From assembly GCA_963575745.1 (NCBI GenBank), contig CAUYUJ010014333.1:220001-284000 (forward strand): a DNA stretch of 64,000 nucleotides, read 5' to 3'. The notes below the pieces were generated by a model. That model had not been told where the DNA came from and ran no database searches. It saw nothing but the letters and a program-made list of their open reading frames with translations. This document shows, piece by piece, positions 1-64,000 of this stretch (position 1 is its first letter; the number at the start of each line of letters is the position of its first letter). Source of the stretch: Prorocentrum cordatum (lineage: Eukaryota; Sar; Dinophyceae; Prorocentrales; Prorocentraceae). A program made the translations under genes and the position numbers.

Positions 1-900
1 GGCGGGTGTGGGGAAGGGTGGGAAGGGTCCTCCTTCTCATCCGCCAATACAGTCAACACCAACACCACCCACACACACACGCAACACACCACGCATGAGA
101 TCCAACACCCTCCGCCACACACACCCCTTCCGAAGGACCCACTCTGCCGAGGGACGGGGTGGCGGAGAGGGTCAGGTCAACCCGCCATGGGCCCTAATAT
201 GGAGTGCGGTTCAGGGCAGGCTCGCACAACTGAATGCGCCCGCGCAGCGCCTGGAATGCGCCTCCAAGAACCACGGCGCGTGGAAAGCAAGTCCCCGCCC
301 ACACCGCCTACACTCCTCACAACCCCCCCCCACACCTGAATGCCCACCCCGCCCGTTTCGCAGCAAATAGGCCAATACGGCAACTTGAAAACACAAGTGG
401 CATGGCTGCCTGCGGAAGAAGGACTGGGGTGGACCAAGATAAGGTTTGAGGAGAGGCGAGTTGAGGATGACTGCGCCGACATGTGCGAAATAGGCCAACA
501 CACAAACTCGGTGCCCTCTCTCGATCCCCCTGCAGGCACGGAGTCCCAGAGCTGGAGTGAAGACTGGCACGACTGGCGCTTCCACCAGCCTGCAGCTCAC
601 TCTGAACTGAAACTCGCCCCGAAATTGATTGGCAAATGATTCATCCCTCCTCCATCAAACACCCCTCCCCCTGATCCATAGAACTAGGCCACTGGCAAGC
701 GATGCAATGCCGATGCCTCTGATCTGGCCTGGGAAGGGACGTCTTGGGGGGGGGGGGAAGAGGGTAGATTGCCGACAGAAAGGAGGACGGTGGAGAGAGT
801 GGGCCTACGCCCTACTGCTCAAGAAAGCGTTGGCGTCGGCGGCGGCCCCTCTCGAACCGCTCCCGCTCACTCGCAAACTCCCGCCAGGGCTGGACGTTGT
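1..900. other. No gene recognised
   Basis: C-rich and CA-rich sequence at the left edge, with a run of about 13 G near 745-758. Several short open frames overlap on both strands, but none shows a domain, conserved motif or codon pattern that I would call a gene. Confidence 0.5.
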
Positions 901-2093
901 GCGTTCGATTAGTGTTCGTTTTGTCATTCATGTTGCTCTACCCGTTTGCCTGCGCCTCCCTGCCCAACAACAAAAAAACAGCACAGCCGAAGTCCAGCAA
1001 AACAGCGTTACGGTACAGCCCTGTTTCCCGCTCCCTCGGCCGCCGCGGCAAACTCCGCGCGTCGAAGGCGGGATCGCTCCTTCTTGAGCTCGTCCTGCTT
1101 CTCGCGCTGCTCCTGATCGTGGCGCGCGGCAACACGTGCGAATAAAACCTCCAGCGTGAGCCGGCGCCCTTTCGATGTCATACTTGGCCGGGAACGTTCT
1201 CGAAGAGGATGCGATGTTCATCCACGCGGTCCCCCTGGAACTTCTTCTCTGGTACTTGATCCAATTCGACCTGCGGAGACAACTCTGTGGACCAATTACG
1301 CAGCACACCCGAGCTCGAAGCACGAACAGGACCAGAGGTTATATCCAAGCAGACATGTGGACCATGTCCTCAAACGAACCTCGCGGGAGGTCCATTTGAA
1401 CCCCGACTTTGGTCGCGTCCACACCGTTGATTTCCTGCGCGAGCCTGGTAAAATAGAGATGGTTCGACCCAACAGTTTCCCCAGCGAGCTTGGCATCATC
1501 AAGGGTTTTGCCCTCACTGTGCAGCTGCTCCGTGAGCTGGTGCACCTGGGACTGCAGATGCTGCAGCTTGACGTCCCAGTCAGACGATATCAAACAAGGA
1601 GTTTTGGATGACTCCGACGGCCATGTCTTATTCGTGGCTGGGCTGCTCTGCGTTGGACTCCTCCGTGCCCGAGCTTGCCGCTGCCCCTCACGAGCCCTCT
1701 GCTTCGTCCTAGTCGCTGTACATCTCATTGGGCCGGCTGCGAGCTGATGCCCACTGCCTCTGCCCTTGCTTGCCTTGCTGGTGGTGCTGCACGCGGGACA
1801 GGCCTCGTGTAAGGTCCGCGTCCATGCGAGCGAGGTGTGCCGACATGCTCTCCTCGCTGATCTTCTCCACCAGCCCCAGGGTGGCCAGTTCCGCAGCCGC
1901 CTTTCCAGGACGAGTTCATCTTCAGCGCCACCGCCGCTGCAGAGAGCCCCTGGAACGGGCGACCAGCTGCCTGTGCCATCTTGAGCATGGCGGATCGATG
2001 CAGCTTTGCCACCAATACGTAGGTGCGGTTCCCGCTGCACCGAATACATCCGACAAAAAAAACAGAAGCGGAAACAGACGCGGAAACAGACAA
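900..2093 (-). pseudogene. Frameshifted ORF1-like retrocopy fragment
   Basis: Read on the minus strand, protein-like sequence continues from about 2093 to 1150 but changes frame several times. Seen in order: a segment with AKLHRSAMLKMAQAAG (about 2010-1960), then in a second frame a hydrophilic helix-like segment with LVEKISEESMSAHLARMD, then near 1600-1340 HLQSQVHQLTEQLHSEG and FTRLAQEINGVDATKV, ending at a stop at 1339. A third frame continues with ELDQVPEKKFQGDRVDE to about 1180. The charged, heptad-like composition suggests a coiled-coil protein. It resembles in style the region at 16.0-17.6 kb, and both look like accessory (ORF1-type) proteins of dinoflagellate retroelements; that assignment is inference. 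The relic spliced leader at 2143-2165 lies just upstream on the same strand, so I read this as a decayed reverse-transcribed mRNA. No intact frame remains. Confidence 0.4.
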
Positions 2094-2142
2094 AGTTGTC
2101 GATACCGACCTGCCGACTGCCAGCGCAGAACGGGGCCTGCTA

Positions 2143-2165
2143 CTTGAGCCAAAGCTGGCTACGAA
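2143..2165 (-). other. Relic spliced leader (SL) in genomic DNA
   Basis: On the minus strand this reads CGTAGCCAGC followed by TTTGGCTCAAG. Compared with the 22-nt dinoflagellate SL it has one substitution near the 5' end and one T replaced by GC; all other positions match, including the complete 3' half TTTGGCTCAAG. SL is normally joined to mRNA by trans-splicing, so its presence in DNA directly ahead of a protein-like region (2093 downward) marks a retroposed mRNA. The functional SL RNA gene is excluded because the copy is mutated and no splice donor GT follows the AG. Confidence 0.7.
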
Positions 2166-2166
2166 T

Positions 2167-2330
2167 CCTCCTCTCTCTCATCCTCCTTCTCCTCCTCCTC
2201 CTCCTCCTCATCCTCCTCCAGCTCTCTTCCTCCTCTCGTCCTCCTCTCATTATCCTCCTCCTACTCTCCCTTCCTCCTCTCTTTCTCCTCTTTTCCGCCT
2301 CCTCCTCCTCAACCTCCTCGTGAACATCAT
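2167..2330 (+). repeat. (TCC)n pyrimidine tract
   Basis: Imperfect TCC/TCCTCT repeats on the plus strand that pass directly into the TCA array on the right. Open frames through it encode only Ser/Pro/Leu or Arg/Glu runs. Confidence 0.9.
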
Positions 2331-3482
2331 CGTCCTCATCGTCATCAACAGCACCACCCGCACCATTACCACCACCACCATTATCACCACCACCATCATC
2401 ATCATCTTCATCACGACCATCATCATCATCATCATCATCAGCATCATCCTCCTCCTCATCATCATCATCATCACCATCATCGTCATCATCATCAGCATCA
2501 TCATCATCAGCAGCAGCAGAAGCAGCGTCATCATCATCATCAGCATCATCATCAGCAGCATCAGCATCATCATCAGCAGCATCAGCTTCATCACCATCAC
2601 CATCATCCTCATAATCATCGACAGTGCTGGCATCATCATCATCGTCGTCATCAGCATGCCCACCATCAGCATCATCATCATCATCATCAGCCTCATCATC
2701 TTCATCATCATAAGCAACATCATCAGCCGACGCATCATCAGCATCAGCCTCACCATCATCATCAGCATCACCATAATCAGCATCAGCAGCATCATTATCA
2801 TCATCAGCATCAGCATCAGCATCGTTATCTTCAACATCGTCAACATAATCATCGCAATCACCAACACCATCACCATCACCATCACCAGTAACAGCATCAG
2901 CATCACCATCATCAGTATCACCGTCAGCATCATCAACATCATCATCAGCATCAACAGCAGCATCACCTGCATCATCATAACCATCAGTATCATCACCATC
3001 AGTATCATAAGCACCCTCATCATCATAAGATTCATCAGCATAGTCACCATCACCGTCATCATCATCATCACTAACATTCCTCATCGCATCGTCATTGTCG
3101 GCAGCATCATCATCATCATGATCATCATCATCTCCATCAACACGCCGACCATCACAATCGCCAATATCTTCCTCAGCGCAATGCACATCATCATCAGTGA
3201 CATCATCATCGTCCGCCTCATCATCATCAACAACAGCATCATCGTCATCTTCGTTCCCACCACCAGCATCATCATCAGCAGCAGCATCCAACTACAGCCA
3301 ACACCATCATCATCACCACCATCATCCTCATCAGCAGCAACAGCATCATCATCAGCAACGCCACCACCACCATCATCATCACCATCACCACGACCACCAT
3401 CATCATCATCATCATCATCATCAACAACATCAACATCAACATCAACATCAACATCAACATCAACATCAACATCATCATCATG

Positions 3483-3534
<52 letters not shown>

Positions 3535-3535
3535 C
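2330..3535 (+). repeat. (TCA)n triplet array, about 1.2 kb
   Basis: Imperfect TCA repeats with CAG, CAC and CGT interruptions; the cleanest runs are near 3385-3535, with a CATCAA hexamer stretch at 3420-3470. Frames through it read poly-Ser, poly-His or poly-Ile on plus and poly-Asp or poly-Met on minus. The resulting 250-490 codon open frames follow from the composition and are not annotated as genes. Confidence 0.95.
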
Positions 3536-4250
3536 TACCGACACCAACATTATCCCTCCTCTTCTCCTCGTAATCGTCGTCCTCCCCCTCATCCGTCTCC
3601 AACTCCCAATAGCATCCACAATGTGGCCCTCCGCCGTACGCGCAGAACCGCCCCGCCTCGTTGCGCTCCGCACAGGGGTTGCCGTGATCCCTGGCGCACG
3701 CCTTCGGGACCACAAGGAGGGCAAGGAGGGGCACAGAGGGGGTAAGGAGGGTGGGAAGGAGGGAGAGATACAGACAATGGTGGGAGATAGAGAGAGGGGA
3801 AGGGATAAAGAGAGAGAGAGAGACAGAGAGAGAGAGAGGAAAAAAAAAACAGACGGACATACAAACATATGCATATACCTATACGAAAATACTGGAACCA
3901 CGCGCGCTCGCTTCGCGCGCTCAGGTACTTCCCCATTCGTCCCCCTGATTATCCTCCACTCCGTTGCCTTGTAAGCCACCCACAAAATACCCCTCCCTAT
4001 CCCCTTTCTTACACATCCCCCCTCACTCACGTTTCCTCTCTTCCTCTCTCATCCTCCTCCATATCCGTCAAGGTCCACATGAACTGGATCCTGCACCGCA
4101 GTGTTCTTCCACCAGCCAAGATGGATTCGCAATTACCCTACGCACGAACACACACGAAGTTGTTGATATCCCTCACTTTAAGTGAGGTCCTCGTGTCGCA
4201 GTCCTCTCGTCTCCTCCATCCTCCTGCCCTCAATCTGCCTTCCGCTTCCG
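3535..4250. other. Purine tract and unassigned sequence
   Basis: A GGGAGG/GA-rich purine tract (about 3715-3850) ends in an (AG)n run and an A10 run. The rest is C/T-rich on the plus strand. No gene recognised. Confidence 0.5.
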
Positions 4251-4515
4251 CACGTCCGTTTCGGCACACCCTTCGCACGCGTTGTGCCACCAGAAGGAGT
4301 GGTTCCCCGCCCCATGTCGGCACACCCCTTCTACGTTTCGTGGCCCTCTTAGGGCGCTCCACCGAAGGCAGCAGTGGCAGGGTTTGCGTGGTAACCCGCC
4401 CAATTTCGGCACACCCCATACTCCTCTCGTGCCCCTATAGGGAGCTGCACCGAAGGCCCCAGTGGCAGTGTTCGCATGGTTATATACCCCATTTCGGCGC
4501 ATGCCTCACTTGAAG
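4250..4515 (+). repeat. 90-bp satellite family, small diverged array
   Basis: About three diverged copies of the satellite that fills 43.4-46.4 kb. The core words are TTTCGGCACACCCC, TTCGTGGCCC, TAGGGAGCTGCACCGAAGG and CCCCAGTGGCAG. Spacing of the TTCGGCACAC word is about 85-90 bp. The same family occurs inverted at 8370-9120. Confidence 0.8.
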
Positions 4516-4911
4516 ACAGAACTCCGCTGAACCTCCCAGGAGCACATGAAAGTGGCAACAGTTTCGCAGTTTGCAGCCCCACCCCAGAGACGGCGAGGTA
4601 GGAGACAAGCTAGGGAGCAGGAGCAGCCCCCAGGTGAGACGAGATAGGAGACAGGGCAAGCGCGAGGTAGGAGACAGGCGAGGAGAGAAACAAGGCGGCG
4701 GGAGAACCGACACCGCGCCGCTCTACTTTGAAACGACTAACGAGAAAACACAAAACAACAACTCCCTGGGACGACGCGCGCCGCGCTCCGGCCCGCCGCC
4801 TGGTAGCTGTAAGCCAGCCCCTCGTCGCAGCCCGCGCACGGGTCCTGCTCGACCTCCGCACGATGACCCCGCCCGGGCTCCCGCGCCGCTGCACTCACGC
4901 AGGCAAGCACG

Positions 4912-4964
4912 CACGGCGGCGGCGACGACGACGGCGACGACGACGGCGTTGAAGACGACGGCGT

Positions 4965-5026
<62 letters not shown>

Positions 5027-5205
5027 GCGGTTGCGGCAGCAACGACGACGACGACGACGACGACCTCGACGACGACGACGCCGACGACGATGACTGCGGC
5101 AGCAACGGCGGCGACGGCGACGGCAACGGCGACGACGACGACGACAACGACGACGATGACGACGACGACGATGACGATGACGACGACGACGGCGGCGGCG
5201 GCGGC
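4912..5205 (+). repeat. (GAC)n / (GGC)n array
   Basis: Nearly pure GAC repeats with GGC interruptions. All forward frames are open and read poly-Asp, poly-Thr or poly-Arg. This is a triplet microsatellite with no sign of a gene. Confidence 0.95.
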
Positions 5206-6230
5206 CAATCCTGAACGATGTTTGGTGCTTTGGACCCTTGGTGGGGGGCCTCTGGATGCCACCGGAATCCTGCGGGGCGACGACGACACAGCGACGAGCA
5301 CTCTTGGAAATTCCCGAACGCGCTGCAAAGTTTGAGCCTGCTCTAAGCCTCTCTCCCCTTCCTCTTATACACAGTCGTAGCTCGATTCCACGATTGCCAG
5401 GGCACGATGGGGACTTCCCCAAATCCCACGGTGATGCCTGCCATTCGCCGTTTCCACAGGTTGGCAACAGGATAACCAGCTCATGGTCCCACACCTGGAG
5501 GCCTCCCAAATGGGCAACAGTAGACAGGGTCGGAAAGAAACCGCATCGCCGATGCACTGGCGACTTTGGGACGGAGAAAATCGGACCCAAACTTGCGCGG
5601 CATCGCCGATGCGGCGCGATCCTCAGATCTCATCTGCTCCAGCCCCATCTGGAGGCCTGGCACCCGCAAGCCAACCGTCTTCGAACCAAATCCTCCCCAG
5701 GCTCGGTCAGCATCGAGTCGAGAAACCAGATCTAACCGGAACGAGCATTGGATCGGGCTGAACCGGCGGGAAGTAGGAAACAAACCGGATCGGCCGCGCC
5801 AGGATGCACACAGCAGCGCCATGCGGGCGTCGGGCGGCATCGGATCGTCGGAACATCGAAATCTGGATCCGGGCCGGAATTCGGAGCAGGGCGAGTTGAG
5901 ACAGCGGCGGCTCACAATCGGTCCCCAGACCCCTCCGGGGGTCCAAACGCACCAGTTTCCCGAGCAGCGTCCAGCCGCGGCGACGAGGGGGGCCCCCCGA
6001 AGGCCAACTACAGCTGTCTCAACCCGCCCTCCCCTGAGGAATCGATAAAACCAGGCTTGCCGAGACGGGCATCGCGGCATCCCAGCGGACCGATCAGATC
6101 GGCAATGCGCCCTGGCGAGGGCAGGCCTCCATGGCATGCAGCTGGATCTCGAGCTCGCCGACCGACTGGCTGACGCGCGTGACCGTCTGTGCCTCTTTCG
6201 GGACGGGCGTCGGGGGGAGGCATCGCCAGC
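5205..6230. other. Unassigned sequence with palindromic motif
   Basis: No gene recognised. Two copies of the near-palindrome GCATCGCCGATGC lie at 5543-5555 and 5600-5612. The same word recurs at 42.5 and 47.3 kb, so this belongs to a dispersed repeat. Confidence 0.4.
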
Positions 6231-6640
6231 ACCGGGGGGGGAGACCGAGGGCGAGGGCGAGGGCGAGGGCGAGGACTTCTGTCGCCTCTCGCCTTAGCGT
6301 GAAAATCAAGGCTCGAGGTTCGATGTCCAGGCTCGAGCATTTCCAGAACCACGACAGGGTCCCTCGTCGCAACGGCAGGACGCAGCTCGAGAAAGCTTGA
6401 CAGGATGAGCCCCTGGCCACAGGCGCCTCTCGCCTCTCGCCTCTGAAGATTGAGGGTTGAGGTTCAATGACGTCGAAGCTCGAACCTCCATCTTCACGCT
6501 GAGACAAGAGGTACGTCGATGACATCGAATCTTGAATCTCGAAGCGCTCGGACCTCGACATTGTCGAGGTGCGAGCCTTTTCGGGCTCACCGCAGGGTCG
6601 CTCGTAGTCACGGCTGGACGCAACTCGATGGGCCCCAGGG
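6230..6640. repeat. CTCGA-rich duplicated segment with GGGCGA run
   Basis: A (GGGCGA)n run at 6246-6275 is followed by CTCGA-rich sequence. The stretch near 6320-6395 (ending CGGCAGGACGCAGCTCGA) has a diverged second copy near 6560-6632 (ending CGGCTGGACGCAACTCGA), so this is an old tandem duplication of about 240 bp. No coding content is recognised. Confidence 0.5.
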
Positions 6641-6734
6641 CCCAGGAAAGGGCCATGGGGCCCATGCGTAGCGGATCTTGATGAAGACTTTCCTGGGGGG
6701 ACAGGGGTCTGGATGTCTTCGTGCTGGATGTATT

Positions 6735-6870
6735 TTCGACGTCGTCGCCGTCGTCGCCGTCGTCGTCGCCGTAGTCGTCGCCGTCATCATCATCATCATC
6801 AGACGATGACCGTCCCCCATCACCACACATCATCATTCGCATCATCAGCATCATCATCATCATCATCATG

Positions 6871-6913
<43 letters not shown>

Positions 6914-7062
6914 ACATAATCATCATCCGTAGCATCATCATCAGCATCATCATCGTCACCGTCACCATCACAATCGCCATTATCATCATCGTAATCATCA
7001 TCATTGCCATGATCGTGATCATGGTCATGATCATGATCATGATCATCATCATGATCATCATG

Positions 7063-7115
<53 letters not shown>

Positions 7116-7568
7116 TATCATCACAGTCACATTCACCATCACCACTACCAAAACCACCATCAGCATCATAATCCCCACTACCACCACCGAGACCACCATC
7201 ACCATCATCATCATCAGCAGCATCATCATCCTCATCCTAATCAGTATCCTCATCCTCGTCATTCTCCTCATCATCATCAGCATTACAACCATCATCATCG
7301 TAATCAGCATCGTCATCGTCATCGGAATCATCATCCTCACTATCATGACCATCATCACTATCATAGCCATCATCAGCATCGGCATCATCATCACCATCAT
7401 CACCATAATCACCAGCATAACCATCTCCATCATCATCACCATCAACACCATCAACCAAACACCAACACACCATCATCAGCCTCATCATCAACAGCATCAT
7501 CCGCATCATTATGCTATACATCAACATCATCAACACACAGCCTCGTGATTAAAGTCACCACCATCAAT

Positions 7569-7617
<49 letters not shown>

Positions 7618-7935
7618 CCATAGGTCGTCATCGCAAACACCACCACCGCCACCGCCACTATACATTATAACTATAATCATCACCAACACCACCACCACCA
7701 TCATCATCATGCGCACCACCAGCATCATCATCATCATCAGTAGCATCATCAGCATCATCAGCAGCAACAGCAAACACATCATTAACATCATCATCATCAG
7801 CATCATCAGCATCATCATCATCAGCATCACCACCACCATCATAATCATCATCCTCGGAATCAGCATCAGCATCATCATCAGCATCATCATCAGCATCATC
7901 AGCAGCATCACCATCACCATCACCATCACCATCAC

Positions 7936-7974
<39 letters not shown>

Positions 7975-8000
7975 TGTCATCGTCATCGTCATCAATGAGA
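6735..8000 (+). repeat. (GTC)n then (TCA)n array, about 1.25 kb
   Basis: Begins as GTC/GCC repeats (6735-6785), then TCA/ATC repeats with a GATCAT variant at 7010-7070 and clean ATC runs at 7060-7115 and 7568-7615. A short non-repeat patch occurs at about 7620-7690. Long frames through it are poly-Ile, poly-Met or poly-Asp and are not annotated as genes. Confidence 0.95.
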
Positions 8001-8217
8001 TCCCCGAGCCGTCGGCGCCCAAAAGGGCGCACTGGAGCTTGCGAGCGAGAGCCTCTGGGGGTCTCGCAAGCCCCAGAACATCCAGCGCTTTGACTGAGAA
8101 CAAGATCACGAACAATGACGACCATAGCCCTGGACCCCATCTTCCTGCTACCAGCTGGGAGCCAGACCGATCTGTGATATTTCTGGAGCCCGAAACTGGG
8201 CGAACACGCCTCGTGTG

Positions 8218-8255
8218 AAATTATCCCGTCGAAGGACCCACCCATATGCAGCTGC
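8218..8255 (-). repeat. Terminal motif of the 90-bp satellite array
   Basis: Read on the minus strand this matches the end motif found after each sub-array at 44.4, 45.8 and 46.4 kb: CTGCATNTGG, then TGGGTCCTTCG, then an AATTT word. Its presence here, at the matching end of the inverted array at 8370-9120, shows the array and its terminus belong together. Confidence 0.65.
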
Positions 8256-8369
8256 GAATCCCACAAGACAAAGCAAACGAATGAGGGGGCAAGCAAGCCG
8301 CGAATGGCGGCGGATGCAGCCAATCACCACAGGCAGTGCGCCATGGGGGGCCAAGTACGGGGGGGGGGC

Positions 8370-9120
8370 GGCATGCGGGCCACGAAACGTGTGAGGGTGT
8401 GACGAACTGGGCGCGGCGGCACCATGCCGACTCTTCCACTGGGACCTGCAGTGGAGCTCCCTATGGGGCCACGAAACGTGTGAGGGGTTGGGTGAGCCGA
8501 CATTGGCGCGGCGGCGCTGCGCGGACCCTCCAACTGAAGCCCGCGGTGGAGCTCCCTATGGGGCCACAAGACAATGTTAGGGGTGTGCCGAACTTGGCGC
8601 GGCGGCGCCATGCCAACCGTCCCACCCGGGCCCCTGGTGGAACTGCATATGGGGCGGGGAAGCGAATAGTGCGAGAGGTGTGCCGTGCGACGCCTCCCAC
8701 TGGGACCTCTGGTGGAGCTCCCTATGGGGTCACGAAGCGTGTGAGTGGTGTGCCGACGTGAGTGCGGCGGCGCCATGCAAATCCTCTAACTGAAGCCTGT
8801 GGTAGAACTCCCCAAGCGGCCACAAAACGTGTGAGGGTGTGCCAAACTAGGTGCGGCGGCGAAATGCGACCCCCCCCAATGTGGGCCTGCGGTGGACCTC
8901 CCCATGCGGCCACGAAGCGTGTGAGGGTGTGCCGAAATGGGTGCGGCGGCTAAATCCGAGCCCCCCCCTCGATTTGGGCATTCGGTGAAGCTCCCCATGG
9001 GGCCACAAATCGTGAGGGGCGTCCCACATGGGTGCGGCGGCGCCATGCGAGCCTTCCCACGGAAGCCATCGAAGAAGCTCCCTAAGCTCCCTATGGGGCC
9101 ACGAAACTTGTGGGGGGGTG
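8370..9120 (-). repeat. 90-bp satellite array, inverted
   Basis: About eight copies of the satellite in minus orientation. Each has GGAGCTCCC, TATGGGGCCACGAAACGTGT, GAGGGTGTGCCGA and GGTGCGGCGGC-type words. The copies are more diverged than those at 43.4-46.4 kb. Short open frames that run across it repeat the same peptide in changing frames and are not genes. Confidence 0.85.
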
Positions 9121-9124
9121 CCAA

Positions 9125-9960
9125 CATGTAACTGATGATGGTGACAGAGCTGGTGCTGGTGCCGATCAGACGGATGATGATGGCGATGATGGTGATGAGG
9201 ATGATGCCAATGATGGTGTTCATACTGAGCATGATGGTGATGATGCCGCTGATGATGGTCATGATGGTGACGATGACGATAAAGATGACGACGACGATAA
9301 CGATGACGATGACGATGATGATGATGACGATGATGACGATGATGATGATGATGATGATGATGATCGCGATGAAAATTTGGCAATGGCAGCGACGGTGGTA
9401 GTGACGCTGATGGTGGTGGTGATGATGCTGGTGGTGATGACGATGCCGCGGCGAATGCCGATGATGGTGATGCGTCCGACGATGATGATGATGATGACGA
9501 TGATGATGATTCTGATGGTGATGCTGCTTAAGGTCGTGGTGCTGACCATGATGACGTTGATGATGATGCTGATGATGCTGATGATTATAAGTATGATGAT
9601 GAGAATGACGACGGTCATGATGATGATGGTGATGGTGCTGGTGATAATGCTGGTGGTGATGGTGACGATGATGATGATGATGATGATGATGGCGGTGATA
9701 ATGATGGTGCTACGATGATCCTGCTGCGGGTGCTACCGCTGGTGATGATGATGCTGCTGATGATAACAATACTGCTGTTATTGACGATGGTGATGATGCT
9801 GATGCTGATGGTGAGCATGATGACGATGAGGATGTTGATGGTGGTGATGATGATGGTAATAATGACGATGATGAGGATGATGCTGATGCTGGTGCTGATG
9901 ATGGTGATGATGGTGATGATGATTATGATGCTGATGATCATGTGGATGATGGCGATGACA
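9125..9960 (+). repeat. (GAT)n array
   Basis: GATGATGGT-type repeats on the plus strand, that is, the TCA family in the opposite orientation to the arrays at 2.3, 6.8 and 18 kb. The open frame of about 200 codons is poly-Asp/Met and is a by-product of composition. Confidence 0.95.
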
Positions 9961-9961
9961 A

Positions 9962-10195
9962 CGAGGAGGAATGATGATAAGGAGGAGGAGAATGATGATA
10001 AGGATAAGGAGGAGGAGGAGGAGGAGGAGGAGGAGTGGAAGGAGGAGGAGGAGGAGGTGGATGAGTAGGAGGAGGAGAGGGGAGGAGGAGGAGGAGGAGG
10101 AGGAGGAGGAGGAGGAGGAGGAGGAGGAGGAGGAGGAAGAGGAGGAGGAGGAGGAGAAGGATGACGAGGAGGATGAGGAGGGCGGCGGCGGCGGC
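9962..10195 (+). repeat. (GGA)n purine tract
   Basis: GGA/GAG repeats with a pure run near 10083-10150, directly abutting the GAT array. It reads poly-Glu/Arg/Gly forward and poly-Leu/Pro/Ser in reverse. Confidence 0.95.
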
Positions 10196-10785
10196 GGAGC
10201 TCTGCAGGTCCACGAGTCTGCCGCGGGGGTCTCGAATGAACCCTGAACCAGCTGAAGGGCCCAGGACGCGCTACGGATAGCGGTGCAATCGCACGAGGGG
10301 GGGGCTCAGGTGCGCCATCGGCTAACCCAGAAGGGGAATATATCCCTGGGGCCAGGCCGAATAGCCATCGACAAATCGGGAGGCCACTGACTCTCTACAA
10401 TAGGCGGAGAACAACATCAGGATTAAATCAACCGGCGAGCTGAACCTGAACATCAAAAAAAAACTTAGGTGGTCCAAGGGCGGCGATCCACGAGGCACGA
10501 GTTTCTGGATCCGCGCTGGGACCCCTGGATCAGTCGGTAAATCGCGTCATCCAAGGAGGTAAAGGAGGTTAAGCGGGGACGGCGGGACGAAGACTCAAAC
10601 GACGAGCTAAGAGGCGGAGAAGGAGGAGAATGAGGAGGATGAGTGGATGAGATCTGGCATGCTCTAGTCGGGGTCCTCGGTGGCTCACTCTACTCAGATG
10701 TCATCGAGCCCATCAAGGGCCAATAGGAGCAGGCGCTCCTGGTGCGTCGTGGACGGGAGCCCTTCTTGAAACAGAAGGAGGACGA
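10195..10785. other. Unassigned single-copy-looking sequence
   Basis: Mixed-composition DNA between two purine tracts, with no repeat word that I recognise and no open frame carrying a known motif. It contains an A9 run near 10457. Confidence 0.4.
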
Positions 10786-11225
10786 GGAGGAGGACGACGA
10801 GGATGAGAAGGAGGAGGGGGAGAATATCGGAGGGAGGGAGGGAGGGAGGGAGCGGGGAAAAGAGGGGGGGGGGGAGGGAGGGAGGGAAGACGCCAAGCGT
10901 TGCTGAGTCGAAACGGTGACCCAACACTGCACCACAGCCTCGCTTGGATCTCATGGGAAGGTTCCCGAGGGCACCCGAGGGCGTACGAGAGCCCCGAAAG
11001 GGTCTCCGAGGGCCCTCGCGCAGGCCCTCGCGTGAGCCCTCGCGTGGGCCCTCGCGTGCCCCGCCACGCGCACGCGCCGCGAATCGCGCACGCGCGCACG
11101 AGAGAGACAGGGCGCCGCCTGCCCGCCGAACGTGGCGGGCAGCATGGCGAGCACAAGCAGCGCATGGAAGCCCTGCGGGGGGGGGGGTCCTCTCCTTCTC
11201 CTCCTCCTCCTCCTCCTCCTCCTGA
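10785..11225. repeat. Purine tracts and a 12-bp GGCCCTCGCGTG repeat
   Basis: GGA and GGGA tracts at about 10780-10890, then several copies of a 12-bp word close to GGCCCTCGCGTG at 11005-11065, then a G9 run and a TCC tract at 11178-11222. Confidence 0.7.
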
Positions 11226-11790
11226 TTATTAGTATTAGTATTAGTACTAGTAGTAGTAGTCGTATTAGTGCTAGTATTAGTTTTAGTGTTAGTGTTCGCA
11301 TTCGCATTCGCATCATTATTCGCATTCGCAGTAGCATGCGTACTTATTTGATACAAGTCGTGTGACTACTCTTCTTATTCGTCTTCTATATAATATGACT
11401 GTTGGTGTTGTTCGTATCTTATTCGCAGTAACCGTTTTACCAGTAGTAATAGCATTTCTAGTGCTACTCACTACTGTTTGTTTGCGACTAATAAAAGTCA
11501 GCTTATGTGTCGTACCATTGTACGTATCAGTGCCATTCAAAGCCTTATCATTATTCCCATGCTTATGATTATTTCAAATAGTGTCCATCGTAGTGTTATG
11601 ACTAGTGTTCGTAGTGTCAGTCTATTTCGTGGTAGTGCTCGTGCCAATACTACTATGGATATTGATTGTACTGCTATACTCATTCTTATGGTTCAAATTA
11701 CGATGAATAGGCATATGATTATTATTAGTATTCAACCTATTCGTATCAGCGCGCGTATTGGTAATGTTAACCATCGTAAGCTTACGCTGG
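11225..11790 (+). repeat. AT-rich decayed NNT-phased triplet region
   Basis: It starts as ATTAGT/AGTAGT repeats and decays rightward into sequence in which most triplets in one frame still end in T (AGT GTT CGT AGT ...). It is clearly AT-richer than its surroundings. The plus-strand frames read as hydrophobic peptides, which follows from T-rich codons; I do not call a membrane protein. Confidence 0.6.
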
Positions 11791-11811
11791 CTGTTATTAC
11801 CATTGATATCA

Positions 11812-12015
11812 TCCTCCTCCTCCGGATCTGCCTCCGTCTCCGCCTCCTCCCCCTCCTCCTCATCCGATTCCTTCGTCCGCATCCTCTTCCTTCGTCGTCC
11901 TCTTCCTCCTCCTCCTCCGCCGCCTCCACCTCCTCATGCGCATCCTCTTCCTCCTGCTGTTCCTCCTCCTCCTCCCTCCTCCTGCTCCTGCTCCTCCTCC
12001 ACCTCCTCCTCATCG
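11812..12015 (+). repeat. (TCC)n pyrimidine tract
   Basis: Imperfect TCC repeats with GCC and TTC interruptions on the plus strand. Confidence 0.9.
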
Positions 12016-13110
12016 ACTTTCGTTTGGCCATCAAACTGCTTGCCACCGTTTACAGGACCTGCACTGATGCCGCAAAAACCACACGTGTGGCAAAAGGTTG
12101 GGAATGCGTAGACAACGGCATGGACGCCCAGCCTCTCACAGTCCAAATGAGCGGCAACAATCGCCCAATATAAAGTGTGTACTAGGACGAATGCCACATT
12201 TGAGCTGCCGCCCCCCCCCCCCTGCCAGAGTGGCGATCCGCAGGACCTTCTTCACGCAGGGGCTCCCGAAAACACCGCAACGCGGAGAACATCCGATTCG
12301 ACCGCCGCCAGCCACATCTCATGGGAGACGCGGCTGGCCCTGGTAATCCTGGGCGGGCCACTGCAGGGGAAGGAACAGACCGCGGCGCGGGACTTGCCTC
12401 ACCCGCCGCACTTCAAGCACAACAGCGAAGATGCGCCTCCTTACTCGACTGCGTGGCCCTGGGGTCCGGAGCAATCTCCAGGAGACACGGCGCGGACAGC
12501 CATGGCCATCGGATCCACCACGCCACGGGGAGACAAACAGCGAACACAATCACGCCAAAATGTCCGATATGTTTTCAAAGATGAGCCATGCAGACTGTTT
12601 TACGAGCGGACTAATTCACCATATTATTTGCTAGACTTGGGGTTGGGGGGATGGGCTCTGGCACATAGTTTGGCCAATTCATCCGCGTTCTTGGTGCCGC
12701 GCCGCTTCCGCTCATCAAAAAATAACCCACGGGCCTTGAGTGGGGCCATGCGAGACGGGGTCCTAAACATGGTAAGGCGCCAAAGGCCCGCATATGCAGC
12801 TAATATGAAGATCTCCGCCCAAAGCTCCGAACACGCAACCTCCGCAACCTTCTCTAAGTCCTGCGACTGGCCCTGTATCTCCCGACATCCTCCACCATCT
12901 TACACTCGGTCGCAAGTGTCCATGGCAGCTGGATCTTGCCAGGCGGAGACTCATGCGCAAGGCGCGCACATCCCCGCAACCTGAACAGCACGCGGAACGG
13001 CCAACACGTTGCACCCTAGACCCATCCTCCGAATAAGCCTTCATGAATACGCACCACTGCCCACCCCGCTCGCGAGGACAGGGGCAGGAAGGGACGTTGG
13101 TCAGCACCGT
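12015..13110 (-). other. Weak protein-like stretch, possible retroelement remnant
   Basis: On the minus strand, frames near 12200-12015 read FCHTCGFCGISAGPVNGGKQF, with a C-x2-C pair and a helix-like tail reminiscent of C2H2-type fingers. The frame just upstream reads WLAAVESDVLRVAVFSGAP. The remaining sequence to 13110 has only short frames. I cannot assign a family; decay of a retroelement-associated gene is one possibility. Confidence 0.2.
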
Positions 13111-15985
13111 CAGGGCACGCTCGGGTTCTCAGGGCCCCGCCGGGAGGGAGGACCTGCCACGCGTGCCCACCGCGGCGCATGGCGCGGGCCATTGCCACTC
13201 GAGACTACTTGCCAGCGCTCGAATGGCCACCGCATTAGAGGCGGGAGCATCTGGAAGCTCGATCACATCTGCGACGCCAAGGTCACAGCGAAGCGGAGCG
13301 CCGGCCTGGCATAACAGACAATATTTGGCTAGGCGCGCCAACTGCAGCTTGACAATGCTGGCGCGCGGGGTCGACCCCCCGTCTATCGCCATAGCGGGCG
13401 AACTGAGCCAGGCAGCCTCCAGCAGCCGCGCCGGCCAAACCAGGCCGCTGAAAACCTGTCTTCCGCAACGCACTGAGAGCTCGGAGCCCAGGGGCCCTCG
13501 CGCCATCTCCAGGGGCCACCAAAAGCACGCCCCGAACAGCCGCGCAGGGCGCCATCTTCTGAGAAAGATATCCCGAAGAAGACGCGCCCAACTCGATGCC
13601 CTTTCTACGCCCCAAACTTGTCCCAAGCCAGAACCTTCCACCCCTGGCGCTCAGCGGCAAGCGCGACGACGCGAGCCGGCCCCCGAACGTCCTGCCAACC
13701 TCGCGTAGGTCGGCGGCGCAAGCGTTCAAAACACATCTGCGTGGAGCAAGCGCCCGCCCACCCGCGCCCGGCAGCCTCTCCCCGAGCGACGAGGGACAAC
13801 GCGCGCGCATCACAGGGGGGGGGCCAAATCCGGGGTCCACAGATGAACAGCGCGCAGCGCCCGTCAGCCCTTGGCGCACGTAGACTGGCCTCGAGAACCG
13901 TCGCGCCGCCCAAAACGACAGACCGGCCCGCCCAACGTCGCGCCCTGAACGCCGCCCAAGACGCCACCCAAAACGCAAGGCAGGTTTTGCCGACGGTTGT
14001 TTTCGGGACACGCGATGCCGTCTGCCCGGGGCTGCAAGGTTTTAACAAGCAAAAGTGTCGGGCGGGGCTATGGGGGCAGCGTGGCGGGCGCTGAGTCGGG
14101 CGGCGCTTCGGGGGGACATTCGGCCATCGCGCTCCTGCGTCGTAGCCGGCGCGTTCGGGGCTGTTTTGGCTGGGCCCTGGTCTTGGGCAAACCCGCGTTG
14201 GGGGCCGCGGCTGGGGGGCGCCTGGCGCCTATCCACGGCGCCCTAAACTGCGCTCGCCCCGTCGCGCTGCGAAGCTGGCCGAGACGGGCAGTCTTTGCCC
14301 CTCTGGCCCCGCGACGTCGCGCGTCGGGCGGGGCGGCCGCCGGCGCGAGCGACGCGACGAAAGCCGCTTCGAAAACTCCGAAGGCCGCGCATGCGACCGC
14401 CGCGAACGCGAGGCGCCGCAAATCTTTTTCGCCGCGCCTCGCTGCCCGCGCTAGCTCTCTGCGCAGTTGGATCGCATCCTGGGCGGCGCCCTGGATGAGG
14501 GCCTGTAGAATTATATCTCCGCAGCTGGCGAACGAGGACCGCCGTCGCGGCCAGCTGGCCGCCCATGGCCAGGCCCCCGGGCGGGGAGATGACGAGGCGC
14601 AACCTCTCTAAAGACAAGACCGCCTGCGGTGGCGCAGTTGCGTCGCGATGACTGCTGCCAGCTGCTTGCGCTGCGACGTCGCCGACCGCGCTCCACGGCG
14701 ACGCGCCCCTGGGCGCCCGGTGGGCCTGGCTCAGCCTCGAGCAGCAAGAGGTCCAGAACCGCGATCGCCAAGCCGCGCCCTGCCGCGGCGCCCAGATGCG
14801 CTGCAACTAAGAGCACCAACGGTGCCGAGCACATCGATGACCCGCGCGCCGCGGCGCAGCGACGGCACGGGGCGCAGCCGAAACGGGCGGGACTGATGCT
14901 CGGCGGCGACAGCAGCGAGAACGCAGCGGCAGACCTTGCGCGGGCCTCGGCGAAGTCAACGAGCTCCGAGGCCGAGCGGCCCCCCGCGCTCCGACGCCGC
15001 CCCGCCCCCGAGCTCTGCCCCCGAACTTCGCTCGCGCAGCTGCGCCCGGCCACCTCGCGCCGACAACCCCGTTGGCGAGAACGCCCCCGCCGGGAAACTT
15101 CGCCCTGGACAGCTCGGACAACGCGCGCACTGCGCGGGGGGCAGAGCAAAGGGTCGGAAGCCGCCTTCTGGCCCACTCAACACGAAGAGGGTCGCGGCCC
15201 GCTTGAAGGACGGACGCGCGCCTACAAGCCCGATCCTATACCACAACACCCCCTCCAAGAGGCCGCCCGAGGTCGCCCCAATCCCAGAACTCGCGAGAGC
15301 GCCCACCTGAGACTGAGGCCTGACTGGCACTGTGCAAAAATCTGGCTCGGCGCTGGTCTCTGGGCGCGCCCAGCAAATCGGACTCGCGGTAGACTGACGT
15401 GCTAGACCTTCGTCATTGGCGACCGCAGCTGTCGCCCAGGCGCGCCGCTGCTTGCCTCTGCGGGCAGAAAACAAGCGCTCGGCAACAAAGGCAAATTGAT
15501 CTGCAGCTGACTGCCGCGCCCATGGGCTGCGACTGACTAGCGGGGCCCTCTGCTGCCGCGCTGGGGCCCGCGAAACTGACGGGGCGCTCCCGCTGGAGCC
15601 CCCCGGGCTCAATGTAGACCAGCTCGCGCCGAACTCCTTCTCCAAAGCACCAACCAACCCCCGGCCACAATCATCCAACGAGCCCATGCCGCCAACAGCG
15701 TGAACATATTCGAGAAGGCTCGAGTGATCGGCCGGTCCCGGCACGAGCCCGACGACGGGCCCCAAAGGAAACGAGCGACCAGCCTGGGGATGGGGAACGC
15801 GGCGGCGACAAGGACCAGCGCGTCTTGACGGAAGCCCTCCTGCGACTGGCAGGAGCGAACGCTGGCGGGTAGACATGCAGCAACGCGATCGACTCACGGG
15901 CGGAAGATGGGGGGTTGCCTCCGGGAACGAACGCGCTTACCCAGCGGAGTTGCCGTCGACGGCCGCGCGGCAGCCCGCGCGCAGA
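13110..15985. other. GC-rich DNA with no recognised gene
   Basis: Very GC-rich. Open frames of 150-310 codons exist on both strands because stop codons are rare at this composition. I looked for motifs in each and found none that I would defend. A minus-strand frame ending GWKVLAWDKFGA near 13605 faintly recalls Rossmann-type methyltransferase motifs, but nothing downstream supports it. Confidence 0.4.
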
Positions 15986-17580
15986 CGCGAAAGGGGGTTT
16001 CCATCCGAATCTCAGATTTGCGCGCAGCTGGGACGCCTCCACAGATGGTTCCAGCCCCGGTGATTTTTCCGACGGGCAAATACGAATGTGCCGATCTAGC
16101 TTCTTCGACTGCGCCTCGTGGCTACCGCGATCACACCCATGAGCTCAGACCTCAAGAAGCGCAACCGCAAGGTTCTGAACCTCCTCATCCAGATATCGTG
16201 CAACAGACTCCCAGGACGTCGCGCTGCAATTCTTCCATTCTGAAATGATCAGAAGGACCCCTGCAGCCCGATACTGATTACATGCTTGAATTTGCTCCCG
16301 TTGGGCCCAGCGCCGCTGCCAGCGACGCTGGGGCTCTGTGCAGGCCAGGCAGACGGGGCTCCAGGCAGAGGGTTTTGGGGGGGGCAGCCAAGGGGGTCGG
16401 GAAAGCGGGGGCGGCAGGGGGAAGGAGACGTGCCTCGGAAAAACAACCCAGGGGGGGCCGAAACAGCAGTTCCGACGCCAACCCCCGATGGCCTGATACA
16501 CCCCCCGACTTGCCACTGGTGGCCTCCCCGAGGACGCAGGCTGACCTCCAGCTCCGCCTGCACCTCCTTCGCCCTTGCCGACGCCCTTGCACAAGGCCGT
16601 TGCAGCTCGGGCGCGCGCGCCAGGGGCGTGCGCGGGCGCACGGCCCCCCGCAGATGGGGGCCCAGGCGGAGGGGCGGGATGGGAAAGCCCACTACCCACA
16701 GGCCGAGGACCATCAGCATGATGACCACTGCCTGCCTAATCACACTTGGGGGTCTTGCGCTTCTTGGCCAACCTGGATACGTGCCACCGGTGTTTCTGCA
16801 GCTGCTCTGCGCGCTCCTTCGCACCGCAGAACAGCTGGGTCGCAATGTCAGGCAGGGCCTCTTTCATCTTGGCCTTGCGCTCGGCGACCTGTTTCTTGCA
16901 TTCGCTGGTGATGTCGTGGGTCCCGCAGTACGCGAAGTAATCATCACACTGGCTGAAGTCCAGGAAGACGGTGTCGCCCTGCAGCAGCTGGTGGCCGACA
17001 CTTTCGGCGCTTGGCCAGCAGGCTTGCCATCCGAGGGGTACATCCGACAACACGTGTTGCTTGTATTCGTCATTTGCCTTGGCGGGGTCGCGCGCCCTCG
17101 GCGACTAGCTGCTGAGCGATGAAGGCCTGCTCCCAATTGGCGAGCGTGGCGGGCTCCTTTTCGAGCTGTTGCTCAAAATCCAGGACTTTCTACTGCCTTC
17201 TGCGCGCGCGTAACTGGGCAGGCGGATTCCTGGTCGCGACGTGTAGGAAAACATATGCTGGGATATTTTCGAGTTGGCCGAGTCGACAGACTTGCGGCCC
17301 AGCTCGACCAGCTGTTCCAGCCCCAACACGGACAGCTCGAGTTCATCCTTGCCGACACCTGACGGGGGTTGTAGGCCGACGGCGAGCTGGAGTCATTGAC
17401 CATCACTGGATACATCATCCTGCACATCATCTCGCAGCGCAGCATCCCACCGAGCGTTGCGGTGGACTCACTCCCGCTTGCACTGCCACTTCTTGACTGT
17501 GGGTGGGATAGTTCACGTCTCTCTTTGCTCCACGAAACACGCCTCTGGTGACCTCCATCAACATGCCCGCTGTCCGTCAT
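15985..17580 (-). pseudogene. Frameshifted ORF1-like retrocopy
   Basis: Minus-strand protein-like sequence survives in several frames. In order: GKDELELSVLGLEQLVELG and RKSVDSANSKISQHMF (about 17355-17250); after a frameshift KVLDFEQQLEKEPATLANWE (about 17185-17120); after another shift NDEYKQHVLSDVPLGWQACW and the Cys-containing DYFAYCGTHDITSECKKQ, ending KKRKTPKCD at a stop near 16736. Further down, KEVQAELEVSLR (about 16560) and WESVARYLDEEVQNLAVALL (about 16210-16150) may belong to the same protein, and KKLDRHIRICPSEKSPGLEP (about 16110-16050) to its tail. The charged heptad-like style matches the fragment at 0.9-2.1 kb. A relic spliced leader sits 140 nt upstream of the first segment, on the same strand, so this looks like a reverse-transcribed trans-spliced mRNA. 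No known domain is recognised; ORF1-type retroelement protein is inference. Confidence 0.45.
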
Positions 17581-17721
17581 GGAATTGGAAAGGGAGAACG
17601 GAGCGTGAGAGAACAGAGAAGGTGAACTGTCTGCCGCCCCAGGCTGAACGGGAAAACTGCACGGTGTCTAAGCGCTCGACGCCCCACCCCCTCTCGGGCC
17701 CTTGCCTCAAACCGAAACGGC

Positions 17722-17743
17722 CTTGAACCAAAATGGTTGCGGA
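17722..17743 (-). other. Relic spliced leader (SL) in genomic DNA
   Basis: The minus strand reads TCCGCAACCATTTTGG followed by TTCAAG. It aligns without gaps to the 22-nt dinoflagellate SL with 19 matches; the three differences (positions 5, 7 and 17) are all transitions (T to C, G to A, C to T). My rough estimate for at most three mismatches anywhere in this window, assuming equal base use, is about one in a thousand. It lies 140-200 nt upstream of the ORF1-like retrocopy on the same strand. Confidence 0.7.
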
Positions 17744-17744
17744 C

Positions 17745-18055
17745 TTCCTCCTCCTCCTCCTCCTCCTCCTCCTCCTCCTTCTTTTCCTCCTCTTCATGCT
17801 CTTCCTCCTGCTCCTCCACCTCCTCCGCCACCTCCCCCTCCCCCTCCTCCATAGCATTCCTCATGGTCCTCCTCTCCCTCCTCCTCCTTCTCCTCCTTCT
17901 CCTCCTCCTACTCCTCTTTCTCCTCCCCCTCCTCCTCCTCCGTTTCCTTCTACTCTTCCTCATCCTCCATCACATTCTTCATTATCCTCCTAGTCCGCCT
18001 TCTTCTCCTTCTCCGTCTCCTCCTCTTCCTCATCCTCCGCCCCCTCCTCCTCATC
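17745..18055 (+). repeat. (TCC)n pyrimidine tract
   Basis: TCC repeats with TTC and CCC interruptions, passing directly into a TCA array, the same order as at 2.17-3.5 kb. Confidence 0.9.
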
Positions 18056-18075
18056 ACCATCATCATCATCATCAG

Positions 18076-18131
<56 letters not shown>

Positions 18132-18348
18132 ACATTGTCAGCATCATCATCATCATCAGCATCATCAACATCATCATCATCAGCAACAGCATCAGCTTCA
18201 ACATCAACATCAACATCATCATCAACATCATCACCACCACCACCATCATCATCATCATAATCGTCATCATCACCATCACCATCACCATCACAATCACCAT
18301 CGTCATCATCATCATCATCACAATCATTCATCATCCATCATCATCATG

Positions 18349-18381
<33 letters not shown>

Positions 18382-18475
18382 GTCATCATCATCATCATCA
18401 TCATCATCACCATCATAGTCATCATCATCATCATCAACATCATCATCAACATCGACATCACCATCCACATCATCC
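18055..18475 (+). repeat. (TCA)n triplet array
   Basis: Clean ATC/TCA runs at 18055-18130 and 18340-18410, with CAACAT interruptions. Poly-His/Ile/Ser and poly-Asp/Met frames result and are not genes. Confidence 0.95.
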
Positions 18476-18567
18476 GTTATAGGAAGCCTCCTCCTCCTTC
18501 TCCTCATCCACCCCTCTTCGCCTCCCTGTCGAACCATCGGACGTGTCCGTAGGCCTAGTTGGGCGCT

Positions 18568-18785
18568 TCATATCCTTCTGCAGCTGGCCACATCGAAGCT
18601 GAAAGTGTCCAACAGGTACACGCTTGGAGGGTTGGTCGTTTTCAAAATGAGGCTCTCGCCGCCGTGCGCATAGTCATCTTTCCCAAAAGGTTCACTACTT
18701 CCACAGATGAAGGACCGCACGATTTCAAACATCGAGGTTTCGCTCAAGTGCCGCGCGCATTCCTCTTGACTTTCCAGCAGCTACA
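18568..18785 (-). pseudogene. Orphan terminal exon or gene fragment, unknown protein
   Basis: A 71-codon minus-strand frame without a start codon runs from just after a possible acceptor (GTGTAG at about 18790-18785) to a TGA at 18568-18570. It reads naturally as protein: ECARHLSETSMFEIVRSFIC, then GSSEPFGKDDYAHGGESLIL, then TTNPPSVYLLDTFSFDVAS. Amino-acid use is balanced and unlike the low-complexity frames nearby. I do not recognise the family. It may be the last exon of a gene whose other exons are out of reach, or a fragment left by retroposition; no upstream exon is evident to 19000. Confidence 0.35.
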
Positions 18786-18789
18786 CGGA

Positions 18790-19978
18790 TCGGCCAACAC
18801 GACAGAGTTATTGTGGCGCCGCGGGGCGGGGTATGAAAGTGCCATGAGGAACACCAACTTACACGCCCACCTACAAGCGTACCCTCCCCCCAAAACATGT
18901 GTGTTGAAGGCGGCGTGGCCGCTGGAAGTCTGACGTGGACTGCTCATACCGGAGCGCCCATGGCACTCAGAAGGTGTCAGGAAGACTGGGGACAATGTAG
19001 TGTTAATTCTTTCTTTAACCGACGTCGATCTTCAGACCCCCCCAATCGTGGAAACAAAATATCATTTCGACGCCCTTATTGACGGACTGGGGTCCCACCA
19101 AAAGTGGGGCAACATGTTTCCCCGCGGTACCCGCCGCCCGCCGCGCAACAACGACGAGGAAGAGGAGGCGGATGAGGAGGGGAGAAAGAGGAGGCGGAGG
19201 AGGAGCTGGGGGAGGAGGAGGAGCGGAGTTTATTCCCCGCCGAAAGAAACAGGGAGGAACAAAACTAAATACCTACTTTGGTTACGTGCTGCACGTTGTT
19301 ATGCGACGCGTGGGGATGCACAAGTGCACCTCGTCATGTAAGCGCACAGGGAATCTCAACACAACTTGCACAGTGGTGCAGCTATCCGACAACCAAAAAA
19401 ACGTCCCGGGCTGGGGATTACATCTCGCGCCCCTACCTGTATTCTCCTCCCCCCATCCACCCCTCCTCCCCCCTTCCTTGCCTTGGTGGACTTGCGCCGC
19501 GTGTGGTAGGACAGATTGGCGTGGGAATGCTCTGGGATGCCGCCCCTACCGTTCCTGGGGTTCGGGCCTCATCGCTGCTCTCTCATGGTAGCGCGGCTGG
19601 TCCTGTTTTGATTCTGATTCCCGAAACGTCTATCATCACCACCTGCTCACTTTCCCTTCTCTGCCCACCATTCGCGCTGCCCCCCCCCCCCCGCGGCCGC
19701 CTTCATTGCGGGGGGCGGGGTCGGAAACGAGTGCGTTCGCGGGGCGGGGCGTGACGCCAACGAGCCAGAGGGGCTGACCGCGAGAATGAGGAGGGAGGGA
19801 AGGGAGGGAGGGGAGGGGGAGGAGGGAGCTGACGGGTGAGTGAGGGGAAGGAGGGGAGGAGGGGAGGGAGGGAGCGAAGGTGGGAGGAAGGGGGAGGAGA
19901 GAGCGGAGGGGGGATGGGGAAGGAGTGGAGTGGAGTGGAGTGGACCCCGTTGCGGACTGCAAGTGACTTCTGACCACA
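18790..19978. other. Unassigned sequence with purine tracts
   Basis: Contains a GGA tract (19150-19225), a C14 run (about 19680) and a long GGGA-rich tract (19780-19945). A plus-strand frame at about 19020-19140 (KYHFDALIDGLGSHQKWG) is protein-like but short. No gene is called. Confidence 0.4.
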
Positions 19979-21823
19979 CTAAGGAAGAGCTCTCGATCGC
20001 CTCGCCTTCTGCTCGGCTTGGCTGAGGACCTTCGGCTGCCTATTAGCAGCGATCCGATCGAGATATTCACGTCGTGCTTTGGTCACACCCAGGGGGCCAG
20101 GACACGGGGCACCCAGGGACCTCAACTGCTTTTCAGCAATAGCCCCGCAGAGGCTGCAAAACCAAACTCCGAGGGTAGTATGGACGTTCAGAGTGTGAGA
20201 CACATGGGCCCAGCCCCCCATGACATGCACTCTAGAACCTACCTTAGGAGACATGATCACGCCATCAACATTAAATAACTGAGGGCACTCGGTGCCCCAC
20301 CAGGCTTTCATTTTGGCCTTCGTGGCCGACGAAAAACACCGAAAACAGTTCTGCTTGCAATCAGACAATCTATGCGGGGAGAGGAGGGAAGAGACAGCAG
20401 CAGCAGAAGGAGGAGGTGGAGGGCGGTCCTGGGCCACACGGCCTCTGGTTCTCACCTCGCGCTCGGCCTCTTCCGTGGCCTTCATGCTGTCAAGAGCCGC
20501 TCGCAGAAGGCGGAGCCGTACAAGATATGCACGTCGCTCGTGCTGCAATGCTCTGGCCAGATCGGCTTGGGGTATCTGGGCCTCCATTGCCGCCACCCCC
20601 GCCAGCTCGTCCACGATGGTGTTGCCCACGACCAGGGCGGACACCCCATGTCCACGAGCCACATCCGCGGCAGTCAAATGGGAATGCGTGAACAAAACCG
20701 TGATGCTTCGTCCTCGTGCCAGCTCTCCAACTTCACGCCACAGATCAGCGTCTTCACCAGACGGTCGAAAATGAGTGCCAGCATACCATCCTGCAACCAC
20801 CGGGTCACAGTCGGACACATAAACCATTGCGCCTCGCGAGCCCCACAGCGTCACGGCCAGCGCCTTGAGCTCGCCGCGCGGCACGACCTGCCGTGGGCCC
20901 ACCAGCGGACCGCGGACCGCGGCCATCGCCGCGTAGCCCCGCATGTGGACCACCGCCAGGCCCACACGACGCAGGCGTGCCGACGCCGTGAACTTGCCGC
21001 CCGACGCGTCGCCGAACAGCCACAGCGGGTCGGCGGCAGTGCCCTCGCCGAAGACGCCCTCGTCGAACGAGTTGAGACCAGCGACCGTCCACTCCGCCTC
21101 CTGGCAAGGCTCAGGCACTTGCATCCACCCCGCTGGGAGGAGGCCTCGGAGCCAGAAGCCCTCGTCTGCCTCAGCTTGCGCGCAGGCCGGCGCCACGAAC
21201 GTGTCGGAGTCCGCGTAGGCCTTGGAGCCCTGGTTCCTGTCGCAAATCCACGCCCTATGCATGGGGCTTTCATCATACTGCTTACACCTGTCACATGTGG
21301 CGTTGCCACGGTACGATTTGAGAAACTGTTTTTTCCGCAACTTGGGCCAGAAACCACCAGTGGCGATATTGAGCATCACCTCCTCCAGTCGAGGATCTTG
21401 TGCCCCCAGCTGTTTGAGCAAAAACCGATATGATTCTGAGTCAACTTCTCCAGCTAGCCCACTTCCACAATAATGAGCCTCAGCATGCTGCCACAGTCGC
21501 CGTCGAGCCGTGTGTCGGATATCCGCCACCAGAGGGGCATGAGTATCCAACCATTTATTGCCCGTGTAGATGTGATCTGGAAACTGCCACTCCTCCGTCG
21601 TGCCCTTGTCCCCTTGGTAAGACCAGGCACTAGGTGACATTGGCTGCCAATCCACACGAAACAACTGAAGCACCGTTGCCGAGATGGGGCCCTGTACTCT
21701 CTTAATCTGGTCCCTCGGTGAGGCCCCCTGCATTGATGCGACCACCTGCGGCCACACACGTGCCACGCCACGCCGAAGATCAGGATGAGCCTGCCATATC
21801 GTGAGCCAAGTATCGATATGCCG
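19979..21823 (-). pseudogene. LINE retrotransposon 3' half: zinc knuckle, RNase H, C-terminal tail
   Basis: A single minus-strand open frame of about 614 codons carries the C-terminal half of an APE-type LINE polyprotein. Seen in order: a linker starting RHIDTWLTIWQAHPDLRRGV; a C-x2-C-x8-H-x4-C knuckle (TCDRCKQYDESPMHRAWIC); an RNase H domain with the acidic quartet in FGDASGG (D), PRGELKAL (E), VYVSDCDPVV (D) and NTIVDELAG (D); and a tail with WFCSLCGAI and PKVLSQAEQKARR before the stop. RNase H would remove the RNA strand during target-primed reverse transcription. Endonuclease and RT are missing: upstream of about 21823 the frame continues 183 codons through GGGAG-rich repeat DNA and is not LINE. 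This is a 5'-truncated copy whose remaining domains are surprisingly free of stops, so insertion is probably fairly recent. Confidence 0.85.
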
Positions 21824-22025
21824 AGGGGGGAAGGAGGGAGGGAGGGGAGGGAGGGAGAGGAGAGAGCTAGGGGGGGGTGATTGATCCAGACTCGGGTAAG
21901 GATGGCGCCCCTGCTCCAATCGGCGGGTGGACCCGCAGCAAACTGGGCGGGGGGGGGAAGGGGGAGGAGGGGGAGGGAGGGAGAGGAGGAAGGGGGAGGG
22001 AGGGGGGAGGGAAGGTAAGGAGGGG
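21823..22025 (+). repeat. GGGAGG purine tract
   Basis: Two GGGAGGGA-rich tracts (21823-21875 and 21945-22022) separated by about 70 bp of ordinary sequence, abutting the truncated 5' side of the LINE fragment. Confidence 0.85.
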
Positions 22026-22149
22026 ACTACGTAATGTTTAAAAACTGTTTTAAAAATAGGTTGGGGAGACAGTTTAAAAATGGTTTTCCCCAGAGCTGTA
22101 GTGCGCCTATAGAAAGCAGAAGGGAGGCGGCGCAAATTGGATCGCGGGA

Positions 22150-22400
22150 AACGTCCCCGCGACCGCCCTGGCGCCCTGCGTGCAAGGGCAGATTCCTGCG
22201 CACCCCGTTGGCGTCCGGCCACGCCTGCCACGCCCTCCGGCCCCAGCGTGGATATATAGAGACTGCGCTCAGGGACCACTCCCTGCGCACCGCGCACCCT
22301 GTCTGGGTCGCGAACAAGCCACACCTGACACGCCCGAGCCTGGCGTGGAAAGAGACCGCACTTGGGGACCATCCCTTGCGCACGCCCTCCGGTGCCGAGA
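22150..22400 (+). repeat. About 100-bp tandem repeat, 2-3 diverged copies
   Basis: Copies share TGCGCACCCCGTTGG-type, CCACGCCTGCCACGCCC-type and GACTGCGCTCAGGGACCACT-type words. Spacing between the CCTTGCGCAC-type words is about 100 bp. Confidence 0.5.
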
Positions 22401-22584
22401 GGGCCACAAGTGCGCTAAGATGGCCTCCAAGATGGCGCAATATGGTCCAAGTTGGCTCAAGATGGCATCATCAGACCGGCGACATGTGATGAAAATACTA
22501 TGCAACTAACGTTTGTTTTCGGAGGCGGGGAGTCGAGGCGGAGGGGAGCGGAGGCAGAGTGGAACAACAGGACAGGAGAGGGGC

Positions 22585-22850
22585 TAGACCAGGTTACGAC
22601 GAAGGCCAGATCGCCCTCCAGGCCAGAAAGGCCCTCAGCAAGCTGCTCAGTTCGAGGCCGCACCAAGGCTACACCAGGATACAACGAAGGTCGCACCGCC
22701 CTCTGGGCCAAATTTGCGGGGCTACACCAGGATACGATGAAGGCCGTCCCCCCTCTGGGCCACGCAAGCGGGGCTACATCAGGTTACAACGAGGGCCAGC
22801 GCGCCCTCCAGGCTAGACATAAGGGGCTACACCAAGCTACAATATCACAT
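22585..22850 (+). repeat. 52-53 bp tandem repeat, about 5 copies
   Basis: Unit begins GGCTACACCAGGATAC, then ACGAAGGCC and CCCTCTGGGCCA. Copies start near 22721, 22773 and 22826 (spacing 52 and 53 bp), with two more diverged ones to the left. Confidence 0.75.
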
Positions 22851-23114
22851 CGGCATTATCCCTGGCACCGAGGTATATACAAGTAGCATCGATCGGCATC
22901 CATGGATTTTTTCAAGGGGGACATATAGATATAACAATTATTCGGATGCGCGTCAATGGCAGTCGGGATCCCGGGGGGGGGGAGGGCGGGGTCATTACCT
23001 AACAGCGAAGACTGATAGGTTTCTAGTAGGGTCGAAAGAGAGCATCATGACTCCCCAGGGGGGTCTGGGCAGATGCTGGACAGATGCCGGACGGGTGCCG
23101 CGGGAATCCGGTGA

Positions 23115-23560
23115 CTCACCAGAACCTTATCCCAGGCCACATTTTGACTGCCCGGAGCCAACAGAACACCATTCCCAGGCCACATTTTGAATGCCCGGAG
23201 CCAACTGTAAACCACTTCGTGTTCTTCGTGCTCCCAGAACACCATTCCCAGGCCACATCTTGAATGTCCGGAGCCAGCAGTAGGCCACTTCGTGTTCTTC
23301 GTTTTCCCAGAACACCATTCCCAGGCCACATTTTGAATGCCCGGAGCCAACTGTAGGCCACTTCGTGTTCTTCGTGTTCCCAGAACGCCACTCCCAGGCC
23401 ACATTTTGAATGCCCGGAGCCAACTGTAGGCCACTTCGTGTTCTTCGTGTTCCCAGAAAACCATTCCTGTACCATAGTTTGATTGCCCGGAGCCAACTGT
23501 GGGCCACTTCGTGTTCTTCGTGTTCCCAGAACACCAGTCCTGTGCCATATTTTGAATGCC
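23115..23560 (-). repeat. 73-bp minisatellite block of copy A
   Basis: About six copies; on the minus strand each reads GGGAATGGTGTTCTGGGAAC, then ACGAAGTGGCCTACAGTTGG, then CTCCGGGCATTCAAAATGTGG. Spacing is 73 bp (for example 23174 to 23247). Because 73 is not a multiple of three, the same peptide words recur in rotating frames. Confidence 0.9.
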
Positions 23561-23564
23561 CGAG

Positions 23565-24608
23565 CTGAGGCAGGCTGAGGCCGAGGCAGGCTGAGGCCGA
23601 GGCAGGCTGAGGCTGAGGCTGAGGCACGCCGAGGCAGGCTGAGGCTGAGGCTGACGCAGGCTGAGGCCGAGGCAGGCTGAGGCTGAGGCAGGCTGAGGCT
23701 GAGGCCGAGGCAGGCTGAGGCCGAGGCAGGTTGAGGCTGAGGCAGGCTGAGACTGAGGCTGAGGCAGGCTGAGGCTGAGGCTGAGGCTGATGCAGGCTGA
23801 GACTGAGCGGCTGACGCTGAGGCTGAGGCAGGCTGAGGCTGAGGCCGAGGCAGGCTGAGGCTGAGGCTGAGGCAGGCTGAGGCAGGCTGAGGCTGAGGCT
23901 GAAGCTGAGGCAGGCTGAGGCTGAGGCTGAGGCTGAGGCTGAGGCTGAGGCTGAGGCAGGCTGAGGCTGAGACAGGCTGAGGCTGAGGCCGAGGCAGGCT
24001 GAGGTCGAGGCAGGCTGAGGCTGAGGATGATGCAGGCTGAGGCTGAGGCTGAGGCCGAGGCAGGCTGAGGCTGAGGCTGATGCAAGCCGAGGCAGGCTGA
24101 GGCTGAGGCTGAGGCAGATGCTGAGGCAGGCTGAGGCTGAGACAGGCTGAGGCTGAGGCTGAGGCAGGCTGAGGTCGAGGCAGGCTGAGGCTGAGGCCGA
24201 GGCAGTCTCAGGCCGAGACAGGCTGAGGCTGAGACTGAGGCTGAGGCTGAGGATGAGGCCGAGGCAGGCCGAAGCTGCGACAAGGTGAGGCTGAATGAGG
24301 GGGGGGAAGGGGGGGGGGAGGAGGGGAGGCTGAGGCAGGCTGAGGCCGGCAGGCTGAGGCCGAGGCAGGCTGAGGCTGAGGCTGAGGCAAGCCGAGGCAG
24401 GCTGAGGCTGAGGCTGAGGCTGAGGCTGAGGCTGAGGCAGGCTGAGGCTGAGTCAGGCTGAGGCTGAGGCTGACGCAGGCTGAGGCCGAGGCAGGCTGAG
24501 GCTGAGGCTGAGGCAGGCTGAGGCTGAGGCCGAGGCAGGCTGAGGCTGAGGCTAATGCAAGCCGAGGCAGGCTGAGGCTGAGGCTGAGGCTGATGCAGGC
24601 TGAGGCAT
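23565..24608 (-). repeat. CAGCCT hexamer block of copy A
   Basis: About 1 kb of CAGCCT with CTGCCT and CGGCCT variants on the minus strand. It has no stop in the three minus-strand frames, which explains a 525-codon open frame of Ser/Ala/Leu/Pro/Gln. I do not treat that as a gene. Confidence 0.95.
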
Positions 24609-24865
24609 CCGTAGGAATCCATAGGAACCCTTAGGAATTCCTAGGAATCTTTAGAAATCCGTAGGCATCCTTAGGAATCTCTAGGCATAGTTAAGCATCC
24701 TCAGGAATCCTTAGGAATCCTTGGGATTCCTCAGGAATCCTTCGGAATCCCTGAGAATCTCTAGGAATCAGGATTCCTAAGGATTCCTACGGTTTCCTAA
24801 GGATTCCTATGGATTCCTAAGGATGCCTAAGGATGCCGTAGGAATCCCTAGGAATCCTTAAGATT
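24608..24865. repeat. 10-bp AGGAATCCTT repeat that inverts midway
   Basis: From 24608 to about 24770 the word runs as AGGAATCCTT; from about 24770 to 24840 it runs as GGATTCCTAA; the first orientation then resumes. The block can fold on itself over about 160 bp. It is absent from copies B and C. Confidence 0.75.
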
Positions 24866-25022
24866 CCATTGGACCCTAAGGCCGTTGCCACTGCGACTGT
24901 CATTGCGAATGCGACTGCGACTGCGAGAACAGCAGAATTCTACAACTGGATTCTCACCTGAATCTTAGGGGGAATGCTTCCAGATATGCTTATACACATC
25001 GCTGTTAGGTTGCTTTGCCGGG

Positions 25023-27180
25023 ATAACCATTGATTTAACCAGTTTTAGACATTACGTGGATTGCGTGCTGCGGCGGCGGCGGCGGCGGAAGCGGCGGCGG
25101 CGGCGGCGGATTGGCCCCCAGCAGCTGCCCATCCAAAGACGACTGCTGAATATGCTAAGGCTCGGGCCAGACTCGGGTGCTACATATGTGTTGGGAGGGC
25201 GGGCGGGAGTGAGCGAGACGGCTTGCAGGGAGTCTTGACCCCTCTCCCTACCTCCTTCCCCTGAATCTGGACGGGCGGTGCCGCGACCCACTGGAGCGTC
25301 CAAAACGGCCTCGGCGAGGAAGACAAAATCCGCCGACCCTGTCGGCGTGTGTGAGGGGCTTGTCCGTTCAAGTCATCATCTCAGTCATTCGTTGGTCGTC
25401 GTCTCTGTCGCCCCCATTCCCTGCATCCCCCCTTTCCCTGGGCTCGTCGAAGCTCCTCTTTCCCAGGGACCTCCTCAGCGCGCCAGTCAAAACGAAAATC
25501 AACAACGTCGCAATTGAGTCGAAGGGAAGCCCCTTCCCTTCGATCCCTCCCCTGCCGGAGGGGGGGGTCTAAAGGGGGGGGGGTCAGACGCCCAGGGGGG
25601 GGGGGTCAGATGCGACGCCCCCCCTGGGAGTCACGGAACCCCAAAAAAAAACCCAAGACGGGCCAAGAATGCCCCGAGAGGCCCCAGAGACAGCCCAAGA
25701 CGCCGAACGATCTGTCCAAGACGCCTTGACGGAGCACACGGGGGGCCGAGAGCGGCAAGGGCCACGCATCCCTGCAATGTGAGCAAGCCTTCTGCGCGTC
25801 GGAAGCAGCCAGTGCGGGTGGCGGCGGAACGGGCGAGTAGCGACGATCGAACAGCAGTTCGCGCCGTGGGACAGGCACGTCGTAAGCAGACTGAAGGCAG
25901 TCAGCCGCTCGTCGACACCAGTGAAATGGCCAGCTTGCATGCAGGCGCTCGACGGACGGCAAACCGGATCGCCAAAACCGGCAGGGCGACGAAGGAGTCG
26001 GATCCCGCCCGGAGAGCAGCGGGCAAGCCGAAGAGAGAGGGCCCAAGGGCGCTCTTTTGTGCCGACCAGCGGCGCGTCTGGACCAGGGGGCAGCTCGCCG
26101 TGGCGGCAAATCGCGGCAGCGGGAGGGGGAACGGCCACCCTTCTGGGCCGAGGCGGCGGCGGTCCAGTTGGGAAAAGCAGGAGCAAAGAAACAGTGCGGC
26201 AGGGAGCGCGCCACCGAGGCCACGGCATCGAAGAGGAACACCGTGCAGTATTAGGCGCGAGCGCGAAGCTGCAGTAGCCACAGGGGGGGCGCGGACTGCG
26301 CTGGTAGGGGTGCCCTGAAAAGGGCAGCGGAGAGGCGGGGAGGGTGACGGGGGGGGCCCTCGACCGTCGGTGGCGCGACGGGCCCCCAGCGAGAGGGGGG
26401 ATGGCCGCGCCCAAGCGTGCACAGCCGATGGCGGGCCCCCTGCGGGCCCCAGGGGGAACAGGAAACACCTCGAGCAGAGGTGGAGCCTTGTGGGAAGGGG
26501 CGGCAACCACCCCACGGTGAGGCTGAAGTGTTTGTGAGGCGAGGACAAGCAGTGTGAGCAAACAGCAAGCCCAGGGGGGATTGCACGGCGGGGCTTCAGC
26601 GTTGCTGGATGGCGACCTGGAGCACTTGGCGCGGCACGCCTGACTAACGGGGGGCGCCCATAGGAACCATGCCCAGGGAGGGGAGCAGTGCTGGAGGCCG
26701 CGGTGCTGAACGAACCTGACGCCGTGAGCAAGGCCGAGGCCGAAGACAGCGACGTGCCGTTGGAGCAGCGGCGCCTCTGGTTGCGCCCGTGCTCGAGCAG
26801 GTTGTGCAGCACGGGCCTGTTTTGGCCGCTGGTGTAGTGCGTGCTGTCGGCGAGCTGCACGTCTGTGGCGCAGAACGTGGTACAGTATGACGACACACCG
26901 TGCGTGTAGCAATGGGCGCAGCCACCGACGTGCTGCGGTTGAACCCGCGAGCGGCCGCCAAGCACGCCGCGGTGAGGGATGTGCCAACGCTCGAAGCCGC
27001 GGTGTGGGGCGAGCAGGGTGGCCTTCAACGCCCTCGGGCGTTGGCCCCGCTGACCGCGTCGAGAGCGAACTGAGGGCGTAGCCGCTGGAGCGGCCTGAAC
27101 GACTTGCCATGAGCCTGGACGGCCAGGAACGATGCATCCGTCAATGTTGCCCACCCTCCAGGGGCGGCTGCTGCAACTGC
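25023..27180. other. GC-rich sequence, no gene recognised
   Basis: Contains a CGG tract (25070-25112), G-runs near 25560-25610 and long overlapping open frames on both strands typical of high-GC DNA. None carries a motif that I can defend. Confidence 0.4.
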
Positions 27181-27424
27181 AGGGCCGGGAGTTGCTTCTG
27201 CTGCACCAGGGGGGTACCAGGGGCAGATGCTGAAGCTGTTGCGCCAGGTGCGGAGACTGCTGCCGCTGCTGCTGAGCCAAGTACGCACGTGGTGGCGCCA
27301 GGACCTCCCAGGGGCGCGGACAGGAGTGAAGAGCAGGGGAGAATGCCGCTGCCGTTGCTGCAGCCCGCCAGGGGACCGGGCGGCTGTTGCTACTCTTGTT
27401 GCTGCAACACTTACTGCTGCGGTG

Positions 27425-27840
<416 letters not shown>

Positions 27841-28265
27841 CGCCCCATGGGCGGCCGAGGTCGTCGCTCGTCGGCCGCAGTCGTCGGACGGCGTCGCCAG
27901 GGGCGCAGCTAACGGCTGCAATTATTGGCGTACATGGAACGACCAGGGACGCATCTAACGGCTGCAAGTACTGCTGCACCAGGGGGGGGTCCAAGGGCAG
28001 CTGCTGAAGCTGTAGCGCCAGGTGCGGGGGCTGTTGGCGCCGCTGCTGCGCCTGGCACGCACCTGGTGGCGCCCAGACCTCCCAGGGGCGCGGACAGGAG
28101 TGATGTGCAAGGGCGATTGTTGCTGCAGCCGTTGACACGCACCATCTGAATTCGCACCTGGCTGAACTCACACCCGACAAAACTCGCGCCAGCTGAAACA
28201 CACCCTTGTCCCGAGCCGTCACTGACGCATGATACCTCATCACGTTGTCGTCGGCGTATACAGGG

Positions 28266-28400
28266 CGTATTACTAATGGCCACAAGCGCTGGGGTAAAAT
28301 AGTCGCCGATGTCGAGTCAGGTCGTCTCGTCGACGTCGACGCCTCCAGGGGGGTGGCTAACGACTAAAAGCACTGGTGTAAAAAAATCGCCGATGCACTG
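28266..28400 (+). repeat. Short GTCGTC-CGTCGACG repeat, first locus
   Basis: Carries AATAGTCGCCGATGTCGAG-type and GGGGTGGCTAACG-type words that recur at 30225-30520, where about four copies follow each other at roughly 90-bp spacing. Confidence 0.6.
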
Positions 28401-30224
28401 CCCCGATTCCAGCGCCGACCCAAAGATATGTTCCAGCTCCAGATCTGGCCCAGGCGCCCGCGCCCCTGCACGCAGACGCCTTCCCAGGGGCGCCAGCTCC
28501 AGCTCCAGCTCCAGCCCCCGCGTCGTCGCCGTCGTCGTCGTCCGCTTTCCCATGGGCGGCCGAGGTCGTCGCTCGTCGGACGTAATCGTCGGACGACGTC
28601 GCCAGGGGCGCAACGAACGGCTGCGTGAACTGGTGCAAATGGAACGACTAGGGGCGCAGCTAACGGCTGCAAGTGTTGGTGTACATGGAACGACGGTCGG
28701 CGGTCGCAGTCGTCAGTCGGCGTCCCCAGGGGCGCAGTTAACGGCTCTGGTGGCCGCCGGCGCAGCGCCCGCCCCCCAGGCGGCTGCTGCAGCTGCAAAA
28801 CCAAAGAAAATACTGAAATCGCACCCGGCTGAACTCGCACCCGAGCGGCCCAGACGGACTCGCACCTGCTGAACTCGCACACGGCTGAACTCGCACCCGA
28901 CAGAACTCGCACCAGCTGAGTTCACACCTTTGTCCAAGGGGTGGCTTCTGCTGCACCAGGAGGGGGTCCAAGGGCAGCTGCTGAAGCCGTTGCGCCAGGT
29001 GCGGGGGCTGCTGCCGCTGCTGCTGCGCCTGGCATGCACCTGGTGGCGCCCAGACCTCCCAGGGGCGCGGCCAAAAGTGAGGAGCAGGGGCAATGGCTGC
29101 TGCGACCGCTGACTCGCACCAGCTGGACCTTCACCCGGCTGAACTCACACTATACAGAACTCGCACCAGCGGACCTCACAAACTTGCCCCAGTGGTGGCC
29201 TCTGCCGCACAACGAGGGGGTCCAGGGGCAGCTGCTGAAGCTGTTGCGCTAGGTGCGGGGGTTGCTGCCGCTGCTGCTGCCCCTGGCATGCACCTGGTGG
29301 CGCCCAGTGTTCCAAGGGGCGCGGACAGGAGTGATGAGCAGGGAGGATAGCTGCTGCTGCCGCTGATTCGCACCAGCTGAACTCGCACCTGGCTGAACTC
29401 ACACCCGACAAAACTCGCACCAGGTGAACTCACACCCTTGCCCCAGGGCTGGCTTCTGCTGCACCAGGGGGCGTCCAAAGGCAGCTGCTGAAACTGTTGC
29501 GCCACTACGGGGGTTGTTGGCGCTGCTGCTGCGCCTGGCGTGCACCTGGTGGCGCCCTGACCTCCCAGGGGCGCGGGCAAGAGTGAGTGATGAGCAGGGG
29601 CGATAGCTGGTGCTGCCGCTGACTCGCACCAGCTGAAATCGCACCCGGCTGAACTCACACCCGACAGAACTCGCACCAGGTGAACTCACACCCTTGTCCC
29701 AGGGGCGGCTTCTGCTGCACCAGAGAGGGCCCGGGGGCAACTGTTGAAACTGTTTCGCCAGATGTTGCGCCTGGCATGCAACTTGTGGCGCCGTCCTCCC
29801 AGGGGCGCGGACAGGACTGAGGAGCAGGGGCGATTGCCGCTGCTGCCGCTGACTCGGACCAGCTGAACTCGCACCCGGCTGAACTTACACCCGACAGAAC
29901 TCGCACCAGCGGAACTCACACCCTTGTCCCAGGAGGGGTTTCTGCTGGACCAGGGGGGGGTCCAGGGGCAGCTGCTGAAGCTGTTGCGCCAGGTGCGGGG
30001 GCTGCTGCCGCTGCTGCTGCGCCTGGCACGCGCCTGGCGGCGCCCAGTGTTCCCAGAGGCGCGGACAGGAGTGATGTGCAGGGGCGATTGCTGCTGCAGC
30101 CGTTGACTCGCACAAGCAGAACCCGCACCTGGCTGAACTCACACCCGACAGAACTTGCACCAGCTGAACTCACAACCTGGCCCCGAACCGTCACTGACGC
30201 AGGATACCTCAACATGTTGTCGTC

Positions 30225-30520
30225 GGCGTATCCAACGGCAACAAGCACTGGTGTAACATAGCCGCCGATGTCGAGACGTGTCGTCTCGTCGTCGTCGACG
30301 CCGCCCAGGGGGTGGCTAACGGCCACAAGCACGGGAATAAAATAATCGCCGGTGTCGAATCGTATCGTCTCGTCGTCGTCGACGTCTTCAGGGGCGTGGC
30401 TAACGGCCTCAAGTACTAATGTGACAGAGTCGTCGAGGTCGTTGTCGAAGTCGCGGTCGGAATCGCGATCTGATCAAGGATCAACACTTCCAGGGGCGTA
30501 GCTAACGGCTGCAAGAACTG
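30225..30520 (+). repeat. About 90-bp GTGGCTAACGGC repeat, 3-4 copies
   Basis: Each copy has a TCGTCGTCGACG run, CAGGGG, GTGGCTAACGGCC and AAGCACTGGTGTAA-type words. Confidence 0.65.
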
Positions 30521-31345
30521 GCGTGAAAGGATATGATCGGTCAGCCACGCGACGCGGGCCAGCGGCACCGAGAGGTGCAACAACGAGATTGAGGGGGTCG
30601 GAAGCCTGATCGCTGCTGATCGCGTCGCTGGCGCCGCGGCGCCAGCGGCGCCCGCGGCAGCCGCGGCGCCGGCGGCACCGGCGGCGCCAGGGCGCCAGCG
30701 GCGCCAGCGGCGCCAGCGGCGCCAGCGACGCGAGCCGCACAGGCGGCCGCCCGCAGCCGCCGGCGTCGCGCCGCAGCGGACACCATCGGCGCCAAGGGGC
30801 CCGCGCCTGGCCGGGGGCGTGCTCGAGCCCTGACCCAGGAGGGAAGGGGATTCGCGAAACGTCAAAAATTCTGATTGCGGTGGGGGCCCCTGATGGACGC
30901 ACGGCGTCAGCACGCTTCTACGACAGCGCCCACCGGAACAATGACATCCAAGGCTCCCGAGGGGGCGGCGGTGCGGCGTAAACCAATGAACCGTAAGAAA
31001 AACATTATGCTACCGGAATTCCCCACATAAGGCTGAGGCGGGGCCTCCGCTGGACGGGTGGACGGGGCACGAAACCTAGGAGGCAGCACAGTATCTGAAC
31101 ACCCTCGCCGCTCAGGGGAGGCATCTTTGGAGACACGGGAGGGCACGAAACCTGTGAAATGCAAGGAAAACTGCGCTTGGCAGCGTGCTCTTCTGCAGCG
31201 CAGAGAAGCTTTTGGGGCGAACAAGAGCAGGAAAGCCGATACAATGGGACGGAAGGAGAAGAGGAAGGAGAAGAGGAAAGGCAGACAATAGCGAGGATGA
31301 CGATGGTAATTGCGGGTGCGTGGGGTGACGTGGACGGCCTTCGGC
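30520..31345. other. Unassigned sequence with a 9-bp GGCGCCAGC run
   Basis: GGCGCCAGC repeats in tandem at 30690-30728 within a larger GC-rich block (30625-30735). Two diverged copies of the 77-bp repeat described to the right lie at about 31020-31165. The word CGCGAAACGTCAAAAATTC at about 30853 belongs to a dispersed motif also found at 36.8, 39.0 and 56.4 kb. No gene is recognised. Confidence 0.5.
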
Positions 31346-31440
31346 GCTCCTCTTCCTCCTCCTCCTCCTCCTCCTCCTCCTTTTCCGTCCTCCTCCTCCT
31401 CCTCCTCCTCCTCCTGCATCTCCTCCTCCTCCTCCTCCTC
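31345..31440 (+). repeat. (TCC)n tract
   Basis: TCC repeats interrupted by TTTTCCGTCC and TGCATC, at the left edge of the 77-bp tandem array. Confidence 0.95.
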
Positions 31441-31454
31441 TCATGGCCATCGCA

Positions 31455-32335
31455 CGAAACCTGATAAATCACATGGTGTTCGAATACTGTCCTCGCTCAG
31501 GCAGGGCCTCTCTGGAGGGGCGGGAGGGGCGGTGGGAGGAGCACGGATAAATCATATGGTATGCGGATGCTGTCCTCGCTCAGGCGGGGCCTCCCTGGAC
31601 AGGTGGGACGTAACCGGATCAATCACATGGTATCCGAATACTGTCCTCGCTCAGGCGGGGCCTCCCTGGAGGGGTGGGAAGGGCTGTGGGAGAGGCACGA
31701 AACCTGATAAATAACATGGTATGCGAATGCCCTCCTCGCTCAGGCGGGGCTTTCGTGGTGAGGTGGGAGGGGCACGTTTCCTGATAAATCACATGGTATC
31801 CGAATACTGTCCTCGCTCAGGCGGGGCCTCCCTGGACGGGTGGGAGGGGCACGTAACCTAAGAATTCGCATGGTATCCGAATACTGTCCTCGCTCAGGCG
31901 GGGCCTCCCTGGACGGTTGGGAGGGGCCCGTAACCTGATCAATCATATGGTATCCGAATGCTGTCCTCGCTCAGGCGGGGCCTCCCTGGACGGTTGGGAG
32001 GGGCACGTAACCTGATCAATCACATGGTATCCGAATACTGTCCTCGCTCAGGCGGGGCCTCCCTGGGCGGGTGGGAGGGGCACGTATCCTGATCAATCAC
32101 ATGGTATCCGAATACTGTCCTCGCTCAGGCGGGGCCTCCCTGGACGGGTGGGAGGGGCACGTAACCTGATCAATCACATGGTATCCGAATGTTGTCCTCG
32201 CTCAGGCGGGGGCTCCCTGGAGGGGTGGGAAGGGCGGTGGGAGGGGCACGAAACTTGAAAAATCATGCGGTATTCGAATACACTCCTCGCTCAGGCGGGG
32301 TCTACCTGGAGGGTGGGAGGGGTACAACATCATAC
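31455..32335 (+). repeat. 77-bp tandem repeat, about 11 copies
   Basis: Unit: CCTGATCAATCACATGGTAT, then CCGAATACTGTCCTCGCTC, then AGGCGGGGCCTCCCTGGA, then a CGGGTGGGAGGGGCACGTAA-type end. Anchors at 32088 and 32165 give 77 bp. The central copies are nearly identical; the flanking ones are diverged. Confidence 0.9.
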
Positions 32336-32339
32336 GAAA

Positions 32340-32830
32340 TCAGATGATATGGTTTTGCATGATATCTTATGGTATCGTGTGGCATAGTATGGTATCGTTT
32401 TGCGATGGCATGTGGAACAGGAAGCGGGAGAAGGAGAAGTAGAAGGAGAAGGTGTTCTTGGAAAACAAGAACCACACTCAGGATGTGGGGAAGTAGTGTT
32501 TGCCAGTCTGTCAAAGGAGACCATGCTGATCACACTTGGGCGCATGTCGAAAGCACACAACTTGCACTTCAAGGCTTGCACCATATAGCGTGCACACTCA
32601 AAGGCAGGATATCACAGTTTGGGGTCCATGCTGGCGAACATGATTTTCTCGACCGCGAAGATATTCTGGCATACTCGTTCCCAGCCAGCTCGTATACCGA
32701 CTAAGGCAACCTCCACCCCGCGCAAAGCGCACGTCCCCCGTCTCGGAGGTCGCCGCGCGGGGGCTCTGCGCAACAGGGCTGTACGAGCTCGCAGGGCTGT
32801 ACGAGGCGCCAGTCCAGCACACACCAACAA
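32340..32830 (-). other. Protein-like stretch downstream of the G8 gene
   Basis: Same strand as the G8 gene and 3' of it. Two adjoining minus-strand frames read GWERVCQNIFAVEKIMFASM (about 32695-32630) and, across a stop, YMVQALKCKLCAFDMRPSVI (about 32590-32530). Composition is protein-like but I recognise no family. It could be a fragment of another retrocopy or of a 3' untranslated region. Confidence 0.2.
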
Positions 32831-33160
32831 CTCAACTGTAAAGGATGGTGCTCATCAGCATCTGGCAAAGGCAGATGGGCTGCCCTCTGTGGGCTTCGCC
32901 GCAGCTAGCCCGCCTTCGCGGCGCGGCCGCGCAGCCCGTGCAGCGCGCCATGGGGCCCTGCCGCGCATGTGGCGGCGGGGCGGGCCCTGCAGAGCCACGC
33001 GCGGATCTGTGCGGCGCACCCCCTTGACGTGATATATAGCGGGGGCGCGCGCACCGCGGTGGCTCCCGCGCCAGGGCCCCACCTGCCCACCGGCCTGCGC
33101 CGCACCCGACCTGCCGTCGGCCTGCCCCGCTCGGCCTACCCCGCCTGTGCCTGGCCAGCG

Positions 33161-36100
33161 CTACCGCGGAGGCGCGCACGCACACTGGCCGGCGCAGGCC
33201 TCGTTGACGATCTCGTACGACAGCTGCACCGGCTGCCCGTTGCTCAGGATCCAGTCGACACGGTTCCGGCACGAGTCGGAACCACCGTACATCATGTTCC
33301 CGCTGTACTCGCACTGCGCGTCGCACTCGCCTGTGGGGCTCGGCGACGGCGCCTGGCATGAGCACTGCCCGGTGCACTCCTCGTTGACCTGGCTCGTGGC
33401 CGCCGCCGCACTCTTGCCGCCGTGCTCGACCAGCCAGCTGATGCGACCGCGGCACGAATGCGAGCCACCATTGTAGTTGCAAGGCGCGTCGCAGCCTCCA
33501 CCCGACGTAGGTGGCACCATGGGCACCAGCGTAGTGCCCGAAGTCGGTGCTGGCGTAGATGCGGCCGGAAGTGCGCACGCACACTGGCCGGCGCAAGCCT
33601 CGTTGACGATCTCGTACGACAGCTGCACCGGCTGCCCGTTGCTCAGGATCCAGTCGACACGGTTCCGGCACGAGTCGGAACCACCGTACATCATGTTACC
33701 GCTGTACTCGCACTGCGCGTCGCACTCGCCTGTGGGGCTCGGCGAAGTCGGAGCTGGCGTAGATGTCGCGGAAGGTGCTGCTGTGGGCGCTGGCGTGATG
33801 CCCGAAGTCGGTGCTGGCGTAGATGCGGCGGAGGGCTCTGGCGCCTGGCAAGAGCACTGCCCGCTGCACTCCTCGTTGACCTGGCTCGTGGCCGCCGCCG
33901 CACTCTTGCCACCGTGCTCGACCAGCCAGCTGATGCGACCGCGGCACGAATGCGAGCCACCATTGTAGTTGCAAGGCGCGTCGCACCCCCCTTCTGGCAA
34001 TGTGGGCTCCACAGCGCCGTGCTGCACCGGAACGTACTGGCGCCGGCGTCGTCGGTGGGCCCGCTCCAGAGTGGTAGCCTCAGCCTGCCCAGCCAACCAA
34101 CGGAATTTCTGCCCGCAGTCTCCCAAGGCTGCCCCCGTCTCGGGCCCTGTCTGGCCGCTGGCAAAGAAGCGCCGGTCTGAGTCCGCGGCGGCTATGCAGG
34201 AGACTTGGCCGCGGTCGGTGACCAGGGTGAGGGTCACGGCCTCGGCGGCGTTGCCCAAGCTCTGCGACGCATGGGGGTCTGAGAACTCGACGATGATGTC
34301 GCCAGGCTGGCCAGCGTCTGGCAGCCACCTAAGACCTTCCACAGTGTAGCTGGCCCCAGCAACCACAGGGGCCGCATAGCTGCCCTGATTGTTCCACGTG
34401 CGGCTGGGGTCGTGGAAGGGGGGGTTCCACCAGAGGCTGCCAACGTTCATGCCGAATGTAGGCTCAGAGTCGTCACGACTGACACCTTCATAGCCAGGAC
34501 CGCGAATGGTGATGCGCCCGAAATTGGGACCGAATATGTTCAAGCGGCGAACCGGAGTGGTCTTCGCGCAGCCAAAACCTCCACCCCACTTGCCGAGGGG
34601 GCCCTGGCATCCAGGCACGAGCGCGAAGCCGTTCAGGTGCGGGCTGACAATCGCTCCGTAGCCATCCAAAGACTCGTCGGCCGCCACCCACAGGATCCGG
34701 ACCGGATCGCCGCCGCTGCTGCCGAAGTTGATCACCTGCGCGCCACTGTCCCTGACCCAGCCGTACATGTGCGTCGTGGAGTCCAGGCCCACCAGGTGGT
34801 TCTGCACGTTGCAGGTCATGCCCTGGAGGGGGCCGCCCAGGTCGGGGCTGCCGAAGCAGTGCTGGGGGGAGTGGAGCTGCGCCCGTCCAGCCAGGGTCAC
34901 GCCCTCCATGGTGAAGGTGAACGCCCCCCCGGGAAGCCGAGCGGTGGTGTCCGCGAAGACGGAGTCGCGGATGTGAACGGCGTTCGGGTCGGCGAAGTTC
35001 TTCGACCGCTTCCAGTACATGCCCGTGTTGCAATCGACCGCTCTGAAGCGCAGGTACATGATGTCGCCGGCCGTGTACTGGCCAACGAAATCGTTGTGGT
35101 AGTCCAGGCAGTCCTCCACCACGGACGCTGGGACCACCCCGTTGTCCCTGCCATCGGGCGTGAGTTCCTGCCAGCACCTCTGCATGTCGATGACGTAGCC
35201 GTTCTCGTCACGGGGGCCCACGTTCCGCGGGAACTGGTTGTCTGGGTAGATGCCGAAGTAGGAGTTGTCGTGATTGACGTTCCCGCGCATGATCCCGTAT
35301 GGAAGGTGCCTCGGGCAGACCTTCCCATGTGCTTCCCCCTCGCCAAGGTGGTGGAGGCCGCCCGGTGTGAAGAGACCGTGCTGATGACCGACAATGTGGT
35401 TGCCGATAACGTCGTTAGTCACACCAACCATGTAGATGCCCACGCCCTCACCTGCGTTCGCGCCCTTTACGATGCAGTAAGGACCGCTGGGGCCCCCGCT
35501 GCGCTTTGAATCGTCCCAGTAAGGGCATATGATTGTGTTGTGGCTGATCGTGTTGTTCATCTCGTTCCCGTCCTCCGTGTAGATCCCGACCCCTCTGTTC
35601 ATCCAGAGGACGTTGGAGTCGACAGTGGTCCGGTGGGTCCCATGAATGGTGATGCCCGACTGGAAGGACTCGACAATGGCGTTGCCCTGGAAGATGCACT
35701 CTGGGCACTGCCCCAGCAAGTGGAAGTGCAGACAGTAGCGGCCCTTGATGCCGTTCTGGCCGCAGTACTCCACCCTCGCGTGACGCACCACGCCCACACT
35801 GCCTGGCCCCATCATCACGTGCAGTCCTTGGCGCGTGGCGAGGAAGTCCTGGTGGTCCCCGGTGATGAGCACGGAGCGCTCCATGTTCACCACCTCGGCG
35901 GCGAGCTCGAACTGCTGCCCCTCGACGTCCTTCATGCCGCCCATCCGCGCGGCCTGGAGCGGTGGCGACACGCGGAGCCCAGAGGGCAGCAGCTCCACGA
36001 TGGTGTGCTCGCTGGAGTCGCTCTGGCGGGCCCGCGTGGTGGCCACGCCGACGCGGTCCCCGACGCGCCAGCCCATGTCTCCCGGGTCGTGCTTCAGGGC

Positions 36101-36706
36101 CAGCTGCGAGGAGCCCTGGGCGGCACCGCTGGAGAGCAGGGACATCGTGCGCGCCAGGGGGCGGCCGTGTATCTCGATGCGGGAGCTGCCCCTGCTGCCG
36201 ACGAAGCGGCTGCCCATGGGTCCGGAGAGCGACCCGCACTGCTTGATGTAGATGGTGGCCCTCAGCTCCATCGGCGCGTCCGCGGTGCCTATCTCGAGCA
36301 GGCCTCCGTCCTCCACCATGACGTGGCAGGCGCGCAGTTCCAGCCCGTCCTTCGCCGTATCCCACCTCAGCTCCCCTCGAATGGTGAGCGACTCGACGTC
36401 GATGCTGGCGTCCAGCACCCACGCGGCGCCGGCGGGCACCTCGCACCGCGACCCGGAGGCGCACGCCGCCGATGCCCGGAGGCTGCGATGCGCGAGCTGC
36501 GCCCCGAGCTGGACCAGCTGCACGCCGGGCGGGCTGCCAGGCACGCGGTTGGCCCACGTCCGCCCCGCGCCGGCGCTGTGGTTCGCCAGCCTGGCTCCGA
36601 GGCTGCACAGGCGGTCGGCGCCTGGGCCCCCGGCGTGGGGGCCTGCGGCGCCGAGGGCTCCCACGGCGGAGGCGGCGGCAGCGAGGGCCGCCGCGAGGGC
36701 AAGCAT
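33161..36706 (-). CDS. Secreted G8-domain / beta-helix protein with Cys-rich repeats
   Basis: 1181 codons, uninterrupted by introns. Residues 1-20 form an Ala/Leu-rich signal peptide. A G8 domain spans about 88-250, with its hallmark GELRWDTAKDGLELRA (111-126), LLEIGTADAPMELRATIYI and WRVGDRVGVATT. A parallel beta-helix follows (about 265-660) with the CEMIP/PKHD1L1-like YCLHFHLLG (324-332) and many N-x-I/V turns. After an RRRRR stretch (885-889) come four Cys-rich modules in the order A-B-A-B (908-953, 994-1044, 1072-1117, 1126-1176) joined by Pro/Thr-rich linkers. Each module keeps C-x3-C, C-x3-R-(I/V)-x-W and VNE-x-C-x-G-x-C-x-C. G8/beta-helix proteins act at the cell surface or outside the cell, some on glycans; the substrate here is unknown. 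The chosen ATG is the first after the SL relic, 97 nt upstream, and is followed by the signal peptide. No transmembrane helix is seen downstream. The lack of introns plus the SL relic indicates a retrogene. Confidence 0.9.
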   Translation of the reverse strand: MLALAAALAAAASAVGALGAAGPHAGGPGADRLCSLGARLANHSAGAGRTWANRVPGSPPGVQLVQLGAQLAHRSLRASAACASGSRCEVPAGAAWVLDASIDVESLTIRGELRWDTAKDGLELRACHVMVEDGGLLEIGTADAPMELRATIYIKQCGSLSGPMGSRFVGSRGSSRIEIHGRPLARTMSLLSSGAAQGSSQLALKHDPGDMGWRVGDRVGVATTRARQSDSSEHTIVELLPSGLRVSPPLQAARMGGMKDVEGQQFELAAEVVNMERSVLITGDHQDFLATRQGLHVMMGPGSVGVVRHARVEYCGQNGIKGRYCLHFHLLGQCPECIFQGNAIVESFQSGITIHGTHRTTVDSNVLWMNRGVGIYTEDGNEMNNTISHNTIICPYWDDSKRSGGPSGPYCIVKGANAGEGVGIYMVGVTNDVIGNHIVGHQHGLFTPGGLHHLGEGEAHGKVCPRHLPYGIMRGNVNHDNSYFGIYPDNQFPRNVGPRDENGYVIDMQRCWQELTPDGRDNGVVPASVVEDCLDYHNDFVGQYTAGDIMYLRFRAVDCNTGMYWKRSKNFADPNAVHIRDSVFADTTARLPGGAFTFTMEGVTLAGRAQLHSPQHCFGSPDLGGPLQGMTCNVQNHLVGLDSTTHMYGWVRDSGAQVINFGSSGGDPVRILWVAADESLDGYGAIVSPHLNGFALVPGCQGPLGKWGGGFGCAKTTPVRRLNIFGPNFGRITIRGPGYEGVSRDDSEPTFGMNVGSLWWNPPFHDPSRTWNNQGSYAAPVVAGASYTVEGLRWLPDAGQPGDIIVEFSDPHASQSLGNAAEAVTLTLVTDRGQVSCIAAADSDRRFFASGQTGPETGAALGDCGQKFRWLAGQAEATTLERAHRRRRRQYVPVQHGAVEPTLPEGGCDAPCNYNGGSHSCRGRISWLVEHGGKSAAAATSQVNEECSGQCSCQAPEPSAASTPAPTSGITPAPTAAPSATSTPAPTSPSPTGECDAQCEYSGNMMYGGSDSCRNRVDWILSNGQPVQLSYEIVNEACAGQCACALPAASTPAPTSGTTLVPMVPPTSGGGCDAPCNYNGGSHSCRGRISWLVEHGGKSAAAATSQVNEECTGQCSCQAPSPSPTGECDAQCEYSGNMMYGGSDSCRNRVDWILSNGQPVQLSYEIVNEACAGQCACAPPR
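33165..33990 (-). repeat. Internal A-B duplication within the G8 gene
   Basis: The DNA for modules A2+B2 (about 33170-33493) is almost identical to that for A1+B1 (about 33575-33985), including long exact stretches. The linker between A and B differs in length, so the two halves have diverged mainly in the Pro/Thr linker. This points to a recent tandem duplication or ongoing gene conversion inside the coding region. Confidence 0.85.
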
Positions 36707-36802
36707 GGGCCCTCGCTGGGGTTGGGGTCGGACCGCGCGCTCTTGGCACGGGGCGGGCGCGGCGCCCCTGGGGCAGATCCCGGCTCTCTGGACCAGACAC
36801 GG

Positions 36803-36822
36803 CTTGAGCCAAAGGCTACGGA
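36803..36822 (-). other. Relic spliced leader (SL) upstream of the G8 gene
   Basis: The minus strand reads TCCGTAGCC directly followed by TTTGGCTCAAG. This is the 22-nt dinoflagellate SL with only a 2-nt deletion in its central AT-rich run; the other 20 positions match. It lies 97 nt before the ATG of the G8 gene, on the same strand, with no other ATG between. SL is added to mRNA by trans-splicing, so finding it at this place in DNA indicates that the gene was copied from a mature mRNA. The repeat word ending CCCCACCAGCC that precedes it also occurs at 56.45 kb and stops matching exactly where the SL begins, which marks the insertion edge. Confidence 0.85.
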
Positions 36823-37339
36823 GGCTGGTGGGGATACGCGAAGCGTCAAGAATTCACGTACAAGACGAAGCCAGGGCGAGGATAAAACGGGGTGAGAACA
36901 GATCGAGGATCTCTGAGATCCGGCGGATCTGGAGGATGTCTCGGGCGCAGCGGTCTCTTCAGAGCGTTCTGGAACGTTCCGAGAGTTTTCTGGAACGGTC
37001 TTGCACGGATTATCCACCCCCTAGCACCGTCCGAGCGTACCCTGGCCCCGCCCTAGCCCCGTCCTAGCGTAAGCGGATGCTCATGGGGAGCGTGGTTCCC
37101 AGACACCCGACGTCATGGTTTTCTCATGACGTCGACCCCCAGAGGACTCGACTCATTTCCCCGGAACCAATTTTTCATCCTGAGTCGTTGTTTGACAGTT
37201 CCGAGGCCCAGTAGGGGCCCCCGGAGGACGAAATTATCCCAGAGCGACCCTACCTAGGAGTTGGAGCCCCGAAGAAAGCAAGATTAGTAGTAACGGTAAA
37301 CGCCGACCTCCTCCTTCTCCTCATCGTCGCAATGTAGCA

Positions 37340-37340
<1 letters not shown>
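36823..37340. other. Upstream flank of the G8 retrogene, with dispersed motif and hairpin
   Basis: Positions 36823-36860 hold the dispersed motif (GGCTGGTGGGGATACGCG, then AAGCGTCAAGAATTCACGTA). A perfect 10-bp inverted repeat, CGACGTCATG...CATGACGTCG with a 7-nt loop, lies at 37108-37134. No TATA box or other promoter element is evident, as is usual in dinoflagellates. Confidence 0.5.
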
Positions 37341-37858
<518 letters not shown>

Positions 37859-37889
37859 GTACTGCTACTACTACTAGGACTAGTACAGG

Positions 37890-38110
37890 TTCGTACCTAC
37901 ATATACATATAGACCGACATCCACATCTACACCTACAGCTACATCTACATGTACACATGCATCGGCATATACATCTACTTTTACAACTACACTCACATCT
38001 ACATCTACATCTACACATACATCTAGACCTACATGTACATCTACATATACATCTACACCTGCATCTAAATCTACATCTACACCTACATCTAAATATACAT
38101 ATACACTTTC
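37890..38110 (+). repeat. (ACATCT)n hexamer array
   Basis: TACATCTACACC-type hexamers with decay at both ends, directly following the AGT array. Confidence 0.9.
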
Positions 38111-38260
38111 GCATTGGTGTTGCTGTTGCTTTGCGTTGCCTTTGCTATTGCTTTTGCCTTCGTGTTTGCCTTTGCCTTTGCTTTTGCTGTTGCTGTTGCT
38201 GTTGTTTTTGCTTCGTTGATGTTTTTTCTGTTGCTTGGTGTTGCTGTTGTTTTGCCTTCG
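38110..38260 (+). repeat. (TTTGCY)n hexamer array
   Basis: TTGCTT/TTGCCT/TTGCTG hexamers on the plus strand. All words keep the TTGC core. Confidence 0.85.
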
Positions 38261-38434
38261 CACACACACACAGACACACGCATGATTTTGCATTCGCTTA
38301 CCGGGTGTGCTTGAGAATGCTCCAGATCCGGCCTACACTTCACGACTTGGCATTGAGCAAGGTTGTGCAACACTTGCTACAACGAACGTTCCTACGAAAC
38401 TGGACAGCAGCAGCAACTCCAAGATCGGTGCAAC

Positions 38435-38832
38435 AAGCTGTGCTATGATATGCTATGCTATGCTATGATATGCTGTGCTATGCTATGCAGAGCTATGCTA
38501 GGCTATGCTATGCTTGGTTATGCTATGATATGCTATGCGATGCTATGCTGTACTAATGCTGCGCTGCGCCACGCTGCGCTGCGCTAAGCTAAGCTACGGT
38601 AAGCTAAGCTATGCTAAGCTAAGCTAAGCTAAGCTAGGCTAGGCTAAGCGAAGCTAAGCTAAGCTAAGCTAAGCTAAGCTAAGCTAAGGAAAGCTATGCT
38701 AAGGCTAGGCTAAGCTAAGCTTAGGCTAGGCTAATCTAAGCTAAGCTAAGCTAGGTTAGGCAAAGCTAAGCTAAGCTAAGCTAAGCTAAGATGAGATAAG
38801 CTAAGCTAAGCTAAGCTAAGCTAAGCTAAGCT
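38435..38832 (+). repeat. (GCTAT)n then (AAGCT)n pentamer arrays
   Basis: GCTAT/ATGCT pentamers (38435-38560) change through GCGCT words into AAGCT pentamers (38580-38832) with AGGCT variants. Period 5, not coding. Confidence 0.95.
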
Positions 38833-39255
38833 GGGTGAACCCAGGGGGCGCAACTGGGGGAACCGCGGGGCGGGGACTGGGGGAACAGCCCGGGGCGAGT
38901 TCCACTGCCCGGCCCCTTTAAGAAAGAGAGCAAGAACCCTCTAGGCAGAGCCTAGGTAGGGAAATAATGAAAAGCCTCCCGTCGTGATTTCTTCACGACG
39001 CGAGGGGGTCTGCTGCGTTTTCGAAGCGTCAAGAACTCACGTACCCTATTCTCTTGGCGCCTCCCGGCGCCAGAGGCGCCAGGCGCCTGAGGCGACCGTG
39101 CTGTGTGTCCGGCTGTGGGCCCCCTGTGGCCTGTCGGCCTGGGGCGGCCTTGGGCGGCCTCGGGCGGTCTTGAGCGGTCTCTGGGAGTTTTCGGTGGCCT
39201 CAGGCGAGGAGGCTGGATGGCTGCGACCGACCAGGGGCCCAGGATCCAGCACGCA
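38832..39255. other. Unassigned sequence with hairpin and dispersed motif
   Basis: An 8-bp perfect inverted repeat, CGTCGTGA...TCACGACG with a 5-nt loop, lies at 38980-39000. The dispersed motif CGAAGCGTCAAGAACTCACG follows at 39021. GGCGCC-rich palindromic words occur at 39056-39092. No gene recognised. Confidence 0.4.
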
Positions 39256-39580
39256 ACCGTCGGGGATCGTCCAACGACGTCTGGGGGGAAGACCCAGTCA
39301 TCCAGCGGTTCGTGCCAGAAACGGCACGACAGATCTTGTCGCCATGTTGAGCCAAGTCTCGACCCTTTCCTCCCCCGGGCCCGTTCTTCATATGCCGGCG
39401 AGTTTCTGACCCGGGTCAATCCAGACCCGGGTCAGTAAGGCCTTGCAGGATCCTGCAAGATCCTGCAGGACCCTGCAGGATCCTGCACCCAAGCCCGGGT
39501 CAACGCAACCCTGGCTCTGCAGGACCCTGCAAAATCCTGCAAGATGCGGCGCTCTGACTGACCCCCGCTTGCATTAGGTC
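39255..39580 (+). repeat. Dispersed repeat with TGCAGGATCCTGCA palindromes, copy 1
   Basis: Matches 47600-47875 in the same order: CGACGTCTGG; GTGCCAGAAACGGCACGACA; TTGTCGCCATGTTGAGCCAA; TCAATCCAGACCCGGGTC; GATCCTGCACCCA; a GGCAACCCTGGC-like word; CTCTGACTGACCCCCG. The 14-bp perfect palindrome TGCAGGATCCTGCA occurs at 39444 and 39474. Confidence 0.75.
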
Positions 39581-40335
39581 CCGAACGCAGCGTATCGACG
39601 AGGGCGCCCGGCGGCGGGGCCGAAACCGGCTGCACGCAGCAGATCTCGTACCCCCCCCCCCTCTTCCACCGAACCCAGAAGCTCGAGCCTCGATCCTCGA
39701 AGCCCGAAGCTCGATCCTCACCTCCTCGGACTTCCACGCTCGATCTGCGCTCCCTCGAGCCGCATCCCCGAAGCTCGAAGCTCCACCCGAACCCGAACAG
39801 AACAGAACCCGAGCCGCATCCTCTGGCAGCCCCTGGCGACCCGTCTTCCTGCAGCAGGCCCGCGGCGGCAACGCCCAGAGAGACCACGCCACGTCACCAG
39901 CGCTGCCCCGGAAGCGGCCAGCGCCGCCAGCGCAGCGCCCCCGCCGAGTCGCGCGCGCCAGGTTACGCCGCCGGCACCCAGGCGAACACGCGCGCTGGCG
40001 CCTCACCCGGTGGTTCAGAGATGGGGTCCTGAACAGGGCTCGAGCCTCGAGCTAAACAATTTGTTCGAATTCTATTTGTTGCCGTTTCCTTCGGTATGTC
40101 TTCGTTCTGCCTTGGCTGCGAATCAAAATGAAAACGACACGGACCACGACACCGCTCAAACACCGTTTAGCTCGAGGTCGAGCCCTGTCCTGAGGGCTGG
40201 TCCTAAGGACGAAGTGCCGAAAACACCCAAACCATGGAAATCTGCCTTTGGACCCCTTCCTATCCTCAGTACCCCACCCTCAGAGCCCCATCTTCGAGCC
40301 ACCGACTCACTTCGGGGGGCCAAGCGCGTCATCAG
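39580..40335. other. Unassigned sequence, CTCGA-rich in part
   Basis: A C-run at 39650-39662 is followed by CTCGAAGCTCG-type words (39680-39785) similar in style to 6230-6640. No gene recognised. Confidence 0.4.
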
Positions 40336-40650
40336 TCATCGCCGCCGCCGCCGCCGTCCGCCCCCACCGTCCGTCGCCCGCCTTCGTGCGTCGCCCGTCG
40401 TCGTCCGTCGCTCGTCGACGCCCGTCGCCCGTCGACGCCGTTGTCCGAGGTCGTCCGTCGTCCGTCGACCTTCGTCGTCGGTCGTCGGTCGTCGGCATCC
40501 GCTGTCGCCGCCGCCGTCGCCAGTGGCGACGACGACGACGGCGACGATGAGGCGTCGTCGTCCTCCTCGTCCTCGCGGAGGACACAAAGGACGACGAGGA
40601 GAACGAGGAGCACGACAAGCAGGGTCGTCGTCCGTCGTCGTCGTCGCCGT
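40335..40650 (+). repeat. (GTC)n-rich triplet array
   Basis: GCC, GTC and CGTCGT words with decay, with GACGAC words near 40526-40550 and GAGGAC words after. Stop-poor in all frames. Confidence 0.85.
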
Positions 40651-41580
40651 TCGACAACCACCTCCCAAACATCCTTATCGACGACATGGAACAAGTCACC
40701 GGCGACAATTAATCATTTGACCTGTCGATTGGGATCGCAAGTCAGGCATTGGGGTGGCATCCCCGCCAAACACGGATTGCAAACCCAAAGTGCACTCTGT
40801 AGTGTAACTTGTTTCAACGGTGGGCCATGAGTGAAACCAGCGGCGCAAGAGTGTCCCATCCCAAAGACGTCTGCAGGCGACCGTGGGGCCAAGAGGAGGA
40901 GGACGAGAAGGAGGAGGAGGTTACTGCCAAAGCTGCGAGGCGCATGCACGGCAACGACGTATGCGGCTGCGGCAACACGGCTCCACTCCACTCTGTGCGC
41001 CTGCGCGGTTACTTCACAAAGCACTTCAGCTAAGGGTACGGAGGCTGCTCGCCTCAACGCAGTCAAAGTCCCCGTGCTGCTGCTTATCCTCATGTGCCAT
41101 CCCTGTTCGTTTCTCCCTGCCCCATTCTTCGACCCCCGTGGTCACTCGCGCTGCTCTCGTGGCTTGTTGCTCGCACATCACTCGTCGCGCGTCCAGCTGT
41201 GCCCAGTCTCCCTGCGTTCCGGCACTCGTAGAAGTGTACGCCTGGGGCCTTCCCCTGGCTAGAACCATCGCGCGGGCTTACGAATCTCGGGCGCTCAAGT
41301 TCTAGGTAACCGAAGCGCTCTACAGCGCAGAAGAGGCGGTGGCGGTAGCGTCACATAAAGGGAGAGCCGCGCGACACCCTATGAACCATTGCTTGGCTGT
41401 GCAGTTCGACTGCCCTGGCACGCCTGACATAAAAGCTGCATACTGCAACAACAACATAGAAACAATACATCCACATCTACGATATATCAACTGTAGTGCC
41501 TGCTCCTCGAACAATGTTTGCACACAATGGGGTTCTTAATTCGTCTCGTTCAATAACTGGTTGGGTAGTTTCTGGATATT
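40650..41580. other. Unassigned sequence
   Basis: Mixed composition with a small GGA tract (40894-40920). Short frames on both strands; no motif recognised. Confidence 0.4.
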
Positions 41581-41589
41581 CGCCACGTT

Positions 41590-41815
41590 GCGGGCCCGGG
41601 CCGTCTCGTGGGCGCCTCGTGGGCGCCCTGCGCGTGGAGGGCATGATGAGGTTGCGCTGCGTTGTCGCCCGTGTCGCCTCGTGGGCGCCCCGCGCTTGAG
41701 GGGTATGCCGCGGTTGCGCCGCATTGCCGCCCGTGCCGCTTCGTGGGCGCCCTGCGCTTTTGGGGCATGCCGCGGTTGCGCCGCGCTGCCGCCCGAGCCG
41801 CCTCGTAGCTTACTC
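41590..41815 (+). repeat. 62-bp tandem repeat, three copies
   Basis: Unit: CGTGGGCGCCCTGCGC, then GGGCATGCCGCGGTTGCGCC, then GCATTGCCGCCCGTGCCGCT. The second and third copies are each 62 bp. Confidence 0.85.
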
Positions 41816-42010
41816 CGCTTGGCTTACACAGCATAGCTCACATCACATAGCTTACGCCCTATTGCTTCACCTACAATTCACACCGCATAGCTTACGCGAC
41901 GCAGCTCACACCACACAGTTTACTCCGTCTTGCTTTCACCTCCTCAACTCACACCGCCTAGCATATGCGACATCTAGCTTGCACCACATAGCTTACACTG
42001 CATAGCAGCC
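41815..42010 (+). repeat. Irregular CATAGCTTAC repeats
   Basis: CACACCGCATAGCTTACGC-type words recur at irregular short spacing. Low-copy decayed minisatellite. Confidence 0.6.
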
Positions 42011-43420
42011 ACCCCCGCATTGCAATAACACACTGTTTCTGCTCCACGCTAGCTAACAGATGTACGATCATCGTTTGTTTGAATTGGATCGGATCTTATC
42101 GGCCGCGCCGAGGTGAAAAGGAAGGGCCCTGCACCGTTCGGGATGTCGAAAATGTATGCTTATGCAGATTTTGTTTTCTTCTGAGCCTCCAGGACAGTCT
42201 GACGATCCTGGCGAATCACGCGGCAAGTGCGGCACGCGGCGGCGGCGACGGCGACGCTGCCGGGGAGCGGCAGCCTGGCATGGTGGAGTTGCCAGAAGTG
42301 CGGCCCGCCCCGCGGAGGCATCCCCTGGCCTCTCGGCCTGCGCACGCTCTGGCAATCTGCTGCCCCCCTCGAGTTCTCCTACAATTCATTACTCGTCGTG
42401 CTGCCACACGGGGCGCTGCACAGGGGAGGGGCTTTTGTGGACCCGGCGAGCCCTAGCCACGGAGAGGCTCCAGAGGCCTCCTTGATCGGGGCGGCTCTAG
42501 AGGCCTCCTTGATGGGGGCGGAGTAGATGGGGTCGGAGGATCGCGCCGCATCGCCGATGCATGGGCGATGCGGCTCGATATGTGTTGTCCGATGTGCTTC
42601 ACGTCGACGTCGGAGCAGGAGGGTGGGGGGGGGGGATCCGCCGGCTTCTGCCCCAGATCACCGACGATCTGCCCTTATTTCTGCCCTGAGCTCTGTCCTC
42701 GACTTCGGCCTCTGGGGCCCGCCGTCGGGCCCCCGGGCCATCAGACATGGATCCGCACGCTTGTTGGCGGCACCCCTCCCTGTCTTGGGGGGGGCAAAGA
42801 GCTGGGCCAGTGGCAGCAGTGGGGCCAGAGAAAGCCTGCCCCGAACGGCCTCTGGAAGAACAAAGACATCCAGCTGGGTTCGTGCTCCCTAACTCGCAAG
42901 GGAAGAGGAACTATAGAGTACCAGTGACCCGCCGCCGTTGGGAGGCCGTCAGCCTGTGGGAGCCCGTCAGCGTGTTACTAATTCGTCTTAGTCCAGAGAC
43001 TTGGACGATAACAGGCTGATGGGTTCCCCAAGGCGGCTAATGTATGCTTGCCCCACCATGGTTCAGAAGGCTACTCAGAGCCTCAGAAGGCCAGAAGCCT
43101 CCTAAGCCTTCTGAGAAGGCCCGCCCCCGCTTCCCCCCTTCAGGACCAGCGGCGCCTTAATTTTGTCAATACAGAGTCCCCAAGAGTCCCGACCCTTCCC
43201 GACCCTTCCGAAGGGCCAGCTTCTATCGCGAGTCGTTTTTGGACCGTCCCAGAGCCCCGGCGAGGGCCCCTGGAATCCGAAAATGGCACAAAAAAAACTC
43301 CTGTCCTATAGTTTTGTCCGGCCATCCTGTGGTGTTGGGTCCTCGTTTTGAAGAGACAACGCCCCGCGTTACTTCCTTCCTCCTCATCCTCCCCCTACTC
43401 CCTCCTCCCATCCCTGCACC
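42010..43420. other. Unassigned sequence with palindromic motif
   Basis: A stretch at about 42528-42590 (GATGGGGTCGGAGGATCGCG, then GCATCGCCGATGC at 42548-42560 and GATGCGGCTCGAT) matches 47275-47335, so it is a dispersed palindromic repeat. The spacer word CCATCCTGTGGTGTTGGGTC, which also borders the satellite sub-arrays, first appears at 43323. No gene recognised. Confidence 0.45.
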
Positions 43421-46420
43421 GTCTCTGCTTCGGCACACCCCTCACACGTTCCGTGGCCCCGCAAGGAGCTTCACCGGAGGTCACAGTGGTGCAGTTCGCA
43501 TTTGAGCGTCGCGCCCGATTCGGCACACCCCTCACACGTTTCGTGGCCCCGTAGGGAGCTGCACCGAAGGTCCCAGTGGTGCAGCTCGCATGTGGGCGTC
43601 GCGCCCGGTTCGGTACACCCCTAACACGTTTCTCGGCCCCATAGGGAGCTCCACCGAAGCTTTCCGCGGTGCAGTTCGCATGTGGGTGTCACGCCCGTTC
43701 GGCACACCCCTCACGCGTTTCGTGGCCCCATAGGCCATAAGGAGCTCCACCGAAGGTCTCCGCGGTGCAGTTCGCGTGTGGGCGTCACGCCAATTTCGGC
43801 ACACCCCTCACACGTTTCGTGGCCCCGTACGGAACTCCACCAAAGGTCCCAGTGGTACAATTCGCATGTGGGCGCCACGACCGTTTCGGCACACCCCTCA
43901 TACGTTTCGTGGCCCCCATAGGGAGCTCCACCGAAGGTCTCAGTGGTGCAGTTCGCATGTGGGCGTCACGCCCTTTCGGCACACCCCTCACACGTTTCGT
44001 GGCCCCATAGGACATAGGGAGCTCCGCCGAAGGTCCCAGTGGCGCAAATCGCATGTGGGCGTCATGCCCGTTTCGGCGCACCCCTCACACGTTCCGTGGC
44101 CTGGGTAGCTCGACCGAAGGTCCCATTGGTGCAGTTCGCGTGTGGGCGTCGCGCCCGGTTCGGCACACCCCTCACAAGTTTGGCGGCCCCATAGGTAGCT
44201 CCACCGAAGGTCCCAGTGGCGCAGTTCGCATGTGGGCGTCGCGCCCGTTTCAGCTCACCCCTCATACGTTTCGCGGCAAGGTCCCAGTGGGAGGGTTCAC
44301 ATGCACCTGCCCACCTCCCCAAATCGGCATGCCCCTCACACGTGTTGTGGCGTCATAGGGAGTTCCGCCGACGACGATCCTCACAACTGCGGCACTCACA
44401 ACTGCATCTGGTTGGGTCCTTCGCCAGGCTAATTTGTTTTCCAGCCATCCTGTGGTGTTGGGTCCTCGTTTTGATGAGCCTGTGCTCGCGACTCCCTCAC
44501 TCAATCACTCCGCATCCTCCCCCCTCCTCCCATCCCTGCCTCTGCCCTCCGCACCAGTCAGCCATTGCGGAACACCCGATCACACGCTTCGCGGCCCCAT
44601 ACGGAGCTCCGCCGAAGGCCCCAGTGGCAGGGTTGATATGCGTCCGCGAGACCCATGTCGGCACACCCCTCACAAGTTTCGTGGCCCCATAGGGAGCGCC
44701 GCAGAAGGCCCAAGTTGCAGGGTTTACACGGCCCCGCGCGATTCAGATCGGCACACCTCGCGCACGTTTCGTGGCCCCATAGGCCATAGGGAGCTCCGCC
44801 GAAGGTCCCAGTGGCGCAATTCGCATGTGGGCGCCATGCCCGTTTCGGCGCACCCCTCACACGTTCCGCGGCCTGGGTAGCTCGACCGAAGGTCCCAGTG
44901 GTGCAGTTCGCATGTGGGCGTCGCGCCCGGTTCGGTACACCCCTAACACGTTTCTCGGCCCCATAGGGAGCTCCACCGAAGCTTTCCGCGGTGCAGTTCG
45001 CATGTGGGTGTCACGCCCGTTCGGCACACCCCTCACGCGTTTCGTGGCCCCATAGGCCATAAGGAGCTCCACCGAAGGTCTCCGCGGTGCAGTTCGCGTG
45101 TGGGCGTCACGCCAATTTCGGCACACCCCTCACACGTTTCGTGGCCCCGTACGGAACTCCACCAAAGGTCCCAGTGGTACAATTCGCATGTGGGCGCCAC
45201 GACCGTTTCGGCACACCCCTCATACGTTTCGTGGCCCCCATAGGGAGCTCCACCGAAGGTCTCAGTGGTGCAATTCGCATGTGGGCGTCACGCCCTTTCG
45301 GCACACCCCTCACAAGTTTCGTGGCCCCATAGGGAGCGCCGCAGAAGGCCCAAGTTGCAGGGTTTACACGGCCCCGCGCGATTCAGATCGGCACACCTCG
45401 CGCACGTTTCGTGGCCCCAGAGGCCATAGGGAGCTCCGCCGAAGGTCCCAGTGGCGCAATTCGCATGTGGGCGTCATGCCCGTTTCGGCGCACCCCTCAC
45501 ACGTTCCGTGGCCTGGGTAGCTCGACCGAAGGTCCCATTGGTGCAGTTCGCATGTGGGCGTCGCGCCCGGTTCGGCACACCCCTCACAAGTTTGGTGGCC
45601 CCATAGGTAGCTCCACCGAAGGTCCCAGTGGCGCAGTTCGCATGTGGGCGTCGCGCCCGTTTCAGCTCACCCCTCATACGTTTCGCGGCAAGGTCCCAGT
45701 GGGAGGGTTCACATGCACCTGCCCACCTCCCCAAATCGGCATGCCCCTCACACGTGTTGTGGCGTCATAGGGAGTTCCGCCGACGACGATCCTCACAACT
45801 GCGGCACTCACAACTGCATCTGGTTGGGTCCTTCGCCAGGCTAATTTGTTTGCCAGCCATCCTGTGGTGTTGGGTCCTCGTTTTGATGAGCCTGTGCTCG
45901 CGACTCCCTCACTCAATCACTCCGCATGCTCCCCCTCCTCCCATCCCTGCCTCTGCCCTCCGCACCAGTCAGCCATTGCGGAACACCCGATCACACGCTT
46001 CGCGGCCCCATAAGGAGCTCCGCCGAAGGCCCCAGTGACAGGGTTGATATGCGTCCGCGAGACCCATGTCGGCACACTCCTCACAAGTTTCGTGGCCCCA
46101 TAGGGAGCGCCGCAGAAGGCCCAAGTTGCAGGGTTTACACGGCCCCGCGCGATTCAGATCGGCACACCTCGCGCACGTTTCGCGGCCCCATAGGGAGTTC
46201 CACCGAAGGCCCCAGAGGCGGCGTTCGCGTGCGTTCGTGGCCCCACAGGGAACCCCACCGAAGGCCCCAATCGCTGCATTAGCATGCGCTCACTGCGCGT
46301 ATTCCAGTACATTCCTGACACGTTTCGTGGCCCTATATGAACCTCATCCGAAGACGATACTCGAAACTGCATTACTCACAATCCATGTGGCTGGGTCCTT
46401 CGCCAAGCTAATTTTTACGA
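43420..46420 (+). repeat. 90-bp satellite array with higher-order structure
   Basis: About 28 copies of a 90-bp unit: TTCGGCACACCCCTCACACG, TTTCGTGGCCCCATAGGGAG, CTCCACCGAAGGTCCCAGTG, GTGCAGTTCGCATGTGGGCG, TCACGCCCG. Anchors at 43519, 43609 and 43698 give 90 and 89 bp. Some copies carry a 10-11 bp insertion (CCATAGGCCATAAGG). Three sub-arrays each end in the same terminal motif (CTGCATCTGGTTGGGTCC, then TTCGCCAGGCTAATTT) at 44402, 45814 and about 46383. The spacer CCATCCTGTGGTGTTGGGTC begins at 43323, 44447 and 45857. Peptide-like frames across the array repeat and rotate; none is a gene. Confidence 0.95.
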
Positions 46421-46509
46421 CGCGAGCACCCCCCTCGACGAACCCCTGGTCAGCAGAGGCCCTCCACACACCGAGCAGGGCGAGCGGTGTCCCAGGGGCC
46501 AAAACCTCC

Positions 46510-46740
46510 GAAAGGGCAACGATGGCGACGACGGCGACGACGACGACGACGACAGCGGCGACGACGACGACAACGACGACGACCACCACCACCACCACCA
46601 CCACGACGACGACGACGACGACCGCGACGACGACGACGACGACAACGACGACGACGAGGACAACGACCACGACCACGACGACGACGACGACGACCACGAC
46701 GACGACGACAATGACGACGGCGGCGGCAACAGCGACGACC
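46510..46740 (+). repeat. (GAC)n / (CAC)n array
   Basis: GAC repeats with a CAC run at 46581-46602. Poly-Thr/Asp/Arg frames are by-products. Confidence 0.95.
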
Positions 46741-47600
46741 CACGATCGCAGTGGCGCGCCACGCGCTCGCGGGCCGCCCACGACGGCGACAGCGGCGGAG
46801 GCTTAGCAGGCCCGCCTCGGGGGCGCCCGCAAGCGCCAGTGGCGCCACGACGGCCGTGGCGCCGCGCGCGGGCAGGCCGTCCAGGTTCAAGTTCTCGAGG
46901 ATGTACCTGTTGCGCCGGGGGCCCAGGGGTGATTCTCTGGCAGCTCATGGGGGTCTCCTATGCCATCCTGCTGGCTCTGGCGATTCGACGCCAGCCGACG
47001 CCAGTGGACGCGAATCGACGCCAGTGGGCGCTAGTCGACGCTAAACGCAAATGCATTCTGAAACAATTGTGAGGACATGCGCAGCTCCCCTGAGTTGCTA
47101 CCGAAGATGGGGCCCTGAGGGGCGAGTGAGCGAGGGACCACCAGTGCGGATAAGCGTCTGGGCCTACCTTTCGCGTCCAGGTTTCAGCGGTCGCGCCCTG
47201 TGGGATGGGGCTTGCTTTGACGTCCAAGGTTCTCACATCCTGCCCTTGCATCAGTACTATGGGTTTGGACGGAAGATGGGGTCAGAGGCTCGGGCGCGTT
47301 CGCCGATGCATCGGCGTTGCGGCTCGATGTTGAGCCCGACTTTCTCCACGCCGACGCCGCCGATGCTTCACAGACGTCGTCGGCGCATCGGCGATGCATT
47401 TGCGATGCTCGGCGGTCGAAAGATGGGACACCGATGGGATGGGGCTCAACGATAGGAAGCGCTCACGGGCAAATTTGCACTTGTTTGAATCTCCTCGTCC
47501 TCCGGGGCCCCATCCCTCGGGGCTCCATCTCTGAGCCGCTGTTTTTGCGGGTGCCCCCGGGATGTGGGCGGCCTTCGGAAGCCTCCCGGGACCTACAGGG
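46740..47600. other. Unassigned sequence with palindromes
   Basis: Short CGACGCCAGTGG-type repeats at 46986-47045. The perfect 16-bp palindrome CGCCGATGCATCGGCG lies at 47301-47316 and GCATCGGCGATGC at 47385-47397, part of the dispersed repeat also seen at 42.5 kb. No gene recognised. Confidence 0.45.
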
Positions 47601-47880
47601 GCCTCCAGAGTCGAGGGACATCTGGAGACAACCAGGAGCCCGACGACGTCTGGTGCCAGAAGCGGCACGACAACTCTTGTCGCCGTGTTGAGCCAAATCT
47701 CGACCCTATTCTGCCCCAGGTCAATCCAGACCCGGGTCGGTCAGGCCAGGCCTTGCAAGATTCTGAAAAATCCTGGAGGACCTGGCAGGATCCTGCACCC
47801 ACACCCTGGTCAAGGCAACCCTGGCCCTGCAGGATCCTGCACGATCCGGCGCTCTGACTGACCCCCGTTTGCATGGACCC
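47600..47880 (+). repeat. Dispersed repeat with GCAGGATCCTGC, copy 2
   Basis: Second copy of the repeat at 39255-39580, with the same words in the same order and about 80% identity by eye over the alignable parts. Both copies end in CTCTGACTGACCCCCG followed by TTGCAT. Confidence 0.75.
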
Positions 47881-48282
47881 CCATCTCAAGGCTGGACCTC
47901 TGCTTAATGCGACTGTTTGCAACAGTGCGTCCTACGGGGGTGACTCCGCCTGCTTGAAACAGACGCCAAAAACAACCAAGATCTGCTCCGAGGGCCCGCG
48001 CCGATCGACAAAACAATGAATAAGAAAACGATCACCATCTGCTTGGACGGTTTGGCCTGGGGCGGTCTGCACAGCCATCGCGCCGCCGCTGGCGGCGCCT
48101 CCTGGGCCAGGGCGACGAGGAGGTATCGGTGCCTACGCCCCCCGTGGCTTGGCCGGGGAAGCAACTGCACAGCCCTGGGCCCGGGAGGGGGCCCGACCAG
48201 GGGAGGTGGATGCCCTGCCCCTGTGGCCGGCCCTGCGTCCTAAGGCCCAAAAACGTCGCATCCCGTCGGACGCGCCAGGCCT

Positions 48283-48511
48283 AGAAGAAGAAGAAGAAGA
48301 AGAAGAAAAAGATGAAGAAGAAGAAGAAGACGAAGAAGAATAATAAGAAACGCCATAAACAAGAGATTGTGGCGCTCCGCCCGGATTTCTTGGATCTGCG
48401 CTGGACCCCCTCCCTGGCGTGCTCCGCGCGCGATCCAAGGAATCCGCGCGGACCGCCAACAGTTTATGTTTATGTCGTTTCTTCTTTTTCTTCTTCTTCT
48501 TCGTCTTCTTC
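48283..48511. repeat. Long inverted repeat (foldback), arms about 100 nt
   Basis: Core arms of 52 nt at 48345-48396 and 48432-48483 are about 80% complementary: the left begins AAGAAACGCCATAAAC and the right, read in reverse complement, begins AAGAAACGACATAAAC; both end CTTGGATC. Outside the core the arms continue as GAA repeats (48283-48343) and TTC repeats (48481-48511), which also pair. The loop is about 35 nt. Peptides read from the two strands are near-identical (WRSARISWI and WRSARIPWI), which independently shows the symmetry. Confidence 0.85.
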
Positions 48512-50300
48512 GGCCACTGCTTTTCCTCGTGGGCCCCGTCCGCCGCGTCTCCGTGGCAGCGGGCGCGCCTCCCTCCCCCGTCCCAGCCTCGCGCGCCGCG
48601 CCCCGCGAGGTGCGACGAGCGCCCATCCTCGCTCGGACGTGCATCAAGTGGGCGGGCGACACATGGGGGGGAAGACGTTTACCTTTCCTGTCCCCTGTGG
48701 GCCCCAGGGAGCCCCTGTAGGACCCCATTAAGGCACAAGTGGTGCACCCTTCCTAAACCCACCCATGTGTGGCACCCATCACTCGACGCACGACTCGCGC
48801 CTTCGCGAGACCACCTGGGAGAAGGACAGCTAAGCGCGAAGTGGTAGTGGGCGAAGTGCTGCCGGGCGGCCAATCTCCCAGACATCCGACGACGTGATTC
48901 TTCAATCCGCGGCCGCACAGCTTCGGACCCCATCTTGGCGGCGAGCAGAGGGGCAGAGGGGGGCAGGGGGAGGGGGGAAGGCGCCTTCTAAGAAGCAGCC
49001 TCCTGCTGAGAAGGCTTCCCCCTTACCCCCCTCTGCGAGTGGCTGACCTTCCCTGGGGGCAACTTCTCGCCCTGGTTCCATGCTTGATGGCCCGTGGAGT
49101 CCGAAACTCTGCCCCCCCCCGGGAGCTGACAGAACGGAAAGAGCAGGCCGAGGCCGAACCCCAAACCCATCGTCGGAGGCCTGAGCTTCTCGTCGCCCGC
49201 GGGCCGTCTGCGCGCAAGCCCGAAGCCTCGCCAGCAGGGGCTCGCGCGAAGGCAGTTAGGGCTCCCGAAGCTTGTGAATCATTTGAGGGAGAGGCACCCC
49301 TACCGCTGCTCGAGCTCTCGTCGCCCTGGCCGGACATTCCTCGTGAGTTCTGGTCAGCAAGCACCCGAGAGAGGTCCAGGGAGTAGCGGTACAGTCAAAT
49401 CTGAGAGTGCGGATGCGCAATGTGGAAGCGGGCCCCTTGGACGCCCATGTCGAAGCTTTCCGAGCGGGGCTGGCAGTCGAAAAGGGTCGAGGATGGACCG
49501 AGAAGGCAAGGATGCAAGGGTACCCCGGATGGCATAATAATCATCGGGGGGGAGGCGACTAACCTTCCCACGGAGCGTCCCCATCACCCTCCCACCGCTC
49601 CCCAACGCGCGTCCGACTCTCTCTCTCTCTCTCAAAACTGCCATCCCCCCCCCCAATCCCCCCCCCCGACGGCACGCGCCCATCCCCCCCTTCGAACCCA
49701 AGAGGGGGCGACCGTTTCGCCATCCGGAGTACCCTCTTGGGAAAGTTGCCCATCCTCACTATCGATATCGACTGTGGCGGCATCGGCACGGTCCCCCCGA
49801 AGCCGAGTGCCACCCTCCACCGCGACTCCGCGGACGGGCGGCAGCAGAGCGAGGCTCCTGCAGGCCGTCCGCGGGGCCGACCGAGCAGCTGCCGGAGCCG
49901 ACGCGCCCAGCCAGAGTGCGAGGGCAGAGCTCGGGACACGGCAGGCGAACGGCAGAGACAGGAGAGGAAGACGGACAGGGAGGAGAAGGCAGATCCGGAG
50001 GGCCCAGAGGCTCTGGTGGCAAACGAACGCAGAGGAGGAGGAGGAGGAGGAGGACCATCGCATCTGATTTAATAGGGTTTTAATTCGGCGACTGACCGCC
50101 TCGAGCCCCTGACGTCTTCGCGCCTCTCCGAGAGAATGGAACACGAGAGAACTTCGCAGGAGGACTTCGCAGGAGGAGGGGGGGCGAGGAGCAGAACACA
50201 AGTGGTAGAACAAGACGGGCAGATCGGATCGGGTGGGCAGACCCAGGCAGGTCGGAAGGCGGGCCCAGCCGACGAGGTCGAGCAGGCGGGTTGCTGAAGC
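48512..50300. other. Unassigned sequence
   Basis: No gene recognised. Contains G and C runs near 48960-48980 and 49645-49670, a TC run at 49617-49632 and a GGA run at 50031-50052. Long frames on both strands have no recognised motif. Confidence 0.4.
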
Positions 50301-50530
50301 GTGGGCCCTGCATGAATCGCGAGGAAGTCGCGAGCGATAGCGCGATTCCCAAGGAAGTCGTGAGAGAAGCCAAAGCGAGAGCGTGATTCCTGAGCGCCGA
50401 TGGCGCATCGTCTGAATAAATTGCGAGGAAGTCCCACGCCAGAGCGTGATGCGTCCATGAATTGTGAGGAAGTCCCGCGCGAGAGCGTGATTTGGGAATA
50501 CACTGTGAGGAAGTAATAGCGGGAGACGTT
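50300..50530 (+). repeat. Irregular GAGGAAGTC / GAGCGTGATT repeats
   Basis: About five diverged copies of a 40-60 bp word: TGAATTGCGAGGAAGTC, then GCGCGAGAGCGTGATTC. Confidence 0.6.
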
Positions 50531-50689
50531 GTTGTTGTAAACTGGGGACCAGGGGCACAATTTGAGCCCCGTGACTTTGCCTGATTTCAATTTGTTATTA
50601 TTTTTTCTTTTAAACAAAGGTGCGAACCCCGGGGGAGCACTTCAATTGGAAAAACAAATGGTAACCAGAGGGGTGGATCTCCAGTAATA

Positions 50690-50726
50690 AGATTTCATCA
50701 ACAGCAACATCAGCATCAACATCATT

Positions 50727-50759
<33 letters not shown>

Positions 50760-50815
50760 GTCATCATCATCGTCATCATCGTCATCATCGTCATCATCAT
50801 CATCATCATCACCAA
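50690..50815 (+). repeat. (TCA)n array
   Basis: ATC/TCA repeats with CGT interruptions, the smallest of the TCA arrays. Confidence 0.95.
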
Positions 50816-51009
50816 CAACAACACCGACAACAGCAGCAACAATACCAAAACGCCATCATGCTTTATTTGTGAGTCGCCCGGATCTGACGACCAGGCGTCG
50901 GAGAGCGCAGGGCGCGCGCGCGGCGCCAGTCATCACCTCTCGCAGCAAGCCCGCGGGGCGGGCACGGAGCCCTCTGGCAGCGCCAGGCCGTGATGCGCCA
51001 GGATCTCCT

Positions 51010-51136
51010 GGCAGCGACGACGAAGACGACAACGACGACGAACACGACGACGAACACGACGACGATGGCAACGGCGCCGGCGACGGCGTCGGCGTCGGCG
51101 ACGGCGACGACGGCAACGACGCCGACGGCGGCGGCC

Positions 51137-51176
<40 letters not shown>

Positions 51177-51385
51177 AAGCGGCAGCGACGGCGGCGGTGA
51201 CGGCGACGGTGGCGGCGACGGCGGCGGCGGCGGAGACGGCGGCGACGGCGGCGACGGCGACGGCGGCGACGACGACGGCGGCGACGACGACGGCGGCGGC
51301 GGCGACGACGACGACGACGGAAGCGGCGGCGGCGGCGGCGACGACGGCGGCGACGACGGCGACGGCGACGACGGCGGCAGCGGCA
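51010..51385 (+). repeat. (GAC)n / (GGC)n array
   Basis: GAC and GGC triplets in blocks; pure GAC near 51139-51175. Poly-Asp/Gly, Thr/Ala and Arg frames are by-products. Confidence 0.95.
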
Positions 51386-51389
51386 CTAC

Positions 51390-52370
51390 CTCGAGGGGAC
51401 CTCCTAGGGATTTCCTGGACATGTTCAAAGGGTTCTCGAAGGCTTTCGGGCCCCCAGGCTGTTCTTTATCGGTTTCCCGTGGTGCTCCCCATGACCTGGG
51501 GGGGGCCTGAAAGTCGTAGAACCCGAGCTGCGGCACAGAGGCCGGACGAAACGGGACGACGTCGACGAACACGACGCCGGCGGCGACGGCGGCGGCGCGG
51601 GTCTCCTGCAGGTCTTGCCGCACCTCCTGGACCCGCTCTGGGAGCCCGCGGTCGGCGGGGCACCCCCGGGCGAGCGGCTTCAGAGGGGCGCTCACAGCTC
51701 CTCCTCCTCCTCCTCCTCATTCTCCTCCTCTTCATCCTCCCCCTCCTCCATCCTTCTCCTCCTCCTCCTCCATCCATCTCCTCCTCCTCCATCCATCTCA
51801 ACCCCTCCTCCATCCATCTCCTCCTCCTCCTCCTCCTGAGCCACTGAGCCACTGAGCCACTGAGCCATCTCCTCCTCCTGAGCCACTGAGTCCGACGAAC
51901 GCGACCATCCCCCCCAGGGCCGGTCGGCCTTGGGGGGGGGATCAAACCAGGAGCGTGGCGACTCCTGGGGCGGTCGCTCCAGGAGTCGCTGGCTGTGGGA
52001 TTGTCTGTGCGAGGTAGTAGCCAACAGAGCGAAAGACCTCCTCCTCCCCCTCCTCCTCGTCCTCTTCCAGCCGCTCAGCGGCTGAGAACGCACTCCTCTG
52101 CGGCCTCTGGATGCACACGAGTAGGGTCCAGGGGATGGCGGCATGTTTGCTCCTTCAGGGGGCTCGCCCCACCCATGACAGAGAGAACGGGCCCCCGCGC
52201 GAAGCGCTGGCTTCTCGCTGTGAGCGTCCTCTGCGTCTTCTTCGTGGGCCTCTGGCACCACTCAGATGGAGGGCGACCGAGCTCAAGCTGGTGGGCACTC
52301 AATACGCATGTGCTCCTACCGATCTCCCTCACGGGGCCGACCAGGGCCGCAAAGTTCTCATCAGAAGTCA
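51390..52370. other. Unassigned sequence with TCC tract and CTGAGCCA repeats
   Basis: A TCC tract (51698-51838) runs into four tandem CACTGAGCCA words (51838-51870). No gene recognised before the LINE begins at about 52370. Confidence 0.6.
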
Positions 52371-55180
52371 GCAACGTAGGCGCAGTCTTCCTCGCAGGGA
52401 CCAGGCGAAAGCAGACAGAAAGACAGCATTCAAATGTTTCACATCCACATCAGTGGGAGATCAGTTTTGCGTGGACCGGAGCACCTAGCATAACAAAAGC
52501 TATGGCGTATCGGTCTACCTTCACCATCGGCGGTTTCCTCGAAATTGCACACGACGTATTTACAGTCCTCCCCAAACGCTGGCGGGACGAACAGGGGCCG
52601 TGCGTCTCAAATACAGCTCCTCGGACATTATCGGTGTTGCGGTCTACTTTTCAATGGCATCATCATGTCGTGCGGGCATATCCTCGTATCGAAAGTTTGT
52701 GGAAGCGGTGACCTCGTTGGTGCAATCGCTAATCAACAGCGTTGGCAACAGGTGCAACCCCCATCATGGGTATTGACCTGAACGACGGTCTAGGCTACTC
52801 CCCCACGAGATTTACGAGAGCGAGATTGCCACAGGATAGCAGGACGACGATGAGGCGCACAACGCAGTGGTGGATTATGCGGACGTGGACGTGGAGGGGC
52901 TCGCGGCTCAGCTGTGGCACCAGATGCTACACGACACGCGCACGATGGCCTGCACGATCCACATTCCGAGGCTCGACAGGGCACAACTCACGGATGACTG
53001 CGCGCACATACCGAGCGGCCTGAGGCCACACATTACATGCTGCAAGATCCCGTCGGGGGTTGGCCGCCGTCTCCGGCTCACCAACACGTCAAACGACCGC
53101 GACCACAGACCGGCATACGCCGAGTGCAGGAGCTACTTCGAGGCGGAAGCCTAGGCTCGACAGTCGTGGGACTTTGACGGTATCGTGCGGATAATGAGTG
53201 GAGGCACCTCTTACCAAGGGGAGGTGGAGAAGATTCACAGCGCCAGGCTGCAGATTTCAGGCGAAGATTGAATCAGACTGTGCACGCGACCCATGACGGA
53301 CGATGTGGAACTCATCCTCGGTCGCACTCAGACAGGTTCTGCTTGATGCGTTCCAGCGTAAGTCGGCAGTGGAACAGGAGAGACCCGAGCTCGAGCCCAA
53401 GAGATCACAACTTTTGGATCGACGCAAGGTCCCTCGGGGTCAGCGCATTAGCAGAGGCAACACGGACAGGGAGGTGGAGCGTGAACTCTCGGGAATTACC
53501 TTTCGCAAGCGCACTCTATCAAGACAGATCACCAAGGGCATCAACAAAACGCCAGTGGGGGGACTCAACGCAGCTTGGGCAGATCACGATCACAATGCAA
53601 CTCAGCGTCTCACTCGCAGACTGGCTCGTCGAGGTCTTGGCCCACGCCAGCGGAAGCACGTTACGGCTAGGCGGAGAACTGCGAGCCACAGGACACTGCC
53701 GACTTCCTGAAGCTTCCCGCGCGCCGGGGGAGACTTGGAGCGGTGGAGCGCGACCTGCAACGTGAACTATCCAAACGTTTCGACAGTGTCAATCTTGGCG
53801 ACGAGGCTCATCGGACGGACCAGCAGAGGTATGGCGCAAGGAAGTTCGGCGACTCCCAGCAGGCGGAGGACCTCCGAGGCATCATTCGAGAAATGAGGCG
53901 GGCCCCGAAGTGGAGAGCCATCCCAGCTTGGAGCATGCCCCCCGAACCCTGGCTCATCTCACTAGACACTGAACAATGGCTGAAAGTTCAGCGCGGGGGA
54001 GTTGGCGAGGACCCCACACCATGGACCGCAATGGCCTTCGACGCGATGATGGTTGACATCATCGCCACTTGACGACGAGCATCTTCTCGCTGCGTGGGCC
54101 TGGACAAAGGCAACTGCAAAACGGGACCCCTGGGCCAACGCTGGATTCACATGTTCTGTCCGCTCGGTGGAACAGCGGACGACGACACAACGAGACTGGT
54201 CCATACTATTATGATGGGTTTGCTCGGCGGCGCAGGAGGGAGGACGCCATCACGGTGCACGACGGTTCATCGTGGAGGCTCCAGAAGATGGGCATCTCCC
54301 ACACAATCGTGAACGAGGACGCCACGAACGCCTTCGCCAGTGCAGACAGAGATATCAACCTCTCATCACTCGAGTCCCTCTACCTCTCTGAAGACGCCAG
54401 GCTACAACACCACAGGACCTACAGACGGCCCTGCATCTCGGGGACCCCCACGGGCTGCATGTTGCTACGGCCTACCTCAGGCGAGCCCATGGGGCATCCC
54501 AAATCCAGCTAAGGAGGTGCCCCGTACTTCTACCAGGTGGGCTTGGAGGTCTTTCTGAGATGGAGGCCGCAGACTAGCTCACGCGAGTACACAGAAGTCT
54601 CGGAGGTGGATGGCGCTTGCACGGACGCAGGGATCACGGTCTACGCGGACGATGTCACGATGAATGTTAAAACTGGGTGGTGCCCTGGTCACGTCACTTC
54701 ACGGAGGGAGGAAAAGCAGTCCATCTCACGTCCCTGTCGACAAGGAGCAGCAGTCAGCTCAGCACGGCGCTGGGTGAGGTCGGATTCCCCCTGAAAGCGG
54801 ACGGGAGACCCAGAGCCCACGCCTCGTTGGCGCAGGCAGCGTGGCACAGAGGAGACGCATCTAATCGGGCAGCCCCAAGTTGGCAGGACGGCACAACAGA
54901 TGCATGCGCATCATAGGAGGGTGGCTCACGTCGCAAGGCTCGCTACATATCGGGAAGGGAAGACTGCTCCAGGCGGGCCGATCGGGTCTCGGGGCCACCT
55001 CTAACGTTCTGGTCCACCCGGCGTCCCGTGCGATTAAACGTGTGGCGATTCTCTCGTTTGTCAAGGGGGCGCTCCTGTCGGGCACGAAGGCAAGATACCC
55101 GACCACCTACACGACCGAAGACAACAAAATCATGATGCGAGCGATGCGACGGGGATTGGGGGTGAAGGGCACGTAGGATC
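52370..55180 (+). pseudogene. LINE retrotransposon, frameshifted: endonuclease and reverse transcriptase
   Basis: Plus-strand remains of an APE-type LINE polyprotein in at least five frames. Endonuclease pieces: VGAVFLAGTRRKQ (about 52376) and MGIDLNDGLG (52760-52790), the D-x-N-D-x-x-G motif of the APE fold. RT pieces: EDATNAFAS (about 54315-54340; RT motif A, D followed by N-A-F), GAPYFYQVGLEVFLRWRP (about 54516-54560) and ITVYADDVTMN with the catalytic YADD at 54642-54653. A thumb-like segment with GGWLTSQGSLHIGKGRLLQA and LSFVKGALLSGTKA spans 54880-55170. RNase H and the C-terminal tail are absent, since the match stops near 55180. Many frameshifts separate the pieces, so it cannot make a polyprotein. 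Catalytic residues are still present, which implies decay mainly by indels. Confidence 0.8.
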
Positions 55181-55640
55181 ACGATAAGGTGACTAGGATT
55201 AAGTCGGGCCTGTCCCCCTACAGGCCGATTCTGGACGAAAATCCCACCAGCCCTTTGGGCGTGAGTGGTTTAGCGAGCTCTCTCTGTCCTCAACCCCCCT
55301 TCTTCCCCTTCGGGGAGGGGTTTACCCCTCCCCCTACCCCCTCCCCCTGGGCCTGGAGAGGGGGCCCGGCGGGTCGTCAGAGGGGGTAAATTTCGACTCC
55401 TGGGAGGGCTAAAAAACGACGACTCTCACAAGGATTCTGGCCCCGACGGGGGGACGGAGATAAGTCCCTCTCCTCTTCTGTGAAGCCAAAAACATTGATT
55501 TTACTATGGTTTTGGCCCCATTTTGGCTTTCTGAGGGGGCAGCGCTCCTCTTCCTTCATAGCAAAATCATTGATTTTACGAAGGTTTTGGGCTCATTTTG
55601 TCCTTCTCAGGAGGCAGCGCTCACTTGCGCTTCTGAGGAG
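55180..55640 (+). repeat. Unassigned flank ending in an 85-bp duplication
   Basis: Short C/T-rich flank, then two copies of AAACATTGATTTTAC, TTTTGG, CATTTTGGCTTTCT and GGCAGCGCTC (about 55487-55545 and 55565-55622). Confidence 0.6.
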
Positions 55641-55644
55641 GTCG

Positions 55645-55870
55645 CAAGAGGCCCCAAGCTGGCCCCAAGAGGCCCCCAGGAGGCTCCCAAGAGGCCTCCA
55701 AGAGGCCCCCAAGAGGCCCCCAAGAGGCCCCAAGAGGCCCCCAAGAGGCCCCCAAGAGGCCCCCAAGAGGCCCCAAGAGGCCCCAAGAGGCCCCCAAGAG
55801 GCCCCCAAGAGGCCCCCAAGAGGCCCCAGGAGCCTCCAAGAGGCCCCCAAGAGGCCCCACGAGGAGCCCG
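55645..55870 (+). repeat. 11-bp GAGGCCCCCAA tandem repeat
   Basis: About 20 copies of GAGGCCCCCAA/GAGGCCCCAA on the plus strand. Confidence 0.95.
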
Positions 55871-56265
55871 AACGACTCACACCAGGACGAGGGGCCCGAA
55901 CGACTCGCACCACGAAGAGCCCGAACGACTCACACCATAAGGAGGGGCCCGAACGACTCACACCAGGACGAGGCGCCCGAACGACTCACACCACGAGGAG
56001 CCCGAACGACTCACACCACGACGCGGGCCCCGAACGACTCACACCACGAGGAGCCCGAACGAGTCACACCAGGAGGAGGGGCCCGAACGACTCACACCAG
56101 GACGAGGGGCCCGAACAACTCACACCACGAGAAGCCCGAACGACTCACACCAGGACGAAGAGCCCGAACGACTCACACCACGAAGAGCCCGAACGACTCA
56201 CACCAGGAAGAAGGGCCCGAACGACTCACACCAGGACGAGAAACCCCAAACGACTCAAACCACGA
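55870..56265 (+). repeat. CGAACGACTCACACCA repeat, 22-28 bp
   Basis: About 15 copies of CCCGAACGACTCACACCA followed by variable GAGGAG or GGACGAGGGG. Units of two lengths alternate irregularly. Confidence 0.9.
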
Positions 56266-56809
56266 GGAGCGTTTTCTCTCCCTCCTCTTCCGCCTCGTCC
56301 TTCTCCCGCTCCCCCCACAAGGAGGATGTACAAGGAGGCGGGAGGAAGGAGGAACACGGGAGATATGCGGGAGCAAACGGACACACGCCTGAAAAACACT
56401 ATTGTCGGCACGCTTCGCAAGAGTTGCGGTTGTGAGATGGGCTGGTGGGGATACGCGAAGCGTAAAGAATTTAAAATAGTCAAATTATCCCAACAAAGCA
56501 ACCTAACATCGATATGTAGAAGCATAGCTGGAGGCATGCAGCAGCAGTAACAGTCACAGTAGTAGTAGCAATAAGAGCAGGAGAGATGAAACAGTGGTAA
56601 CAGTGAAGTAGTAGTTGTAGTTGGCGGGAGTGAACGAGTGAAGTGTAGTAGTAGTGGTGGGTGTAGTGATAACAGCGAAGTGAAATATAGTTGGGGTGGG
56701 TGGATGGCAGTAGTAGTAACAGTGAAGTACGGCGGATGTCTTGGATAGTAGAACGGTGGTAGGGGAAGTTAGCCCCCGTAGTAACGGTACCAGAAGAAGT
56801 AATAGTAGA

Positions 56810-57190
56810 ATGTATGTCGAAACGAGACACTGCTATCAATGCACGGAGCTTGAATGGATGTATTTGCAAACAAGACACTGCTATCAACGCACGGAGCTTG
56901 AATGGATATGTGGTCAAACAAGACACTGCGATCAACGCACGAAGCTTGAATGGATGTATGTCCAAACGAGACACTGCTATCAACGCACGTAGCTTGAATG
57001 GATGTATGTCCAGAAGAGACACTGCTATGAACGCAAGGAGCTTGAATGGATGTATGTCCAGAGGAGACACTGCTATCAACGCACGTAGCTTGAATGGATG
57101 TACGTCCAAACGAGACACTGCTATCAACGCACGGAGCTTCAATGGATGTAGGTGCAAACGATACACTGCTATCAACGGATTGAGTCTCAA
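56810..57190 (+). repeat. 48-bp minisatellite, about 8 copies
   Basis: Unit: GACACTGCTATCAACGCACG, GAGCTTGAATGGATGTATG, TCCAAACGA. The period of 48 is a multiple of three, so a 16-residue peptide repeats in register (RDTAINARSLNGCMSK on plus). Minus-strand frames also repeat in 16-residue register. I do not treat any of these as a gene without transcript evidence. Confidence 0.9.
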
Positions 57191-57424
57191 ACGATTTATT
57201 GGTATCAATGGTTTTAGCACCAAAACAGGGGCTCGAAGCTCTTGTGTTTGCATCTCTCGTCACGCTCTTCCGAAGGCGCTGGTATGTACCATCGTTTGCA
57301 CAGCAGCACCAGTGCACATAGTATGCAGACGGAGGAGCCCCGTAACTCACTACGCACGGGTACAGCACTAGACGGAGGAGCACCGCATCTCACTACGCCC
57401 CGTATCTCACCACGCCCCGTAGAG

Positions 57425-58297
57425 CTAGGCTCGTGCAGGCCAGCCTAGCTCTTGTCGGGCTTTCGCGCAAGCGATCTTCGTCGCGGCAATCTTGTCCGCG
57501 AAGAGCTCCGCGAAGGCCTTGGCGATCTGTTCCGGGGGGCCGGATTCGATGATGCTTCGGTCAGGCAAGCCGTGGCTCAAGAGCTGGCCGAAGCTCCTGG
57601 GCCGCGACAGGCTGACGTAGTAGGCCAGACAAATGGACTCTTTCTTGAGTCCTGGCGGAAACGTCCAGTGCACGATGAAGCCTGGGTCCGCCGTCTTGCC
57701 CTGCACGCCGTGCAGAGTGCCCTGCTTCCTGGGCAGCACGGTCAACTGCGCCCTGGATACCGAGATGGCTGGGCCACCTGCCGCTGGTTTGAACTTCCAG
57801 GGGCGGGCCTGCGCAGTGATCGCGAGCGCTCCGCGCAGGTCGGGGCCAGCAGGCTGAGAAGCACTGCCAGCTGTCACTGGCGCGGTCGTCAAGAAGAGTT
57901 CATCGCTGTTGTCCATATTGACATAGACGGCCTTTGGCATGTAGTGGAGTAGTACAATACCATCCGAGACAATGGACGGACGGCCTTCCACTGGAGGCTC
58001 CAGAGCGTGCATCTCTATGCCTACCACCCTGCCTGGCGCGCCACGGACATACTGAGGTGGCAAGACGGACTCCGTCAGGATGACCTCCATGCCGATGAAG
58101 AGCGGCAGCAGTCCCGGCATTTTTGCGGTAGCGCCGATGTTGGGCATCGCGCGCATCTCGTCGAAGTTAGGTTTCGCAAGGCGCGCAGCTGGTCTGTCGA
58201 TTGCCGGCACGTAGAAGAGCAGCTGGCCAGCATCGTGCGCATCAAGCTTGGCCTGCGCATGCATGGCGTAAGAGACGAGGAGCGGCGTGCGGCCGCA
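57425..58297 (-). pseudogene. Pif1-like helicase, C-terminal fragment
   Basis: About 290 codons of an SF1B Pif1-like helicase C-terminus. Recognisable parts: PGLLPLFIGMEVILTESVLP (the entry to the last RecA-like domain, where bound metals and promoter-like loops are absent), an AYVNMDN-like strand region, the late motif LHGVQGKTADPGFIVHW (equivalent to the T-h-x-x-Q-G-x-T step) and YYVSLSRPRSFGQLL (motif VI, with S-R). The Walker A and B motifs of the N-terminal RecA domain are missing; upstream the frame runs into tandem repeats of 58380 onward. Such helicase pieces are frequent in dinoflagellate genomes. The stop at 57425 follows a natural-looking helical tail (KIACAKARQELGW). It lies inside composite element B0, antisense to it. 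Either captured cargo or a decayed gene of the element. Confidence 0.75.
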
Positions 58298-58379
58298 GGC
58301 GTGTGTCGGTCTTCCTCCGCAGGCTGAGAAGCACCGCGAGAAGCCGAGGCTGCGGACCGGCCTCGCGGCCAGGGGAGGG

Positions 58380-59040
58380 CCATTGCAATGTAGACCGCGG
58401 AAGAACGGCCGGTTCCGTCGGAAAGATTGCAATGTGGGAGGCACGTCCTGAACCAAAGACGGCTGTCAAGACAATGTAGACCGCGGAGGAACGGCCGGTT
58501 CCGTCGGAAAGATTGCAATGTCGGAGGCACGTCCTGAACCAAAGACGGCTGTCAAGAATATGGCCCGGGAATGGAGTTCTGGGTGGCGTACAGCTGGCTC
58601 CGGGCATTCAGAATGTGGCCCGGGAATGGAGTTCTGGGAGGTCGAAGAGCACGAAGTGTGTGACTGTTTGCGAGAAGCGAGGTTCCGCTCCGGGCATTCA
58701 GAATGTGGCCCGGGAATGGAGTTCTGGGAGGTCGAAAAGCACGAAGTGTGTGACCGGTTCCGTCGGAAAGATTGCAATGTCGGAGGCACGTCCTGAACCA
58801 AAGACGGCTGTCAAGAATATGGCCCGGGAATGGAGTTCTGGGTGGCGTACAGCTGGCTCCGGGCATTCAGAATGTGGCCCGGGAATGGAGTTCTGGGAGG
58901 TCGAAGAGCACGAAGTGTGTGACTGTTTGCGAAAAGCGAGGTTCCGCTCCGGGCATTCAGAATGTGGCCCGGGAATGGAGTTCTGGGAGGTCGAAAAGCA
59001 CGAAGTGTGTGACTGTATGCGAAAAACGAGGTTCCGCGGA
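58380..59040 (+). repeat. Direct duplications of 73-bp-type repeats in B0
   Basis: A block of about 260 bp (CCGGTTCCGTCGGAAAGATT, then CGTCCTGAACCAAAGACGGC, then two GGGAATGGAGTTCTGGGAGG units) occurs at about 58493-58753 and again from 58755. A shorter copy of its first part lies at 58407-58480. Units here are longer than the standard 73 bp because of a GTGACTGTTTGCGA-type insertion. Confidence 0.85.
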
Positions 59041-59196
59041 TCCCCCCCGGAAATCCCCAACGGCCCCCCCAACGGCCCCCCAACGGCTCCCCAACGGCTG
59101 CCCAGACCCCCCTGTGGAGTAATGTGCTGCTCTCTTTTTAGACTATTAGAAACCTATCAGTCTTCGATGTTAGGTAACAATACCCTAAAATATTCA

Positions 59197-60231
59197 AATT
59201 ATCCCTGCAAAGCAACCTAACAGCGATGTGTAAAAGCATATCTGAAAGCATTCCCGTTAAGATTCAGATGAAAATCCAGTTGTAGAATTCTGCTGCTCTC
59301 GCAGTCGTAGTCGCATTCGCGATGACAGTCGCAGCGGCAACGGCAGTCGCAGTCACAGCCTCAGCCTCAGCCTGCCTCAGCTTCAGCCTGCCTCAGCCTC
59401 AGCCTGCCTCAGCCTCAGCCTCAGCCTGCTTCAGCCTCAGCCTCAGTCTGCCTTCAGCCTCGGCCTCAGCCTCAGCCTGCCTCAGCCTCAGCCTGCATCA
59501 GCCTCAGCCTCAGCCTCAGCCTGCCTCAGCATCAGCCTGCTTCAGCCTCAGCCTCAGCCTGCCTCAGCCTCAGCCTCAGTCTGCTTCAGCCTCAGCCTCA
59601 GTCTGCCTTCAGCCTCGGCCTCAGCCTCAGCCTGCCTCAGCCTCAGCCTGCCTCGGCCGCAGCATCAGCCTGCCTCAGCATTCAAAATGTGGCCCAGGAA
59701 TGGAGTTCTGGGAACTAGAAGAACACGAAGTGGCCTACAGTTGGCCCGGGCATTCAAAATCATGCCCAGGAATGGAGTTCTGGGAACTTGAAGAGCACGA
59801 AGTGGCCTACAGTTGGCTCGGGCCATTCAAAATGTGGCCCGGGAATGGAGTTCTGGGAAGTAGAAGAGCACGAAGTGGCCTACAGTTGGCTCCGGGCATC
59901 CAAAATGTGGCCCGGGAATGGAGTTCTGGGAAATCGAAGAGCACGAAGTGGCCTACAGTTGGCTCCGGGCATCCAAAATGTGGCCCGGGAATGGCGTTCT
60001 GGGAGGTCAAGGAGCACCAAGTGTATGACTGTTGCATCCGGTTATTCAGAATGTGGCCTGGGAATGGGGTTCTGAGAGGTCGACGAGCACGAAGTGTGTG
60101 ACTGTTGGTGAAAAACGAGCCCGGCACAGGCCCGGCCGGCAACTCCCAACGCCTGCCCGGACCCCCCTGTGGAGTGATCTGTGAGCTCTTTTGAGTCAAC
60201 TAGAAACCTATCAGTCTTCGCTGTTAGGTAA
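59197..60231 (+). mobile_element. Composite element copy B
   Basis: Left end TTATCCCTGCAAAGCA then ACCTAACAGCGA (59215-59226); right end TCGCTGTTAGGT (60218-60229) then AA. Inside: the subterminal region with GTTGTAGAATTCTGCTG, a CAGCCT hexamer block (about 59358-59685), five to six 73-bp units (59690-60110) and the common tail ACCCCCCTGTGGAGTGATCT. This is the shortest copy. It abuts copy C directly. Confidence 0.6.
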
Positions 60232-60233
60232 AA

Positions 60234-62508
60234 ATTATCCCGGCAAAGCAACCTAACAGCGATGTGTAGGAGCATATCTGGAAGCATTCCCCTTAAGATT
60301 CAGATAAGAATCCTGTTGTAGAATTCTGCTGTTCTCGCAGTCGTGGTCGCATTCGCGATGGCAGTCGCAGTGGCAACAGCAGTCGCAGTCACAGCCTCAG
60401 CCTCAGCCTGCCTCAGCCTCAGCCTCAGCCTGCCTCAGCCTCAGCCTGCCTCAGCCTCGCCCTCAGCCTGCTTCAGCCTCAACATCAGTCTGCCTTCAGC
60501 CTCGGCCTCAGCCTGCCTCAGCCTCACCTCAGCCTGCATCAGCCTCAGCCTGCCTCAGCCTCGCCCTCAGCCTGCTTCAGCCTCAACATCAGTCTGCCTT
60601 CAGCCTCGGCCTCAGCCTGCCTCAGCCTCAGCCTGCATCAGCCTCAGCCTCAGCCTCAGCCTGCCTCAGCATCAGCCTGCCTCAGCCTCAGCCTCAGCCT
60701 GCCTCTGCCTCAGCCTCAGCCTGCTTCAGCCTCAGCCTCAGTCTGCCGTCGGCCTCGGCCTCAGCCTCAGCCTGCCTCAGCCTCAGCCTGCATCAGCCTC
60801 AGCCTCAGCCACAGCCTGCCTCAGCATCAGCCTGCCTCAGCCTCAGCCTCAGCCTCAGCCTGCCTCAGCCTCAGCCTCAGCCTGCTTCAGCCTCAGCCTG
60901 AGTTTGCCTGCAGCCTCGGCCTCAGCCTCAGCCTGCCTCAGCCTCAGCCTGCCTCAGCCTCAGCCTCAGCCTCAGCCTGCCTCAGCCTCAGCCTGCCTCA
61001 GCCTCAGCCTCAGCCTGCTTCAGCCTCAGCCTCAGTCTGCCTTCAGCCTCGGCCTCAGCCTCAGCCTGCCTCAGCCTCAGCCTGCATCAGCCTCAGCCTC
61101 AGCCTCAGCCTGCAGCCTCAGCCTCAGCCTCAGCCTCAGCCTCAGCCTCAGCATCAGCCTGCCTCAGCCTCAGCCTCAGCCTGCCTCAGCCTCAGCCTCA
61201 GCCTGCTTCAGCCTCAGCCTCAGTCTGCCTTCAGCCTCGGCCTCAGCCTCAGCCTGCCTCAGCCTCAGCCTGCATCAGCCTCAGCCTCAGCCTCAGCCTG
61301 CCTCAGCATCAGCCTGCCTCAGCCTCAGCCTCAGCCTGCCTCAGCCTCAGCCTCAGCCTGCTTCAGCCTCAGCCTCAGTCTGCCTCGGCCTCAGCCTCAG
61401 CCTCAGCCTCAGCCTGCCTCAGCCTCAGCCTCAGCCTCAGCATCAGCCTCAGCCTCAGCCTCAGCCTGCCTCAGCCTCAGCCTCAGCCTGCAGCCTCAGC
61501 CTCAGCCTCAGCCTCAGCCTCAGCCTCAGCCTCAGCCTCAGCAGCCTCAGCCTCAGCCTCAGCCTGCCTCAGCCTCAGCCTCAGCCTCAGCCTCAGCCTC
61601 AGCCTCAGCCTCAGCCTCAGCCTCAGCCTCAGCCTCAGCCTCAGCCTCAGCCTCAGCCTCAGCCTCAGCCTGCAGCCAGCCTGCCTCAGCCTCAGCCTCA
61701 GCCTGCCTCAGCCTCAGCCTCAGCCTGCTTCAGCCTCAGCCTCAGTCTGCCTTCAGCCTCGGCCTCAGCCTCAGCCTGCCTCAGCCTCAGCAGCATCAGC
61801 CTGCCTCAGCATTCAAAATGTGGCCCGGGAATGGAGTTCTGGGAACTCGAAGAACACGAAGTGGCCTACAGTTGGCTCCGGGCATTCAAAATCATGCCCA
61901 GGAATGGAGTTCTGGGAACTCGAAGAGCACGAAGTGGCCTACAGTTGGCTCCGGGCATCCAAAATGTGGCCCGGGAATGGAGTTCTGGGAACTCGAAGAG
62001 CACGAAGTGGCCTACAGTTGGCTCCGGGCATCCAAAATGTGGCCCGGGAATGGAGTTCTGGGAAGTCGAAGAGCACGAAGTGGCCTACAGTTGGCTCCGG
62101 GCATCAAAATGTGGCCCGGGAATGGAGTTCTGGGAAGTCGAAGAGCACGAAGTGGCCTACAGTTGGCTCCGGGCATTCAAAATGTGGCCCGGGAATGGAG
62201 TTCTGGGGTGTCAAGTACGAGGAATTGTATGACTGTTGCGTCCGGCTATTCCGAATGTGGCCCGGGAATGGCGTTCTGGGAGGTCAAGGAGCACCAAGTG
62301 TGTGACTGTTGCATCCGGTTATTCAGAATGTGGCCTGGGAATGGGGTTCTGAGAGGTCGACGAGCACGAAGTGTGTGACTGTTGGTGAAAAACGAGCCCG
62401 GCACAGGCCCGGCCGGCAACTCCCAACGCCTGCCCGGACCCCCCTGTGGAGTGATCTGTGATCTCTTTTGAGTCAACTAGAAACCTATCAGTCTTCGCTG
62501 TTAGGTAA
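60234..62508 (+). mobile_element. Composite element copy C
   Basis: Left end TTATCCCGGCAAAGCA then ACCTAACAGCGA (60251-60262); right end TCGCTGTTAGGT (62495-62506) then AA. The CAGCCT hexamer block is 1.4 kb (about 60390-61805) and is followed by eight 73-bp units (61812-62380). The tail is nearly identical to that of copy B. A 629-codon frame of Ser/Ala/Leu/Gln/Pro spans the element but is explained by the stop-free hexamer and minisatellite. Confidence 0.6.
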
Positions 62509-62539
62509 AAAACACCCCAAGACTATTTTCTGACTATTT

Positions 62540-63010
62540 TTGAATGTTCCCCATGTTGAGGGACAGGCCCGACTTAAGACTAAGAGGTGGAGCTCGAAGC
62601 GGATGTGGGCGTACTGGCAGATTCTACCGATTGCTGGGGAACTACGTCTCGGGCGGGTACGCTGGTACCAATCCTGGATCAAGTTTCCGAGTGCACACCG
62701 TCAAGTCAGGGCGTGTATACTAGGTACCATGGGACCCTGGCACATAATGAACGAGGATTGGACGAACCGCCCCCAGGCCAACCGGTGGGCAAAACAGCTA
62801 CTCCAGGACCTCCAGTTCGCTCGGGAAAGAAGTGAGGAGTTCAACATGTTTGTCCCCGACCCTCTCCCTCCCCAAGCTCCTACTCGAGTGATTACGACAA
62901 GTGGGCCGACATCAACTTTAGCAGTTCCAGGGCCAACTACTTCTCAATCCAGATCTCACTATGCCCTCAGAAGTCACCCAGCCCCGAACTTCAAGAGCAC
63001 GATACGTTGA
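62540..63010 (+). pseudogene. LINE linker fragment
   Basis: A 156-codon plus-strand frame. Its first 100 residues resemble the segment between RT thumb and RNase H of dinoflagellate LINEs: RLGRVRWYQSWIKFPSAHRQ followed by VRACILGTM, then NRPQANRWAKQLLQDLQFAR. The rest is Pro/Thr/Ser-rich. It starts about 30 bp after the right end of composite copy C. No RT or RNase H motif is present, so this is an isolated fragment. Confidence 0.55.
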
Positions 63011-63400
63011 AATTAGAACCTTGGTCCTGTCGGTGTAGACTGCGGGACGACGACCGAAAAAATTGCGGTGACCCTTCAGTGCGATGAAGTCCCGTCTTCT
63101 GCATGCAGATCGGGCGCATCGAGTGCGCAGTGAAGCAGCTCCTCGCAAAATCACACACCAATGCTTCCATTGCCTGCAGGTCACAGGTCCTGAACACGAG
63201 AAATAATGCACAAAGACACGGTATGCCATCCTGCCGCTTCAACAGATGTACGCTAGGTCGCGGCTCTTTCCCGGTAAACTAAGTATGTGAACCTCTTGAC
63301 CTGGGCTGTCCAGCCCGCAGCTTGCATTGTGGTTCAATAACTTCGGGCACTGCAGCTACACATCCGGGCACACGGTGCACCCCGTGAGTCGGTGCAGGCA
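63011..63400. other. Unassigned sequence
   Basis: Mixed-composition sequence between two retroelement fragments. No motif recognised on either strand. Confidence 0.4.
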
Positions 63401-64000
63401 CTTCCACGGCCGCGCCCACGACATGGCATCCATGGACTTAGAGCACCTTCTCGAGAAGCACAGGGAGGCCGGAGAAGGTCAGGGAGAACCAGGGAGGCCG
63501 GAAAAAACAGAGGGACACCACCAGAGGTGGCCGACGCAGAAGACGACTCCCTCCAGCAAGTCGAGGGCGTGCCGCGGGCCAAAGACACCCAGGCGATCTC
63601 GATCCTGCTCAAGATCGTGCGCATGCACAATCAGCAGCTACGCGACCCAACGGCGTCAGAGTGGTTCTGCATCGTGATCCTCTCGGAGTATTCCGTGATC
63701 ACGGCCGCGCGCGTGGCCAGCAAACAGTGCGCGTATGTGGCCTCTGGGGGCCTCCTGGAGCCTGGCCAGCTCGCAGCAGCGAAGCCATACCTTTGGCCAC
63801 CACACTTGTACATCACGCGTTCCGTGTTCAGATCCATGTTGGAAGCGGAGAGCCTCAAGAAGGAGGGGCGTCAGAACTAGCAACTCCTGGCCGAGTTGGG
63901 AGCGAAGTTGGCATTGAGAGCGACGGCGGAATCACCTGGCTTGATACCACGACGCTCTCGGTGCAGGAAGTGCTACAACGACGAATACACGAGGCTTCAG
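63400..64000 (+). pseudogene. Possible ORF1-like retroelement fragment, cut by window edge
   Basis: Plus-strand protein-like sequence: MASMDLEHLLEKHREAGEG in one frame (about 63424), then after a frameshift DAEDDSLQQVEGVPRAKDTQ, ILLKIVRMHNQQLRDPTASE and LYITRSVFRSMLEAESLKKE (about 63530-63870), a TAG at 63878-63880 and then a continuing frame (LLAELGAKLALRATAESPG) to the edge. Charged and helical in style, like the two SL-marked ORF1-like retrocopies. Family assignment is inference; no SL relic is found upstream. Confidence 0.3.

Follow-up and report, generated by a model that had tools for sequence, protein, structure and literature searches.

The 64-kb window, meaning the whole stretch of Prorocentrum cordatum DNA analyzed here, raises the question of what kind of element encloses its satellite blocks between the same two ends. 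Four units in the window share both ends, at coordinates nearly those of the original prediction: units A (56485..59177), B (59199..60231) and C (60235..62508), all in minus orientation, and unit D (22995..25026) in plus orientation. Unit A is a deletion derivative of a large coding element; the others are non-autonomous elements, of which C lies head to tail with B and D is isolated. In the element sense, the 5' end consists of TT and a hairpin formed by ACCTAACAGCGA, and an inverted copy lies 16 bp inside the 3' end GGGATAA. Specifically, the 5' inverted repeat (5'-ATIR) with its TT occupies 60218..60231 in unit B and 62495..62508 in unit C (both minus), and 22995..23008 in unit D (plus), where TT stands before it. 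The 3'-ATIR with the GGGATAA tail lies at 59199..59226 in unit B and 60235..60262 in unit C (both minus), and at 24999..25026 in unit D (plus). The predicted end sequence does not hold for unit A, whose inverted repeat, unlike that of the other units, is ACCTAACATCGA at both ends. Its minus-strand 5' end (59152..59177) comprises TT, the 5'-ATIR ACCTAACATCGA and a hairpin folding at -1.9 kcal/mol, while its 3' end (56485..56512, minus) comprises the 3'-ATIR TCGATGTTAGGT (56501-56512) and the tail TGCTTTGTTGGGATAA.

The inverted repeats are placed asymmetrically, 0-2 bp from the 5' end and 16 bp from the 3' end. Across 37 full elements (the 4 in the window and 33 from 40 fetched loci) the pair is identical in 32, a proportion biased by the choice of loci through the exact core. 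The 5' hairpin includes the 5'-ATIR (ACCTAACAG/CTGATAGGT, -3.9 kcal/mol with DNA parameters), and the hairpins of the two ATCGA forms fold at -1.9 and -3.1 kcal/mol. A 3' hairpin downstream of the 3'-ATIR was not found, the last 30 bp of the one element folded giving -0.1 kcal/mol. The ends, TTACC... and ...GATAA at a T-tract target, are not those of canonical Helitron1 (5'-TC, 3'-CTRR, A/T target). Taken by themselves, the 12-bp inverted repeats near each end and the TTA at each outermost end would suit a cut-and-paste transposon or MITE with 12-bp terminal inverted repeats, against which the asymmetry of the repeats already speaks.

Between these ends, a small element reads, from 5' to 3', TT and the hairpin, about 120 bp, a 73-bp satellite array, a microsatellite block (hexamer, GAG or other), a subterminal region and finally TCGCTGTTAGGT-TGCTTTGC.GGGATAA. 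The predicted fixed order of hexamer block and 73-bp repeats was recovered for units B, C and D, in which a CAGCCT/GCTGAG hexamer block adjoins the 73-bp repeats in identical order. Unit B carries the hexamer block (GCTGAG in the element sense) at 59356..59679 and the 73-bp repeats at 59678..60096, and unit C carries a 1.4-kb hexamer block at 60392..61810 and the repeats at 61809..62373, all on the minus strand. In unit D (plus strand) the 73-bp repeats at 23162..23562 are followed by the hexamer block at 23564..24606 and by a third block of the decamer AGGAATCCTT at 24603..24860. Hexamer blocks reach up to ~2 kb. Unit A has none; its content, all on the minus strand, is a 5' repeat block with 86- and 259-bp periods and 73-bp-type units (58386..59037), what remains of the C-terminal region of a Rep/PIF1-type helicase gene (57428..58279, residues 63-346 of the open frame 57428-58465), and 48-bp tandem repeats (56810..57177) that stand at the equivalent place in the large element too. 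On its own, the helicase remnant matches nothing in Pfam, NCBIfam or PDB; it finds 164 homologues at E<=0.01, the longer of which carry PF05970, and 117 scored matches in the genome.

The units proved to belong to a large dispersed family. The 12-bp core occurs 9,829 + 9,731 = 19,560 times in the 4.13-Gb genome, a number not due to chance, since its letters read backwards occur only 79 + 90 = 169 times. Among the first 100 listed core places, neighboring cores form 28 convergent pairs with 724-2,629 bp between them, and 3 divergent and 4 same-strand neighbors lie within 6 kb. In the same sample, 56 of 72 units have no other within 10 kb, which refutes the reading as a macrosatellite existing solely as head-to-tail arrays. 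That reading could draw on the three head-to-tail units in the window and on 527 head-to-tail joints with 0-12 bp between units in the genome, but 527 joints stand against 19,560 cores, and we give it practically no chance. Fixed ends and dispersed copies thus bear out the prediction of a non-autonomous mobile element.

The flanks of the elements show a T-tract target. T stands at position -2 in 37/37 full elements and at -1 in 35/37; at least three T precede 30 of 40 five-prime ends found and follow 26 of 49 three-prime ends, and TTT makes up ~1% of positions in the background. The flank comparison that had been proposed yielded empty sites and no target-site duplications. Specifically, the joined flanks of one insertion, L029, match 32 paralogous uninterrupted genomic sites across the joint (80-85% identity for 30 and 77% for 2), of which 10 were fetched and aligned. 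Four insertions were tested and empty sites obtained for this one: L011 and L022 gave no joined-flank match spanning the joint, L032 gave six short matches (~43-51 bp) reaching only ~7-9 bases beyond it, and a local search of joined flanks among the fetched loci gave nothing usable among the matches listed. Matches resembling target-site duplications are no more frequent around the 37 elements than in shuffled flank pairs, and the empty sites of L029, a single locus, show no duplication either. At L028 we observed a 5-base flank match, not all T, taken as chance. The lack of duplication counts against a cut-and-paste transposon, and equally against an introner, a type of element that generates introns and is reported as common in P. 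cordatum, whose introns are described, in the part of the source available, as abounding in elements bounded on either side by inverted repeats (PMC10666404).

A larger protein-coding family member, for which a search had been proposed, does exist and encodes Rep and PIF1-type helicase. The last 1.79 kb of unit A correspond to the 3' end of one large copy, L079 (97.8% identity over 1,794 bp, terminus identical), and unit A is derived from this large element. The terminal 28 bp of a second large copy are as in the first, one base apart. Both of unit A's ends are present in the copies on C2859 and C6113, which measure 21,154 and 21,131 bp, and a third copy nearly has both. The large-element 5' end was not found within 16.1 kb of sequence; three other copies have it ~20 kb upstream of the helicase end. 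Additionally, of 30 helicase matches located on contigs as far as C6115, 8 are preceded, in the same orientation and at no more than 26 kb, by an ATCGA-type 5' end, where 0.046 would be expected; on the opposite strand, none of the 30 has such an end. The 3' repeat is of ATCGA type in all five large copies with it visible, whereas most sampled small elements have the AGCGA type, and the element that directly partners these may belong to a different subfamily. In 21.5 kb of sequence from large elements (L079-L081, L092), no tested word of the 73-bp or hexamer repeats turned up, so the satellites carried by the small elements have no source in these stretches. Similar protein-search scores are shared by many of the coding copies, which may point to recent activity.

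The large element encodes DUF6570, HUH-Rep and PIF1-helicase parts; PF14214, PF05970 and PF20209 occur in proteins homologous to its Rep and helicase regions. In one homologue, P0141, both PF14214 and PF05970 pass the cut-off; the RepHel frame of L079 matches Helitron_like_N (PF14214) below cut-off (E=0.0097), and the L079 copy deviates from the HUH motif seen in its relatives. The motif 2 pattern ExQxRG..HxH is found in 32 of 41 relatives and the motif 3 pattern YxxKYxxK in 26 of 41. An RPA-like gene guessed by eye in L080 was unsupported on checking. The coding partner combines an HUH-Y2 Rep with a PIF1-type helicase, the combination that marks a Helitron. With such a partner, an introner is very unlikely. 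Even less probable is a cut-and-paste transposon or MITE: the coding relative specifies Rep and helicase, no transposase family matches the four L079/L080 frames scanned, and the match between unit A and L079, together with large copies bearing both ends, contradicts it.

All these findings make it very probable that the units belong to the Helitron superfamily, as Helitron2/HINE-like rolling-circle transposons that are non-autonomous, derive from a ~21-kb element with similar ends and are most likely mobilized in trans by it. In Helitrons, the Rep protein nicks the ends, after which one strand is displaced and copied. By analogy, we infer that the Rep of the ~21-kb element would act on the small elements in trans, nicking at their ends so that a single strand would be peeled off and then copied; the 5'-ATIR, as a hairpin or paired with the 3'-ATIR, would mark the end of transfer; and the internal satellite blocks would ride along, their length changing by slippage or unequal exchange.

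A narrower assignment, that the units are true HINEs, partners of an endonuclease-encoding Helentron, is in our view improbable. The layout does resemble HINE, DINE-1 and Cg_HINE as far as the sources describe them, with subterminal inverted repeats, inner tandem repeats, a T-rich target and no target-site duplication (PMC4067079, PMC7492417), and the T-rich or TT target of Helentrons and HINEs is found here. However, no endonuclease domain was detected in the 1,917-aa RepHel frame of L079 or three other L079/L080 frames, with ~5.5 kb of the 21-kb element outside the read sequence; the 3' palindrome was not found; and F occupies the Rep motif 2 position at which Helentrons reportedly carry S, yet S occurs in 6 of 32 motif-bearing relatives (distant ones and P0126). 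The F differs from both signatures, S and L, given in the part of the source available (PMC4067079).

The Helitron2/HINE-like assignment also corrects the earlier view that the layout is unlike named transposon families: according to the portions of the reports consulted, Helitron2 and HINE share it, and oyster Cg_HINEs pair microsatellite and satellite (PMC3627910, PMC4067079, PMC7492417). As excerpted, Cg_HINEs of the Pacific oyster are non-autonomous and combine 11-12-bp subterminal inverted repeats with a short complementary repeat at their 5' end and a fixed order of microsatellite and satellite-like repeats; they insert at T-rich places without target-site duplication, and empty sites are described. 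Unlike here, their microsatellite is short and on the 5' side, whereas here the satellite is 5' and the microsatellite block, up to ~2 kb, is 3', and they possess a 3' palindrome, not found here (PMC7492417). Chlamydomonas Helitron2 (Helitron-1N1_CRe and relatives), in the sections available, has 8-15-bp ATIRs, of which that on the 5' side lies 0-2 bp from the terminus within a 5' hairpin, and inserts between TTTT and T/C without duplication; the 3'-ATIR lies ~20-30 bp from the 3' end there and 16 bp here, and our elements differ in lacking a detectable hairpin behind it and in their satellite content (PMC3627910). A 3' hairpin is part of described Helitron2 and HINE elements. DINE-1/HINE of Drosophila, mite and mosquito are likewise, in the text seen, deletion derivatives of a large Rep/helicase element with internal tandem repeats and a TT target, but their partner has an endonuclease domain, not found here in the frames scanned (PMC4067079). 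Fusarium FoHeli shares ATIRs and a T-containing target, its 3' inverted repeat lying ~20-40 bp from the end, and the part of its description available contains no satellite blocks, unlike our units; its joined ends were read as a sign of circular intermediates (PMC5148889). In the present genome, exact end-to-end TT is the commonest joint spacing, accounting for 38 among the first 100 of the 527 joints.

The kind of element is therefore known, and the branch looks unusual, set apart from described relatives by the lack of a 3' hairpin in the element folded, the F in motif 2, the reversed block order, hexamer blocks of up to 2 kb and the 21-kb partner. We offer, as a speculation that we ourselves hold doubtful, that the family might form a dinoflagellate lineage of its own, made up of giant (21-kb) rolling-circle elements that lack a 3' hairpin and bear a distinct Rep signature, and that their rolling-circle copying might lengthen internal microsatellite and satellite blocks, so that transposition, not ordinary slippage, would make and spread arrays. 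Among the hits listed from the open-access literature we found no description of such a family in dinoflagellates; helitrons are reported, in the passage available, as more abundant in symbiotic Symbiodinium (PMC9087856). With these results, a definite mechanism can be assigned to some of the repeats in a large dinoflagellate genome, and a pair is at hand, a large coding element and small satellite carriers, with which the ending of transfer without a 3' hairpin and the lengthening of carried satellites by Helitron-type elements become testable.

As to the satellite itself, the exact 73-bp word occurs 31,145 times in the genome, and the first 100 of these places fall into 38 short clusters of at most 6 words each. 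Within this sample, 33 of the 38 clusters lie within 3 kb of an exact element core and 5 lie farther away, which lends no support to the suggestion that the elements seed independent satellite arrays. Each insertion does bring a new short array to a new place.

The original prediction described four units with common ends in the window, and all four are present: units A (56485–59177), B (59199–60231) and C (60235–62508) on the minus strand, and unit D (22995–25026) on the plus strand. Read in the element sense, units B, C and D start with TT-ACCTAACAGCGAAGACTGATAGGT, and all four units share the 3' end (TCG.TGTTAGGT)-TGCTTTG..GGGATAA. The first 24 bases can form a 5' hairpin between ACCTAACAG and CTGATAGGT, with one mismatch and a predicted energy of −3.9 kcal/mol (DNA parameters). 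The inverted repeat recurs 16 bp inward from the 3' end, and no 3' hairpin was found there, the terminal 30 bp in unit C folding at only −0.1 kcal/mol. Unit A and the large elements described below carry T in place of G in the inverted repeat (ACCTAACATCGA / TCGATGTTAGGT), at both ends wherever both were seen, and the predicted 5' hairpins of these T-form elements are weaker (−1.9 and −3.1 kcal/mol).

We searched the genome (4.13 Gb, 21,875 contigs; the window lies within contig C13484) with the 12-bp core of the inverted repeat, which occurs 9,829 + 9,731 times, compared with 79 + 90 for a control. Among the first 100 places listed, 28 convergent core pairs were spaced 724–2,629 bp apart (median 1,542), while neighbours within 6 kb were divergent in three cases and on the same strand in four. 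These places represent 72 units, 56 of which have no other within 10 kb; extrapolation from them, which are not a random sample, gives about 14,000 units in the genome. Forty loci drawn from the same places (27 around convergent pairs, 13 around others) contain, together with the window, 37 full elements with lengths of 752–2,691 bp (median 1,558). In all, 40 five-prime and 49 three-prime ends were recognised, those without a partner being unpaired in the stretch taken or too diverged for the search pattern. The two inverted repeats are identical in 32 of the 37, a figure biased by the choice of loci by exact core.

Inside the elements, tandem repeats of 72–73 bp, or about two to three times that length (145–149, 217), occur in 35 of the 37 full elements, the two exceptions having periods of 112 and 259. 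By our reading of the repeat profiles, 25 elements have the GCTGAG hexamer as their second block, six have a GAG/AGG triplet there and six something else; the hexamer block ranges from ~0.2 to 2.0 kb. Across small elements the 3' 110 bp are similar (median pairwise identity 0.93), and the 5' 110 bp are less alike (0.76).

The elements lie at T-rich targets. T occupies position −2 in 37/37 and position −1 in 35/37 full elements, and T-rich runs follow the 3' ends too. At least three T precede the 5' end in 30/40 and follow the 3' end in 26/49, where TTT starts at ~1% of positions in the background. No excess of target-site duplications (TSDs) was seen, flank identity in the elements equalling that of shuffled flank pairs. 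Additionally, the genome was searched with the flanks of four insertions (loci L029, L011, L022 and L032), 60 + 60 bases fused at the joint, and the best 40 of 4,578 candidates were scored. For L029, at least 32 uninterrupted sites run across the joint (30 at 80–85% and two at 77% identity); these are copies of a dispersed host repeat. Ten of them, when aligned, place the element within a T-tract, are mostly 1–2 bases shorter near the joint than the joined flanks, and show no duplicated bases. This picture fits an element that starts with TT and would have inserted without a TSD; these sites leave the precise base of the joint undefined because the host repeats are only 80–85% alike. For L011 and L022, no joint-spanning match appeared among the candidates scored. 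The L032 flanks matched their own halves and the halves of a second filled copy in contig C16182; six further short matches reach only ~7–9 bases over the joint and were not counted as empty sites. The host repeat that received the L029 insertion is adjoined by a dispersed motif near CCTGTAGGGGGACAGGCCCGACTTA, with 11 matches (up to four mismatches) in the 224 kb examined, at 55200–55224 (minus strand) and 62552–62576 of the window and in loci L022, L023, L029, L032, L039 and L043; this motif may mark a terminus of some other mobile element.

Elements also stand head to tail. Joints with 0–12 bases from one 3' end to the next 5' end number 527 in the genome and 0 for a control; among the first 100 listed, the joint is exactly TT in 38 and T only in 74. 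The neighbours examined differ in sequence, their best stretches reaching 97.6% (L044), 87% (L034) and 89% (units B and C of the window) identity, and therefore they may be joined copies or may have arisen as successive elements inserted into the T-tract adjoining the 3' end of an older copy.

The link to a coding partner comes from unit A, whose frame 57428–58465 (minus strand) has 164 homologues at E≤0.01 and no Pfam, NCBIfam or PDB match of its own. PF05970 lies ahead of the matching part in nine of ten longer homologues scanned (E≤1), a single one of these matches passing the cut-off and another reaching just 0.2. A profile from 28 homologues gave weak matches in the PDB, to AAA ATPases at E ~0.01 and to PIF1 structures at 0.13–0.31. 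The helicase has at least 117 matches in the genome, the number scored from 3,585 candidates; they are mostly ~90% identical, and many sit in open frames of 1,917–1,923 codons. One large copy (L079/L080) encodes a 1,917-aa frame with Helitron_like_N at E=0.0097, below the cut-off, preceded by a frame with DUF6570 at 5.5e-10. Its 632-aa upstream frame (L080 2488–4383, minus strand) looked RPA-like by eye, a reading dropped when nothing convincing matched. Of 7,999 proteins scored against the Rep part, 42 are homologous at E≤0.001, and four of these were scanned for domains. Helitron_like_N and PIF1 are both above the cut-off in protein P0141; DUF6570 and PIF1 are above it, and Helitron_like_N below, in P0145; DUF6570 is above it in P0121, with PIF1 just below, and in P0134, with Helitron_like_N below. 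Rep motif 2 occurs in 32/41 relatives (the residue after RG is F in 26 and S in six), motif 3 in 26/41 and a GGGGVGK-type Walker A in 15/41. Canonical-looking Helitron Reps are also found in the genome (at least 151 Helitron_like_N matches from 1,615 candidates, including L050 and L053–L056); the motif-2 pattern is present in 26 of 30 such loci cut out, as RGLPHxH in the 16 listed. At L061 3350–3500, a small-element 3' end lies ~1.2 kb downstream of a canonical Rep match.

The ends of small and large elements are alike. The 3' 1,794 bp of unit A are 97.8% identical to L079 and terminate at the same base, and 18 of 36 other small elements match L079 up to the 3' terminus (E≤1e-10, short stretches). 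A second large copy (L081) has the same terminal 28 bp save one base, and two copies are colinear upstream, with 83–87% identity where compared. The T-variant 5' end occurs 255 + 231 times in the genome (control 0). Thirty of the 117 scored helicase matches fall on contigs no higher than C6115, the reach of the 5'-end listing; this end lies within 26 kb upstream on the same strand in eight of them (0.046 expected) and on the opposite strand in none. Three of the eight are 20,425–20,633 bp ahead of the helicase end, the others 1.6, 5.0, 11.1, 14.4 and 22.2 kb. Both ends were confirmed, from small end stretches, for copies at C2859 58845–79998 (21,154 bp) and C6113 1471–22601 (21,131 bp); in a third copy the ends nearly agree with those of unit A, and TTTTT directly precedes the 5' end in all three large copies checked at their ends. 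The 73-bp and hexamer words tried were absent from 21.5 kb of large-element stretches.

Judged from these sequences, the small units are very probably non-autonomous Helitron2/HINE-like elements with a ~21-kb coding partner, a reading held slightly less firmly because empty sites came from a single insertion among the four searched and because the large-element stretches lack the satellite words tried. By analogy with known Helitron biology, the Rep protein would nick one end, displacement and copying of a strand would follow, and the transfer would stop at a signal in the opposite end. Bao and Jurka proposed that the 5' and 3' asymmetric terminal inverted repeats pair with each other, which opens the 5' hairpin and defines where transfer ends (PMC3627910); the parts for this scheme are all present in these elements, bar the 3' hairpin. 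The shared ends and the origin of unit A suggest trans-mobilisation of the small elements by the 21-kb element; the small elements sampled are mostly of the G form, and the large ones seen are of the T form. Oyster Cg_HINEs already combine a microsatellite with satellite repeats in a set order, so this layout has a precedent (PMC7492417). Compared with Cg_HINEs, the elements here carry longer blocks in the opposite order, and no 3' palindrome was found; compared with described relatives, they have a different Rep motif 2 and a coding partner of 21 kb. For these reasons the described features would put the family outside Helentron/HINE in the strict sense.

Other features share the window. A stretch at 54000–55170 resembles a decayed reverse transcriptase by eye, and its frame 54057–54509 had no Pfam match. 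A 1,230-aa open frame at 33164–36853 (minus strand) contains G8 and CEMIP beta-helix domains. Arrays of ~90-bp repeats at 43429–46212 and 8377–9050 are mutual reverse complements by eye, and tandem repeats of 71–89 bp at 31544–32322 include a 77-bp unit present seven times at 90%.
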